A stretch of 64,000 nucleotides of DNA. Source: Cladopsammia gracilis (Eukaryota; Cnidaria; Anthozoa; Scleractinia; Dendrophylliidae). This document shows positions 1 through 64,000 of this stretch, piece after piece. The notes below the pieces were generated by a model that saw only the letters and a list, made by a program, of their open reading frames with translations, was not told the DNA's origin and made no database searches. The first letter of the stretch is position 1; every line of letters begins with the position of its first letter. The stretch lies in the NCBI GenBank assembly GCA_022457155.1, contig JAJGOT010000436.1, positions 498,001-562,000 of the forward strand, in the 5' to 3' direction. The translations under genes were made by a program, and so were the position numbers.

Positions 1-225
1 AAGGTAGTTACCCGGACTGTTACAAATGCCGCATATATCGTTACAAAAGTGTCTGTTGTTTGTTACAAAAGTGTCCGGTTTCGTGTTTCGGTACCAAAGT
101 GCCCAATTTGTTACTAAAGTGCCCTATCCATCGTGACGAAAGTGCCCTACCAGTGGTACCAAAGTGCCCTATGTTGCAAAAGTTCACTATCCTACAACAA
201 GGTCTTTTGATGCCAATGCATTGAA
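1..225. repeat. Degenerate ~20-24 bp iteron array
   Basis: At least six imperfect units of the form TTACNAAAGTGYCC occur at spacings of about 20 to 24 bases (cores near 44, 65, 93, 113, 137 and 159). The array is cut by the window start. The layout resembles the iteron-rich ends of the two MULE elements further along, but no matching inverted end is visible here, so its identity is open. Confidence 0.6.
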
Positions 226-239
226 ATTTGTTTGGCACC

Positions 240-1770
240 TTCTGTGCACTTTGTAAATCAAAGTGCAGTCAAATGACTAACATTTTACCGCATTTTACAC
301 ATGGCACCGCTATGGAAACGAAAATTCAGTGGCTTTTGCCAACATTTTCATGGCAGCGGTTGAGACCGAAATCTTAAGGGCGACCTCGGAGCTATGGGGC
401 TGGGTGGGCTATAGCCCCACCAACAATTTTGCCGGGAATTTCGTTTTTGCATTTAGAAAACTGCTTCTAATCTTTGTGTTAAAAGCAAACCCAATTTGTT
501 TTTTGGTTCGCTCAACAACATTTACAATGACCACAATAATGCCGACTATGACAGATTAATGATTATGCGAATTTTCTGTTGTCCCATGTTTCTATAGTAT
601 CACGTGTTTTGAAATCGCATCCATTTCAAATTCTCTCTTCTCAGAGTGTTTCGATCAAATTCTACATTTCTCTAAGCGTTCGCGTTATTTTTTATATCTG
701 TTCTTTGACTGCAGCACTGATTTTTACAATTAAGTTTAGACGATCAGAAGTTAGCGACCGAAGTTTCGTTTCCATCCGTGGATGGGTGGCGATGCAAACG
801 GAATGCGAGCAAAGATGACCCAACAGAGATTAAACAATGTTGCAATTTTAAATACGCACAAGGCAAGAACTAACGTTGTGTGACTTTTTGATGTGGCTAC
901 AACGTAGCGAATTTGTCAGTCGAAATGATAACCGCAAACGTAACTTTGGAACATTTACTGATGCTGACCTCCTTCATATAGCCAACTAACTGGACTAGCA
1001 TATCATGAACCCGAAATAGGTCCAACGCGAAATTTTAAGACATTTCTTTTTTCTTGATAATTTGTTCTGTTCGGTGAAATCCACTTTAAATGGTAAAAGA
1101 ACATAAATTAAGGACTGGCTTTAATATAAAGGTTTTGTCACTTTGAATAAACGTCATATCATGTTATAATTATGTTTTAAATGTATGTTTTTGTGAAAAA
1201 AAAAATAACAGAATGGTGATAAAAATTTGAAAAAATTTTCTTAGGATTGATAGAAATAAACGCGTTTCCGGTGATTTCAGAAGCTCTAAATTTTCCCCCT
1301 AGATAAGCTTGGTCCTTCGGCGCTCGTTAATTACAGGGACTGCTCCGCGGTCCCTGTAATTAAGTCACAACGAAAACAAAAACACTCGTGTGGAAAAGAT
1401 ATATCGATGACGTGTTGCCTTTGCGGAACACCAGCATAGAGAAAATAAATAGGTTCATTGAACAGGCTAACAGATATCACCAAACCATGAAATTTACGGC
1501 TGAAATCCGGCCTACATTTGAGAGGGTATCCAGATACTCTGGCACATAAATGTGTTAAACTTATGCCCCACATCCTAGACTTTCAAGAAAAATTGTATTT
1601 CAAAAAATATCTTGTATGGCGTATAACGCTGAAAAAAATTCGACACTCTTGCATGCCAGGAAAAAAAATTCCACCGCCAGAGGTTTGGGAAAAAAATTGT
1701 TACCCAAACCCCCCCTCCACCCCCTCAAAAGTCAACTGGTCGGCCCCTAAAAGAGTTGAAAAACAACTAT
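240..1770. other. No gene recognised; one short perfect hairpin
   Basis: AT-rich sequence without an ORF that looks coding. A hairpin lies at about 1328-1367, where GGGAC and GTCCC arms extend through matching TAATTA-type flanks. Nothing else can be supported. Confidence 0.5.
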
Positions 1771-1775
1771 GCTAT

Positions 1776-3402
1776 AAACCTCAAAATATAGTGTTGACAG
1801 TGTGTCTTCATCACGACCCCCGGGGTCACGACCGCAGTTAAAGATTCTAAGATCCAAGTCTTATGCGATAGTCATATTGGAATCCTGTATTGGAATAGTG
1901 GGATCGGATCTTGCAATTGTTTTTTAATAGCTCCTCAGAGTTTATTCCACGTTTTTTTTTTATTCCACGTTTTTCTCGGACCTAGGCAGTATCTCCATTG
2001 TCAAAAGTATAGCATCATTACATCCGGTTTAAAATATTTGAATCTCCAGCATGATAGCTTACACTCTTTATCAAATGACAAATGACATCATCATGAAACT
2101 TAGCGTCCCAATTTCTCAGATTATAAAATTTGTACCGTGAAAGTAATCAAACATGCGGGATTCCTGATCGCAGTATTTTTCAAAACCTATTTCTGATCCG
2201 AGATACAGGCAAAGTTGTCCGTTGTTGCATTATTATTTAGTATTATTTTATTTTGTATTAAATTTTCCACACCAGAAATATACTACCGCAGAAAAAATTA
2301 TTTGTTTTAATGATGTATATCGGCTTAACAAGAATTTTTTAACAGTGAACATATTGCTCTCATAACTCCGAGGCGACCAGCACAACAGTCATCTGTATTC
2401 CCGATTCGACTCCACATACGTCCTCAAAAGAACCAGAGACTCTTTTCATACTACTGATACGTTTTTACAACAACGTTCAATAATTCACTCACTAGTTTTC
2501 TCGTTGTTTATGTTCATATTGGCGCCAGAACAGCAACCATAACTAGGATAACTATACAAACCTCCGGTCAGGAAGTGAAATTGCAGTTTAATACCGATGC
2601 CTTGGATTTTATTTATACTTGACCAGAAATCCGCAAACATTTCCTCCCAGCAGAAATTTTAGCTGTCTCGACGCGCAAAAATTTCCCCCCGCAAAACAAA
2701 TTCAGTCGGACAATCCGCAAAATTTCCTTGTGCACGGTAGCTAAACCAATAAAACTATGACGTCTTTCCCATACTATTGCATAATCAAACCGTAATAGCA
2801 ATGATTCAGTATTCCAAAATAAAAAAAACGCAAAGTTCATGCTATATTTTGTCCTGCCATATGACTCATATTAAAACACAAACTTTCCCGTCCCATTTAA
2901 CTTTCTTAAAACGTCTCCATTCGTAAAAATACACCGTGAAATTCTCAAACTGCATTTCCCAAGAAAACGCATTTGACCTATTTTTACCATTCTAAAGCAG
3001 CTTTAATGGCTTTACGACAAATGATTGAAAATTTTAAAAATTGATACGTAACGTGAGATATCGAAACTTAATAAGAACTTTAATACATTTGCGGTGACGT
3101 AATGTGAGATATGACAAGTTCATGACAAGTTCTGACATCTTAATACCCTAGGAAAATTAACAATAGGTCCGGGGGTGCTCCCAAAAAAATTTAGTGGCAG
3201 TATGTGACGCCGTTCTTGAAATCCTAATCGGTTTAACCAACCATTTCCTCAATGCCCTAATATAGCCTCTATAAAGAAGAAACAACTAACCCCCCCGGAC
3301 AAAAGTCCACAAAACTTAATAAAGAACTTTTTTTAACAACTTTTGTCCCTTTTCTAGTGATTCCTACATCTCGTTTGCGCGCATGTGCATTAACGAGATA
3401 CA
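1776..3402 (+). repeat. Left arm of a 1.5-kb dispersed inverted repeat
   Basis: This segment matches the reverse complement of 53720-55249 along its whole length, with small indels and an estimated 90 percent identity by eye. Shared landmarks are the CCCCCGGGGTCAC motif near its outer end, the GGCGCCA block near 2520 and the GCATTAACGAGATA block at its inner end. No long coding ORF is present. It is most likely two copies of one non-autonomous repeat in opposite orientation. Confidence 0.8.
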
Positions 3403-3429
3403 AACAACAATTTATTTATTTATTTGGAT

Positions 3430-5530
3430 CGCTATGTGAGCTGATTTTTACGTTTTGCTGACATCATTGTTTATATTTTGCTTCATTAGCATACGAATCT
3501 GCATAGAGAAGGCATCACGCTAAATACGAATTGACTTCAACAGTTGAAAGAGCTTGTTAAACTTAGTAATCTATGCAATTTTTAGCTTTTTACATGCAAT
3601 ATTTAAGATCTGCTATCAAAAACTGTAAAGATGTTGGGTGGCTAATGTGCTATTTCCTCTCAATATTCAAAGTTGATTTTTTGTTGGTAGGTAAGAGAAC
3701 GAGGCGTATATGCTAATGAGACGAAAATGCTAAACAAAGATTCCCCTATTGTTAAGGTAGTGAGTCACGGTCATGTTATTGATAACAGCTGTAATGATAA
3801 AATAATGATGAAATAATAGGACATTGAAACTGTGTTGTGCATTTTTTTATGCTTTTGACGAGAAGAAAAGACATGACATGACCCCTTAAATATTTCACTT
3901 TTTATTAGCATATTATCATATTTTAATTTTAATTCACAGACATCAACTTGGTAAAGTCTTCTTCATATCATGGGTCAATTTGATACATTTTTTCCTGTTG
4001 AGAAATAAGATTGTTTTGTTATTACTAGTTAACCTTGTGGCCCACTGTAGTTTTAACAAAGACATACAGAAACAACGGCAACACATTTACATCTTGGGTA
4101 CACTTCTCATGACTTCTTGGCTGATGTGTTTCTTATGCATAGGATGCGTAGTGAGAAATCAGCCTGGAGATGTTCTTAAGAGGTTTTTAAAAATGTTTCT
4201 GGAAATATTGTACAGTATCTACTGAAAATCCATACCCCTCTCGAAGGGATCTGCCATATGACCCTCTACCTCTCTGGACTTCCAAACATTTAGCCCCATA
4301 ACTAACTGGGATATTTTTTTTGCTGTTTCCCTACTGGTCTCAAATTGAAAAGTTCACAGAGCGATTAATGTGATTAGTAAGTAGTTTGTTTTTGTGCTAT
4401 GCACTTTGCGCTCAGCACAGATTACTCCCTGAATTGTACTCCACTCAGTCGAATTACTATTACTTAATGCATGAATATATACTATTAATAAATGAATATA
4501 TTTTTACGTTACAGCAAAATAAATACCCAGCCTTCTCGGCTGTAGAAGGCATATTAGTTTTACGCATTACATAGTCACTGCAACCATTTCACTACCAAAG
4601 ACAACTAGGAAAACATGTTATGAAGTTATAACTTTTCTGTCAAAGAAGTCCTATTGCTGTGACCATTAAATTAAAATTAAAACTTCTTTGGCAAGACTTT
4701 CACAAGGTGTGATTTTTCTAAAGTTTTGATTTTGGACACTTTTTGGGGACAAGCTTTTAGCCAGCAGGGTGTCCAGACATCCTGTGGACGTACAATTCAG
4801 GAAAATTGCACCCAATCCTTTAAACATTTCTTAGAAATTTCATAAATTTCTTTAGGATGCCCTCTTCTCAATTTCTGACTAAAAGCCAGGCTGGGGACCA
4901 AGAGAAGTGTCTTCTTAATGAAGGTATCCTTAAAGATGTCCCCTTAATTTAGGTGTTCACTGTACCAATTTGTTTTTAATGCTTCAAAGCTATAATTTAT
5001 ATAAGCCCAAAACAAGATACAGTGGTAGCGAGTACCAGGTGGCAGTGCGAGAGCACAAGCAAGTGCCCAAAAAGTTGTTTAATCCACCTTTTTAGAAGTC
5101 CTTAAGAATCTACACAAGTGCTTGTGTCCCCGCACTTCATTTTTCTTTTTACTCCTATCTAAATCTGTCAAAAGGTTTTTTCAACAAGACATAGGGAGAC
5201 ATTTATAAACTTACCGTTTACAAGTGCTGTGAACGATGACTCTACGGGGGTCACTGTCAGACCTAAGACCGAAGAAAAAGTTAGTATGTCTTTCTCAAGA
5301 GAGAAAGACGTACCAGTGACCGCACAACAAATGCTCATGGAATTGAACTAGGCATCATATTATTTTTCAGTGGTTGAAATTTGCCTTGTCCAAGTTTATT
5401 TGAATATTTTTAAGAGATAATTATCATTTGCATTCATTGAAAGCTGTGTACACCATTTTGTATTATTATGTTATGATTATCCTTATTAAGCCAATGCCTA
5501 GTTTGCTTATCAATGCGTACTAAATTAAAG
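3430..5530. other. No gene recognised
   Basis: AT-rich sequence with only short ORFs that lack family features. No repeats stand out beyond short homopolymers. Confidence 0.4.
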
Positions 5531-5549
5531 AACAAATCTTCTTTTGGGA

Positions 5550-6000
5550 GTACAAGTCTAGTATTCTCAGCGAGTCAAAGTCCAGTATCCTGAGCGAGTC
5601 AAGGTCCAGAATCCTTTGCGAGTCAAAGACCAGAATCCTCAGCGAGTCAGAGTCCAGTGAAAACTAGACCCATTCTCAGCGAGTCAACCAGACCTATCCT
5701 CAGCGAGCCAACTAGACCTATTCTCAGCGAGTCAACCAGACCTATTCTCAGCCAGTCTAAGCACAGTATTCTCAGCGAGTCAAAGCCCGATATTCTCAGC
5801 GAGTCAAAGTCCACTATCCTCAGCGAGTCAAAGTCCAGAATTCTCAGCGAGTCAGAGTGAAAACTAGACCCATTCTCAGCGAGTCAACCAGACCTATCCT
5901 CAGCGAGCCAACCAGACTTATTCTCAGCGAGTCAACCAGACCTATTCTTCTCAGCGAGTCAGCTGGGCCTATACTTAGCAATCCAATCAGTCCTACGTGT
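5550..6000 (+). repeat. 24-bp minisatellite, open in frame
   Basis: About 18 units of a 24-base repeat built around CTCAGCGAGTCAA. The period is a multiple of three, so one frame reads an eight-residue repeat (ILSESTRP and variants). It is interrupted once by a stop near 5860 and restarts at once. No domain adjoins it and no splice sites are obvious, so it is best called a minisatellite rather than a gene. Confidence 0.8.
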
Positions 6001-6105
6001 AATCCTAGCAAGATGAAAAGTATAATTCTTCTTTCTCTCATAAATGTAGCTTTGACGGAGCCGATGGTGGGGAGAATAGGAGAAAGACTGCAGTAGGTAC
6101 TTTAA

Positions 6106-6629
6106 CCCTATTCTGCCTGGGGGGGGGGGGGGGGGGCACAAAGTGCCCGCGCTAACTTTCAACATTTCCTAAACTTAAAAACTAAACTAAACTGGCAACA
6201 ATTTCATATGACAATTTTCTGATCACGTGACTCGATGTTTCCATGGCAACAAGATTTTGACAGCCATGTTTTTTTGAAATTTGCATATTTATACCATTGA
6301 ATGAAGAAAAACAATGTTTATTAATATAACTTTTATATTTTTACGTCATTTAGCGTTTATTTATTGATTTTAATTAATTTTGGGTGAATTTGGACGGTTT
6401 TTAAGAGGTTTTTAAAAAAATTCAGAAATCCAAGATGGCGGATCCAAGATGGCGGCCGCATAACTAATTACCCAATAGCTACGTCATATGACGTCATCGT
6501 ACTATGTACCATCTAGGTTTCATTGTCATAGCCTTAATGTTCTTGAAGTTACGAAGGAGAGGGGGGGGGGGGCACAATGTGCCACCCCCCAGGCTCAGAA
6601 ACTCAAAAAAAAGCCCAGGCTGAATAGGG
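6106..6629. mobile_element. TTAA-flanked MITE
   Basis: The inverted ends begin CCCTATTCTGCCTGG on the left and, reversed, CCCTATTCAGCCTGG on the right. Each end is flanked by TTAA (6102-6105 and 6630-6633), the duplication typical of piggyBac-like and Kolobok-like elements. Poly-G tracts lie just inside both ends. There is no coding capacity. Confidence 0.75.
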
Positions 6630-6908
6630 TTAATAGGCCGATGTGCTGAAAACTAAACTTTCCTTCCATTTAAGGGTTTTGGGTTTGAGTCATGCTCACA
6701 AAGGAAAATTTTGAGATATGTAGTTGTAAAATGAGAAAAAGATAGAGTAAGCTTATCTTTTAATTTTCCATTCTGTTTTTCTCCCCCTTTCCTTTTTCTT
6801 CTCTTTGTTTTCTTTTTTTTGGTTAGTCTTTTAGTAGCTGTAGCTACTAAAAGACTAACCAAAAAACAAAAAAGACTAAAAGACTAACTAAAAGACTAAC
6901 TAAAAGAC

Positions 6909-7890
6909 CATCGGCGTACGAGGGGTAGGGGCTGGGGGGGCTGCAGCCCCCCCAGTCGTAAAAAATATAGTATTATTCGGGCAAAACTGGTCGACTATTC
7001 GGGCACCACAGACACAGAAAAATTACTGAATTATTTTGTGATTCAATGTCTTAAATTAATTGTTTTTATTTCGTTACTCACCTTGCTCACTTAACTTTCT
7101 AACCAAGCTCTACTACATCGATCATGTCATTGATGTGATAGCTCCATAAGATGCTAACCGCGTGAGCAGACATAGGCCCTATTTACATGGAAGGGGGATG
7201 ATCCTAGTGCTACGGATCATCCGAGCGCAACATGTTTTGTACTTTCAGTTTATATGCGAAGGGCTGCATTTGGCCCTAGCGCTAAGATCACCCTAGTGCT
7301 AGGATTATCCGAGCTCCATGTAAACGGCCTCGGGAGCTCCAAGGTTATCTTCGCTTTTGTTATTGTCGCCCACCGTATTGCTTTGCAACCGCGCCGAACT
7401 CAAAGGTACTGGGGCCATCCTGCCGAATATATCACGTAAACCAAATGAAGAGTTGATCCTGGATCCCGCATTTACGCATGTAAACCAAATGAACCTTCTA
7501 GGAGCCTCTTTCCATGTAAATAGAGCCATAGAACGACAAATTTGCGTTGTGGTCCGCCAAAGGTGGGAATGATATTGTAGACCGCGCAGGGACTGAAACT
7601 AAGTATATTATTTGGCGACAATCTTGTTTAGGACAGTATGTGTGGTTGGTATCTGGTCGTTCAAAGTATGTCTCTCGAAGTCTCGTAAAATATATCTTAT
7701 CGGTACCTTGTGAAGTGCGAAGAATGCGAGATGTAGAAGCTCATTCTCGCATCGTTCACAGTGGTAGAAAAGTAAAATGTCAGCGAGTGCTAGAATCATC
7801 GTCATCATGACGAATAAACATGACGTCACGAGTTTCATTCGGGCAAATTAAGTTCAGCCCCCCCGACAAAATTTTTCACGTACGCCGATG
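6909..7890. mobile_element. Non-autonomous element with an 8-bp duplication (hAT-like size)
   Basis: The inverted ends are CATCGGCGTACG and CGTACGCCGATG. TAAAAGAC is repeated directly at 6901-6908 and 7891-7898. An 8-bp duplication is usual for hAT elements, but the host sequence here is itself rich in AAAAGACTAA, so the duplication could be partly fortuitous. No transposase is encoded. Confidence 0.6.
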
Positions 7891-8627
7891 TAAAAGACTA
7901 ACCAAAAGACCTAACCACTGTCCCTAGCTGTAGGGAAAGTTTCCACAAAAACAGTCCAAATTTAGTCTTTTTTTTGCTTGTATATCTGGCCCATTTCATA
8001 TAATCACTCTCATTTAGGAATGCTTTGGAAGATTTTTTCATACCGTATAAGCTGGATGTAAAAAGTAATACCATCACAAGTGCAGTGTTCTTACCAGGAT
8101 TTCACCTTGAGGGTCTTAGGGCACTCCCGCCTGATAAACAGGGGCCCTGCAGAACCTTACGGGGGTCAAAATTAATCACGATCCACCATGTTGTTTTCAA
8201 AAACGAAGCAAAAACCACAAGGAACTAATAACATGATACTGATATATGTGGAACAAACAAAGATTGAACTGGTTAAAGGCATTAAAACGGTCCTTTTGAT
8301 GCGTTGTTTTCATATAATTTTCAAATTCTGGTAGCCATCCACTCTTGTCAATTATGCCATGTATTAAATCGCCCAAATAAAATCTTAGAACAAGAGACTA
8401 GTTACAAGCCAAAAATAAATACTATGCATTTTAAAAAACCTTTTCAATCATTTAATATTTAAATGACTTAGCTTTATAGTGATTATTACTTAGTTTCTTA
8501 GTATTTAAATGTAATTTTAAATCTCTATTGTTTATACCTGTACATGTAACTTGTAACCGTTATTATCATTATTATTATTGTAATTATTATTATTATTGAT
8601 GCATGGTTTTAATTTAATTGTACTTAA

Positions 8628-9217
8628 GGTGGCTCCATATAGTTTTTTGGCGAGCGAGGCATGGGCAAGAAAATGGCGCGAGCGCGCGTTTGTTTTATTT
8701 TGATGACGTCAAGAAAATAAAGTGTTTTTTACGGTAACTAAAACGTTTATTGCGCGCATTTTACACAGTGAATTTTTATAAAAATTGACAAATTGATAGG
8801 ATTTTCTTTGTTCTCCATCACAGAAAAAATTAAGACAACAATTTTTGTACATACAGAAACCCAATAAACGTAAAAAACGAAAAGTGAGTAAATTGCCGAA
8901 AATTATGTACCGATTTTTTTATGGCTTTGTTAGATTAGACTTACAGAATGTTTCTTTTGTTTTGCCAAAAATGGTGAATTTTTACCGTGTAAAAACCGAG
9001 AAAATCCGTTGAGAGGTTTCTACCCTTGAACAACAATCCCAACAATTCAATCATTGGTTGCCATGGTAACGAGACAAGACTGCCAAATTAGACTTCTCTG
9101 TAAACAAGAAAGCCTGAGCTACGTGTATGTGTATATTATGCCTAGCATCGCGAAACAAACCTCTCGAAAGACAGCAATAATATTTGGAAGACTGGCCAAT
9201 AACTATATAGAGCCACC
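8628..9217. mobile_element. TTAA-flanked MITE
   Basis: The inverted ends are GGTGGCTCCATATAGTT and, reversed, GGTGGCTCTATATAGTT. TTAA flanks both sides (8624-8627 and 9218-9221). The inside is non-coding. Confidence 0.75.
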
Positions 9218-9504
9218 TTAAGTGTTTGATTGTCATTTTAAAAGAAAAGGTCACTGACTTCTATAAATCCACTTTGAGATCTGAACTTGTGCCCCATCAA
9301 GGGCATATTTACTTGGCTTTTAATGCACCAATTCAATTTTTTTTTCGGAAATCCCGCAAGGACGTAGCCTAGTAAGAACACTGCAAGTAGAACAAGTACT
9401 GTTGCCCAACAAAGGCGGAGTGAGGTGTTTCACATTTGATGTGTAAAGGAGTTATCTCGCCAAATATTGTAAGGTAGTAGGTGCCGGCGCTCTCATTGCG
9501 TCAA

Positions 9505-9535
9505 CAGTCCGGCACAGTTATCAATTTTGATAACC
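9505..9535 (+). repeat. Left 31-bp TIR of the GTCAA element
   Basis: It starts CAGTCCGGCACAGTTATC and is a perfect reverse complement of 23704-23734. GTCAA lies immediately outside. Confidence 0.85.
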
Positions 9536-11257
9536 TCGACAAAAACAAACCATTAGCCAATCGCTGCTCCAGTTTTCGTTCACGTGACATTAGTGCGTAG
9601 CAACAGTCTTAAATTCAATATGGCGGACGATGCGACGGGAAGGAAGGAGTTTATAAATCTTATAAAACATTACAATGCAATTTATTCGACTGAATTTTAA
9701 GCTGCATCACAGCATATTGTGGAAAAGAAAAAGAAACGTATCGAACATACTATTATTGTCCACAGTTATTTCGAATAGTTTCATGTTTCGATTTCCAAAT
9801 CAACCTCGTCTTGATTTTTGATGAGCAACACTGAAATGTTACGAGTAAAATGACAAAATGAAGGTAGACAACGGTTATTCTGTTAATTCTGTTTATTGAG
9901 ACTGATGTGATAACATTGATAATTGTATTTATTCACTCAAGCTTCTTTTTCTTGGAGGAAGCTGGCGAAGCTGGTTGTTCAACAATCTGTAGAAAATATA
10001 AACGAAACAACAGTAAATACATTTTGGTTTTACAAAGGGCAATACTGCTACTATAATGACGTTTTTGATTTGCATGGTCCAAGCGGAGAGCTGAAATTAC
10101 TTTTAATTGACATGTGCGAAGCGTGTTTAGGAGCAAAACCATCTCTCCCTATGAAATGAAAATTAAATATTTATTGTCAACAGTAAGCGACTCTCCTCTG
10201 TCCGTCTGGTTATATACTGAACATGCAAATAGCTTACCTGTATAGCCATATCTAATCCCTCGCTTCCCATTTCTGCGATGGCCAAATTAATCTTACTTCG
10301 ACAATTATGGACAATTATGCAATCAGAACTTTTCTTCTGACATGAACTGAACTATCCAACAAAAAAAAACACTTGTAACCAAAACATTTTCAGTGAAATT
10401 CATGCAAATCACACTTCTGAAACCAAATGACTCACTCACTCGCTGAACTCACTCATCCTATTCATGCCCACTGGCACACAAGGTGGCAAAAAATATATTC
10501 TTTATACAAAAAAAATATTTATATATAAATGCATGCTACATTACAACAGGCATATAATGTGAGCTAAGCTAAAGAATGGTTTCACAAGTAGGCACACATG
10601 GTTTTATAGCAATCAACAAATCAATAACTTTCCCATAAACATCATGCATTTTTACCTCTTTACGCAAGAGTAAGGCATCCTCAGTGGTAGAGGAACAATC
10701 TTTAACAAGTTCTTCTTTCTTGACAGGGTTACTCCTTGCCTTAGTCAATCTGTCTGGCCAATTACTGCAGTAATCAATGAGGGGAAAGTTAAATGATTAT
10801 TACTCACCACACAATTTGACCTTCTTATCTCAAATAAGTAATGATTTTGCCTTTAATTTTGCCCCATAAAAATGGGTTGGTTACTAGATCATACTCGCTT
10901 TCATATTTTTATCTCAGTACCAGTTTCCTGATATTGAGACCGTTCTCAGGTTTTGAGTATTACACATGTACAGTAAATATATCAATGGTTTAACCAGATA
11001 TCTCTTTCTAAATAGATTGCAAAGTACAGAAATTTATACTGACACCAGTTTTGCGATGAATCTCTTTGGGAAAATCTAAATCTCATTATCTGGATTCTTA
11101 AAATCCAAAACCAAATTATGTGCTCTACAAAATTTCATGTGCAAATTTTGAACCTTCACAATCTCAATCAGATGCATTCATCTAATGAAAATCCTGATTT
11201 TGGGAATCATGACTGTTTGCTTGACAGTAAATTAATGCTGTCTGTGTTTATGAAATA

Positions 11258-11439
11258 GGCCATTTGCACGATGACGTCAATTGACTACTACTACCAGAAT
11301 TCATTTCGTTTTTCCTTTCTTATTTAAATTTTGTAATCCCAGTGCGGTTTAAAAAACAATAGCCCTAATTTGCACTACAAAACAAAAAACTGAAGGATTC
11401 TGGTAGTAGTAGTCAAATGACGTCATCGTGCAAATGGCC
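11258..11439. mobile_element. TA-flanked foldback MITE
   Basis: Long inverted ends (GGCCATTTGCACGATGACGT and its reverse, continuing through a CTACTACTACC block) are bounded by TA on both sides (11256-11257 and 11440-11441). This fits a Tc1/mariner-type MITE. Confidence 0.75.
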
Positions 11440-11591
11440 TATTGGTACATGTACATGTAAGTTAGTCATTGTTTTGTTCTTCAAAAATAAAAAGGTATTT
11501 TATCCTGCTTTTGGTGACCGGACTAAGAATCTTTCTTAGAGAACAAAAGTCATGTTGCCAACATGAACAAGCCAGATTGTATGATTGAATA

Positions 11592-11771
11592 GGCCATTTC
11601 CGAGTTACCTTTTGCCTCTGTCTCAAAACGAGTCTTCGTGCGAAACCATTCAGATGCAAATCAGTTTTACTCACAAGTTCATTTTCATGCAAATCAAACT
11701 CATTTTCATTTGAATGGTTTCGCACGAAGCCTCATTTTGAAACAGAGGCAAAAGGTAATTCGGAAATGGCC
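11592..11771. mobile_element. Second TA-flanked foldback MITE
   Basis: The ends start GGCCATTTCCGAGTTACC and continue inverted through a GCAAAAGG/CCTTTTGC block and a GGTTTCGCACGAA block. TA flanks both sides. It shares only the first eight bases with its neighbour at 11258-11439. Confidence 0.75.
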
Positions 11772-11957
11772 TATTGTTATCGCAGATAATCTACTTTCTT
11801 AAGTCTTGCTCGTTTCAGTCATAACGTAAATGTAAGTCATAAAATTTGATCTCAGATTATCCCAAAATATGCAACATTAATAATTTATGCATAATTAGGT
11901 ATAGCAGAAAATACAACATGATTGCACGACTTGAAATACATTACATGTACAATGTAC

Positions 11958-13078
11958 CTTGGTGCAAGTGTCTCATCCCTTTGTAAAAGAACATCACTGG
12001 TGCCACCCTCCGCACAACATACACTAGTAAGGATGCTTATTTGGGCACGATTGTCCTTTCGCACAGTCCACTTCTTCATTAAAACTTGGTCATTGTCAAT
12101 TGCCGTCAATAGGTCATTTTCAGGCATGGTGGGCACTTCCATTGTTAACCCATCAACCCATGACTTCATGGTTGTGTATTGCCCCGCAGGGTGCAATTTC
12201 CCATACATATTGACAGCCATTTTGCTTCGTGCAATCGAGTACATCACAAGGTTTGATCCAAACATTATTGGACTAATGAAGTTTGGCCTCACTAAACCAT
12301 ACATATGGTCAACAGCCATAACTTTTTTGACGGGTTTCGTACTGCTATCACTCAACCCATTGACTACACTTTTAAGGACAACATTTTGCGACGTAAGCCA
12401 AGATTCAGGTGTCACTGTCAACAGATCACAAATGTTCTTGTAACTTCGGTCGCAATTGTCAGCTTTCATGTTTTGCCTCTCGAGGGAAAAGATAGTTTCA
12501 ACTAATTTCAAAAGTAGCTGTCTATCAATTTTTTTCACAGACGAAAATATATCGTGAGGATCAATAAAAACAAGACCAAAACGAGAGCAAACGTCGTGAC
12601 ATAATGCTTTTGCTAACTCCTCATCAATAAGATGCAAGTTCTCTGATATGTTGTGAAAAATATCACAAGAGGTTTTCTCAGACTCATCTTCTTCTTCTTC
12701 CCCACTCGCCGTATCACTTCCACTTGCCACATCAACTCGTTTCCGTTTCTTAGTCAGACTTGGTCTTCCAACCTTTTTGTTTCAAATACACGAGGTTCCT
12801 TCTGTGTGAGGCTTCCAAGAATATGAAGTACATGTATTAGTCAGACCAGGCGTAGGTTCTCCTCTCGAAGCTGACTCTCTTAGGCGATAAAAATGTCTCA
12901 CACATGACTGACAAATATGTGGTGGATGTATGAAGTCATTGTCTTCTTCAATATCGATGCCATAATCTCTTCTAAATTCATTCTTGAAATTACCTTTGGC
13001 TTTAGCACTTTTTTTGGTGGTCTTCCCACAAAATCGACAAAGGTTTGCTATTTTCCTTTTATGTTCATCAGATGCCAT
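11958..13078 (-). pseudogene. Zinc-finger/basic-patch protein of the GTCAA element, one in-frame stop
   Basis: Two ORFs in one frame (13078-12782 and 12730-11958) are separated by a single TGA at 12782-12784, so they read as one 5' exon of about 373 codons. Near the N-terminus are a CRFCGK pair (Cys-x2-Cys) and a second ICQSC pair, a likely zinc-binding module. After the stop comes a basic AT-hook-like or nuclear-localisation patch (GRPSLTKKRKR), then an acidic stretch and a longer domain containing DNDQVLMKKWTVRKDN. The exon ends at AAG before GTACAT, a usable donor, so the C-terminal exons lie further left or are lost. I do not recognise a named family. Its place inside 31-bp TIRs suggests it is the element's transposase or accessory protein. 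The stop may be decay of an Arg CGA codon. Confidence 0.6.
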
Positions 13079-13384
13079 CTAAATTCCAGGTACATGAAGC
13101 AAGCACCAAAACCTACAGGATCACAACGAGCCGGTTAAAACAGTCAAAATTGTTCAAGGGCAGCATTTGGAAAACGGTTAAATACAAAACGGTCGACGTA
13201 AGGTACAACAGATTCGAGTGTAATTCCCTAGTCAAGCCTTATTGAACGGAGCACACAACGACTAGACTTTCAATAAAGTCCTTCGTCTTATTTATGGCCC
13301 GCCGGGACGAAGATACCCCGAATAATAAACAGACAGATAACAGCAACGTTGAAAACACAAAATGGCGGTTAGTAACGGAATTAG

Positions 13385-13907
13385 GGCTTATTGTACTTTG
13401 CGAAACGAAATGGAACGAAACGAAATGGGAAATCTGTACTTTGCGAAATGGGAAATCTGTACTTTGCGAAATGGGAAATCTGTACTTTGCGAAATGGGAA
13501 ATCTGTTCTTTGCGATATAAACAAGTAGCAAGTCGAAATTCGTCGTACCGTACAATCCACTGAATTGAACGATCCTTGTGTGATGTCTCTGTGTATCTGT
13601 TTCTTTCTTAGTCGCTTGCGACACCATCCCAGCCGGATATGTCACGCTAGCAAGAAAATCTGTACTTTGCGAAATGAAAAAATTAAAATCTGTACTTTGC
13701 GAAATGAATAAATAAAAATCTGTACTTTGCGATTTAAACAAGTAGCAAGTCGAAATTCGCCGTACCGTACAATCCACGTTCCTTAATCTTTGTGTATCTG
13801 TTGCTTTCCCTGTCGCTTGCAACATCATCACAGCCGGAAATGTCACGCAAGCAAGAATATCTGTACTTCGCTGTTGTAGTTGTTACGTGTATGAAAAGGA
13901 CCATAAT
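13385..13907 (+). repeat. MULE-1 left TIR with 23-bp iterons
   Basis: The TIR begins GGCTTATTGTACTTTGCG. CTGTAC or CTGTTC starts recur at 13434, 13457, 13480 and 13503, exactly 23 bases apart, each followed by TTTGCGAAATGGG or a variant. Further in there are two copies of a module starting AAACAAGTAGCAAGTCG (near 13525 and 13736). It matches the right TIR as far as GAAAAGGACCA. The iterons are candidate transposase-binding sites, as in other MULEs with subterminal repeats. Confidence 0.85.
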
Positions 13908-14732
13908 TTGCGTAATAAGAATAATAAACTGTAATAACAAAACATTTCATTATTTATTCATATGGAAATATCTCCAGAAATTGTCAATCAAAATTGTGGT
14001 AGAAAAATATTTCCTGTCAAAAGAATAAAGAAACAAACGAACAATTGAATTTAACAAAATTTCTCAGAAAAAAACACATCTGATCTTGATATACCCCAAA
14101 TAGTAAATGAAAATTGGAAAGTTAAACTGAAACTAGTAAACTAACCACTTTATATGGTAATCGATCGACGCTTATATAATATATGTACACTGAACTGAAA
14201 ACAGTAATCATTCTTCAAATAATCCATTTCTAAAAAAGTTCAAATCAGTTCTGGCCAATGATAGATTGTTAAATTACAAACGGCCAGTGGGATGAAACCC
14301 GGAACTATAAACGCGCATATAATCTGTTCATAGATGCTGCACTTGAACTCATTACTCTACAATGACACTACAGCTACTTGAACCGCTCTACAATTTCGAT
14401 CATTTGGAATTAATGTAAACCAGAAAGCATTCGATTACTCTCGGATCTCAACACAACAGCAATTTCGCAGTATTTTAAACAATTCAAAACAGCGATCTAC
14501 CTGGAGATTTTGTCGTAAGTGACGTTTGAATCTCAAGTCACGTTCACAATCAGCCTAGGATTATGAAACTGTTGTGAAAATCTAAATAATAAAGCAATGC
14601 ATTTACGATTGAAATTGAAACAAGACGGAGAGGACCACATAAAAGGTAGTTAAATGTACCTAAACAATACGCTTTGGTTTTCGTATCCAGGAAATAAATG
14701 ACTCTGGGCTAACTGACGCGATAACCGGCAAA

Positions 14733-17392
14733 TCAAACTGACGTGTGTAGGGCTTCCTTTAAAAGTTTCACATGGCCTTCTTTTAAGTTCAGTTTCACGT
14801 TTTCCTCAATTTCAATCATTCCCTTCCAAACGTAGGGATGCCTGCGCAGAATGCACTCTTTCTTCACACAATAATATTTCGAAGCTTCCCGATTCCAAGT
14901 TGGTTCCATTGTGATTTTTTCATTACTGTGTTTCTTTGGATAATAGTATCGTTCCTTATGAAGTATCGCGATGTCTTGTGGAATACAGACCACTCCACCT
15001 CGTGCAAATTCTACTTTACAGGACTCGCACTTTCGGGCTTTGGCTTCGTCTTTTGTAAACACAACAAAGAACTTGTTGTTGCTGTGCCATATTTCTGAGA
15101 AGGCGAGAGGCTTCTGGAAATCGATGTCGTTGTCTGGTCTTTCTATTTCTTCCACAATTGGATCAAGCTCAACATTGTTCTGTCCTTTTCTTTTCTTCTT
15201 TTCCTTCGGTTTTTCACCAGCCCGCTTTGGAATATTGGCATAGAGTATGTTACCTGCCTTGTCTTTCTTTTTGTTGAAATTTTGCAAGAAATCAGATAGT
15301 GATCCCATTGTATCGACCACAGCAAGAATATGGGCACAAAGGCCTGATGTGCTTTGGGCATTGCGGCACCGACATGTTGGGATATTTCCTTTGACCATCA
15401 CATTCACACTGTTGGCGAACTCTGTCACGCAATACGTTCCTCCTCCCAAATCGATCACGTTGTAGTTGGATACAATCATTTCGGCCTCATGCCAAATTTG
15501 ACTTAACATTCCAGAGGCAACGCTTGTGACTCCACAGTCTGTAACTGTAACGGACAGTTTCTTGGTAGGTTTGATCTGATTGGCACTGGACACACTCATA
15601 GGGACCTTGAGCACTTTCTCTACGTGTTCACGTTGCTGTTCGGGTGTCTTCTGTGACCAGACTAGTGGAGTAACAGCAAACTTTTGGAATTCGGGAGCCA
15701 ACCTGTATTCCCCCATGCTGTAAATGGCCTTGATGTACTCATTCTCTTGCTGTTGCACGACTTCAGATTCTAGAATTTCGTAAATGGTGGCCTGATCAGT
15801 TACCTGGTTCTCACATGCTTCTTTAATGACGTTGTTAAGCGATTCAGTCCGTTGGTTGTCCCATTTATTTGGGGGATTACCTAGACCAGCAGCGATTCTT
15901 GTCGGCTTCAACATACAAAACTTCAAAGTCGACTTCATAGACCTGTGCCTCCCTTTTGTGGTTACCATCCACTCTTTAAATTTTTCTGGCCAATGTGTTT
16001 CTTTCTCTACGTAGAGCTCTTCAAAGTCTGTTTCATTTTCACAATCGACCAGACCCTTTATGCGTTTCCCCCCGAATTCGCTTCCTAATATTTCTTGTTG
16101 GATTTCATTTCTTTTGCTTTCCAAGACGTTGAGATCTTTTAGTTTCATGAGAATGTCTCCTTTGGCATGGTCAAAGCAGCGTAGGTGGATGTTGTTTTTA
16201 GTGGTGGTCTCAATGGGGTAAACGCTCTCAAAACCACTTTCTAGGGCACACTCTCCATCCGTTCCGAACATCAGGGACTCTATTCCTTCTGCCTTCAACG
16301 ATCTCGCAAGGTACTCGTAGTCACGCTTTTCCTTGGATACGGAAGTCATCACAGCTGCCAGGGTTGTCGGGTGTTTGTTTGTGTTGTTCTTGTAAACGAA
16401 AATTGGATTTGGAAGCGTAACTGTTGTGAGGTAGAATGGCCCTAACTTATACGTCATATCCACGCCAGCGACTGCAGTTGGACTGGAACCAAGGCGGCAG
16501 AACTTTTTTATCCACCCGATGCTATAATTTGTGGCTGCAAACGTGCTGGCTGCTGCTCGTATTTCGCCATTCTTGTGTGGTCGTGCGCCCAGACTTACAT
16601 CGCGAACGAATCTTCCGGCTTGTTGTAGACACAACAACTTCGTGATATCGGGTGACTTAGTAGGGCCAGTGCTCCTGGATTTCTTTCTGCCTTCAACTTT
16701 TCGAAGTTGATTGTATACTTGTTGTCTGTCTCTCGGGATGTCCGATGGAGACGATATGGAAACAACACCCCCGGCTTCCTTTTGAATTTTGTTGATTACT
16801 TGTTTTGCGCTACTCTTGACACCTATTTCTCTCATTCTCTCCAATATACTTGGCTTCGTTCTCACTTGTGGTGCCGAGGAACGTATCTTTCCAATTCCTT
16901 GGTTGGCGAAGACTGCTTTTGCCTCATCAGGGGTCATATCAACGGTATATTGGACAATCGCAAATCGCAGAAACTTCCCTTGGTGTTCAACTTTTGCTAT
17001 CATGCGGCGAAAGCTTTTGTTTTTTCTTGTCCAACTATACTGCCGTCTTATGACAAAGTGGTCGAAAGAGTTCTGGGGCGTTAATCTGGTTTCGGTGTCC
17101 CGCTTATCCTTCCTATTAATGGCACTGACTCTTCCCTGCTCGTCGAGCAAAACCTGAAAGTCCTCAGATGGACTGGAATGAGCACCATAAACTCCGTTGT
17201 CATCTACCGTCAAGTCCTTATGGTAGACTGCCTCTAGGTCAACGATGAAAATTGCGCTTTGTGTTATACCAGCCGGTACTCCTGTACATACTTTCGTATC
17301 TGTAGCATTACCCTCGATACAAATTTGTAAAATTTCTTTAGAAGTAATTCCTGATTTTGATCTTTTGTATACGGGAAAGCCATTTATGTGAC
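14733..17392 (-). CDS. MULE-1 exon 4: MULE transposase with SWIM zinc finger
   Basis: The exon starts after acceptor TTCACTTTCAG with two bases that complete Ser, then 885 codons to a stop at 14733. Counting from the internal Met at 17213, the MULE DDE core has Asp252 in GVDMTYKLG, Asp319 in FGTDGEC and Glu457 in QRTESLNN. A SWIM finger follows (CRC at 614-616 and CAH at 626-628), then a Lys-rich stretch and a C-terminal Cys-x2-Cys...Cys/His finger (Cys729, Cys732, Cys782, Cys787, His791). In MULE transposases the core cuts and joins DNA at the TIRs and the zinc modules bind DNA. The reading frame is undamaged. With exons 1-3 the product is predicted at 1,874 residues. Whether proteolysis separates the parts is unknown. 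Confidence 0.9.
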
Positions 17393-17808
17393 CTGAAAGT
17401 GAATTAAAATGAAAGTAAATATATGGAAACGATATATGTAAACTGCGGATGAAACATGAGTGAATTTTTTTGCTATCAACTTAACGAGTGGAAAGAGAAA
17501 CCTGCATGGCAATGGATATGAACAAAAACTTCACTCAAATTAAAAATTAACAACAAAGCGCAAAGTTGACCGAAGAAGTTACAGACTCGGTGAGTTCCCG
17601 CTTACATTTATGCTTCCATATAAAAAGCGACTATATATTTTAGATTATTCATGGCAGACACCTAAAATAGGTCGCGGTGGCACACGAGCCGTTTAAAACT
17701 TTTTGCTTGCCATTTCTTGTACGTGTGGGCTGGTAGATACCATGTTAAGACCATTGCCTATTGGCTAACGGATTGAACTACCAATACAAAGATCCTAAAT
17801 ACACTTAC

Positions 17809-17899
17809 TGGTATATTCAAATGGACACTGATTCAAATCTTGGTCATCAGAGTCACTTTCATCCCCAATGTGTCTTTTGCGAGAGCAACTTGTTTGTCT
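17809..17899 (-). CDS. MULE-1 exon 3: small acidic linker exon
   Basis: A 91-base exon follows a strong acceptor (TTTCTCCTTTACAG) and ends A before GTAAGT. It starts in phase 0 and leaves one base, matching exons 2 and 4. It encodes about 30 residues with a basic start (RQTSCSRKRH) and an acidic run (DESDSDDQD). No domain is recognised. Phase agreement on both sides is the main support. Confidence 0.7.
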
Positions 17900-18185
17900 C
17901 TGTAAAGGAGAAAGTACAATTACAGTTACTTTACAAATAAGCTTTTTATGCAAAATCGTGTGCGATTTTAAGAATTGACGTTTTCGTTTTATCTCGAGTC
18001 CCGTGTTTTTCGATGTATAGTACCGCTATATATTTTTACGCGTTGTTTGAATTTTGACTCGCCCTGTGGGATCGTCAAAATACAGCCATCAGCCATTTTG
18101 AGAGCTGTACACACCGGTGCACGCACAGGCAAACAACCTTTTTACAATAATTCCCAAGCAATTGCGCAACTCTCAAGTAGTTTAA

Positions 18186-18829
18186 GGCCTGGGTCAAGGG
18201 CTTTGACCAGGAAAAACGGTTTTTTCGTAATAACTTTTACAAACGGAATGGAACAAAATGAATCGAAATTTGGCACATAGAAAGATGTTAGCGTCCTTAA
18301 CATTTTTAAGTATAATAAACTTTGGCCTAGGTCACGTGACCATTTTTCTTAAAATAGCAAATATTTGACGAAATGGTGACGGGATTAAGAGAAAACATCA
18401 AATAAAAATGCTTTTCTGATGCAGATTAAATATCTCCGGCCCTTCACGTTTGGAATGAGTGTCCATTAATCTCTAAAAAAAATATGAGGGCAAAGGTTAT
18501 TTTGCAGTCCAAAATTCAACCTATAATTATTTATAACTGTAATTTAAAGACTTGAGGACAATCATTCTAAACGTAGAAGGTTAGATATGTTAAACCTCCA
18601 TCGAAAAAGCTAATTTATTTCACTGTACAAAGAAAATTCGCTACCAAATCGCCGATTTACGTAATTTTAAAATTTTGAACACGTGACATGTCACGTGACC
18701 AATCTTCTGCGTTAATTAAAAGAAAACATCAAGATTAACATTCAGGGAAAATTTCATTTTGATCTAGGTTTTCTCGGTGAAGATATTAAGTGTCAACCAT
18801 ATTTTCCGAACATACTTTAAACCCAGGCC
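18186..18829. mobile_element. TTAA-flanked MITE inside MULE-1 intron 2
   Basis: The ends GGCCTGGGT and ACCCAGGCC are bounded by TTAA at 18182-18185 and 18830-18833. It lies wholly within the intron between 18861 and 17900, so it postdates MULE-1 and leaves the splice sites intact. Confidence 0.75.
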
Positions 18830-18861
18830 TTAAACTGCTTGAGCTAAAGATATCAACATAC

Positions 18862-19837
18862 CTTACTCAAAGACAAGTGATCAACAGTGTCTGATGCAGG
18901 GCAGCTATCTCCATCTTTACTCCTAGGTAATGAAGATGAGGAAACATCTTGGTCTTCACTTAAATCAATAAAGACGGAATCTACCGTTTGATGCCTTCTG
19001 CCACAATCAGCGGGTTCCTTGCCTGATAACTCATTCGCGTCGTCCACGATAACAGCCTCGGAGGGACGCCGTCCACCACTTTCTTGGGAAGTCACATCTG
19101 ACCGTCCACTGGCATCGTCTCTGGGGCGTCCACTGTCAGCGGCGGCTGAACTACGTTTAGGTACTGAATATTCACTGACATCGTCTCTGGGGCGTCCACT
19201 GCCAGCGGCAGCTGAACTAACACCTGATCGGTCATCTGTCCTGCTACGCTTAGGTACTGAATGTTCACTGACATCGTCTCCGGGGCGTCCACTGCCAGCG
19301 GCGGCTGAACTAACACCTGATCGGTCATCTGTCCTGCTACGCTTAGGTACTGAATGTTCACTGACATCGTCTCCTGGGCGTCCACTGCCAGCGGCGGCTG
19401 AACTAACACCTGATCGGTCATCTGTCCTGCTACGCTTAGGTACTGAATGTTCACTGACATCGTCTCCGGGGCGTCCACTGCCAGCGGCGGCTGCACTAAC
19501 ACCTGATCGGTCATCTGTCCTGCTACGCTTAGGTACTGAATGTTCACTGACATCGTCTCCGGGGCGTCCACTGCCAGCGGCGGCTGCACTAACACCTGAT
19601 CGGTCATCTGTCCTGCTACGCTTAGGTACTGAATGTTCACTGACATCGTCTCCGGGGCGTCCACTGCCAGCGGCGGCTGAACTAACACCTGATCGGTCAT
19701 CTGTCCTGCTACGCTTAGGTACTGAATGTTCACTGGCATCGTCTCTGGGGCGTCCACTGCCAGCAGCGGCTGCACTAACACCTGATCGGTCATCTGTCCT
19801 GCTACGCTTAGGTACTGAATGTTCACTGGCATCGTCT
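18862..19837 (-). CDS. MULE-1 exon 2: repetitive linker with PKRSR motifs
   Basis: It starts after a clean acceptor (TTTCATTCCAG) at 19837 with one base, which completes the codon left by exon 1, and runs 325 codons to AAG before GTATGT (18862). The frame has no ATG, so a simple ORF scan misses it. Seven to eight copies of a 31-residue repeat (core DDVSEHSVPKRSRTDD) are followed by an acidic tail with VFIDLSEDQD, reminiscent of a SUMO-interacting motif. PKRSR could act in nuclear import or be phosphorylated. Both are guesses. It lies between the protease and transposase domains in the predicted polyprotein. Confidence 0.75.
19120..19837 (-). repeat. 93-bp coding minisatellite in MULE-1 exon 2
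   Basis: Units repeat every 93 bases (for example the block starting CACCTGATCGGTCATC at about 19220, 19313, 19406 and on to 19778), nearly identical. Since 93 is divisible by three and has no stops, long ORFs appear on both strands. Only the minus frame reading PKRSRTDD has matching splice sites. Confidence 0.9.
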
Positions 19838-20755
19838 CTGGAATGAAATGAGTAAAATCAGTGCTAATACTTACGAAACGTCAAGATGCATATCGGTTTG
19901 GAAAATTCGCATTATTCTCAAAAAATAGATCTATTAACTATGCTGGACTGGCGGTTTGGGACTGGCACTAGATACCCACGCGTGGGTGTTTTAACGCCCC
20001 CCCCCCCCCCCCCCCCCCGGGCATACTGTAGAATTCAAAGTTGTTATGTTTTCGGTAGCTGAAGGATAGAAGGATGCTCTTCTGGGAAAATCACTTTTTA
20101 GGGATAATGAATAATTAATTTGTTTTGTTTTATTCCCCCAAGCCTCGGAGCCAAGTATGAATTTTAATATATCGGAATTGGTCTATTATAATCTCTTGAT
20201 TCTAACTGAGTACCAGGCAGTTGTAAGAAAACTATACTGAAAAACTGGGATGAGCAAACTAACGTATCAAGAAAAGCGAATCAACTTTGGAAACAATGGC
20301 ACTGTTTTATTTGATCGGTTTTGGTCATATAAGGCAAAAACCCATTACTTTGGAAACAATGGCTATACCGACAACTGCTCAAGCGGGAAATTTGAAACTT
20401 CGGCGAACCAGAACTAAGGAACGCTGTTATTATCATGTACGCTGTTATTTTTAAACCGTTTAAATATCGCGCGCTTGTTGTTTGAAACTTTGATGTGCGC
20501 GCTTTGAGGCTAAAAGACTGTCTAATTCTGTCTATTTCCCTCCCCAACAAGGGGAGGGAAATACTAAAGCCAGCCCAATTCCTAAGTTACCCAAGAATAC
20601 TTGTGAAATGAATAGCAGGGTGTGTTCTCATACTAGTTGTTTGATGTGTTTGAGTTTAAAAGGCAAACATATTTAGAGGCATGGACAAAATGATTACTGC
20701 AAGCGATTAGCAAAGTTAATCCAACACATTCGAAAGAAATGTTTATAGCACTTAC

Positions 20756-22653
20756 TTAGATTGACTTGTAATAACTGCGAGTGACTGGCATACGTCTTGT
20801 TTTACGCCTTGGTGGTGCAGTCTTTTCCAAAGCCAGGCGCAGAGAGACATCCACACTTCCGACGTGTTCTCCTTTCCAATCAACAACAGCCCCATACCTT
20901 TCCCAGGTTCCAAGGTCACTGGGTGTGTATCGATCAAGTATGGCCTACCATCACGACACCCAACCGTTAGTACTAATGGATCACTGGTGTAGACAGCAAG
21001 GAAGTCGCCATCACACCCAAGATTATAGAGTTTGGAATGCAGTTTCTTTCTGCCTTCAAAACCAAAGACAGTATCCGCAAATGGTAATTCTTCAGAGAAA
21101 TCGTAGGACGATGTTATAACCTTCAGCTCTCTGAGAATTCCATATGCTTCCATGGCGTCGTACATTCTGTGGAGGTCTCTACACACGTTTATTGTTTCCG
21201 GCAGGTGCCAAATTGTATCCTCAATGACTTCGGCCAAATTATCGAAAAATTCCTCCCCTGTAACCACTTCGCTCAGTATAAGGTCAGCGATCTTGACGGA
21301 GAGAAAGGCACATGCGTTAGTACCGTCGTTAGTCAAGACATATTCCGGCTGTCGAACTGGCTCTTTATTGCCAGCGTCTTCCAGCTGAGCGGCAAGCTTG
21401 TGATCGAATTGCTGTACTGCAGTGCCTTGACTAACTTTCAGCTGCATGACCTCGAGATCTATTGAAACCCTTTCGTTCTCTCTGCTCAGGATATTGGCTG
21501 CCTCATTTAAAGACAGCCTGCCACGCCTGTCAAACTTAGCGCATCCTCTGTAAACCTCCTCTAAACCTCTCCAAACGGTCCCCCGTTCAACCACGTACTT
21601 TTCGTCGGGCAGTGGGTGCTTCATTTGGCGCAGAAGGGAAGAGATGAAGATTTTTAATTCATCTTGAGAAGTAATGCTTCCGGCCGATCTGATCTCTGCA
21701 CAAAAGGGATACTTAAGGCTAGGATTTATCATCGAAAAGAAAATCATGCCTAGGGCCCAAACATCCGCAAGAAATAAGTCATTGGTCGATGCGCCAGATA
21801 TGAGCATCTCCTTGACAAAGAGTTTCGGTGCCATGTATACCACTGTCCCGCGATCAATGTTATTTGTTTTCGAGGCAACAAGAGACTGCGTTCGGACTAG
21901 CAGGGAGCGACTCTCTCCAAAATCGGTTAGCTTGCAGACAACAGGCCTGGATTCATATTGCCTCATGATTTCGTCACCGTCTGACAATGTACAATAATGC
22001 TGATTGCTTATCAGTATATTTGCTGGCTTCAAATCCCTATGTGCTATTCCTTTCGAATGAAGGTGGGCTAGTCCATTGATAATTTCCTTCGCTGCATGGT
22101 TGATTAGCTCGCAAAATCCGGCATCACAGCCGAAATCGTCGATTTGCAGAAGAAAATCAGAGAGGGAATGTACACACACATCCTGACCGAAGTGCTGGAA
22201 ATCAAAATAAACATATTCAAGCATCATGGCAAGCGGCTGGCAGGAAACTCCTTTCAATCGCACAATGTTGCCATGATTTAGGCCGTGAAGAAGTTCAACT
22301 TCTTTATAGAAAAGTTTCTTCTCTTCTTGGTCAAGGACTTGCAGCATTTTCTTGATGACAACTGTTTCACATGTCGCGGCTCCCGAGCCTTTGTAGTCAA
22401 CTGTGTAAACATCGCCAAAAGCTCCTTGTCCTATTCTCTCTTTCACTGGCAAATCATTGCAATTGAAGCGTGGGATGCTTCCATCAATTGCATTTCCACT
22501 TGGCCCCTTTCGTAAAAGCTGTGGAAGCTTAAATTTCCGAAACATCGACATAGCTGAAGATTTTGAACCGCTCTGATCTAATGGCTGATTTTCGCGCCAA
22601 AATGGTTGTCTCGCGTGCGCTTTGCGACCTTCTACCCTGTAGCATGTTCTCAT
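20756..22653 (-). CDS. MULE-1 exon 1: protein kinase fused to a papain-like protease-like domain
   Basis: The exon has 632 codons plus two bases. The Ser/Thr-type kinase domain spans about residues 70-390: glycine loop GQGAFGDV (75-82), ATP-binding lysine in VIKK (101/102), catalytic HRDLKPAN (205-212), DFG (244-246) and an APE-like MAPK segment near 274. From about 430 a second domain starts with a conserved GTNACAF (Cys448) and ends with LIDTHPV (Asp575, His577). Cys near the start and Asp-x-His late is the layout of herpesvirus tegument-type (C76) deubiquitinases and related papain-fold enzymes. That is resemblance of motif only. Alignment with MULE-2 suggests the true start may be the Met at 22551 or 22545 (MSMFRKFKLP). 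The exon ends TCTAA before GTAAGT (20755-20750) and joins the next exon in phase, making Lys. Confidence 0.85.
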
Positions 22654-22778
22654 TTTGTCACGAGACTATTTACATCATCAAAACAACAAAACAACGCTTT
22701 TAACATTTCGGTCGGCTTGAAATGACTCATGCATATTTTTCAATTATATATATCGAACATTACAGCAGGATTTGGATT

Positions 22779-23295
22779 TTGGTCCTTTTCATAAAAGTAA
22801 CAACTTCAACAGCGAAGTACAGATTTACTTGCTTGTGTGACATTTCCGGCTGTGATGATATTGCAAACGACAGGGAAAGCAACAGATACACAAGGATTTT
22901 CATTTATTCATTTATTCATTTCGCAAAGTACAGATTTGCATTTTTTCATTTCGCAAAGTACAGATTTTCATTTTTTCATTTCGCAAAGTACAGATTTTCT
23001 CGCTAGCGTGACATATCCGGCTGGGATGATGTCGCAAGCGACAGATACAACAAAGACATCACACAAGGATCGATCATTTCAGTGGATTGTACGGTACAAC
23101 GAATTTCGACTTGCTACTTGTTTATTTCGCAAAGTACAGATTTCCCATTTCGCAAAGTACAGAATTCCCATTTCGCAAAGTACAGATTTCCCATTTCGCA
23201 AAGTACAGATTTCCCATTTCGCAAAGTACAGATTTCCCATTTCGTTTCGTTCCGTTTCGTTTCGTTCCATTTCGTTTCGCAAAGTACAATAAGCC
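22779..23295 (-). repeat. MULE-1 right TIR with 23-bp iterons
   Basis: Reverse-complement partner of 13385-13907, with an extra iteron and one copy fewer of the AAACAAGTAGCAAGTCG module. The gene's ATG lies only about 130 bases inside it, so the promoter is probably within the TIR. Confidence 0.85.
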
Positions 23296-23703
23296 CGGAA
23301 TTAGACCGTGAATCAAGACCACCCCATGCACTTTTTTCCTACAGTTTGCATTCGGATAAATAACAGTTGCATCGAAAGAAAATAGTTTGAAGATCAGCTC
23401 CATAATTTTTTTGACTGTGACAAAATTATTTTACTAACCTAACCTTAAAGGCAAAGTTGAAAAACCTACCTCATTTGAACGTGATATTCCAACCGCCCTG
23501 TCACTTCTCGTACAAAAATTTCACATCTATCATTCCGTGGTGACCGCCATCTTTCTTGCCCTTGAAGAACAGTGCCCTTTTCACCAATCTCCAATAGAAT
23601 TATGGGTACATAAGGCGAGCAATACCGAATAAAAAACGAACAACACGAACGGGGTACGAAAATCTTCGATTTCCAAAATGGCCGCCATGTTGTGACGTAA
23701 CGT

Positions 23704-23734
23704 GGTTATCAAAATTGATAACTGTGCCGGACTG
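23704..23734 (-). repeat. Right 31-bp TIR of the GTCAA element
   Basis: Perfect partner of 9505-9535. It ends GTGCCGGACTG and is followed directly by GTCAA. Confidence 0.85.
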
Positions 23735-23739
23735 GTCAA

Positions 23740-24830
23740 GGGTGGCGCAATTTCTGCTAAAAATAGCTCAAGACGTCTTTAATATGGCTTTGCGTGGGGC
23801 CAACGCTCACGGTTTCTTTCGGTGATTATGAAACATTGAATATTCGATTGTACCCCCCCCCCCCCCCCCCGTCACCCCGCACAATGAAGCTGCGGTGTCT
23901 CTATTGCAATCAAGGCACTCTCGAATCTCGACTCTTGGCAATTAACCGAACTCAACTTTACGAAAACAGACATATACATGACATGACAACAAATACCCTT
24001 CACAAACCCATAACCAGCCAACAATACAAACTATCTACACTATAACAGAAATACACAAACCATAACAACTCGTGGCAACGATGCAACTTTTGCGCCCTTC
24101 CGTTTGCCGTCTAATATAAATCCATCCTAACCGATAAACCACAGAACGGAGTCTCTTTTGGCCTATCATCAACCTTTCAATCTTAGCAAAACTAAAAAGT
24201 TGCCACATGTGACTGACAAATGACGACGTCGTGACCATTTTTCCCACCATTTTTCACGTGCAAAGAAATAAAACGACAGCCTCAATTTGTTTTTAACTGG
24301 ATCTGTTCAAGACCGCGTAAAACAATATGAAACTCATCTACAACATTTTTCTTTTGCGTTTGTCAAAAATCCTTACGTTTCATTTTAAGAAAATATTGAA
24401 CCGTGTCAGTGTGAAAACATAAGCTTACCGCAATATTGCGTTACGGGTCAGCATTTCTTATTCACAGGTTGGCTATGACGTAATACAATAAAGTTAAATT
24501 TTCCCCTCAGTTAAATAAAGACTATTTTCAACAAATACGCTAAACTAACATGACAATTATTTATAGTCACACTCGAGACTCTTTTATTACTCACCAAGGG
24601 TGTATTCCCCTTAGACGATAAAACAGTGTAACCTATTAAATAGTGTAACCTGTAAAATCCACTTAATATGATGGCTGCTTAGTAATTAATGATGCTTGCA
24701 GTCTCAAGCACCAATTGTGATCAACATCTAATTTCTCCTCACAAGATCAGTACATGATGGAACAAACATGTAGGCAAGTGCATTGAAATTACTATTGGTT
24801 TATAAGATTCAAAGTTAAGACCCCTATGGT
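23740..24830. other. No gene recognised
   Basis: A poly-C tract lies near 23852-23870. Short ORFs here show no family features. Confidence 0.4.
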
Positions 24831-24834
24831 CTGA

Positions 24835-25330
24835 GGTCTCGTCAGCGACCACCATTTTGGGTGGCCGCTTACAGAAGGTTCAACTGTATACTGTGAATCA
24901 CTTTAAAACCTGACACCATTTTCAATCAGACTACATCTCAAATAGGAAATAATTCATTCGTTACATTTCACACAGAACTTGTAAGCGACCACCTCCAGTA
25001 AGCGACCACCATTTTGGGTGGCCGCTTACAGAAGGAGCTAGAAGGTTCACGGCTGTATACTGTGAATCGCTTCAAAACCTGACACCATTTTCAATCAGAC
25101 TACATCTCAAATAGGAAATAATTCATTCGTTACATTTCACACAGAACTTGTAAGCGACCACCTCCAGTAAGCGACCACCATTTTAGGTGGCCGCTTACAG
25201 AAGGAGCTAGAAGGTTCACGGCTGTATACTGTGAATCGCTTTAAAACCTGACACCATTTTCAATTTGAGTACATGTTAAATAGAAAATAATTCGTTTGTT
25301 ACATTTCACACAGAACTTGTCAGAAGTACC
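24835..25330. repeat. ~160-bp tandem repeat with an internal hairpin
   Basis: Three units start with GCGACCACCATTTTGGG or a variant at 24845, 25002 and 25171. Each holds an inverted pair (GTAAGCGACCACC and GGTGGCCGCTTAC) around a CATTTTGG loop. A related GTAAGTGACCAC motif recurs near 37260 and 37350. Non-coding. Confidence 0.8.
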
Positions 25331-26778
25331 ATAAATTCCGAAAAATTATGTTCGGCGAAGAGTACCGGTCGGGAATAAGAAATGGTTTTGACTGCAGGTC
25401 GATCTTTTGTAAAGGTCGTTGCTGGAGAGATAAATCATTCAACTATAACAATTCTTGGTTTGCACATACGTCAAATGAAAATTCAGAAGCATTAAAAATA
25501 GTATATTCGATTCCAATACGTTTATAGAATTGTAGAGAGTTTAAAACTACACATTTGGGCCAAATTTGAAAGCGAAAGAGCATTTCCTTCCAGAGTTATA
25601 GACGAATTAGTATTACACATTTTTAGTAAAAATGTATGATGTATAGTTTAGAATTTTGAATTTTTTATGATGTCATGTGCAAACCAAGAATTTACACATA
25701 AAAGCACGCCTGTGTTTTGACTAAAACTTTAATCATGCTCCTTTTTTTTTCAACATTTACATTTTATTTACATTTTATTTACATTTCCCTCCTTTAATAA
25801 ACAGTTGCCTCTTTGAGGCAAAAAGCTACAGCTTAAACAATATTTAACACAAATGCCTGTTTTCGTTTTTGTGCTTTGGCCACACAAGTGTAACACTAAT
25901 AAAATACACTTTAATTGCAATTTTCGGGTCTACGATTCATTTAACTTTGGACCCAAAATAATCAGATACTTTCTTTAATGAGACATTGTCCCGCTAAAAT
26001 ATATAACGACATTGTGTTTACTTAATTTCCATGTTATGTCGTCAAATATCACTTAATATACAGCTAAATTGGGTAAAAACGTTCTGTAAAGCAAAACAGA
26101 AGGAGTTAAATTTGGGGAAAAAGTCAGCAGGATTGCAAGGATGGAAGTGGATCACAGTTCATCAATTTTGATTTCCTGATCGATGACAGGCAACCAAGAA
26201 ATCACAAGGTCTTCATTCTGGCGGAATTTTGAGTTTTTAATCGTTACTTTGTCTTTTTAGTTTATCACTTTTAGCGATTTTTTACTTATTATGTTAAGAT
26301 AATAAAGTGAGCTTCTGGCTATCTTTAATCTTCAATCAGTTTCTGCTAAAACAGTCAAGACTATACCAGCGACCAGCATGTTTGAATATGATAAAATATA
26401 ATAGGAAATAACATTCAACTAACATTCTAATCTAAAAATAAATAGATTCTACACAATAAACCATACTCATGAAAACACGATATTTCAGCTGGGACAGTGT
26501 CGTCCCTTTAAGTGAAAAATGCGGTAAGCTTGCCCTGTGGTGCTTTTTATTATGTTGTGCAAGGCGATTCTACAGTATGATCATTTAAATTAAAGTCCTT
26601 GAGTTACTAGTATTTTTTGTGCTGCTGCTACATAATTATTTGGTAGAAGGTGGTTCTCGTACTATTGGAGTCTGTAGATGAAATATTTAAGTGTGACTAT
26701 TCAAATTAAAGCGCTTATGGAGTACTCTTGGGTTAGCTCACAATACTCAGGACAAATTTAGAATTCAAAGTAGTGTAT
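25331..26778. other. No gene recognised (downstream of the caspase exon)
   Basis: AT-rich. It probably includes the 3' untranslated region of the minus-strand caspase gene. No coding ORF or clear repeat was seen. Confidence 0.4.
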
Positions 26779-27608
26779 CTAAAAACGAACCTTTTTCCGC
26801 AAAGTGTGCCTAACCTCAGGTATTTGTTTAAAGATTTTAATGTCACTTTTATTCTCAACCGATTGCAGGGTCGCTTCCATGTCGCTGACTTTATCGTGGA
26901 CTGCCGTTAAGATGTCGAGAAGGTGGTCAAATGCAGCACGTTCTCGGAAGACTTCCACAAGAGCGCGAACATAGTAGCTTCCCAGAGCTATGTGCCTGTA
27001 CGACACATGCTCATCGACTGTGGAAAATGAATACAGAAAATCTCCATGCGTAGGAACTTTGGAGGCTGATGGTTTGACTGTATTAATTGGAGAATCAACA
27101 TGGCTTGAAGAAAGTGGGATAGAAGTGGAATTATCAACCTTCACAGTAACCCCCTCGTCTTCTTCATAACCTCTGCACGCTTGTATAAAGAAGAGCTTTG
27201 GTTTGCCACTTAGCGTATCACACTTGCTGAACTTATCGTGAGCTATCTGGATAGGTACTGTGACACCGTCAGAGCAGAACACTTCACCACTGTTGCCATG
27301 ACTCATAAGCCACAACACAAAACAATCATAGCCACTGTGGTCTTCGCAGGCAAACCAATCCAGTAAGTTTAAGAGCTGTTGCCCTGAAAGGTTCTCTTCT
27401 GTGAAAACGTCAAAACCGAGAGCATCAAACAACGCTTCAACCTCACGAGCATCTTCTTCCGACCCATGACGAGTTGGATCTTTGATCGGGACGCGTTTAA
27501 GAAACCGATCATCAAACAGTTTGTTATTTATAATCAGCGTTATTCCTCTTGGGCGGGCTGTCATGTTGTATACATCGTCTGTGCCAGGATGATAGCCAGG
27601 GTGGACAG
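26779..27608 (-). CDS. Caspase catalytic exon (3' exon of a TPR-caspase gene)
   Basis: The exon begins after acceptor TTTGTTATGTAG with two bases and runs to a TAG. It encodes the whole caspase catalytic region. The large-subunit part has RGITLIIN, the catalytic His in MSHGNSG and the catalytic Cys in QACRG. The small-subunit part has GDFLYSFSTV and SYRHIALGSYYVRAL, ending in KKVRF like typical caspases. Caspases cleave after aspartate in apoptosis and related signalling. No death-fold prodomain is visible in this exon. Upstream on the same strand are a linker exon and a TPR exon (32198-33008), and the intron between holds two Penelope-like copies. All catalytic residues are present, so it is likely active. 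Confidence 0.88.
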
Positions 27609-27931
27609 CTACATAACAAAGCATAGCTAGATAAACTTATATACTAATAATTGACAGCTTTTAAAAGATTGTGCAAATGGATAATGTCTCGGGGTTTCTC
27701 CTAGTCGCCGCCATTTTGAACTCATTCTACTTTATATTTTATTTTATTATTTGAGAAATAAATTGTTGTTATCGTAAAAAGGGTTGTTGTTGTTCATCGT
27801 GGTGAACACACTAGTAAAGAAGTATTTTTCGTTTGTCTCACGATGTAGTCACTTCCGATGTGGATCGCGACGTTTCGACTGCATGCTGCTAGTCTTCTTC
27901 AGGCGATGGGGTCGACTGGTTACGCGTCACC

Positions 27932-28055
27932 TTATGAAGCACGATGCTCTGCTGTGATTGGTTGGTTTTCAACAGCTGTGACTGGCGCATTTTGATCCTC
28001 GTTGTTTCGGCGAATTGTTACCTCGGCGGTCCGTAGTCGTACGGCTCTCCTGTTG

Positions 28056-28108
<53 letters not shown>

Positions 28109-29490
28109 CCTGTTGATGTTGTTAGGGTTAAGTCTTATGTGGATCGCCTCTTTGACCCTGCGTGTGTACCAATGAGGATCACGATCAATAAACTTTACTT
28201 CATTCCAAAGCGGGTGGTGTCCGGTGTTGTTGGCGTGCTCTGAAACGGCGGAGGTCTGGGTACGGGCGAATCGGATGTCTCGGTCATGCTCTTTTATTCT
28301 GTCTTGCATAGGTTTTCCAGTCTCGCCGATATAAACTTTACCGCATTCACAGGGAATTCTGTAAACCACGCCATCTTGTTTAGTCGGGTCAACAGCGTCT
28401 TTAGGCCGTACTAGGTGTGATCTAAGTGTAGTCTCCGACTTGAAAACAGCGCGTACGCCTTGTTGTTGTAGGCAGCGGCGAAGTTGTTCGGACAGACCTT
28501 TGACATAAGGTAAAACCGCAGTAGATTTGAACTCGGTCGTGGGCTCAGCACTGGTGTTGGGTTTTCTGGTCTTGGTAAGTTTCTGCAAGAAAGAAAAAGG
28601 ATAACCATTAGAAACAAGAACAGATGACAGATGTTTTTTCTCCTTGGAGATAACAGAGGGTTTCGTTACGAGACGTTTGGCGCGCTCGTAAAGACACTTG
28701 ACAATACCGCGTTTTACTGATTGCTGGTGGTGTGAATCATATGCTAAGTATTGATCAGTGTGTGTAGGCTTCCTGTATACGCTGGTGGTGAGGCGGCCGT
28801 CGGGTTTTCTTGAAACTGCGGTGTCGAGGAAGGCGAGTTTGTTGTCATTCTCTGTCTCCATGGTGAAACGGATGGAAGGCTGCTGGTCGTTTAGATGCTG
28901 TAAGAAGCTATCGACGATTGCGCGATCTAGAATGGTGAAGGTGTCGTCTACGTAGCGTTTCCAGATCCTAGGCTTGTAAGATGATGTAGTTATTGCTTGT
29001 TCCTCGAAGCTCTCCATGTAGAGGTTGGCAATAACAGCGGAAACCGGACTCCCCATGGCTGCGCCTTCTTGTTGTTCGTAAATTGATCCGTTATACTGGA
29101 AGTATGTGGATCTCAATACGAAAGTCAGGAGGTCAGCGATCTGAGCAGGCGTTAGCGTCGTACGGTCTGCAAGGGTAGGGTCGTTCTCCAGTTTCTGTAG
29201 TGTGGCTTGTACGGCGGCTTCGATAGGAACGTTGGTAAACAGCGACTCTACGTCGAAAGACACCATGATCTCGTTGTCTAGGATCGTCTCACTGTTGATG
29301 GTGGATACGAAGTGAGCTGAATTGGTCACCGTGAACTCTGAGTTACCTGTTAAAGGAGACAAGATATTAGCTAAGTAGGCGGATAAATCATATGCAAAGG
29401 TGTTAATGCATGACACAATAGGTCTTAAGGGTACGTCGGTTTTGTGGATCTTCGGTAAACCGTAGATTCTAGGCGGCTGTTTGTGTCGAG
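27932..29490 (-). CDS. Penelope-like reverse transcriptase with GIY-YIG endonuclease, 5'-truncated
   Basis: The frame is open from the truncation point through about 518 codons. The RT core includes VSFDVESLFTNVP, AAMGSPVS and the catalytic YVDD near 28950. The C-terminal endonuclease has the GIY-YIG signature (VYRIPCECGKVYIGETG). Missing N-terminal RT sequence makes it non-autonomous, but every remaining motif is intact. It lies antisense to its twin and in the same orientation as the host caspase gene. Confidence 0.85.
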
Positions 29491-29529
29491 GTCTGATCTT
29501 GTTGTTAACGGCACAAACAGCCGCCTACA

Positions 29530-30899
29530 TGTAGAATCTACGGTTTACCGAAGATCCACAAAACCGACGCACCCTTAAGACCTATTGTGTCATGCATTAA
29601 CACCTTTGCATATGATTTATCCGCCTACTTAGCTAATATCTTGTCTCCTTTAACAGGTAACTCAGAGTTCACGGTGACCAATTCAGCTCACTTCGTATCC
29701 ACCATCAACAGTGAGACGATCCTAGACAACGAGATCATGGTGTCTTTCGACGTAGAGTCGCTGTTTACCAACGTTCCTATCGAAGCCGCCGTACAAGCCA
29801 CACTACAGAAACTGGAGAACGACCCTACCCTTGCAGACCGTACGACGCTAACGCCTGCTCAGATCGCTGACCTCCTGACTTTCGTATTGAGATCCACATA
29901 CTTCCAGTATAATGGATCAATTTACGAACAACAAGAAGGCGCAGCCATGGGGAGTCCGGTTTCCGCTGTTATTGCCAACCTCTACATGGAGAGCTTCGAG
30001 GAACAAGCAATAACTACATCATCTTACAAGCCTAGGATCTGGAAACGCTACCTTCACCGACACCTTCACCATTCTAGATCGCGCAATCGTCGATAGCTTC
30101 TTACAGCATCTAAACGACCAGCAGCCTTCCATCCGTTTCACCATGGAGACAGAGAATGACAACAAACTCGCCTTCCTCGACACCGCAGTTTCAAGGGAAC
30201 CCGACGGCCGCCTCACCACCAGCGTATACGGGAAGCCTACACACACTGATCAATACTTAGCGTATGATTCACACCACCCGCAATCAGTAAAACGCGGTAT
30301 TGTAAAGTGTCTTTACGAGCGCGCCAAACGTCTCGTAACGAAACCCTCTGTTATCTCCAAGGAGAAAAAACATCTGTCATCTGTTCTTGTTTCTAATGGT
30401 TATCCTTTTTCTTTCTTGCAGAAACTTACCAAGACCAGAAAACCCAACACCAGTGCTGAGCCCACGACCGAGTTCAAATCTACTGCGGTTTTACCTTATG
30501 TCAAAGGTCTGTCCGAACAACTTCGCCGCTGCCTACAACAACAAGGCGTACGCGCTGTTTTCAAGTCGGAGACTACACTTAGATCACACCTAGTACGGCC
30601 TAAAGACGCTGTTGACCCGACTAAACAAGATGGCGTGGTTTACAGAATTCCCTGTGAATGCGGTAAAGTTTATATCGGCGAGACTGGAAGACCTATGCAA
30701 GACAGAATAAAAGAGCATGACCGAGACATCCGATTCGCCCGTACCCAGACCTCCGCCGTTTCAGAGCACGCCAACAACACCGGACACCACCCGCTTTGGA
30801 ATGAAGTAAAGTTTATTGATCGTGATCCTCATTGGTACACACGCAGGGTCAAAGAGGCGATCCACATAAGACTTAACCCTAACAACATCAACAGGGACC

Positions 30900-30948
<49 letters not shown>

Positions 30949-31033
30949 CAACAGGAGAGCCGTACGACTACGGACCGCCGAGGGGACAATTCGCCGAAAC
31001 GAGGATCAAAAATGCGCCAGTCACAGCTATTGA
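29530..31033 (+). pseudogene. Inverted twin RT/GIY-YIG copy with the YVDD motif destroyed
   Basis: Same product as the copy at 27932-29490. At 30048-30058 the bases encoding Val-Asp-Asp are replaced by a 9-base tract that copies the adjacent CTTCACC sequence. This removes the catalytic aspartates and shifts the frame by one, ending the ORF at 30096. The rest continues in another frame from 30143 through the GIY-YIG domain (CECGKVYIGETG) to 31033. The change looks like template slippage during synthesis. The C-terminus also differs from its twin by a small frameshift. Confidence 0.85.
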
Positions 31034-31405
31034 AAACCAACCAATCACAGCAGAGCATTGTGCTTCATAAGGTGACGCGTAACCAGTCGACCCCATCGCC
31101 TGAAGAAGACTAGCAGTCGAAACGTCGCGATCCACATCGGAAGTGACTACATCGTGAGACAAACGAAAAATACTTCTTTACTAAATTGTTGTTGTTGTTG
31201 TTATTTAGTAAAAGCGTACTTCTGAGCTTCCAGAAAATCAGTTTGCCCATGCCGTGCATTTAGACTGTCATTAATAACAAGATCAAAATCACCTGTGCCA
31301 ACCTACTTCGATGAAAGACAATAAAAGTAAAGTGTAAACGCCTTTAACGCGTCGAGCCGTACCAAAACGGTACGTGTAAACTGGGCTTTTAAAATCACAG
31401 CCAAC

Positions 31406-31524
31406 CTCGTCCTGCGTGGGCTGCATATTCCTCCTCTTTATTTTCTTTGGAATCTTCTGAACCTGACTGTCTTCTACACCTATTTCTGCTAGTATTTTTA
31501 CACGTCTCTCGTTGTGAGAACGTG
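31406..31524 (-). CDS. Probable linker exon of the TPR-caspase gene
   Basis: A clean acceptor (TTTTACTGTTACATGTAG) precedes 31524. The exon starts with two bases (CA) that complete the codon left by the TPR exon, giving Ala and a lysine-rich frame (KIPKKIKRR). The 3' end is uncertain: GAG before GTTGGC at 31406 is one option but leaves phase 0, while the caspase exon needs phase 1. Another small exon or a different donor is therefore required. Confidence 0.45.
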
Positions 31525-32197
31525 CTACATGTAACAGTAAAATACACAACAACACTGACTAATAACAAATAACGCTTGTGTGTCTCTCTGATTGGAAATG
31601 ATAGTCTTTTAAGAGGTCGCGTGAACTTTTGCTTCTAACATGCAACATAAAAGCAATGGTAACGAAGCACAGCAAACGTCTTTATACATGGTTTTGTTAG
31701 CGTTTTTTTTTTTTACCTTGAAGGTATACAGGTACATAGGCTTCATACTTCTTTGGAACACTGACCAGTATAGAAACCATAACTTACTATTATCGAGATG
31801 AAAAATAATATTACGCCGGATTCGGAGGTCATTGTCTTAAAAGCTTTTGGGCTCCCTTTTCCACTAATTTCTAATTTTCTACATTTCATGTAAAATCGTT
31901 ACTAACCGTTCCAAAACAGCTTGCCTTGTGGCCTTTATCGTTATGTTCAAGAGTTTGTCAGAAGAAAAATTACATACAATCGAAGCCCGACTTCAGTTAA
32001 TCGCTCAAAAATGCAGTCTTGCCGACGATAGCATTCTTAACTTAACAAAGTGAACAGGTTTTTTTTTTCAGAATTTTGCACTATTTTTTTTTCATACCGG
32101 ACCAAACAAAACGTTACTATGCGACCATTTATGAAGCAATAGTGTTCGTTTACACAAACTCACAAAAAGAATGGTTAGATTGCGGGGATTGGATTAC

Positions 32198-33008
32198 CTG
32201 AACTGCCATTTGAAAATCCGCCTGTGGCTGCGGCTCCGGCTTTTTTTAATTCTCTTAAAAAATACGACTGATCTTCTGATGCTCTTTTTTGCAAATTCCT
32301 TTGGAGTTTGCTATACTCATTAGCTTGAATGTGATCTCCAAGTCCGTGATACGACTTGGCTAGAACATTGCACGCGGTTGCTTCCTCTTCTTTATGTCCT
32401 ATTTCCTTGGCACTACTCAGTGCTTCTTTGCCGTGTTCTATGCTTTTTTCGTAGTCTCCAGCCATGTAATACGACAAGGCTAGAAATCTGTACGGTGCTG
32501 CCGTCTTATTTCCTTTTACCTTGGCACAGCTCAGTGCTTGTTTGCCGTGTTCTATGTTCTTTTCGTAGTCTCCAACCATGTGATACGACTTGGCTACAAC
32601 TCTGTACCCTTCTTCTTCCTCTTCTTGATCTCCCATTTCCCTGGCACTACTCAGTACTCTTTTGCCGTGTTCTATGCTGTTATCGTAGTCTCCAACCTCG
32701 TAATACGACCATGCTAGAAATTTGTACGCATCTATTTCCAAGACCTCGCATTCTATTTTCTTGGCAAAAATCAGTGCTTGTTTGCAGTGTTCTATGCTCT
32801 TTACGTAGTCTTTAACCCAGTAATACGACCTGCCCAGAACATTGTACGCTTCTGCTGCTTCCTCTATTTCATTTCCCATTTCCTTGACGATACTGAGCCA
32901 TTGCTTGGCGTACCAAATGCTTTGCTGGAATTCTCCACGTCTGTAAGAGTCTTGAGCGTTTCTTTTCATTTCCATGGCATTCTGTGTACCTTCCATAACC
33001 CTGTCCAT
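32198..33008 (-). CDS. Tetratricopeptide-repeat exon upstream of the caspase exon
   Basis: It starts at an ATG and encodes about 270 residues with five to six TPR units at about 40-residue spacing (SYYEVGDYDNSIEHGKRVL, SYYMAGDYEKSIEHGKEAL and similar), closest in style to GPSM2/TTC28-type repeats. TPRs bind partner peptides. The exon ends with CAG before GTAATC (32198/32197) in phase 1, matching the next acceptor at 31524. Being on the same strand as the caspase exon about 4.6 kb away, and phase-compatible with the linker, it may form the N-terminal part of a TPR-caspase protein. It could instead be a separate gene. Confidence 0.8.
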
Positions 33009-33439
33009 CTGTCCCTAGTACTTTTCCTTAAGTAAACTGTTACCTACTGAAATTAAAATCATAGATAAAAGTATCATTGTTTAATAAATATCTTAAAAAT
33101 GCTAATCTACAGAAGTGTTAAAGGTGCAAACAACATGCGTGATGAATGAAGCAATCTGCAAACAAAATATACCTGATATACATAATTTTCAAAACTGTAC
33201 ACCCCCCAAAATGATCCCGAGCCCGTAATGATATCCAACACCGAAATAAGATTCCAAATTGACCCTGAAATAATCCCGCCTCAAAACTGATTCCCTTTTT
33301 TTACTTTCCCCCGAAATTATCTCCAAGTTATTGTCGGAATGGCGTTCGATCTTGAGTCATAATGGTGGAAAGTTACAACACAAGAAATAGACAAAATAGA
33401 TTCTAATAAGTCGTAATCGCTCAACAGTAAGGAGGAACG

Positions 33440-33644
33440 ATCTGCCTTGTGGAAACACTGCAAGGAGAAACACAATAGTGAGGTGCAACAATTCCGAATG
33501 GATGTGACTGGGGTTTATCATAATGACGCGATGCTGAGACAGATAGCAGAGGGAGTGAAGATCAATAATGTGAGCGAAGGTTCACTTATGAACTCCAAGA
33601 ATGAATGGAACTTTTTTCAGATCCCACGTGCTGTGATTACCTAA
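33440..33644 (+). pseudogene. C-terminal relic of a retroelement-type ORF
   Basis: About 67 codons (WKHCKEKHNSE... NSKNEWNFFQIPRAVIT) ending in a stop, with no start and no upstream domain in frame. The pattern looks like the conserved tail of cnidarian LINE-type or related TE proteins, recalled from general familiarity rather than shown here. Confidence 0.4.
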
Positions 33645-33939
33645 CCGAGGTGGGATACCTCATGACTGCATACATAAAGCCTGAGAGAAACGTGGACTTT
33701 TCAAGGTCACTTACATGAACAATATGTGTATTTCCAAGATGGCGACTGAAGAGGATCCGAATAGGATCGAAATCGGTACATGTACCCCACCCAATACCAA
33801 ACAAGCTGATGCGTCTACTGAGCAAGCATGCTCAAAGTCAGAGGTAATGCTCAGCATTCATGTACAAACAGAACTGCCTAGCAACATGTCATAAGATTTT
33901 TCTTTGGGAAATTTTAGGCCTGCAAGCAAGCTCTCTGAA

Positions 33940-34195
33940 ATTATTAAAAAAAAAAACAAAGTGTTTGTGTAGAAGCACCATATTTCCTCGAATAATAGCT
34001 GGGGGTGATTATTCTTTTTTTTTTTAGCACAAAAGTGGTGATTATTCAAGGGGAGCTGATTAATCGACTGGGTCCATTATTTCAGACATTGCTCGCTGAA
34101 ATATTGCTAGTTGAAAGTTGTGCCCAAAATATTTTGTTTTATTTACAGGGAGTGGGGGGGGGGGGGGATTATTCAAGGGATGGCTATTATTAAAG
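33940..34195. repeat. Low-complexity MITE-like segment
   Basis: GATTATTCAAGG and related words recur around poly-T and poly-G tracts, with AATAATAGC near the left and GGCTATTATT near the right in inverted orientation. The exact ends are unclear. Confidence 0.4.
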
Positions 34196-34224
34196 GAAAT
34201 ACATGTATTGTTTATATGTATAGC

Positions 34225-34376
34225 CTATATATATGTTGTAGTTTAAATTCATCCTTGGTTCAAGTTTGATTTTCTTTTGTTCTTTTCTATGTTTGTATAT
34301 GATAATGAAAATAAAACAAAGGAACAGAAAAATTGAACCAAGGATAAAATTGAAATACAACATATAAATATTATGG
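34225..34376. repeat. Foldback (hairpin) element
   Basis: A long inverted repeat: ATATGTTGTAGTTTAAATTC on the left and ATTGAAATACAACATATA on the right, continuing inward through ATCCTTGGTTCAA and TTGAACCAAGGAT and then AT-rich arms. Non-coding MITE of about 150 bases. Confidence 0.75.
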
Positions 34377-34439
34377 GATAATATTAATATATTGTTATTA
34401 TTATCACTTTTAATATTAGGTAGGTGCTGGGGGAAGAGT

Positions 34440-35534
34440 TTCAAGCTTAGACATTGCAGAACAGGCTAACAAAAGGTTAGTCACTCACATGGACAATACC
34501 TGTGACAAGCACCAAACACCAGAAACCGGAAAACCTGGCTGTGGTTTGGGGTACCTTGTACCTAGTTTTATAAAAGAACATTATGCTGATGAAAACAAAA
34601 GGTATAATCAGCTGTCAACACGACTAATTGGTGACCAAGCAATTTCCTTGTCGCGGTACGGGTATCGCTTGGTCGATGGTTTGGAGTCTACTAGTGAATC
34701 ACCTGCTCAGCACCTGAGAACTTTGGCCTTGGGCAGGATTGTACTTTTTTTAAGGCAGGCCTGTACACTTTTTAACAAAGTATCAACAAACAGAGCTGAA
34801 TTGCTAGAGCTCAAGGAATGCTGTCAACTCTACTTCAATTTGTTGTGTCTGTTTTTCCCCAATTATGTCAATGTGACTACTTGGACAATTGCATATGCAA
34901 TCCCCTATCATGCATTAAAGCTCTATGATGAGTACAGAGTAGGATATGGAATAATATCCCTACAAGCTAAGGAATCAAAGCACTCAGGGGTAAAGTCAGA
35001 TCTAACACTAAGTAACAGATCTAACAAAGAAAATGAAACTGGGAAATGGTGGCAGGTCATGCGAGCAAACTATGTACATAGTTTCTACCTTCCAGACATC
35101 AGCCCATGCCCAGCACTTACAGCTCACATTTTAAATCCCGTGTCCCTCCCCATTGTAACCTTGATTGTTATTGCAGTTGTGGCAGAATGAAAGAAGCTGA
35201 CAACGTTGATTGCTGTGCAAATTGCCTTGAGAGTATGGAAGTTGTTCTGTGTGCGCAGAACAAAGAACTCTCTCAAACTGTCCTTGACATTCTGAAGCCA
35301 GTAAAATGCGGTAGTTGTGGTAGCCAGTTTGCAGATCAACCTACTCTAGCAGCACATATGATCTCCCACAGATCCCAAACACAGATAAGAGCAGTTAACA
35401 AATCTCCAAAAGAAATGAGAGTTGATGAACTTAGAACTCAACTGCGTGTAAGGAAACTTTGTTCAACTGGCAACAAGGATATTCTTGTGAGACGACTAGA
35501 AGGTGCATTAGCAGAGGAACTCATAAATACTTAG
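34440..35534 (+). pseudogene. C-terminal part of a TE-type protein: C2H2 finger plus SAP domain, frameshifted
   Basis: Frame one (to about 35100) encodes a helical region ending GKWWQVMRANYVHSFYLPD. A one-base shift near 35095-35103 moves to a second frame with CNLDCYC and CANC pairs, a C2H2-like finger (CGSCGSQFADQPTLAAHMISH) and a SAP-type DNA-binding segment (MRVDELRTQLRVRKL) before a TAG. No N-terminal half is present nearby. It may belong to the same family as the zinc-finger protein at 11958-13078, which lacks its C-terminus, but that link is only a guess. Confidence 0.6.
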
Positions 35535-36189
35535 ATGAGTAGCACAGTCACTACTCCATTTGGTGTTACAAAGGTTAAAATGCAAACAATGAAATGCTCT
35601 TTTTATGGTCTCTCCATGGCTATTTACTTTATGCTCACAATGTTGAAGGAAAGCTTGATTTGTAAAAAAAAATCATTATTAACTATTTAACGGCTATTTT
35701 TATTTACCCATAATCCTTTGTGGGCATGGCACATTTTTGATTTAGTTGTTATTTGCTTAATTAGTACACAAATTAAAGAAAAATTAGCTAGATTCTTTAT
35801 CTACGGAACAAACATATGATTGGTGTAATAGCTACAGTTTCAGTGCATTGTTTGGCTTTTTGAAGCTTTTTAGGGAACATAATACTGAAATTACATAGAA
35901 TGCCCTTCATAAAATTAGCAAGCATTACATCAAAGGATCAGAACAAAAGTGCAACTTTACAATGATTGAATTCGAAAATTAGAGCTACCCTACTGCTTGA
36001 ATCAATGCACACAATTAGCTGAAATAGAACAGACAAACATCACAAACAATGACCCTACTCCAGAAACACTTACTATGCTGGACATTGAAACATCAAAGTT
36101 ATTGACAAATGTTTGGACTTCATACGAGTAATTGAACATGCAGATTTTAGATAGACAACAAACCATCAAAACACTTGCAAGAGACTACT

Positions 36190-36546
36190 TAGCCTGCATG
36201 GCAGGCGTAAACGGGGGGGGGGGGGGGAACTGGTGTGAAAAAGAGGGGGAGAAGGGAAGGAATGCCTGCTATAAGAACCGGGCTATTCACATTACGCCCA
36301 CCGGTTTCCTTGCACTTGAAATACGTCAACTGTCAATACGTTCACCAATCAGAAACTAGTATGCACTTTTACGCATGGATGACTTCACGTGGGAATTTAC
36401 TTTGTTTAAAACCCAGCACAAATTAGCCAATCAGAATTTGCAGCCGCCAGCGTCCGCAGAAATAAACAAATGGGGGTCTTTATTGCAGGCGTCCTTTTCC
36501 TCTCTCTCCCCAGTTCCCTTCTTCCCGACACCTGCTATGCAGGCTA
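36190..36546. mobile_element. MITE with near 9-bp duplication
   Basis: The inverted ends TAGCCTGCATGGCAGGCGT and, reversed, TAGCCTGCATAGCAGGTGT are flanked by GAGACTACT and GAGACCACA, a 9-bp direct repeat with two mismatches. This suits a MULE-type MITE. Confidence 0.6.
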
Positions 36547-37617
36547 GAGACCACAGGGATGTTTAACCAGTGAAATGTAAAAGGAAATCAGTGCTTGCTC
36601 AATGTAGGGCTGTGCAATGGTAAATAAAGTAGGGGAACTAGCCATGGTGATGGACACGTGCTCTGATTTTACTTTGAGGTATTACAAGAATTATTGCCAA
36701 CACCTGGCTTGATTTTTGAAGAATCAGCAACAGAGGAAATGACAAAACATTATTTTCTGCAATTCAATTATGAATGCACATCTAATTTTGTACAATTTTA
36801 TGGTACCTGTGTTTTTTCCATTTGCAAGTATTCTTTTCTTTTTTGGAAGTAACATACGAATGGAGCCGAAACCAATTGTGGAATTGCACGCATTTTGGGC
36901 ATCCTACTGATGAACAGTTACGAAATTCAGATATATTTAGTAGCCACATTTATTTGCGGTCTGTCCCCTTTGAATACAAGCCCCAAACATACTAAATCAT
37001 TCTTTTGCCGGCATTTTGTAATGCAAAATGCAACACAAGCCTTGAACACAGTATCCCTCCACTTGTATGATAAATGTTTTGATTTACAATACAACTTGTC
37101 AAGTGTACCAGGTAATTCTAAATAAAGAAAGACTAAACCTGAACATCAAATACAAATAACTGTATATCAAATAAAAATAAATCAGGTAATATGTTGTAGC
37201 TGTTAATAACAGTTATTATTATAAAGCTTAGTCAACTCTCTCTTAGCAACCACTTCCTGTAAGTGACCACTTTGCAAATAACTGTTTTTTTTTTCAGTCA
37301 AGTACATGTACTGTTTCAAAAATCCCCTGCTAAAAAAGCGACTAAAATTTCTTAAGTGACCACTTTTAAAGCCAGAAACTTGGCAAATTATTTTGATTTG
37401 TGCTTCCAGTAAGTAACCACCCACAGGCTTGAAGAAGACAAAGAGCAAAGAGCAAGTGCCTTCACAAGAAAATGCTCTAACCTAGTTGGCTTGCAACAAT
37501 AACAAAATGGTTGGAAAAGTGAAAATTTGTTTGTCTTTAACTTGTCAACAAACACTGACTCTACATTCATATTTAATTCATTCCTCTGAGCGGTTCATTA
37601 AAGCTTGAAGGCTTGAG

Positions 37618-38305
37618 TCAACACAGAAGTTGTCTGTAGTATAGCGCTGAACATAAAATGTAACTGTGACTTTCTCCGCCTTCATGTGGTAGTCCATCTT
37701 GAAAGGGGTGTTCTTTGTTACAACCACAAGTGATCTGCCATTGAATACTGACAGCAGTTTTTTTCCCAGATTTTGATGGAACCTTTCTGAAGTGCTTGTG
37801 AGCAATAAAGTTTTCCCCTGAGAATCTTGAAGGCGAGAACAGCTTCACAAGAGAATTCCTTTCGGTTATGGTTATTATTGAAATTCTTGAACATTCTGGA
37901 ATTACTACTACATCGCCAGAGTATCCCCTTACCAGAGTAAGAACATGGCGAAACACAGGCCACGGGAAAAACAGAACAACGGGATTCACTAAACCCGTGG
38001 CTTTGGATCTGCTTAGCTTCGAAGCTATAGATTTTCCGATTTCTTTCAAATAAGAATCGATCAAAGGCCCAGCAAGTTCTAATTTGTTTCCAATGACTTC
38101 CTCTAGTTGGCGATCCATTTCTGCCATACCATAATTGGGCTTGTTTTTTGCTTTCCTCACACATTTTATCCATCTTCTTTCAACGGAAAATTTCATTTCA
38201 ACAGCAGAAGTGTTCCAAAACCCCCGATCCACGTTCCGTTTCCGCTGTTAAACCTCTTAAATCTATGCTCGAATCTTCGTTTTCGTTACTCACTCGATCT
38301 GCCAT
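37618..38305 (-). CDS. Hypothetical protein, frame uncertain at its start
   Basis: A minus-strand frame of about 200 codons (38232 to 37618) reads like a real protein (ERRWIKCVRKAKN, NPVVLFFPWPVFRHVLTLVRG, GDVVVIPECSRISIITITE) but has no family I recognise. An upstream frame with a plausible start at 38305 (MADRVSNENEDSS) runs into it but is offset by one base. Either a short intron (GTGAGT follows the fourth codon) or a frameshift separates them. The C-terminal end after about 37700 looks less conserved and may read into an intron. Confidence 0.4.
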
Positions 38306-38534
38306 GTTTGTTGTTGCTGCAAATACCACTGGTACCGCTGACTTTAGCGAGTGGGAGAAAAAACCCTGGCAACTAGCCAGCGTTTTTGGATCGAACAAAG
38401 GAAAAAATCCCAAAGAAACAAAAATGTTGAGTGCAGAAATGTCAAAATAAAACAATGAATATGATTTTAAATGCTTATTGCAATAGAAAGAGAACATGAA
38501 TTATAATGCTTAAAGATTAAAGTTTCTGAGTTAA

Positions 38535-38914
38535 GGCGGGGTACACGTGAATTTTAATGAAATTTTAAGAGGTTTAAAAAAGGGATAGAAGAAAGAAAAT
38601 GATTTTTGGAACACCAACAGACAGCTGATACCCATGCAAGAGCACCCAGGTTGGTCCAGGTTGCTAGTGGACTAACTTGGTGTCCGTCTAAATTTTAACT
38701 TTAAAACTTAACTAAATCTTCAATATTTCTTATTTCTCTTAATTTTACAAATCCTTTGAGAAAAACTATTTCCTCCCAAACATACCCAAAAATTTACAAA
38801 ACACCCCATAAGATGGATTGAGATGAGAGGAGAGTTTTTGGATTGCTTCAAACGTAAACGAGATATTGCCATGTGTCAAGCGGCGAAAAAATGGCGTTCA
38901 TGTGGACCCCTGCC
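38535..38914. mobile_element. TTAA-type MITE
   Basis: The ends GGCGGGGTACACGTGAA and, reversed, GGCAGGGGTCCACATGAA are preceded by TTAA (38531-38534) and followed by TTAG (38915-38918), a decayed duplication. Confidence 0.55.
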
Positions 38915-39292
38915 TTAGCTTAAGGTAGCTGTGCAGCTCAAGGCCTTTATAATGGTCAATAATTACTAGTTATTTCCCAGTTCAGTTCAACGATCGTTTT
39001 TGTGGAGAAGAAAAGGCAAAGTTAGAAGAAAATTTAAAATGCAAACAGAATTAAGATTGGGATTTTTCCCTTTTCCGTCGCAATTAAAACAACATTCTTA
39101 AAACTTCCGTATTCAAAATTAACATTGTTTCATTTGGAAACTTACCAAGTACTTACTAGACTGAACATTTTTTCAAAGAAAGAGCATTTCAGATACATGT
39201 AAATAACGCAGTCAAATAGTGCTCTGTTATTGTGATCGAAATCGGCACTATTGATGGTTTTCAACCATTCCCAAAGGAATTAACGAACAAAA

Positions 39293-39377
39293 GACATGGC
39301 GGCCATGTTCGATGACACAACAATAGAAGCCAATGAAAAATCTTTTGTCCTTGTCATCAAACATGGCCGCCGTGACG
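39293..39377. repeat. Hairpin in non-coding DNA
   Basis: ACATGGCGGCCATGTTCGATGACA and its near-perfect inverted partner enclose about 35 bases. It may be the core of a MITE. The wider stretch 38920-41160 holds no gene I can support. Confidence 0.5.
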
Positions 39378-41159
39378 TAACGTGCAAACCACCTATAGGG
39401 ACTCAATGGTCGCCATGCAAATAATTCACCCGATAATTTCGAATTGTTTACCTCGATGAAAACTGTTTTCGATATCTGACCAAAACTGTTTTTGATGTCT
39501 GTATGCCGATATTTCTAAAATACTTTCTTATAATGAAGGAACCCTAATAATGCAATAGGGTTGTGATCCTGAACGTAACAAAATCGCGGCTATTCCTGAG
39601 CTGAAATGACCGAGTCATAGCGTTTGAATTCCAGCCATAATCAGATTAATACACTAGAAAGCAATTGAAAAGACAGAAACCGAGAATGTAAAATGTTTTA
39701 AGGATCTCAAACCTCGTCATGCATGTCACACAAAGCAAGTAAAACAAACTGCTGTAAGCACGTTCTAGGTAATAAATCATCACAACAAATTAAATTTCTA
39801 AATCACGCGGTTCGTGGACACTACAAGCGTGCTAAATGTTGCGTTTGTACGTACCTACCCTTCTGTGAAACGCCACTGAATTTTGCTGCGGCTGCCACAA
39901 GGTGAAATCTGCTCCTTCAATTTATAAGCACGCGAGAAAAAGCTTGAAGATATAGCGAAGTGCTTCGTACATCAGCGAAATATAACTGAAACTTCACACC
40001 GTCTCGATGCGAAAATTCTTGCGCAATCACATGATGCATCTTCTTGACAACCTCCTTTCCAGGGCCTTCTCCGCCTTTAAAGTGTCAGCCAAAACAATCA
40101 AATACTGAATCAATACTTGTGGAGAAAAATCGGAAAAACTTAAAACGTAGCAGACACAAGAAATGTCAAGAAAACACTTAAGGAGAGCTCAAGGGAAGTT
40201 TATTGCACGTTTAGCACGTTTATGAAGCAAAAAATATTTCGAATGAGTAACGCATGAATAATAATTTACCTAAGAAGCCTTACTGTTGCTCTCACGGGTT
40301 CTAGTCAAGAGCGAGCTTGGGTTACCTGTGGATATTTATGTCACCAGTTCGGAACTGAGGTCGGTCCACTACGATGAGATTGGTACAGATTGCGATATTA
40401 CTTTCTCAAAAATAGCGCAGCCGTTGATGACATCTACTGAGTTTGGAAGCTGTGAGTGAATATTGTTAAGGTATGTCATAACCACGTATGATGCACATTG
40501 CTCTCCTTTGCATTTGTTATAAATTAGTGTTTACATACTCCAGTAAAATGAGAGTGAAAAATCAGACAGGTGTAGAGCAAAACTGGCTGTGTGCATGCTA
40601 CGTAAAAAGCTGCTAGATTCTGCCTCGTACGGCCAGGCGCTGGTCAAGCGCCAGGAAACAGAGCGCGCCAAGCGTCGCGTCCACTGAGTGCAGTGCGTCA
40701 ATCCCAGAACCGTCCACGCGCACCGCGCAAGAATAAGTAGGGCGCCTGGACGTTTTTAATAGAAAAGGAAATACAAAGTTCATGAATTTAGCTGGATACA
40801 GCTGAATTTCATTGACAGCTACTGAGGTGTTTCAGGTGAGTTGGTACGTTCTCATAAATTTTTAGACCTACATAAAACGTGGTGTCCTCTACATACTTGA
40901 AAAGGTCGTCTGCATCTCTCTGCAGAATAAGCTTGTAGCGAATAATTGATCACGGCAATACACAAACCAACGTACAAATTTGATACCTTGCGGAACACTC
41001 GCCGGTAATACGCCTCACTAAGAACGCAATTCTTGGTCAATTCTCTCTTTTCTTCATGTTGGTAACAAAGAATGAAATCCATTTTGTGATTTAAGGGTTG
41101 ATACCATAATGACGCAATTTAGAAATCAGTAATAAATGGTCGATAATAAATACTTAATG

Positions 41160-41292
41160 ACTGGTCCCGAGGGAAACAATGAATTTTGTTTTCCGAGAAT
41201 CTCGATGTTTCCCGAGACGAAGTCGAGGGAAACATCGAGATTGGAGGGGAAACAAAATTCACTGTTTTCCGAGGGATCAGTCATTAAGTGAT
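41160..41292. repeat. Nested foldback repeat
   Basis: ACTGGTCCCGAGGGAAAC on the left pairs with GTTTTCCGAGGGATCAGT on the right. Inside, TCTCGATGTTTCCC pairs with GGGAAACATCGAGA. The 130-base unit can form a long stem and is flanked by CTTAATGA and TCATTAAG. Confidence 0.75.
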
Positions 41293-41985
41293 TTGTTATA
41301 TAGCAACACAAAATGCAACACAACACAAGACAGTTTGGAAAACGCGCCGAGCACTCAATCCATCATAATCACGCCACCTTTTATCACGGTCTGATCACGT
41401 GCGCTAGCGGGCAACAGTGCAATGTTACCCTCTGACGTCAAAATTGTTGCCCGCTTTCGCAAATGTTGCCCGCTTAGCACAATTGGCGAGAAACAGTTTG
41501 TTTGTTAGATGTCATGTGACGATGAATTAACCAATAAACGCGCGCGTTGTATTGAGAAAAACTCCAGCTATATAACAACGTCAAATGCGCGCCTTCTTAT
41601 AGTATAGGGCAAATACTCGAACGACTGCCCCTGTACCATCGGTCGCTTTCGTCCAGTTATGTAACTTACATATCAGACTCATGCTGGGTCAGTCGTGGAT
41701 GAATTAGAAATGCATCCAAATTAGTGGTTCGGTTTGGCATGGGCTAAAATTGCTAGCTTTACAAATGTTGAACAGCAACGTCTTCAGCCCGGGGATGGAC
41801 TTCCATATAAAAATAATGGGGTAGCCTGCGAGCAAGCTCTCGGATTCGGGTTTGGAGTTTTTGGGAAGGGGGGAGGGGGTGGGGGAGGGAAAGGAACGAG
41901 AGCTTGCAACGATGTCTCAGAAATTTGAATGTCTAACCTGTAAAAGCTATCGGAAAATGCTGATTGGTCGAGATTTAATTGGATA

Positions 41986-42454
41986 ATGACGTCATCATTC
42001 TTCGCGCGTCGTGATCAAGACAAAACAAAATCACGGAGAGCGGAGGAGATTCACAAAGCGTGCGAGAATTTTTCAAAATATGTGAAGTTTCCTTCGGAAT
42101 TGAAACCCGGGCAACGTCAAGCAGTTGAAGCACTACTTAAAGTCAGTGATGTCCTCGCTGTTTTGCCGACGGGCTATGGCAAAAGCTTTATATTTCAACT
42201 GTTTGCTACCGCGGCTGCAAATTGAAAGGAGGCAGCATCAAACACTGTTGGTTGTCTGTCCGTTACAAAGCATCATCGACGACCAGGTAGCAGAAGCCAG
42301 AAGTATTGGAATGTCTGCGGCTTCTGTTGCCGATGTATCTAATGAAGAATTAAGATCGGCGAAGTTTCAGCTTTTGTTTGGGTCAGCCGAGAAAATTATC
42401 GACCAGCGTAACATCACAGGCGGCCGGCCCAAGCTCACTATAACCGGGACGTGA
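41986..42454 (+). pseudogene. RecQ-like helicase fragment (motifs I-Ia only), frameshifted
   Basis: The first frame contains GQRQAVEALL and the Walker A motif LPTGYGKSFIFQLF. After a one-base shift near 42225 the second frame gives LLVVCPLQSIIDDQV, the typical RecQ motif Ia. The DEAD/DEAH motif II and all downstream domains are missing. RecQ helicases unwind DNA 3' to 5'. This remnant cannot do so. Confidence 0.7.
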
Positions 42455-43028
42455 CCCTTGCTTTATGAGCGGTATGTGATTCGATTTTTAAAGGTTTGTA
42501 TGGGAACGCAACGGTTTTGCTTCAAAACTTAAAAATTCGAATCTTGTGTGAATAAAATTGACTTACCCTGTTGCTGTGTTGTATTCTTTGTTGTTTGCTT
42601 GCTCCTCGGGCGATTTAGTGCGATTTCGGCGAGTTATTTTTATCTCCTGTAAGTTAATGTTTAACTTACAGGAGTTTATGTGGGCTAACATGCATTCTTT
42701 ATGCATTTTTGTTAGCAAAACATGCGTTAGATACTATTAATAGACTTTTTAGTGAATTTGTGGGGACATTCCTGTTGCATTTTTGTTAGCACATTACTGT
42801 TCTATCTGTCATCAGTCCTACATCACTACGGAGTACCATGAGACGCACGCGCGCTAGCTTATTGAGCCATTGTACGCTCGCTTGCGGAGCCGAAACGACG
42901 GATACTTAATGTCGTGAGTATTTACAATCTGAATAGAGATCACTAACTATTGGTTGCTACTTTTCGTTTTTCCCTTTAGCAATCTACATCCAAAAATTGT
43001 GCCCGGCGTAACCTCTTAATTGCTCATC

Positions 43029-44450
43029 ATGTCAGCTAAAAACGATAAACTTAAGGCTAGCCACCAAACTGGTGGGTCAGACAGCCAACCTGGCAATAAT
43101 TCTCAACCTGAGATCACTCACCCTGCTTGAAGCAGGTCGGTCTACAAGCCAACCTGGCGAAAACCTAGCGCAAACACTTTCAGAAATAAACGTAAATATG
43201 GGCACAATGGCCTCCTTATTAAAAACGATTGTTGAGCGCCAAAACACACGGATCTCCTTGAGGGATCGAACTCTAATGAGGTCCAAGCTTCATCTAAAAC
43301 AACTGAACTGAGCCCGAAGAAGACCACGAGCTTCTCAAATCTCTCGAGGCTGACCTCATTGATGATAAAAATATTGGCGCCAAAATAATCAAAGCTTGGC
43401 TAACATAGCGTCCAAATGGTGGGGCATCACCCTTCCCAACGATAAGCTCAAAGCACTACTGGCTAAACACGCCAAACCTGAAAATTGCGCCGACATATCC
43501 ACCGTAAGAGTCAACCCAGAAATTTGGGATCAAATGAATAATTCTAGGCGCAAAGCCGACCTGTGAGTCATTTTAAAAGCAAGTGATCGATTAGTGGACC
43601 AGAAACCGAACACAGATAAAGAAACACTGGCCGCTAATATCGACGCCATTGTCCTAATAGGACACACTGTCGGGGAGCTTTCCCGCTTATGCCGAGAGCA
43701 GATTAAACCGGCCCTTAAAGCTGAATTTCATTCGCTTTGCACCCAGGCAAATGAGTCGGCCAGTCGTTCAGATTTGCTATTTGGGGCCGACTTAGCCAAA
43801 CAAGTGCGCGATGCTAAAGATACGAACAACCTTGGGAAAGCCATAGGCGCAGGCAAATCTGGCGCGACACGTTTTTCCCGCCCATACAATTCCCATTATG
43901 ATAACAAGCACAGGGCACAAAAGAATTTTGGCAAACACTCCAGGCCTGTAGAGAGCAAGCCGTAATTTTAGGGAAGGACCAGAAAAAACCACCTCCAAGA
44001 ACCGAACTGAGAGAACATAATACAATCTCTAAAAAACCTTAAAAAATCGGTAAGTGACCTAAAGGAATATTTGGAGTCTAGATAGTGCATAACCAAGTCC
44101 ATTAGCGCCTGGCGGCAGATTACCTCTGATAAGGAAATTCTGACATCTGTCAGAGGTGCAACGCTTGAGTTGGACACGAGGCCATTTAACACTACACGCC
44201 CACAATCTATTTTCCCCGGGCTATTTTCTGTCTTTTCTCTGTTGAAGAATGTGCTATTATTGACAATGAAGTAGCAAAACTACTATCTAGAAGTATTATT
44301 GAAACAACTGATCATGATTCTTATGAAGTGTTTTTCCCCATCTTCATTACACCTAAGAAAGACGGGGGCCACAGACTCATTCTAAATCTCAAGGGACTAA
44401 ACCAATTTGTCACTTATCACCATTTTTATAATGGAAACGCTCCAGTCAAT
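43029..44450 (+). pseudogene. DIRS-like retroelement relic: gag-like region and 5' part of RT
   Basis: A start at 43029 (MSAKNDKLKAS) breaks down after about 30 codons. A later open stretch (43594-43965) resembles DIRS/Ngaro gag-like proteins (SRLCREQIKPALKAEFHSLC, SDLLFGADLAKQ). From 44250 the RT N-terminus is readable (SYEVFFPIFITPKKDGGHRL, LNLKGLNQFVTYHHF), with a one-base insertion near 44430. The RT stops at 44450, where a 15.2-kb element is inserted, and resumes at 59629. Multiple stops show it is dead. Confidence 0.65.
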
Positions 44451-44636
44451 AGGTGGGTTCATACTAGCGTAGTACATTAAGTAAGCAAAGACCTCAAGTA
44501 TACTTTAGATCACGTATGTTTACTTACATTGATAAGCGTTCATATTAAAAATTCTGAGTATACTTCAAGTGACAGAGCCGTCAATCAAATTACACGCCAA
44601 GTATATTCAAGCATGTGCATGAGTGCGGCAAAGATG

Positions 44637-44775
44637 GGCATACTGTATTTCGAGGACTGGACTGGACTGGACTGGACTGGACTGGACTAGTAAAACGCGG
44701 ACTCAAAAATTTGTAAAACGCGGACTCAAAAATTTGTAAGATGCGGACTCAAAAATTTGTAAAAAAATTCCGGGA
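44637..44775 (+). repeat. MULE-2 left TIR with iterons
   Basis: It starts GGCATACTGTATTTCGAG, then six to seven GGACT pentamers, then three 23-bp units with the core ACGCGGACTCAAAAATTTG. Inverted partner at 53105-53290. Confidence 0.85.
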
Positions 44776-45339
44776 GTCCACATTTCTAACCCCACATTTC
44801 TAATTTCCTCCCCCCCCCCCCCTAAAAAAATAATATAAAATAAATAAAGTCAGACCCCCGTCATGGACGTTTCGAGTACACATCCCCCCGCTGGGTTGTA
44901 GCTCGGGGGGTCGTAGCTTGCAAACCAGTCTATTTTGTTTCGGGACTAGGTTATAGTTTGTTGTGTTACTTTCAAAACTAACACACCATCGATATCTTAA
45001 ATGCAATTGAGCAAGCCCAAAACAGTTTTACAGGCCCGAAAAGGTACCGAACGAGCCCCAGTTAAGGGAAGGCCAAAATTTGTCACGCATTATTACACGC
45101 ACCAAGAGCCTATTTTTTATGGGCTCCTGACGCACGCAGCATTCAGCATTCAGCATTCATATTATATTTTATTTTAGCCTTTTTCCCAGCCTCCACACCT
45201 GAAGCATAAGATTTTGAATTTTTATTGTCATTACGTGACACTGGATTAAGTGACATCGACAACGGAAACGAGGCTGTTGACCTTTGAGCAGTAAAATCGC
45301 GCCAAAATTCGGAATATATTTTCACGTGGCGGCGCGAAG

Positions 45340-46494
45340 ATGGCGGCTTGTTTTAAGCTTCCATCGCTCGCTAAAAGGCCAAAACCAAAAACACAGTTTC
45401 CTGAGTTCGAATGGAGTGAGGTAACTGTAGAGAAGGAGCTCGGAAGCGGTACGTTTGGTTCAGTTTACCTTGTCAAATACGAGAAAGAACACCGTCGAAA
45501 TGTAATTGTGAAAAAAATGAAAGGTGAATCGGCCGAACCAAGACGTCGATTCGAGAAGGAAGCGGCGATCCTAAAAACCGTGAAAGGCCATAGAAATGCG
45601 ACTGAGTTTTTAAGATTTTGCCGAGAACCCTACGCCATAATGATGGAGCATGCTTGTTTTGACTTCAATCCGTTGGGAGTTAAAATACAGGTAAATTCGC
45701 TTGAAGATTTTTTACATTTCGTTGATGCGGAATTCGACTTTACGTCGTTCGCAGATGTCTTGTTACTGTGTGCGCGGGACGTTGTTTCCGGATTGGACTT
45801 TCTCCACAAGAACAATATCGCGCACAGAGATCTAAAGCCAGGAAACACCTTGGTCTGCAATCAACTTTACAGCAAACAGAATGATGTGGATCTGGCCAAA
45901 TCCTATGCTGAATGCCCCATTGTCTGCAAACTTGCAGATTTTGGTTTGAGTCGTTCCCCTGACATGCAGACAAGCACATTTTTAAAGCCGAAGACGGTAT
46001 CACCTTGTCGTGGCACACCTGTATTTATGGCACCAGAGATCCTATTAGAAGATCTAAAGTTCGCTGGTCAGGAGGACCTTAAAAAGGCTGATATTTGGGC
46101 TTTAGGCCTCATGATGTTCTCGATGATAAATCCAAATCTTTCTAATCCATATCGTGCTGAATTTGAAGCTTCTGGTGTCCCATTCTCGGAAAAGGCTTTG
46201 AGAGATACCTTGAGACAGCAGAAGCTACCCCGTCCTGACGTCAAATACGAGTCTTTCCGGACAACTCAGTGGTGGCAAATTGACGACGTCTTCAAATTAT
46301 GCACACAATTTGACCCAGAATCAAGACCGACTGCCGCTGAAGTTTTTAGGCTCCTAGATACTAATCAACCGGAGGCATCTCTACGTTTGATGAATTTGTC
46401 TGTGAATCAGAGCTCTGCCCAGACACCACAGGATGACGGTACCAACTGCTGTGCGTTCCTTGCCCTAATCATTTGCGACCGATTCTTGAACGAG
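45340..46494 (+). CDS. MULE-2 exon 1: protein kinase domain and protease catalytic-Cys segment
   Basis: 385 codons from an ATG in good context (GAAGATGGC) to GAG before GTAAAA, phase 0. Kinase motifs: GSGTFGSV (35-42), lysine in VIVKK (58/59), HRDLKPGN (162-169), DFG (200-202) and a full MAPE (229-232), so it should be catalytically competent. Near the end GTNCCAF (Cys371) aligns with Cys448 of MULE-1 and starts the protease-like domain, which continues in the next exon. The frame is undamaged although the transposase part of this copy is broken. The following intron carries TAA and ATTC microsatellites. Confidence 0.88.
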
Positions 46495-46503
46495 GTAAAA
46501 TTA

Positions 46504-46508
46504 GACGC

Positions 46509-46546
<38 letters not shown>

Positions 46547-46970
46547 TTTTTTTTAAAAAATAATTATTTTATTCTCAACTCTATAAAATGCTTGCAATTA
46601 AATAATAATAATAATAATAATAATAATAGTAATAATAATATAAAATATGTTTATTTCTCACATTCTCGCAGCTCACTGATTCAGAATTAAAATTTTGTTA
46701 CAATACAAAATATATAGAAAATTCCAATTTTGAGGGGGACTGGGTTTACAATAATTGATTAGAAAAGTTAAACTATTTTCATTCGTATATATATTAAAAA
46801 AACACTACTGCTTATTATAATTTAAAAGGAATATGGGGAAAAAGCTGGATCGCGGTCTTTCAGTTCTGCATTTGGTTAATGTAAGTTAGTTTGTTAATCG
46901 AATATCGGTTCACAACTGTATCCAATCATTCATTCATTCATTCATTCATTCATTCATTCATTCAATATGC
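46504..46970. repeat. TAA and ATTC microsatellites in MULE-2 intron 1
   Basis: (AAT)n runs at about 46511-46546 and 46603-46640 and an (ATTC)n run at about 46925-46965, all inside the intron 46495-47013. Confidence 0.9.
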
Positions 46971-47013
46971 ATCTGTATAATTCTCCAGTTAATATAATTA
47001 TTATTACTTTAAG

Positions 47014-47533
47014 GTTAACGAGAAAAGCGATGTTCAGTGGGATGACGTCAAACAAATTGCTGAGGACACTATCATTAATCTACCAAGGATGATCAACAAA
47101 CACCGAAAATTTGATCAGTATTATGACGTGTCTGAAGCAAAACTAAAACTGAAGGAACTTAAGATCTTGTCTTCCGACTATGAACTATCAGAAGAGTGCA
47201 TCTCGTCAAACACCGTGTTTTCAGATAATGGCAGAACCGAGCTGATCAATGCACTAACACAGAAGCTAGATCAGAGTGAAAGCGCCGTTGCCATTTACAC
47301 ATGTCACCCTTACATATTCTCAGTGGGAAAGCACAAAGATGCTCTGTTTTTGGTTGACACTCATCCTGTTTCTGAAGATCTTGGAGGGAACTGCAATGGT
47401 CTTTTGTTAGTGACACCAGACTGCAGTCCTCGATCCTGTAAACTACTTGTCCAATGGATTCTGAACCGACTACTCAAAGCGGGGGCATCGGAAAAGGAAC
47501 TTCAAAGTTTGGCTTGGCTAACACCAATTTCAG
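47014..47533 (+). CDS. MULE-2 exon 2: C-terminal half of the protease-like domain
   Basis: It follows acceptor TTATTACTTTAAG in phase 0 and runs 173 codons plus one base to TCAG before GTTAGA. It aligns with residues about 463-630 of MULE-1, including LKELKILSSDYELSEE against LRELKVITSSYDFSEE. The conserved FLVDTHPVS carries the Asp-x-His pair. MULE-1 encodes this region without an intron, so the intron is specific to this family or was lost in the other. Confidence 0.85.
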
Positions 47534-48067
47534 GTTAGACATTTAAACTTTGTTTAAAAAACTGCTTTACAATGAGGATGTTTGGGTTGGGTAAAAATTG
47601 CACAATAACCTGCTGATTGTAATATAGTGCAACCCGACATTCAGAATACTATTGTAAGCAATGGTGCATCTTGAGAAGTGGCCTAAACGGGCCGCAATCT
47701 GGATCCGCCATTGATTAAAGATAGATTCTTTATAATTAAAACTAATAGGTCGAGTTACTTAAAATTAGAAGATCGGATATTGCGCACGATCGAGCACGAT
47801 CGAGTAGGAAAACCGTTTTATTATTCAACTAATTGCCAAACAGGCTTATTTCAGAGCTAGAGAAAGTGAGGTTATCGCGGCTTTGCAAGATTTCGAGCGA
47901 GTCGTAGTAACCTAATGTACAAATATCTAAGTATTTCTCTTCGGTATGTCTGTATGACCGTAACAAAGCAAAGCTTTTATTGGATTCAAAATTGAAAATT
48001 ATATTTTTTTAGCGATAAACCACTGACAAAAAAACAAAGAAACGGAAACATACATTTCTTTTTGAAG

Positions 48068-48264
48068 GAACTGGAGATCACCCTCTAGGAACGAAAATGT
48101 CGAAACAAGGAAGAAAACAAGTGACAGATGACCAACATGAATTTGCTGCTGTTACCAATGGAGATGCCGATGTTACAGTTTGTGGCCAAAATGTTGACAA
48201 TGAGGAGCGCGTCACTATCGTGATTGATCTTGAAGCAACAAGCGATGAGGAACCTTTGCCTACA
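48068..48264 (+). CDS. MULE-2 exon 3: acidic linker
   Basis: Acceptor TTTCTTTTTGAAG, then two bases completing Gly from exon 2 and 65 codons, ending ACA before GTAAGT in phase 0. It contains IVIDLEATSDEE, which aligns in character with FIDLSEDQD of MULE-1 exon 2, a hydrophobic-acidic SUMO-interacting-motif-like stretch. The 93-bp repeat of MULE-1 is absent here. Confidence 0.7.
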
Positions 48265-49177
48265 GTAAGTGCACAGACTGAAAAAGGGAAAAAGCTCTCG
48301 CAGTATCAGCACAATAATAAAGGCAGAAGCATTAAAATACTACGTAGACAATGATTGTAAATTACCGCATCCAGTGCGTTTCTTCTCTTATAACGTCTTA
48401 TACACTAAACAGACATCGCTAACAAAGTTTAATGACACCGAACCAAAGCATGCAGTTTCGATTTTTTTTCGGCAAGTTACCGTTTTAACAAGTTTGACTG
48501 GCTATGTTCTATAATTATCAAATGTTCTATTGAGTTAGATATTCCAAGGAGTTACCAAACGCAATCACAGATAATCTATTGAGTTATCGAACACAATCGA
48601 ACGTTAAGTGTTTGATTGCATATACCTAAGGACAACCTAATAAATGTGGTTTGTTTAATTTCAAAAAGTAAAACATATTTATCCAAAAGGAGACATTGGA
48701 GGTGTAGACAAGTCATCTGAGAGTACGCGTAAAGGTACAGTGTATATCCAAATTTAAATTGTTTTAAATAATCAAATATAAGGTACACATTGTTTTTCAC
48801 CCTTTCTACAAACAACCTGCGCACCTGGGCGTAAGTGAACTTGGTGGTTAACCTTTGTGGACTCCTATGTCTACCTCTGAAGACATTCTCCTTGAATATC
48901 TCGAGCGCGTGGATGAATGTACTATGATGTTGAGTTTCCAAGAACCTAGCTTTTTTAATTTTACTAGACAACAAAATCGTAGAAATGTGGATCATTCTAC
49001 GCTCATTATATACCCGCGCCAACTTTGGGAAAAGGAGTGAAGTAGTAATTTTTTTCTAATTTTCGTTCTTTTCTGCATACATGCATGTATTCATACATAT
49101 GTTGGTGGCTTGCCTGTATTTTATTTTTATTTAAAATTGTAATAATACAGTATATAACTTTTTATTGTAATTTTCAG
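48265..49177 (+). other. MULE-2 intron, probably hiding one small exon
   Basis: The exon before ends in phase 0 and the exon after needs one leftover base. By analogy with the 91-base exon 3 of MULE-1, a small exon should lie here. I could not place it with confidence. The antisense ORF at 48576-49022 shows no family features. Confidence 0.45.
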
Positions 49178-52089
49178 GTACTGAAGAAGTACCCGCGGAA
49201 TGTGAGAGAAACGAAAGTGACGAGGAGGAGTTGCCTCTTGGCCCTATCGTGGAGATAATATTCTATGACGGAGACCAACGTCTACCAGTCTACAAGTGAG
49301 GCCTAACCAAAGGGATGACTACTGATGATGCGGCTGAAATTCTTTTAAATCCCTTTGCTGATCGCACATTAATGGCGACGCGTGTCCCAACAAATATATC
49401 TAAAAACACTGTCTTTGTTGTGGACACGTCGAATCTGTCAAATAAAGCTGATGTAAAGTGCGACGACCTTGGCGCTTGGTTGTGTACAGGCTCAAAGAAG
49501 TTTCCTTATTCCACAGACAACTCTGGAATTTGTCACAGATTAGAGGACAAAGACGACTGCCCACCTGACCACGTGTTGCATATAGTGCAACGCCAGTTTT
49601 TCACTAATAAAAGCTTACCCTCCTTGCGAAAGTCGATAATCTCTGCACATCGGGCTACATCAACATCGCCTCACGATTTGGCAATTGTTCAATATATGTT
49701 TACAGACGGTGAACAAGAAGTCAACATCAAGAGCCATGGGAACTCTAAAGGATCAACACCACGTCCTTTTAAAAGAACCATGCAGAGCACCCGAGAATTT
49801 GTGCAAGACAAGTTAAAAGAACATCCCCCTCGTCGAGTCATTCACTCGGTTGTCGAAGAACGAGGGGGAATCATGCAAGTCGAGTCTGCAGGCGAATTTC
49901 CAAGAAACAGGGATCAGGTGTACAACATCAACAGACAAGCGAAGCGCCAGAAGGTTGATGTACCCCTTTCCACTGGCGATCCCCTTCTACAGGTGTTGGC
50001 AAAGGCGAAGGAAGAACAGCAAGGATTGAGAGAAAACCTCTTTATCAGAGAAATCCCCTTGTTCCCAGAGCCGATAGTTTTTCTCGCCACCGACCAGCAG
50101 GTTAACTGATGTAGTGCGATTCTGCACCAATCCTGAAGCGTTCTGCATCCTGGGAGTAGACTGTACTTTTCAGATTGCCGACTATTACTACACCTTTACC
50201 ACCTATCGCAACCTGATGTTAACTACTAACAAGGGAGTCCACCCTGTCTGCATAGGACCCGACATTTTGCACAAACAAAAGCTTCTAACATCATACAAGA
50301 CTTTGCCTCTCCTAATGACAAAGTACAACAAAGACACTAGTGGTGTTCTAGACTACGGAACAGATGGAGAGGAAAACATCTTTAAGGCCATGTCGCAAGT
50401 CTTTGTAGACGCAAAGCATTTGCGTTGTGACATTCACCTGAGGGACAATGTCAAACGAAAACTGAGTGAGCTTGGAATATCAGGAAGTGTGGCCGACGAA
50501 ATTGTCTGTGATATTTTTGGAAAGGTACTTGGAGAAGTGACTGAGGGTGGACTAGTTGACTGCACTTCAGGTGCCGAGTTCGACATTGCATTGGACAATG
50601 TTAAACGAAAATGGCCAGGCTTGCACAAGAATGGTGATCAATTTACAAAGTATTTTTTAACAGATAAAGCGGAAGTTATTCGGGAAAGTGCAACGGCCGA
50701 CATTCGCTCGATGTGTGGCCTTGGGTTTCCGCCCAAGGTATATACACAAAACGCAAGTGAAAGTATGAACAGATTAGTGAAAGCGGACGAAGCTGCCAAG
50801 CTTGCAAAGAAACCAGACGGGCTTCCCCCTTCCATAGAGCGAATAAGAGGCGAAGTTAAGAGGCAACAAGACGAGCAGTTCCTCGCAGTCATTGGTCGAG
50901 GGGAATACCGATTAACTGAAGACTTCTCCTTCCTTGGGATCGACGAGAAGGACTTCTATAGAATGAGTCACAAGCAGAAGGACGCCCTGAAGAAGAAATT
51001 CTTCTCATCATCCATGTCAAGGTTACGAAACGAAGATTCAGAAGAACAAGGAACCGCCACAGAGACAACGTTATCCATAACTGCTGAAAATGCCCAGATT
51101 ATTGATATTCCCTACCCAGTGCTAAAGGGGATGTTCAGCAAGGCTGCTACAACAGTGGAAGATCCGTCCGCGCTGTGGAAAGTGCCAACTGGTGAAGGAG
51201 GTGACCCCTCATGCCCAATCAGATACATGGTTCACAGCCAAACATCACGTGAGCCTCACACTGTCCTTGTTTATCCCAAAACTGGCAAGGTGCAGTGTGA
51301 TAAAGGGTGTGTAAGCTGGTCCACGTACAGTTTGTGTTCACACACCCTAGCAGTAGCGGAGAAAGAGGGGGCTTTAAAGGAGTTCCTTAAATGGTTCAAA
51401 AGCAGAAAGCGTTCTCCTAATCTGTCAGGCCTTGCAAACGTGAACATGCCTAACAATGCTGGTCAAAAAACCGGAACAAGGAAGCGGAAAGGTGGAAGCA
51501 ATAAATCCTCAACTGATAGGAACATTGTTCGCAATCGGGTATTGCAGCCTACATCCGCACCCGTCAATGATTCATGCCCATCTGCAATTGACCAAAACAC
51601 CCCACCTTGGCCGCCAGTGTCGCCTTTGCCTCACATTCAGCTGGGTCACAGTTTCAACGTGCCTCGGACTCCACTAGTCCCTCCAATCTCATCTAATCAA
51701 CCTTACCAGCAAGCCAACGGACAGCCTCCAACCCCAAAGCGTCCAAAGCCCTTACCAGGAATTTTAGTGTTTGCCAGATTATCTTTCCTCGACAGTAAAG
51801 TCACGCGATGCTATGGCTGTGGCGACACCCTGAAGCCCGGCGGGACCAATCCACCTCCACCCGATGACCTCGTTTTGACAACACGACTTCGCCGTCAGTA
51901 TTTAAAAAAGGACGTCAACACACATCTCCAGATATTTCGTCGGTATATTATCATGTTAACCCTTATTGCATAAGGGTAACCTTCCCTGCCTTTCAACCAA
52001 ATTCATGCAGAATACCGTCGGATCTACAGCCTTTTCTTCTACCCGAACACAAGCAAGTAATTTTCGAAAGGCTTGCCGCTATGGTCTAG
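49178..52089 (+). pseudogene. MULE-2 transposase region with SWIM finger: one stop and two frameshifts
   Basis: It starts after acceptor TTGTAATTTTCAG. Damage: TGA at 49297-49299, aligned with Arg in MULE-1 (VYKR), likely CGA decay; an extra G near 50101 shifting the frame; and a second shift at about 51920-51950, after which the C-terminus continues to a TAG at 52087-52089. Core motifs survive: GVDCTFQIAD and YGTDGEENIF (Asp pair), QNASESMNRL (Glu), a SWIM finger (CDKGC ... CSHTLAV, with the first pair altered from CxC to CxxxC) and a C-terminal CYGCG pair. A proline-rich segment (about 51540-51770) separates the SWIM from the last finger. An unaided active transposase is unlikely, although sequencing error at homopolymers cannot be excluded for the shifts. 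Confidence 0.85.
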
Positions 52090-53090
52090 TTGAATTGTTG
52101 TCTGTGAGCCGGGACTATGACATCACATGTTTATCATGCTTGTGTCGATAAGTACTTTTCAAAACAGTTCTTCTGGTCGTCTGCATAATCGTTTAAGTTT
52201 TTAGATTTGATTCATTTACTAAAAAAACTCGCAATTGAAAGGTGACACGAATGGATATGATGTTACCAAGTTGTTCAGAGTACTTTTGTTTCTGTTTCTG
52301 TTAGAAGCCGGTATAATAGCGGACACTAGAACTGTTGTCTGTATGATGACATCACATTTTATTCATGTTCCTGTTGACGTTTTATTCTAGACGTTGTATA
52401 TAAGTATAGGTTTAAGTTCATGGGTGAAAAAAATCGCTTCAAGTTAAATAATTGATTGTTACGTAGTGCTAAGACTGGAAAAGAAAGTTGTTATTAAGCT
52501 GTTTAGGAAAGGAAATTGGTATTTTACAGGAATGTAAAGCGAGTTTGTAGTAAGACTTTTTTTGAAGTAACGGTTTAAAGTTGACACGAATGGATATGGC
52601 GTCAGTTACCAGGTTGCTCAAAGAACTTATGTTTCTCCTTCTAGAAGCCGGTATAATACCGGGCAATTGAACTGCTGAACTGTTGTCTGTTTTGTTACGA
52701 CATCAGATTCTCATTATGTTCCTGTTGACGTTTCATTTTGAACGTTTTTTATATAAGAAGTATTATTTGAAGACCATGTAATTCAAGTTCATGGGTAAAA
52801 GAGTTCGCTTCAGTTTCGCTTCAGTAGTTCATTTACTAAGCGTTACGTAGTGCTGAGAAAAAAAAAACGTTGTTAAAGTTTTTCATGAAAAAAGAAATTG
52901 GTATTTTAAAGGGATCTAAAGCAAGTTTGCTGAAAACTTTGTTTGAAGTAATGTTTTAAAGTGGATAGTATAATATCCGGCAATTGAATTGTTGTCTGTA
53001 TGATTATGACATCAGATTATGTTCCTGTTGACGTTTCATTCGGAACGTTTTATATAAGAAGAGATATATTCATTTTAATAAAGCAAATGT
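52088..53090. repeat. ~330-bp tandem repeats at the 3' end of MULE-2
   Basis: Three to four diverged units start with TTGTTGTCTGT (near 52095, 52334, 52680 and 52987) and share GTTCCTGTTGACGTTT, TATATAAG and AGCCGGTATAATA blocks. Each carries a TATA-like word, so the repeat could hold promoter elements for an antisense or outward transcript. AATAAA lies at about 53077. Confidence 0.75.
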
Positions 53091-53104
53091 TTTAGTTATT
53101 TATG

Positions 53105-53290
53105 TATTTATTTTTATTTCTAGTCCGCGTTTTACAAATTTTGAGTCCGCTTTTTACAAATTTTTGAGTCCGCGTTTTACAAATTTTTGAGTCCGCGTTT
53201 TACAAATTTTTGAGTCCGCGTTTTACAATTTTTTTTACAAGTTTTACTAGTCCAGTCCAGTCCAGTCCAGTCCTCGAAATACAGTATGCC
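53105..53290 (-). repeat. MULE-2 right TIR with iterons
   Basis: Read inward from 53290 it matches the left TIR: GGCATACTGTATTTCGAG, GGACT pentamers, then five units. GAGTCC positions at 53166, 53189 and 53212 give a 23-bp period. Confidence 0.85.
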
Positions 53291-53640
53291 GCAAAGATGT
53301 TAACATTTATTTTACATCATGCAACCTCGAAAGTTCAAAATTACTTTTCTTATTTGGCTTTTATTTTTCCTGCTGCAACGACAGCGGGCTTTGCTACTTC
53401 ACCGAGCTTATCACTTTCTCGTTGTGGAAGAAGAATTTAGAATAAGACAAAGAAATCGACGCCGGTTTATGTTGACGCTTTTCAGTCAAATGAGTCAAAA
53501 CACGCAACGAAGAAGAAGAGCTTGGGTTTGGCCACGTCCACAAAACTGGTTCCGTAGTTTGTTGGCAAATCCAGCGCTAAATTTTCTTTGGAAAGAACAT
53601 TTTAGAGTGACACGCGAAACTCCGTGGTCTAAGTAGTCGT
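53210..53640. other. No gene beyond the MULE-2 end
   Basis: A short Arg-rich ORF (53319-53636) overlaps the TIR junction and has no features of a real gene. A GAAGTGACT short tandem repeat lies at 53670-53703. Confidence 0.4.
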
Positions 53641-53719
53641 CATCGCGGTCCAACACGCTAAAGTTGGCTCGAAGAAGTGACTGAAGTGACTGAAGTGACT
53701 GAAGTCGGGGTTGTCCGTT

Positions 53720-55249
53720 TTTATCTCGTTAATGCGCATGCGCATTAAGCGAGATTTCGGAGTTGAGTACGAAAAAAGGGGCAAAAGCTGTTAACAAATT
53801 TTTGTGGACTTTTGTCCCGGGGGGGGGGGTTCTTCTTTCTTCTTCATAGAAGCTATATTAGGGCATTGAGGATATGGTTGGTTAAAGCGGTTAGGATTTC
53901 AAGAAGGGCGTCACATACCGTCACTAAAATATTTGAGGAACACCCCCGGTCCTATTGTTAATTTCCCTAGGGTATTGGGATGTCAGAACTTGTCATATTT
54001 CACATTAAGTCACCGCAAAGATATTAAAGTTCTTAGTTTCGATATCTCACGTTACGTATCAATATTTGAAATTTTCAATCATTTGTCGTAGAGCCATTCA
54101 AGCTGCTTTCGAGAATGGTAAAAATAGGTCAAATGCGTTTTCTTGGGAAACGTAGTTTGAGAATTTCACGGTCTATTTTTACGAATGGAGACGTTTTAAG
54201 AAAGTTAAATTGGACGGGAAAGTTTGTGTTTTAATATGAGCGATATGGCAGAGCAAAATAGCATTAACTTTGCGTTTGTATGCAATAGTATGGGAAAAAC
54301 GTCATAGTTTTATTGGTTTAGCTACCGTGCACAAGGAAAGTTTGCGGATTGTCCGACTGAATTTGTTTTGCGGGAGGAAATTTTTGCGCGTCGAGACAGC
54401 TAAAATTTCTGCTGGGAGGAAATGTTTGCGGATTTCTGGTCAAGTATAAATAAAATCCAAGGCATCGGTATTAAACAATTTTACTTCCTGACCGGAGGTT
54501 TGTTTAGTTCTCCTAGTTATATGGTTGCTGTTCTGGCGCCAATATGAACATAAACAACGAGAAAACTAGTGAGTGAATTATTGTACGTTGTTGTAAAAAT
54601 GTATCAGTATTATGATAACAGTCTCTGGTTCTTTTGAGGACGTGTGTGGAGTTGAATCGGGAATACAGATGACTGTTGTGCCGGTCGCCTCGGAGTTATG
54701 ATAGCAATATATTCACTGTTGAAAAGTTCTTGTTAAGCCGATATACATCATTAAAACAAGTAATTTTTTTTCTGCGCGAGTATATTTCTGCGGTGGAAAA
54801 TTTAATACAAAATAAAGTAATACTGCATAATAATGCAACAACGGACAACCTTGCCTGTATCTCGGATCAGAAAAAGGTTTTGAAAAATACTGCGGTCAGG
54901 AATCCCGCATGTTTGATAACTTTAGTACAAATTTTATAATTTGAGAAAGTGGGGCGCTAAGTTTCATGATGTCACTTTATGCTGGAGATTCAAATATTTC
55001 AAACCGGATGAAATGATGCTATACTTCTGACAATGGAGATACTGCCTAGCTCCGAGAAACACATTACACTTACACGCGGAATAAACTCTGAGGAGCTATT
55101 AAAAAACAATTGCAAGATCCCACTATTCCAATATATGACTATCGCATAAGACTTGGATCTTAATAGAATATTTTACGAAATTTTACTGCGGTCGTGACCC
55201 CGGGGGTCGTTAAGAAGACACACACTGTCAACACTATATTTTGAGGTTT
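53720..55249 (-). repeat. Right arm of the 1.5-kb inverted repeat
   Basis: Reverse-complement match to 1776-3402. Its outer end carries GACCCCGGGGGTC and ACTGTCAACACTATATTTTG; its inner end carries GCGCATTAAGCGAGAT. It lies inside the AGGTGGGTT insertion, 430 bases past MULE-2. Confidence 0.8.
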
Positions 55250-58200
55250 AAAGCAGACCCATTTAATCTCTAATAGTTACTAAACACATGATACCGGAAA
55301 TAGAAAACTCTCGACTTTCGAATAAAAAAAGACAGAACTACTATATATTCGCAAATAACCCATTCATGTATAACATTAACTTATGCAGCCATTTCTTTTT
55401 CAACTCTCCACAAAAGAAAAATCAATGTCTGCTTCACTTTCCAAAACATTTCACATTGATATCGATAACAACATACAACTGCGTGAAATATTTCCTTTAA
55501 CAAGCATTGACAACTAAGCGGAAAACAGATATTTCAGCCCACCCACATCTGACGTCTAAGTTATCAAAAGTTTCTTTGCTTTTGTTGATCCGATGGATTA
55601 TGAATGTTCTGGATACCTTGTTATCTTTGTGGAATGTCCGGTTTCCGGAAGATTATAAAGAACAGGAAAGAGCGAATCTCAAAACTGTCTTAAAAATGAA
55701 ATTAACGTTGGAAAAATATATATTTGCTTAATTCTTTCTTTGAGGAATAGAGGAATTCTAAGGATATGCACTTTTTTGTCTTGACTTCCTGACTGAATTT
55801 AAGTCTTAAAATAGCAATAAATATGCGTGAATGGACTCTGATCGATCAATGACAGACATTGTAGCGACCATAGGTCATGGATCAGTTCGTTTCTTCTTTA
55901 AAATCTCCGTAAAATTCTTAGATGTTTATATGTTATATATAAAGATCTACAAACGCGGATAAGCGTAAACATTTATCCGATGCGTTGTGGCACACATCAA
56001 AGATTTAAATTGGATGATCCCACAGGCAGACCAATCGTGATATCCTGTACACAGTAATGAAATATACTAGGTAATAATACGATTTGTCACGGAATTGATA
56101 AGCGATAGAAAAATCGAAAATATTACACACTAAAGTCTTCTCACCTTTACTTTATTGTCTCTTGATGTATCCTGACCGGTTTAAATGCATTTTTACAACT
56201 TTTGTCACTCGCCCCACTATCCACTATAAAAGAAGGGAAGGCTGGAGACCTCTGAGCGAAACCTCGCCACGTGAAAGCCAATAAATTCTAAACAATTCAA
56301 CTCAAGCTCCCCGAATTGCCACCAGTGAGGCCGCAGGTTAAATGTCTACCCGTGCGATTCGTGCTAGCTTCCAAATTCCCTTTCACGGGCTCTAAAAGGG
56401 CTCCGTTTTGGAGCGATTCTGGCCATCTTCGCTTCGCCATTGTCCGCGATCCAAACGGCTGTACCACGAAATTCGAATACTAAAGCTTAGCGACCGCGTC
56501 ACAGAGACAAAATGACATTCACCCGAGGGGAGGGTCGTTACTTTTGCCCTCGCGCAAATTGACACCGTCGGGGGAGCCGGTGCGTGTAATTCGAACGGAA
56601 ACCACAAGCGTGACCTGTCACTTATTTGTCTTTATTTGATAAAGTGCAATTTTTCATCAAGATCAAAAGAAAAGTCTCTTTTTAAAATAAAAATGCTCGA
56701 AGGAAAATTATTAAGCTTGTTAAAACCAATTTGCGCCAAAAAATCAAAAATCAAAGGTCACGGATATGTATGTGTATACCGGGAGTCTAGGGTGTACTCT
56801 AACTGCACGTCCGATCCAAGAGAGAGGAAGATAGGGGCCTTGGGAACGAGGTTGGTAGACGCATGACCAGCCGCATGGGCTTAATCCAATTAAGAAAATG
56901 ATCGACGGTTGCTAGCCAAAACGTGTCATCGCTCAAGATGATCCGTCAATGGCTGCTTATTGATTTTCGGTCAGTTATGCAATCTTTCTTCGCTTCATTG
57001 AATTGCTGAATCTGGCCATAGTGAACATCATTTCTTCTTCTCAGAACAAAATGAGGTAACAAAATGATTATTTACGACCACGGATAGGTCTAGCTAAGAC
57101 CAGTTATCTTTCTGACTCCGAAAACGAAGAAATAGTCGATTACATTGAGGGTTATCTTATTTGCGCGCCAATATTTTAATTTTAGCGCGATCGGGAAATC
57201 TACCTATATCCCTCACGTTCGGAAAAAAAATGCGCATGCAAGCTTATTTCTATAATGGTTTTCAAATAAATGATTGAAGTTGCTACACTACACATTTGCT
57301 GCCTAAGCGACCGAGAAGGTAAGTGCCTTTTCCATATTTATTAGGATTTCAATTTTCCGTGGAGATCAGTAAATATACTAATTCCACGAACTGTGTGCGA
57401 CCAAATTCAAGCGAATAAATTGCGTTATTTCTCAGTGGATCACTTTTCTCTTGAATTGGCCTGGTTTCCGATTAATTTCAAACAAAAGTAGGCAGAGTTG
57501 GTTCACATGTTGTGACTGGTGTGTCGCCGGTGAAAACGAGCAATCGGGTGCATCGCCTTTGCTTTGTGACTAGACTCTGAACCCAGTGGGTTTTTCTAAC
57601 ACCGCATGGCAGTCCTTTTCTCGGGTGTTTCGCCTGTTAAGGAAATTGATCGGGTGTGTCGCCTTCGATCGTCATGCTAGATGAGCTTGCTGGTTTCTGT
57701 GAATCCTTCGCATATTTTTTCTTTGTTTTGATCAAATATTATTAAAACGAAACATTTGGTCGCACGCAGTTTATTGTCGTCGAACGTGGATTGTTAACCG
57801 ATACCCGATTATCATCAGATATTCTATAGCTTCGAAACCAAGTTTAAGCAAGGTTTCAGCATAACAACTATTTAAATTATTTTTGCAAAGATGTTAAATA
57901 GAACTTCAATAATATTAGCTGAGCCATCACTGTTGCGTGATTCGAACCCGACTTATCACATCCAGACATCTTCGAAAATGGTTTTCGCCTGTCAACGGTG
58001 TACTCTTGTCTGATCGTGAAACAATAGATTTATTCATTTGAGTGACGACCTTAAATACTGTAGAGTCCAATATGGCGCCCGTTTCTAAGCCATGCGGCTG
58101 GTCATGTTCAATAACAAATTGATCATTAAAACAGACCGTTGCCCGTCGGGTGTTGATATGAACGATATGGTCAATAATGTTTAATTTTTATTGGTAAATT

Positions 58201-58888
58201 GCACAACCTTCTAAAGTCGCTGTCGTAATTTGTCGTATTTTTGAAGCGGAATCGAGCCGCTTCTCGCTGTTCAGAACGTCTCATGTCGGCAATTTTCGGG
58301 GCCAGGTCGCTTGTCGTTTTTACCAAGGCTTCTTTAAGCCGAGATGTTTTGAAAAAGGAAACGAAATCTAATCAACAGCTCTATTCCTACAAGAGACACC
58401 ATTCTGCCCGAAGGTACACAATTTTTTAGTTGACGGAAAAAGCGACAAGTAAAATATTTTCATTTGCCTTTTTTACAATAGTCTACCTTAGTGAAGTATT
58501 TAGATAAAACATTCCTTTTTTACTGAAGTCCTTTTACTGAACTTATTCACATGCACAAAGTTCTTGTTTTGTCTCATACATCCACATATACACTGCACAT
58601 ATAAATTCTTGGCTGTTTAAAAACATTGCTAGTAAATCAATTTTAATCTCAAATGAAAATCGTTGCAATATGTTTTCGTTTTGTTTAAATATCAATAAAT
58701 AAAGATAGTAAATATTTTTTAACCTTCTTACATCTTTCCCAAATTTCGATTGATAAGAAAATCGCCATTGTAATGCCATACAAGTCATTGCTACTAAAAT
58801 ACTGTGACTGATACAAAACATAGAAAATTAACTAAGTAAAAAGGCTCTCTAAAGATAGATTGAATCTAAGTAGTTTTGCCACCCCCAT
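55250..58888. other. No gene recognised
   Basis: Mixed AT-rich and moderately GC-rich non-coding sequence of the AGGTGGGTT insertion. Short ORFs (for example 55507-55731 and 56636-56866) show no domains, and I see no clear repeat. Confidence 0.4.
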
Positions 58889-58932
58889 CCCTCCTCATAA
58901 TTTTCCCCCGTAGCAACCAAATTGGCCTCGGC

Positions 58933-59583
58933 TCATTCGCTTAATATAATCAAGTTGAAGTTTCCCCTCAGCTGTAAAATGAAGACTATTTTGAACAAAT
59001 ACGCTAAATTAACATGAAAATTATTTACATTCATACTCGTGATTATTTTGTTGCTCATGACTTTTATTGATTTGGTGGCTCCTAAAAGAGCCCTTAAGTC
59101 CTCTATGACTGCAATGTCTAACTCTACGATTAGACCTACAGGTATTTTCAATCTTTCAACTTCAATAAACCATTTAGCAGCTTTACACATATTACCTATC
59201 ACGTCTTTACTACATTTACCTATCAAAGGCACCCAACTTTTCCAATTTTTGTTGTTGTTGTTGCCTTTTATTAACCTTACATTCTCTCGCATTAACGAGA
59301 TGGCTTTAAGAGCCCTTTGATCTTTGCAAGCAAGCAAGCAGATCGAAATGATGTGCGTGTCGTACAAGTCTTGCGTGTTCTGATATCCCATCGAAAAACG
59401 CATTTGATTGACATTCAATTTCCTGAAATTGTTTTGATAGTGCGTAAGTTCGCGGGTATAAAGGATGGTTGAAATCGATTTGAAAGTGCACTTCGGCTCT
59501 TTTGAAAAAGATGCGTTGCCACGGCTACAAAGTAGGCTACTTAAGTTGAAATTCCATCCGTTCACATCTGAAGTGAGATTCAA
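58933..59583 (-). CDS. Hypothetical 216-residue ORF at the right end of the AGGTGGGTT element
   Basis: An uninterrupted minus-strand frame. Middle part: RALKAISLMRENVRLIKG, WKSWVPLIGKCSKDV and EVERLKIPVGLIVELD, rich in Lys and aliphatic residues. No known domain. The C-terminal half is duplicated in inverted form at 60012-60362, where the frame is broken. It may be a real exon of the element or chance. Its length and duplication are the only support. Confidence 0.35.
   Translation of the reverse strand: MNLTSDVNGWNFNLSSLLCSRGNASFSKEPKCTFKSISTILYTRELTHYQNNFRKLNVNQMRFSMGYQNTQDLYDTHIISICLLACKDQRALKAISLMRENVRLIKGNNNNKNWKSWVPLIGKCSKDVIGNMCKAAKWFIEVERLKIPVGLIVELDIAVIEDLRALLGATKSIKVMSNKIITSMNVNNFHVNLAYLFKIVFILQLRGNFNLIILSE
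58942..59320 (+). repeat. Left arm of an inverted repeat around the DIRS RT fragment
   Basis: Matches the reverse complement of 60012-60362 with a few indels (for example ACTTTTATTGATTTGGTGGC). A separate short inverted pair lies just outside: 58889-58930 against 60924-60964 (CATAATTTTCCCCCGTAGC). Confidence 0.8.
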
Positions 59584-59625
59584 GTATACTTGAAGTCTAC
59601 TTACTACACTAGTATCAACCCACCT

Positions 59626-59805
59626 AATAGTCCGATTAGTCGAAAAGAATTGCTATATGGCCTCGCTTGACCTCAAAAACGCTTATTATACGGTTGGCGT
59701 GAATCCCTCGCACAGAAAATACCTAAGTTTCATATGGAAAAATGTCCTGTATCAGTTCACGTGCCTACCTAGCAGGTTATCCTCTTGTCCCAGAAAACGT
59801 TTTTC
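59626..59805 (+). pseudogene. DIRS-like RT continuation beyond the insertion
   Basis: Reads on from 44450 with the conserved RT segment SLDLKNAYYTVGVNPSHRKY followed by LYQFTCLP, where RT motif A (Asp in LDLKNAY) sits. It degenerates by about 59805, before the YxDD motif. Confidence 0.7.
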
Positions 59806-60011
59806 GCATCACGATTAAATAATCAATTTCCTCAATACGAAGACACCTTGAGCCCATAGAACTAGATGCTTACAAACAGGATGAAAACGAAACAGCCTAT
59901 GCGTAGTTTCGCACATAAAGCGTTATCTGCATATCACTAAGGAGCTCAGGCCGGGGACACAACTGTCAACTTCTTATTGGTTTTATCAAACCACATAATC
60001 CGGTCTCTAAT

Positions 60012-60362
60012 AGGATCAAAGGGCTCTTAAAGCCATCTCGTTAATGCGAGAGAATGTAAGGTTAATAAAAAACAACAACAACAACAAGAATTGGAAAAGT
60101 TGGGTGCCTTTGATAGGTAAATGTAGTAAAGACGTGATAGGTACTGTGTATGTGTAAAGCTGCTAAATGGTTTATTGAAGTTGAAAGATTGAAAATACCT
60201 GTAGGTCTTAAGGGCTCTTTTAGGAGCCACCAAATCAATAAAAGTCATGAGCAACAAAATAATCACGAGTATGAATGTAAATAATTTTCATGTTAATTTA
60301 GCGTATTTGTTCAAAATAGTCTTCATTTTACAGCTGAGGGGAAACTTCAACTTGATTATACT
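60012..60362 (-). repeat. Right arm of the inverted repeat
   Basis: Partner of 58942-59320. It lacks about 30 bases (near 60210) and has small changes that break the ORF found in the left arm. It lies beyond the AGGTGGGTT insertion boundary, so the duplication was made independently of that insertion. Confidence 0.8.
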
Positions 60363-60964
60363 AGAAATACGTGTCTCGCAGAACCTCGCGAAGCTCGGGG
60401 GAGGATGCACTGAAAAATTTTAGCGATGTGGGAGAGATGGAATTTCTGATTTGACTGGAGAGGTTGGGTTGCATGCCGGCAATGGCCCCGAAATTTAAAG
60501 TTGAGACATTCTCGTTCCTAGTTGCTTTGATTTAACTTGTACTTAGTGCCCTGTCTTCCTAAATCATAATAAATGGTAACTGGTACTGGTCAGTTTTGGG
60601 TTTTGAGCTGTGGTTCACTTTAACTGCTATGGGACTGGTTATCAAAAGATCCTAGGGCCCTTGTTCACCCACCCCCCTCCTTAACCTATGTTCATTAATT
60701 TTTGTCAGAAAGAAAATTGGTCTGAAAGTGGATGTATAGTATTGTTGTGGACATGGGTCCAGGACAATATGCAGTGGTGTTCTGTTTATTTTGATTGGAT
60801 GAGAGTTTGTTTATGCTGTCTTGATTAAATTTTCTTTTTGAAGCTTGTTAGTGCTATCTCCCAAAATTAACCTGTTCCTTTACATAATGCCTGTAGCTGT
60901 TGTTCTATATACTAAGCAATGTATAGAGACCAATTTGGTTGCTACGGGGGAAAATTATGAGGAG
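60363..60964. other. No gene; spacer before the LTR
   Basis: Non-coding. Its last 40 bases are the inverted copy of 58889-58930. Confidence 0.4.
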
Positions 60965-61726
60965 TGTTAAGAAGCCAAAATGGCGTTTGATTAATTTCAG
61001 CTTATTACCTAATCGATAAGTATGCCGTTGTTATTCTCGACTGTCTAAGTAAGGAATGTTGTGAAGTATTTAGTCGTTTGAATTGTTATGCTTAAGGTTT
61101 CTCTTATGTTTAGGTTTTCTTTATAATTCTCGTTCATAGTTCAAGGTTATTGAAGGTTTAGCCCACACTGGTAGCTCTTAGGTTTTTGAGTAGTGTGGTC
61201 TACTTTATGGATTTGTTAAACTTGAATGTCGGTTCTTTAAGTAGGCATGCTTGGGAACTAAAGCTGACCTTGGATTTTACCTACACTAGGATTCTTGTTT
61301 GGGTGTCTAGTCCAATTTTACAGTTTTAGCTCTAGTATTCCATTGGTTCTTTAGTACTTGTTATCGACAGCCGTATAGATGTTTCTTTTACTCGTTTTGT
61401 TAGGCCACCGGATATACATTAAAAGTTCCCACGGTCAGAAGCCCAAATAATTCTGCAGGACACGGGATGTACAGTGAAAGTTCCCACGGTCCGCGAACCC
61501 AAACATGTCTACAATAGTAGTATATAAGAAGGCTTGTTTCAGTCGACAAATCAGTAGTATTAAGTAGTAGTCAGTAGTCTAGCCGGTCGACAAATGTTGT
61601 AGTCTAGTCAATCGACCAATCTTGCAGCCTTGTAACCTACGTTGATCAAGCTTGAAGCTACGCGAGAAGTCCCCAATAAAGAAGACTCCTGGAACCTCTT
61701 GTTTTAGCAAGCGAGGCCTCATTACA
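60965..61726 (+). repeat. Probable 5' LTR of a Ty3-like element
   Basis: The segment runs from TGTTAAG to ATTACA (TG...CA ends), has a TATATAAG box at about 61520 and an AATAAA signal at about 61655, and is followed directly by TTGGTGGAGAACTCG, the usual primer-binding-site context of Ty3-like elements. The 3' LTR is outside the window, so the exact ends are inferred. Confidence 0.65.
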
Positions 61727-62344
61727 TTGGTGGAGAACTCGATTTACGTTTCATCACATTGGTGGAAAAGCCCGTCTGTGGATTGTAAGTGGAACTTTGC
61801 TTCTTTCCGTGTAAATGCCTTTCCATTGCAAGCTCAGTTATTAGTTAGTAGTCCGATCGAATCCCTAGCGCTAGTTTGATTCTCTGTTAATTATATCCGA
61901 AGTGGTCAATTTCAATGAAAGATTCTTAGTTCGTTTTGTTGTTTTAAGCTAGAGAAGAAAATTTTTCTTAGTCGGTCGCTTCACATGAATAGCCAGCCCC
62001 GCCTCCACCCGCTCCACAGTCTAAAAGATCGTTGTTTCGTTCCTTTCTTAAATCAATAAATTCTTCACAGAAAGTCGTACAAACGCAAGCAGTTAGTGCA
62101 GTCCCCACCCCGAGCGAAGTTTCAGAATTTTCTTGATGTTCTGGTGATCGTAGTTCTGATTCGGAAGAGAAAATAACTTATGAAAATATCGAGAATAGAT
62201 CAGAAAACAATGGGAATAGTAACCGTGAAAGAACAGAAAACGTTTTGGTTAACTACGAACCAATTCCAACGCAACCGAGTTCAAAGTTAGACAGTTCAAG
62301 TTCTAATAGCGCTGATCGTTTTTCTTTCTTCTGGTAATACCGAT

Positions 62345-64000
62345 ATGCAGGATCAAGTCGATCGATTATGCGAGGCAGTTCAGCAAATGCAAACAGCATT
62401 AAATTCACAAGCTAGTGGTTCGAATGTGCGGTTATCAGTTGCCTTTCCAATATTTAGGGGAGATGAGTGTGAAGATGTCCATGAGTTTATTAGCAATTAT
62501 AAGAGAGCTGGACGTTTGAACGGTTGGAATGAAATTGATTTAGCGCTAGGACTTCCGTTGTACTTAAAGGGACATGCCAGTGCTTGGTTTAAATCTTTGC
62601 CTGCGGTAGACGAAATGACGTTTGATGAGCTATTGGCTGTGCTAATTCGACATTTTGCGTCGAGAGCTAGTGAATGGCGATTAAGACAGGCACTTGGCCA
62701 GCGCCGGTAATTAGAAAAAGAATCAGTAGCTGATTATTCTTACAGTCTTCGAACGCTTTTCTCTAGGATACATTTGCCCAGGAGTGAGTGGACTCATTAC
62801 TTTGTACAAGGCCTTCTACCTCAAATTCGAGAGTATGTTATTTTGCAGCAGCCAGACAATATTGAGTCAGCAGAAAGTTTTGCTAAATTGAAGGAGTTTG
62901 TGCTGGCTAGCTCTGAGAAAACCCCAGTGTTTGACCCTAAGGTGGTCTCAACTCAAATTTTGGAGGAACTGTCAAAAGCTGTCTCGCCGAAAGACAAAAC
63001 AATTGGCGCTGTTGATAAACAAGGTTCTCATGTCAAAAGATCCGAAGTAAGGCAAATAATTAGAGAGGAATTTCAGCGGTTAGCACCTAACGCTGCTCCT
63101 AACTCAAATAGGTATCAGCAGCGTTGTAACTCAGGTTTTCAGGCAAGAGGACTTCGCTCTCGCACATGCGATGCAATTTGCTATAATTGCGGTAAAAAAG
63201 GTCACACTTATTATTTTTGTCGGGCAAAACCAGATCCAAGGATCCCACGTCGTGGCGACGTCAGACAAAACAATTATCAACAGCGATATCAAAGTAATCC
63301 TCGTTGGGGTCAAAGTAATCCTGGTTGGAACTCTCAAAATAAACCCGTGATGGGGGCGCCAGAATTTATAGAAAGTAGACAAGAGGGTCGAACGGGTTCG
63401 CGCAAAGCTGATAAATATGCTTTCAGTAGAGTGCGTCCTGACGAGTCTCTTCTAGAGAATAAATATGATTCGAGTCCCGAAGTTCCTACTTTAGATTTTG
63501 TTGATGTTTCGCCAAGTAAATCTGCTGAAATGTTTACATCACGTTCTTCCGTCCTACATAACACTCCAAAACAAACCACTTGTTCGCATATTGACGATAA
63601 CATTACCTTACAAACAAATACTGTATCAGCCAATTTTATTGAGTGTCTAGAGTCATTGAAAGGGGTCATAGCAAAATATGAGAGTGCGGTAAACGGTCCG
63701 CCAAGTTTTCAAAACAAACGTGCACATTTTCATGCTGACACGGGTTCGTCAGATTTTTATATTTCGTCTACTAAAGATAAAACACCAGTGTATTTTTATG
63801 AGCGCTCAAAAGAAGAGAATTCTCAAGTTTTTAAATTCGCCACTGTGGACGAAAACAAGTTGGCTATTGAAGAAGTTAATATTGTTGATACTCTGGACAA
63901 AGATGACGTTGTTGTCACTGAAGTTATTGTTTATGATGTTGTCGTTAATTATATTGTTTTGAAAAATGATGCTGACCCCATTACCCAACCATTTCCCGTA
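62345..64000 (+). pseudogene. Ty3-like gag with zinc knuckle and start of the protease, one in-frame stop, truncated by window end
   Basis: Gag capsid-type sequence (SVAFPIFRGDECEDVHEFIS, YLKGHASAWFKSLP) is interrupted by a TAA at 62708-62710 where glutamine would be expected. The same frame then stays open to the window end. It continues through the capsid C-terminus, a CCHC zinc knuckle (CYNCGKKGHTYYFC, about 63178-63219) and an aspartic protease start (ADTGSSDFYIS, near 63734). RT and integrase would lie to the right. The gag N-terminal region upstream (61980-62340) has stops and looks degraded. Confidence 0.75.

Follow-up and report, generated by a model that had tools for sequence, protein, structure and literature searches.

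A Mutator-like element of Cladopsammia gracilis predicted to join a protein kinase, a deubiquitinase-like domain and a transposase in one protein

The window, a 64,000-nucleotide stretch of the Cladopsammia gracilis genome, contains two Mutator-like elements (MULEs), here called E1 and E2 (Table 1). E1 occupies 9,911 bp (13385–23295) and has terminal inverted repeats (TIRs) of about 520 bp and a perfect 9-bp target site duplication (TSD). Its TIR arms differ by 39 mismatches in 482 aligned columns. The repeat that hosts E1 has at least 13 further copies matching at 94–100%; the junctions of two paralogues, C691 and C1390, were fetched, and both are uninterrupted with one CGGAATTAG, as expected of empty sites. 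With at most one mismatch allowed, the genome contains 90 occurrences of the 18-base TIR end and one of its reversed control, so the ends of E1 are not due to chance. The boundaries that the first-pass annotation had drawn from the TIRs and the duplication thus stand, resting on the TSD, the TIR arms and two empty sites. For E2, too, an empty site was found in copies of its host repeat.

Table 1. Positions of the features of E1 and E2 within the window.
Feature	Position	Strand	Basis or remark
E1 left TSD CGGAATTAG	13376-13384	.	single copy in empty sites
E1 left TIR (GGCTTATTGTACTTTGCG...)	13385-13907	+	short tandem repeats inside
E1 right TIR	22776-23295	-	repeat comparison of E1 arms
E1 right TSD CGGAATTAG	23296-23304	.	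single copy in empty sites
E1 exon 1: protein kinase and predicted VTD-fold deubiquitinase-like domain	20756-22653	-	gene model, Pfam, predicted folds
E1 exon 1 end and splice donor AA/GTAAGT	20750-20757	-	TAA inside is first stop of exon 1 frame, phase 2
E1 exon 2: linker, 31-aa repeats (93 bp x 7.4), VFIDLSEDQD near end	18862-19837	-	gene model, alignment
E1 exon 3: short charged linker exon	17809-17899	-	splice sites kept in C1040
E1 exon 4: MULE-type transposase	14733-17392	-	gene model, Pfam, alignment
E2: second MULE, TIRs GGCATACTGTATTTCGAGGACTGG... unlike those of E1	44637-53290	+	9-bp TSD GCAAAGATG on both sides
E2 kinase frame, into protease start (DDGTNCCAFL)	45295-46563	+
E2 rest of protease domain (LVDTHPV)	46993-47538	+
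E2 linker frame, SIM-like VTIVIDLEATSDEE	48019-48360	+
E2 transposase frames	49171-51973	+	23-27% identical to E1 transposase

Further copies with the same cargo were looked for in the genome and are present. One of them, C1040 (99.3%), has its own 9-bp TSD, the same cargo and all splice sites of E1, from which we conclude that the cassette moves whole; the two are near-identical insertions with differing TSDs. Exon 2 of C1040 is exactly 93 bp shorter, and a 2-nt length change near the end of its exon 4 breaks the frame. The dN/dS values between these recent copies (kinase 0.85 from 4 changes, protease none, transposase 0.93) give no sign of purifying selection and are uninformative. The 9-bp TSDs of E1, C1040 and E2 lie within the range of about 8–11 bp used to recognise MULEs, and eight further TIR pairs have TSDs matching at 9/9 (six pairs), 8/9 (one) and 7/9 (one); the C1055 pair (1,331 bp, with TIRs and a kinase start) has none. 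E1 unites TIRs and a DDE transposase in one unit and so differs from a Pack-MULE, which holds gene fragments without a transposase. Hallmarks of Helitrons are absent from E1, which has long TIRs, a 9-bp TSD and no helicase among the Pfam matches of its three main frames.

The four-exon model proposed at first pass proved sound: the joined exons give 1,874 codons with a single terminal stop, all three introns have GT/AG borders, and the splice sites are kept in C1040. The open frame of exon 2 is weak coding evidence alone, since this exon is mainly a tandem repeat. Near its end lies the motif VFIDLSEDQD, which, like VTIVIDLEATSDEE in the E2 linker, we take to resemble a SUMO-interaction motif (SIM-like).

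That exon 1 would be spliced to the linker and transposase is well supported by the donor at its end. In six of eight families (18 protease ends, picked by hand), the stop closing the kinase-protease frame is the TAA of a GTAA donor in the same phase. The fuller GTAAG, found in three of these six, was marked by pattern only in E1, C1040 and C284; judged by eye, the donors are GTAAGC in C1389, GTAAAT in C203 and GTAACT in the C964 and C707 groups. The two families lacking GTAA are E2, with GTTAG, and C1355, a fragment. It is unlikely that two proteins are made instead, with exon 1 as a stand-alone kinase-deubiquitinase of 633 aa, the transposase from a separate message and the module as a linked accessory gene. 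Exon 1 does form a full reading frame closed by a stop of its own, P0010 of Acropora millepora is a 598-aa database record that ends at the exon 1 stop, and two-ORF MULE groups exist according to the available text of PMC6446971. The shared position of stop and donor argues against this, as do the similar exon 2 donors of E1 and E3 and the database proteins P0033 and P0091, which run in a single chain beyond the protease into a linker. P0181 of Exaiptasia continues to the transposase and has kinase, protease, linker and transposase in one chain; it was the one database protein of fusion length that matched the full 1,874-aa query throughout, and its record is marked 'partial'. The single polypeptide of the first-pass annotation is therefore backed by the conserved donor and P0181, and with P0010 stopping at the exon 1 end we regard it as likely.

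The kinase domain of E1 (exon 1 residues ~65–395; Pfam Pkinase, 5.6e-33) has the VAIK Lys, HRD and DFG, and its predicted structure is a kinase fold. Its earlier description as active-looking fits the family, in which these residues are conserved, but not fully the E1 copy, in which the APE glutamate is a Lys; C1040 has the Glu, as do 55 of 56 aligned proteins. Given this Lys in E1 and the broken exon 4 frame in C1040, neither copy need be fully functional.

The protease domain follows (exon 1 residues ~400–632; C448, D575 and H577). A Cys...Asp-x-His protease-like domain had been anticipated, and both the predicted fold and the family alignment agree: the catalytic Cys is conserved in 56/56 proteins, the Asp in 49/51 and the His in 50/51. 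The domain was modelled alone because a fold search with the full model returned kinases only, and its best fold matches were ubiquitin-cleaving VTDs (VTD/M48 fold). On this predicted structure it is a VTD-fold (tegument-type) deubiquitinase-like domain. Sequence profiles did not join it to VTDs, and sequence alone gave no identity: the Herpes_teg_N profile had no match in E1 and only weak ones in 2 of 56 family members (best 0.047) and 1 of 13 cut domains (0.0085), and hhalign of the E1-family protease against the N-termini of the MULE transposases P0158 and P0162 was negative. An Ulp1 (C48) identity was tentatively set aside, as Pfam C48 showed no match for E1 frames, family members or cut domains, and no such chain was among the 50 fold matches listed. 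Lower-ranked fold matches included AvrPphB (1ukf) and domains of Mcf and lymphostatin, which are of self-processing kinds. These, and the position of a protease fold with conserved catalytic residues between kinase and transposase, would suit a polyprotein that cuts its own chain to free both. We consider such self-processing improbable, since the top matches are ubiquitin-cleaving VTDs and an unsystematic look at the linkers compared, which are largely unlike in sequence, made no common cleavage site evident.

The DDE/SWIM transposase expected in exon 4 was confirmed by aligned residues. The catalytic D (~16460), D (~16259) and E (~15845) of E1 are each conserved in 34/34 aligned transposases, and the Cys/Cys/Cys/His of the SWIM zinc site (~15374–15332) in 34, 34, 33 and 33 of 34. 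At E ≤1, Pfam MULE matched 12 and SWIM 18 of the 34; E1 itself reached 19.0 bits for SWIM, just below the cut-off of 19.6, and had no MULE match.

Kinase matches in the genome number at least 70 (the best 70 of 304), merging into at least 57 loci; at 21 of these, transposase sequence follows downstream. A unique host kinase gene, with TIRs around the transposase alone, was looked for and is contradicted by these copies; the kinase as such a gene was rejected. Two loci with a frame running from kinase-protease to SWIM, C263 and C1270, are not separate fused elements: their 12-base flanks and TSD match but for one base, so they were counted as one insertion, and the frame looks like an internal-deletion product and is no proof of fusion.

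Selection and phylogeny bear on whether the module matters to the element. Kinase and protease are both under purifying selection between the E1 and E3 families, as judged from a dN/dS of ~0.13. The tree of the kinase-protease module conflicts with that of the transposase (AU test), which indicates that the kinase-protease-linker module is exchanged between transposase/TIR lineages. This swapping between transposons, read from the sequences, is new here and goes beyond what the first-pass annotation foresaw. Passenger fragments of host genes, caught Pack-MULE style and without a role for the element, are a very remote prospect. Gene capture by MULEs is known (available text of PMC6431247), at 36 of the at least 57 kinase loci no transposase was seen nearby, and for one MULE family of at least 25 copies in this genome (963-aa frame) no kinase was listed within 12 kb, so the module is not required for MULE amplification. 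That copy number, from the best 50 of 303 candidates scored, is a lower bound, as are other counts taken from the best 70 of 337 and the best 40 of 185. Against mere capture, the module occurs with divergent transposases at the low dN/dS given above and with conserved active sites, it lies upstream of and co-oriented with the transposase in 21/21 associated loci, and it has relatives in cnidarians, sea cucumbers and one nemertean, the nearest named being from corals and sea anemones.

Known non-viral VTDs occur mainly in Helitrons, and recombinant Helitron VTDs cut ubiquitin chains (PMC9741609, Nat Commun 2022). Like E1, the VTD-bearing Helitrons and Helentrons in the available text of PMC9741609 are DNA transposons with a tegument-type domain using Cys and Asp-x-His; unlike them, E1 is a TIR/TSD cut-and-paste MULE whose domain is too divergent for the profiles tried and follows a kinase. 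The words 'kinase' and 'Mutator' have no occurrence in the available main text of that paper. Kaonashi/KIU of plant VANDAL MULEs, previously named as nearest precedent, also combines the Mutator superfamily with a cysteine protease of the ubiquitin/SUMO sphere, in an anti-silencing context, but is a plant, non-TIR system with the Ulp1 gene apart from the transposase and no occurrence of 'kinase' (available text of PMC13317346). For the enzyme, the VTD Helitrons are the closer precedent because the protease has the VTD fold. MuDR-6_HM, tabulated in PMC6446971, is likewise a cnidarian MULE with a deubiquitinase-type domain in one ORF, but this is of OTU rather than VTD fold, its TIR is listed as none, and 'kinase' does not occur in the available text. 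P0158 and P0162 have transposases 34–35% identical to that of E1 and an N-terminal tegument-type domain with C and DSH motifs (Herpes_teg_N by Pfam: 8.2e-06 in P0158; 0.018, under the cut-off, in P0162), yet no kinase. The first-pass annotation knew of no description of the combination, and we recognised no kinase-bearing MULE in the literature searched, where coverage was thin for subscription journals and preprints and did not include Repbase.

E1 is probably an autonomous-type animal MULE, whose spliced gene would encode one protein consisting of kinase, VTD-fold deubiquitinase, repetitive charged SIM-like linker and DDE/SWIM transposase. Retention of intron 1 would expose the in-frame stop within the donor and yield the kinase-deubiquitinase alone. 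Speculatively, the transposase part may carry kinase and deubiquitinase to the TIRs or the transposition complex, where ubiquitin marks might be removed and phosphorylation altered; the transposase could thereby be shielded from turnover, or host repression relieved. With somewhat less confidence, we lean towards a class of animal MULEs with such a single kinase-deubiquitinase-transposase protein, in which kinase-deubiquitinase-linker exons are traded among transposons by exchange within linker introns and would serve them as a counter-host module for repeated use.

The usual picture of a DNA transposon is a transposase with at most an accessory factor; here, two signalling enzymes appear to be kept under selection. 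The retention and trading of kinase and protease among related elements point to interference with host signalling as a means of moving, and it becomes possible to test whether ubiquitin and phosphorylation at transposon ends are manipulated by the transposons themselves. The predicted fold would extend tegument-type deubiquitinases from Helitrons and herpesviruses to cut-and-paste elements. Transposons may also be the source of animal proteins that databases list as 'cyclin-dependent kinase', 'nerve growth factor receptor' or 'BCK1' kinase.

E1, a Mutator-like element (MULE) of 9,911 bp, is bounded by terminal inverted repeats (TIRs) of about 520 bp starting with GGCTTATTGTACTTTGCG, and is flanked on each side by the 9-bp duplication CGGAATTAG. 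At least 13 further copies of the surrounding host repeat, 94–100% identical to the 485-base left flank, were found among the 40 of 185 candidates scored, and both copies examined at the junction had an empty site with a single CGGAATTAG. This repeat, which includes a RAG1_imp_bd frame adjoined by a 298-aa frame that matched nothing in Pfam, is possibly a recently amplified RAG1-like element. In the 878 Mb of genome searched, a second E1 copy was detected on contig C1040, with TTGTGCCTG as target site duplication (TSD) and 99.32% identity over 9,787 aligned positions. All splice donors and acceptors are kept in this copy; its exon 2 is shorter by exactly 93 bp (one repeat unit), and its exon 4 differs in length by 2 nt, breaking the frame near the C-terminus. 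The 18-base TIR end of E1 occurred 90 times in the genome with at most one mismatch, versus once for the reversed control, and in eight TIR pairs with flanks examined the TSD matched at 9/9 positions in six, 8/9 in one and 7/9 in one.

Positions of elements and other features; contig names refer to the same genome, other positions to the window
Feature	Position (strand)	Remarks
E1, MULE	13385-23295	gene model on minus strand
Repeat entered by E1	11885-13078 (-)	frame matching Pfam RAG1_imp_bd, 5.5e-08; flank to 13384, resumes 23305
C run	19997-20018	22 bases, within E1 intron 1
Caspase domain	26779-27636 (-)	Peptidase_C14, 2.6e-52
Reverse-transcriptase frames	27932-31033	RVT_1, nearly same sequence, back to back on opposite strands
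E2, MULE	44637-53290 (+)	TIRs unrelated to those of E1; TSD GCAAAGATG
AAT-rich stretch in E2	46528-46562	poly-Asn in frame, breaks protease domain after Cys motif
E3, related element	C203: about 492190-502269	
One probable insertion on two contigs	C263:571596-580525; C1270:225836-231596	L022; L024

The four exons of E1 join into 1,874 codons. Exon 1 encodes a protein kinase (Pfam 5.6e-33) followed by a protease-fold domain for which the Pfam search gave no match. In 56 aligned proteins, sequences gapped at a position being left aside, the kinase active site was invariant (lysine 51/51, HRD Asp 56/56, DFG Asp 56/56), and the protease residues were nearly so (Cys 56/56, D-x-H Asp 49/51, His 50/51). 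The Glu of the APE motif, present in 55/56 aligned proteins and in C1040, is Lys in the E1 copy of the window. Exon 4 encodes the transposase; of 34 aligned sequences, all have D, D and E, and 33–34 keep the SWIM ligands.

We consider it likely that kinase, protease, linker and transposase form one polypeptide. Among 18 chosen protease ends from eight families, six families have as first stop a phase-2 TAA contained in a GTAA: E1 (with C1040), C203, C964 (with C997 and C318), C284, C707 (with C579, C873 and C450) and C1389. GTAA occurred at 22 of 276 ORF ends in the window, giving P of about 6e-6 for six of eight families. It is extended to GTAAG in three (E1, C284, C1389) and to GTAAA or GTAAC in the others; E2 (five copies) has GTTAG instead, and a C1355 fragment has neither. 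The conserved C-terminal motif was reached by 61 of 120 listed protein relatives, which are not independent of each other; 43 of these 61 end in K or R and 48 in K, R or M (background 42/276), residues predicted by the codons AG|G, AA|G and AT|G at a phase-2 donor. The 1,617-aa Exaiptasia protein P0181, from a 'partial' record, was the sole match to the whole-chain query among database proteins of the fusion's length range; its single chain combines a kinase, a protease, repeats of 30 aa and a transposase. In P0033 and P0091 the chain runs beyond the protease into a linker. Against one polypeptide, P0010 of Acropora millepora stops at about the end of exon 1. With the stop lying within the donor, intron retention would be a simple route to the kinase-deubiquitinase alone.

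E2 has the same order of parts as E1, with 35–37% identity in the kinase and 23–27% in the transposase. In all five copies examined of the repeat that E2 entered, the two flanks abut, overlapping by the nine TSD bases. The AAT-rich interruption of its protease may be an intron or decay. The E2 transposase was also found on C953, C583 and C1006, which represent separate insertions, since their right flanks differ from that of the window and from each other. The kinase is also present on C953 and C583; none was among the listed matches at the C1006 locus.

E3 has TIRs of about 950 bp that are 99.5% identical, with a CAATGTTTG duplication at its ends. Its kinase is 74% identical to that of E1, but its transposase only 24%. 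The linker 3' end and donor are common to both (GAG|GTATGTTGACAT in E3 versus AAG|GTATGTTGATAT in E1); the E3 linker repeat differs, being a 38-aa unit. Conversely, C263, with an E1-like TIR end, and P0181 share 54–56% identity with E1 in the transposase (over 197 residues only for C263) and 33–38% in the kinase, and C707 and C263 are 62% identical in the kinase and 22% over 130 overlapping transposase residues. In quartet trees of E1, E2, E3 and Exaiptasia (LG+G4), kinase-protease (519 sites) favoured E1+E3 by 55 log units, whereas transposase (676 sites) favoured E1+Exaiptasia by 45, each dataset rejecting its two alternative topologies in the AU test. From these conflicting identities and topologies, we conclude that the kinase-protease module has moved between transposase lineages. 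The linker introns are likely the joints of this exchange.

At least 365 protein relatives were found at E <= 0.001, scoring only the 8,000 candidates with most words in common; named hosts among the 120 listed include Acropora, Actinostola, Paramuricea, Holothuria and Lineus. The comparison within the genome gave at least 57 kinase loci (merged by hand) versus at least 79 transposase loci. Among listed matches, at least 16 of the 57 have a transposase within 12 kb (about 0.12 expected), downstream and on the same strand in all 16. Five further loci (C203, C248, C679, C169, C1033) have same-strand downstream transposase sequence, and none was seen near the remaining 36 among listed matches within 12 kb and the DNA examined. 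By contrast, a 963-aa transposase frame (at least 25 copies) has no listed kinase within 12 kb of any copy.

Several loci are partial. By flank comparison of TIR pairs, C263 and C1270 are probably one insertion on two contigs; in each, a single open frame (766 and 719 aa, respectively) joins kinase and protease to the SWIM part of the transposase, probably through an in-frame internal deletion. On C248 (L023) and C679 (L016) the kinase frame is followed directly by transposase sequence, the protease domain being absent, and on C248 this stretch is a 905-aa open frame. At C1055, C1253, C271, C1184, C768 and C1030 the match is limited to the first 114 kinase-frame residues (71–96% identical), and TIR ends of the E1 type lie no more than about 3 kb away; these are apparent non-autonomous derivatives.

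Viral tegument-like deubiquitinases (VTDs) have been described in Helitrons, cnidarians, other taxa and herpesviruses, with spread through transposons proposed (PMC9741609), and in the main text of that source 'kinase' and 'Mutator' do not occur. The MULE accessories listed in PMC6446971 include OTU, SET, FAR1 and PMD, and KIU elements bear Ulp1 (PMC13317346); 'kinase' occurs in neither source, nor in PMC6431247. No kinase-bearing MULE was found in the literature searched.

In the comparison of E1 with E3, NG86 dN/dS was 0.141 (kinase) and 0.125 (protease), at dS values near saturation (0.94 and 1.17, respectively). Between E1 and C1040, with few changes to compare, no constraint was seen (kinase 0.85 on four changes, transposase 0.93, protease without changes). 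Six linkers were compared: those of E1, E2, E3 and P0033 have a motif similar to SUMO-interaction motifs, hydrophobic-[VI]-D-L-[acidic/Ser], and those of P0091 and P0181 lack it; the E1 and E3 linkers are homologous at this motif. The role proposed for the module would be to bring a kinase and a deubiquitinase to the transposition complex.
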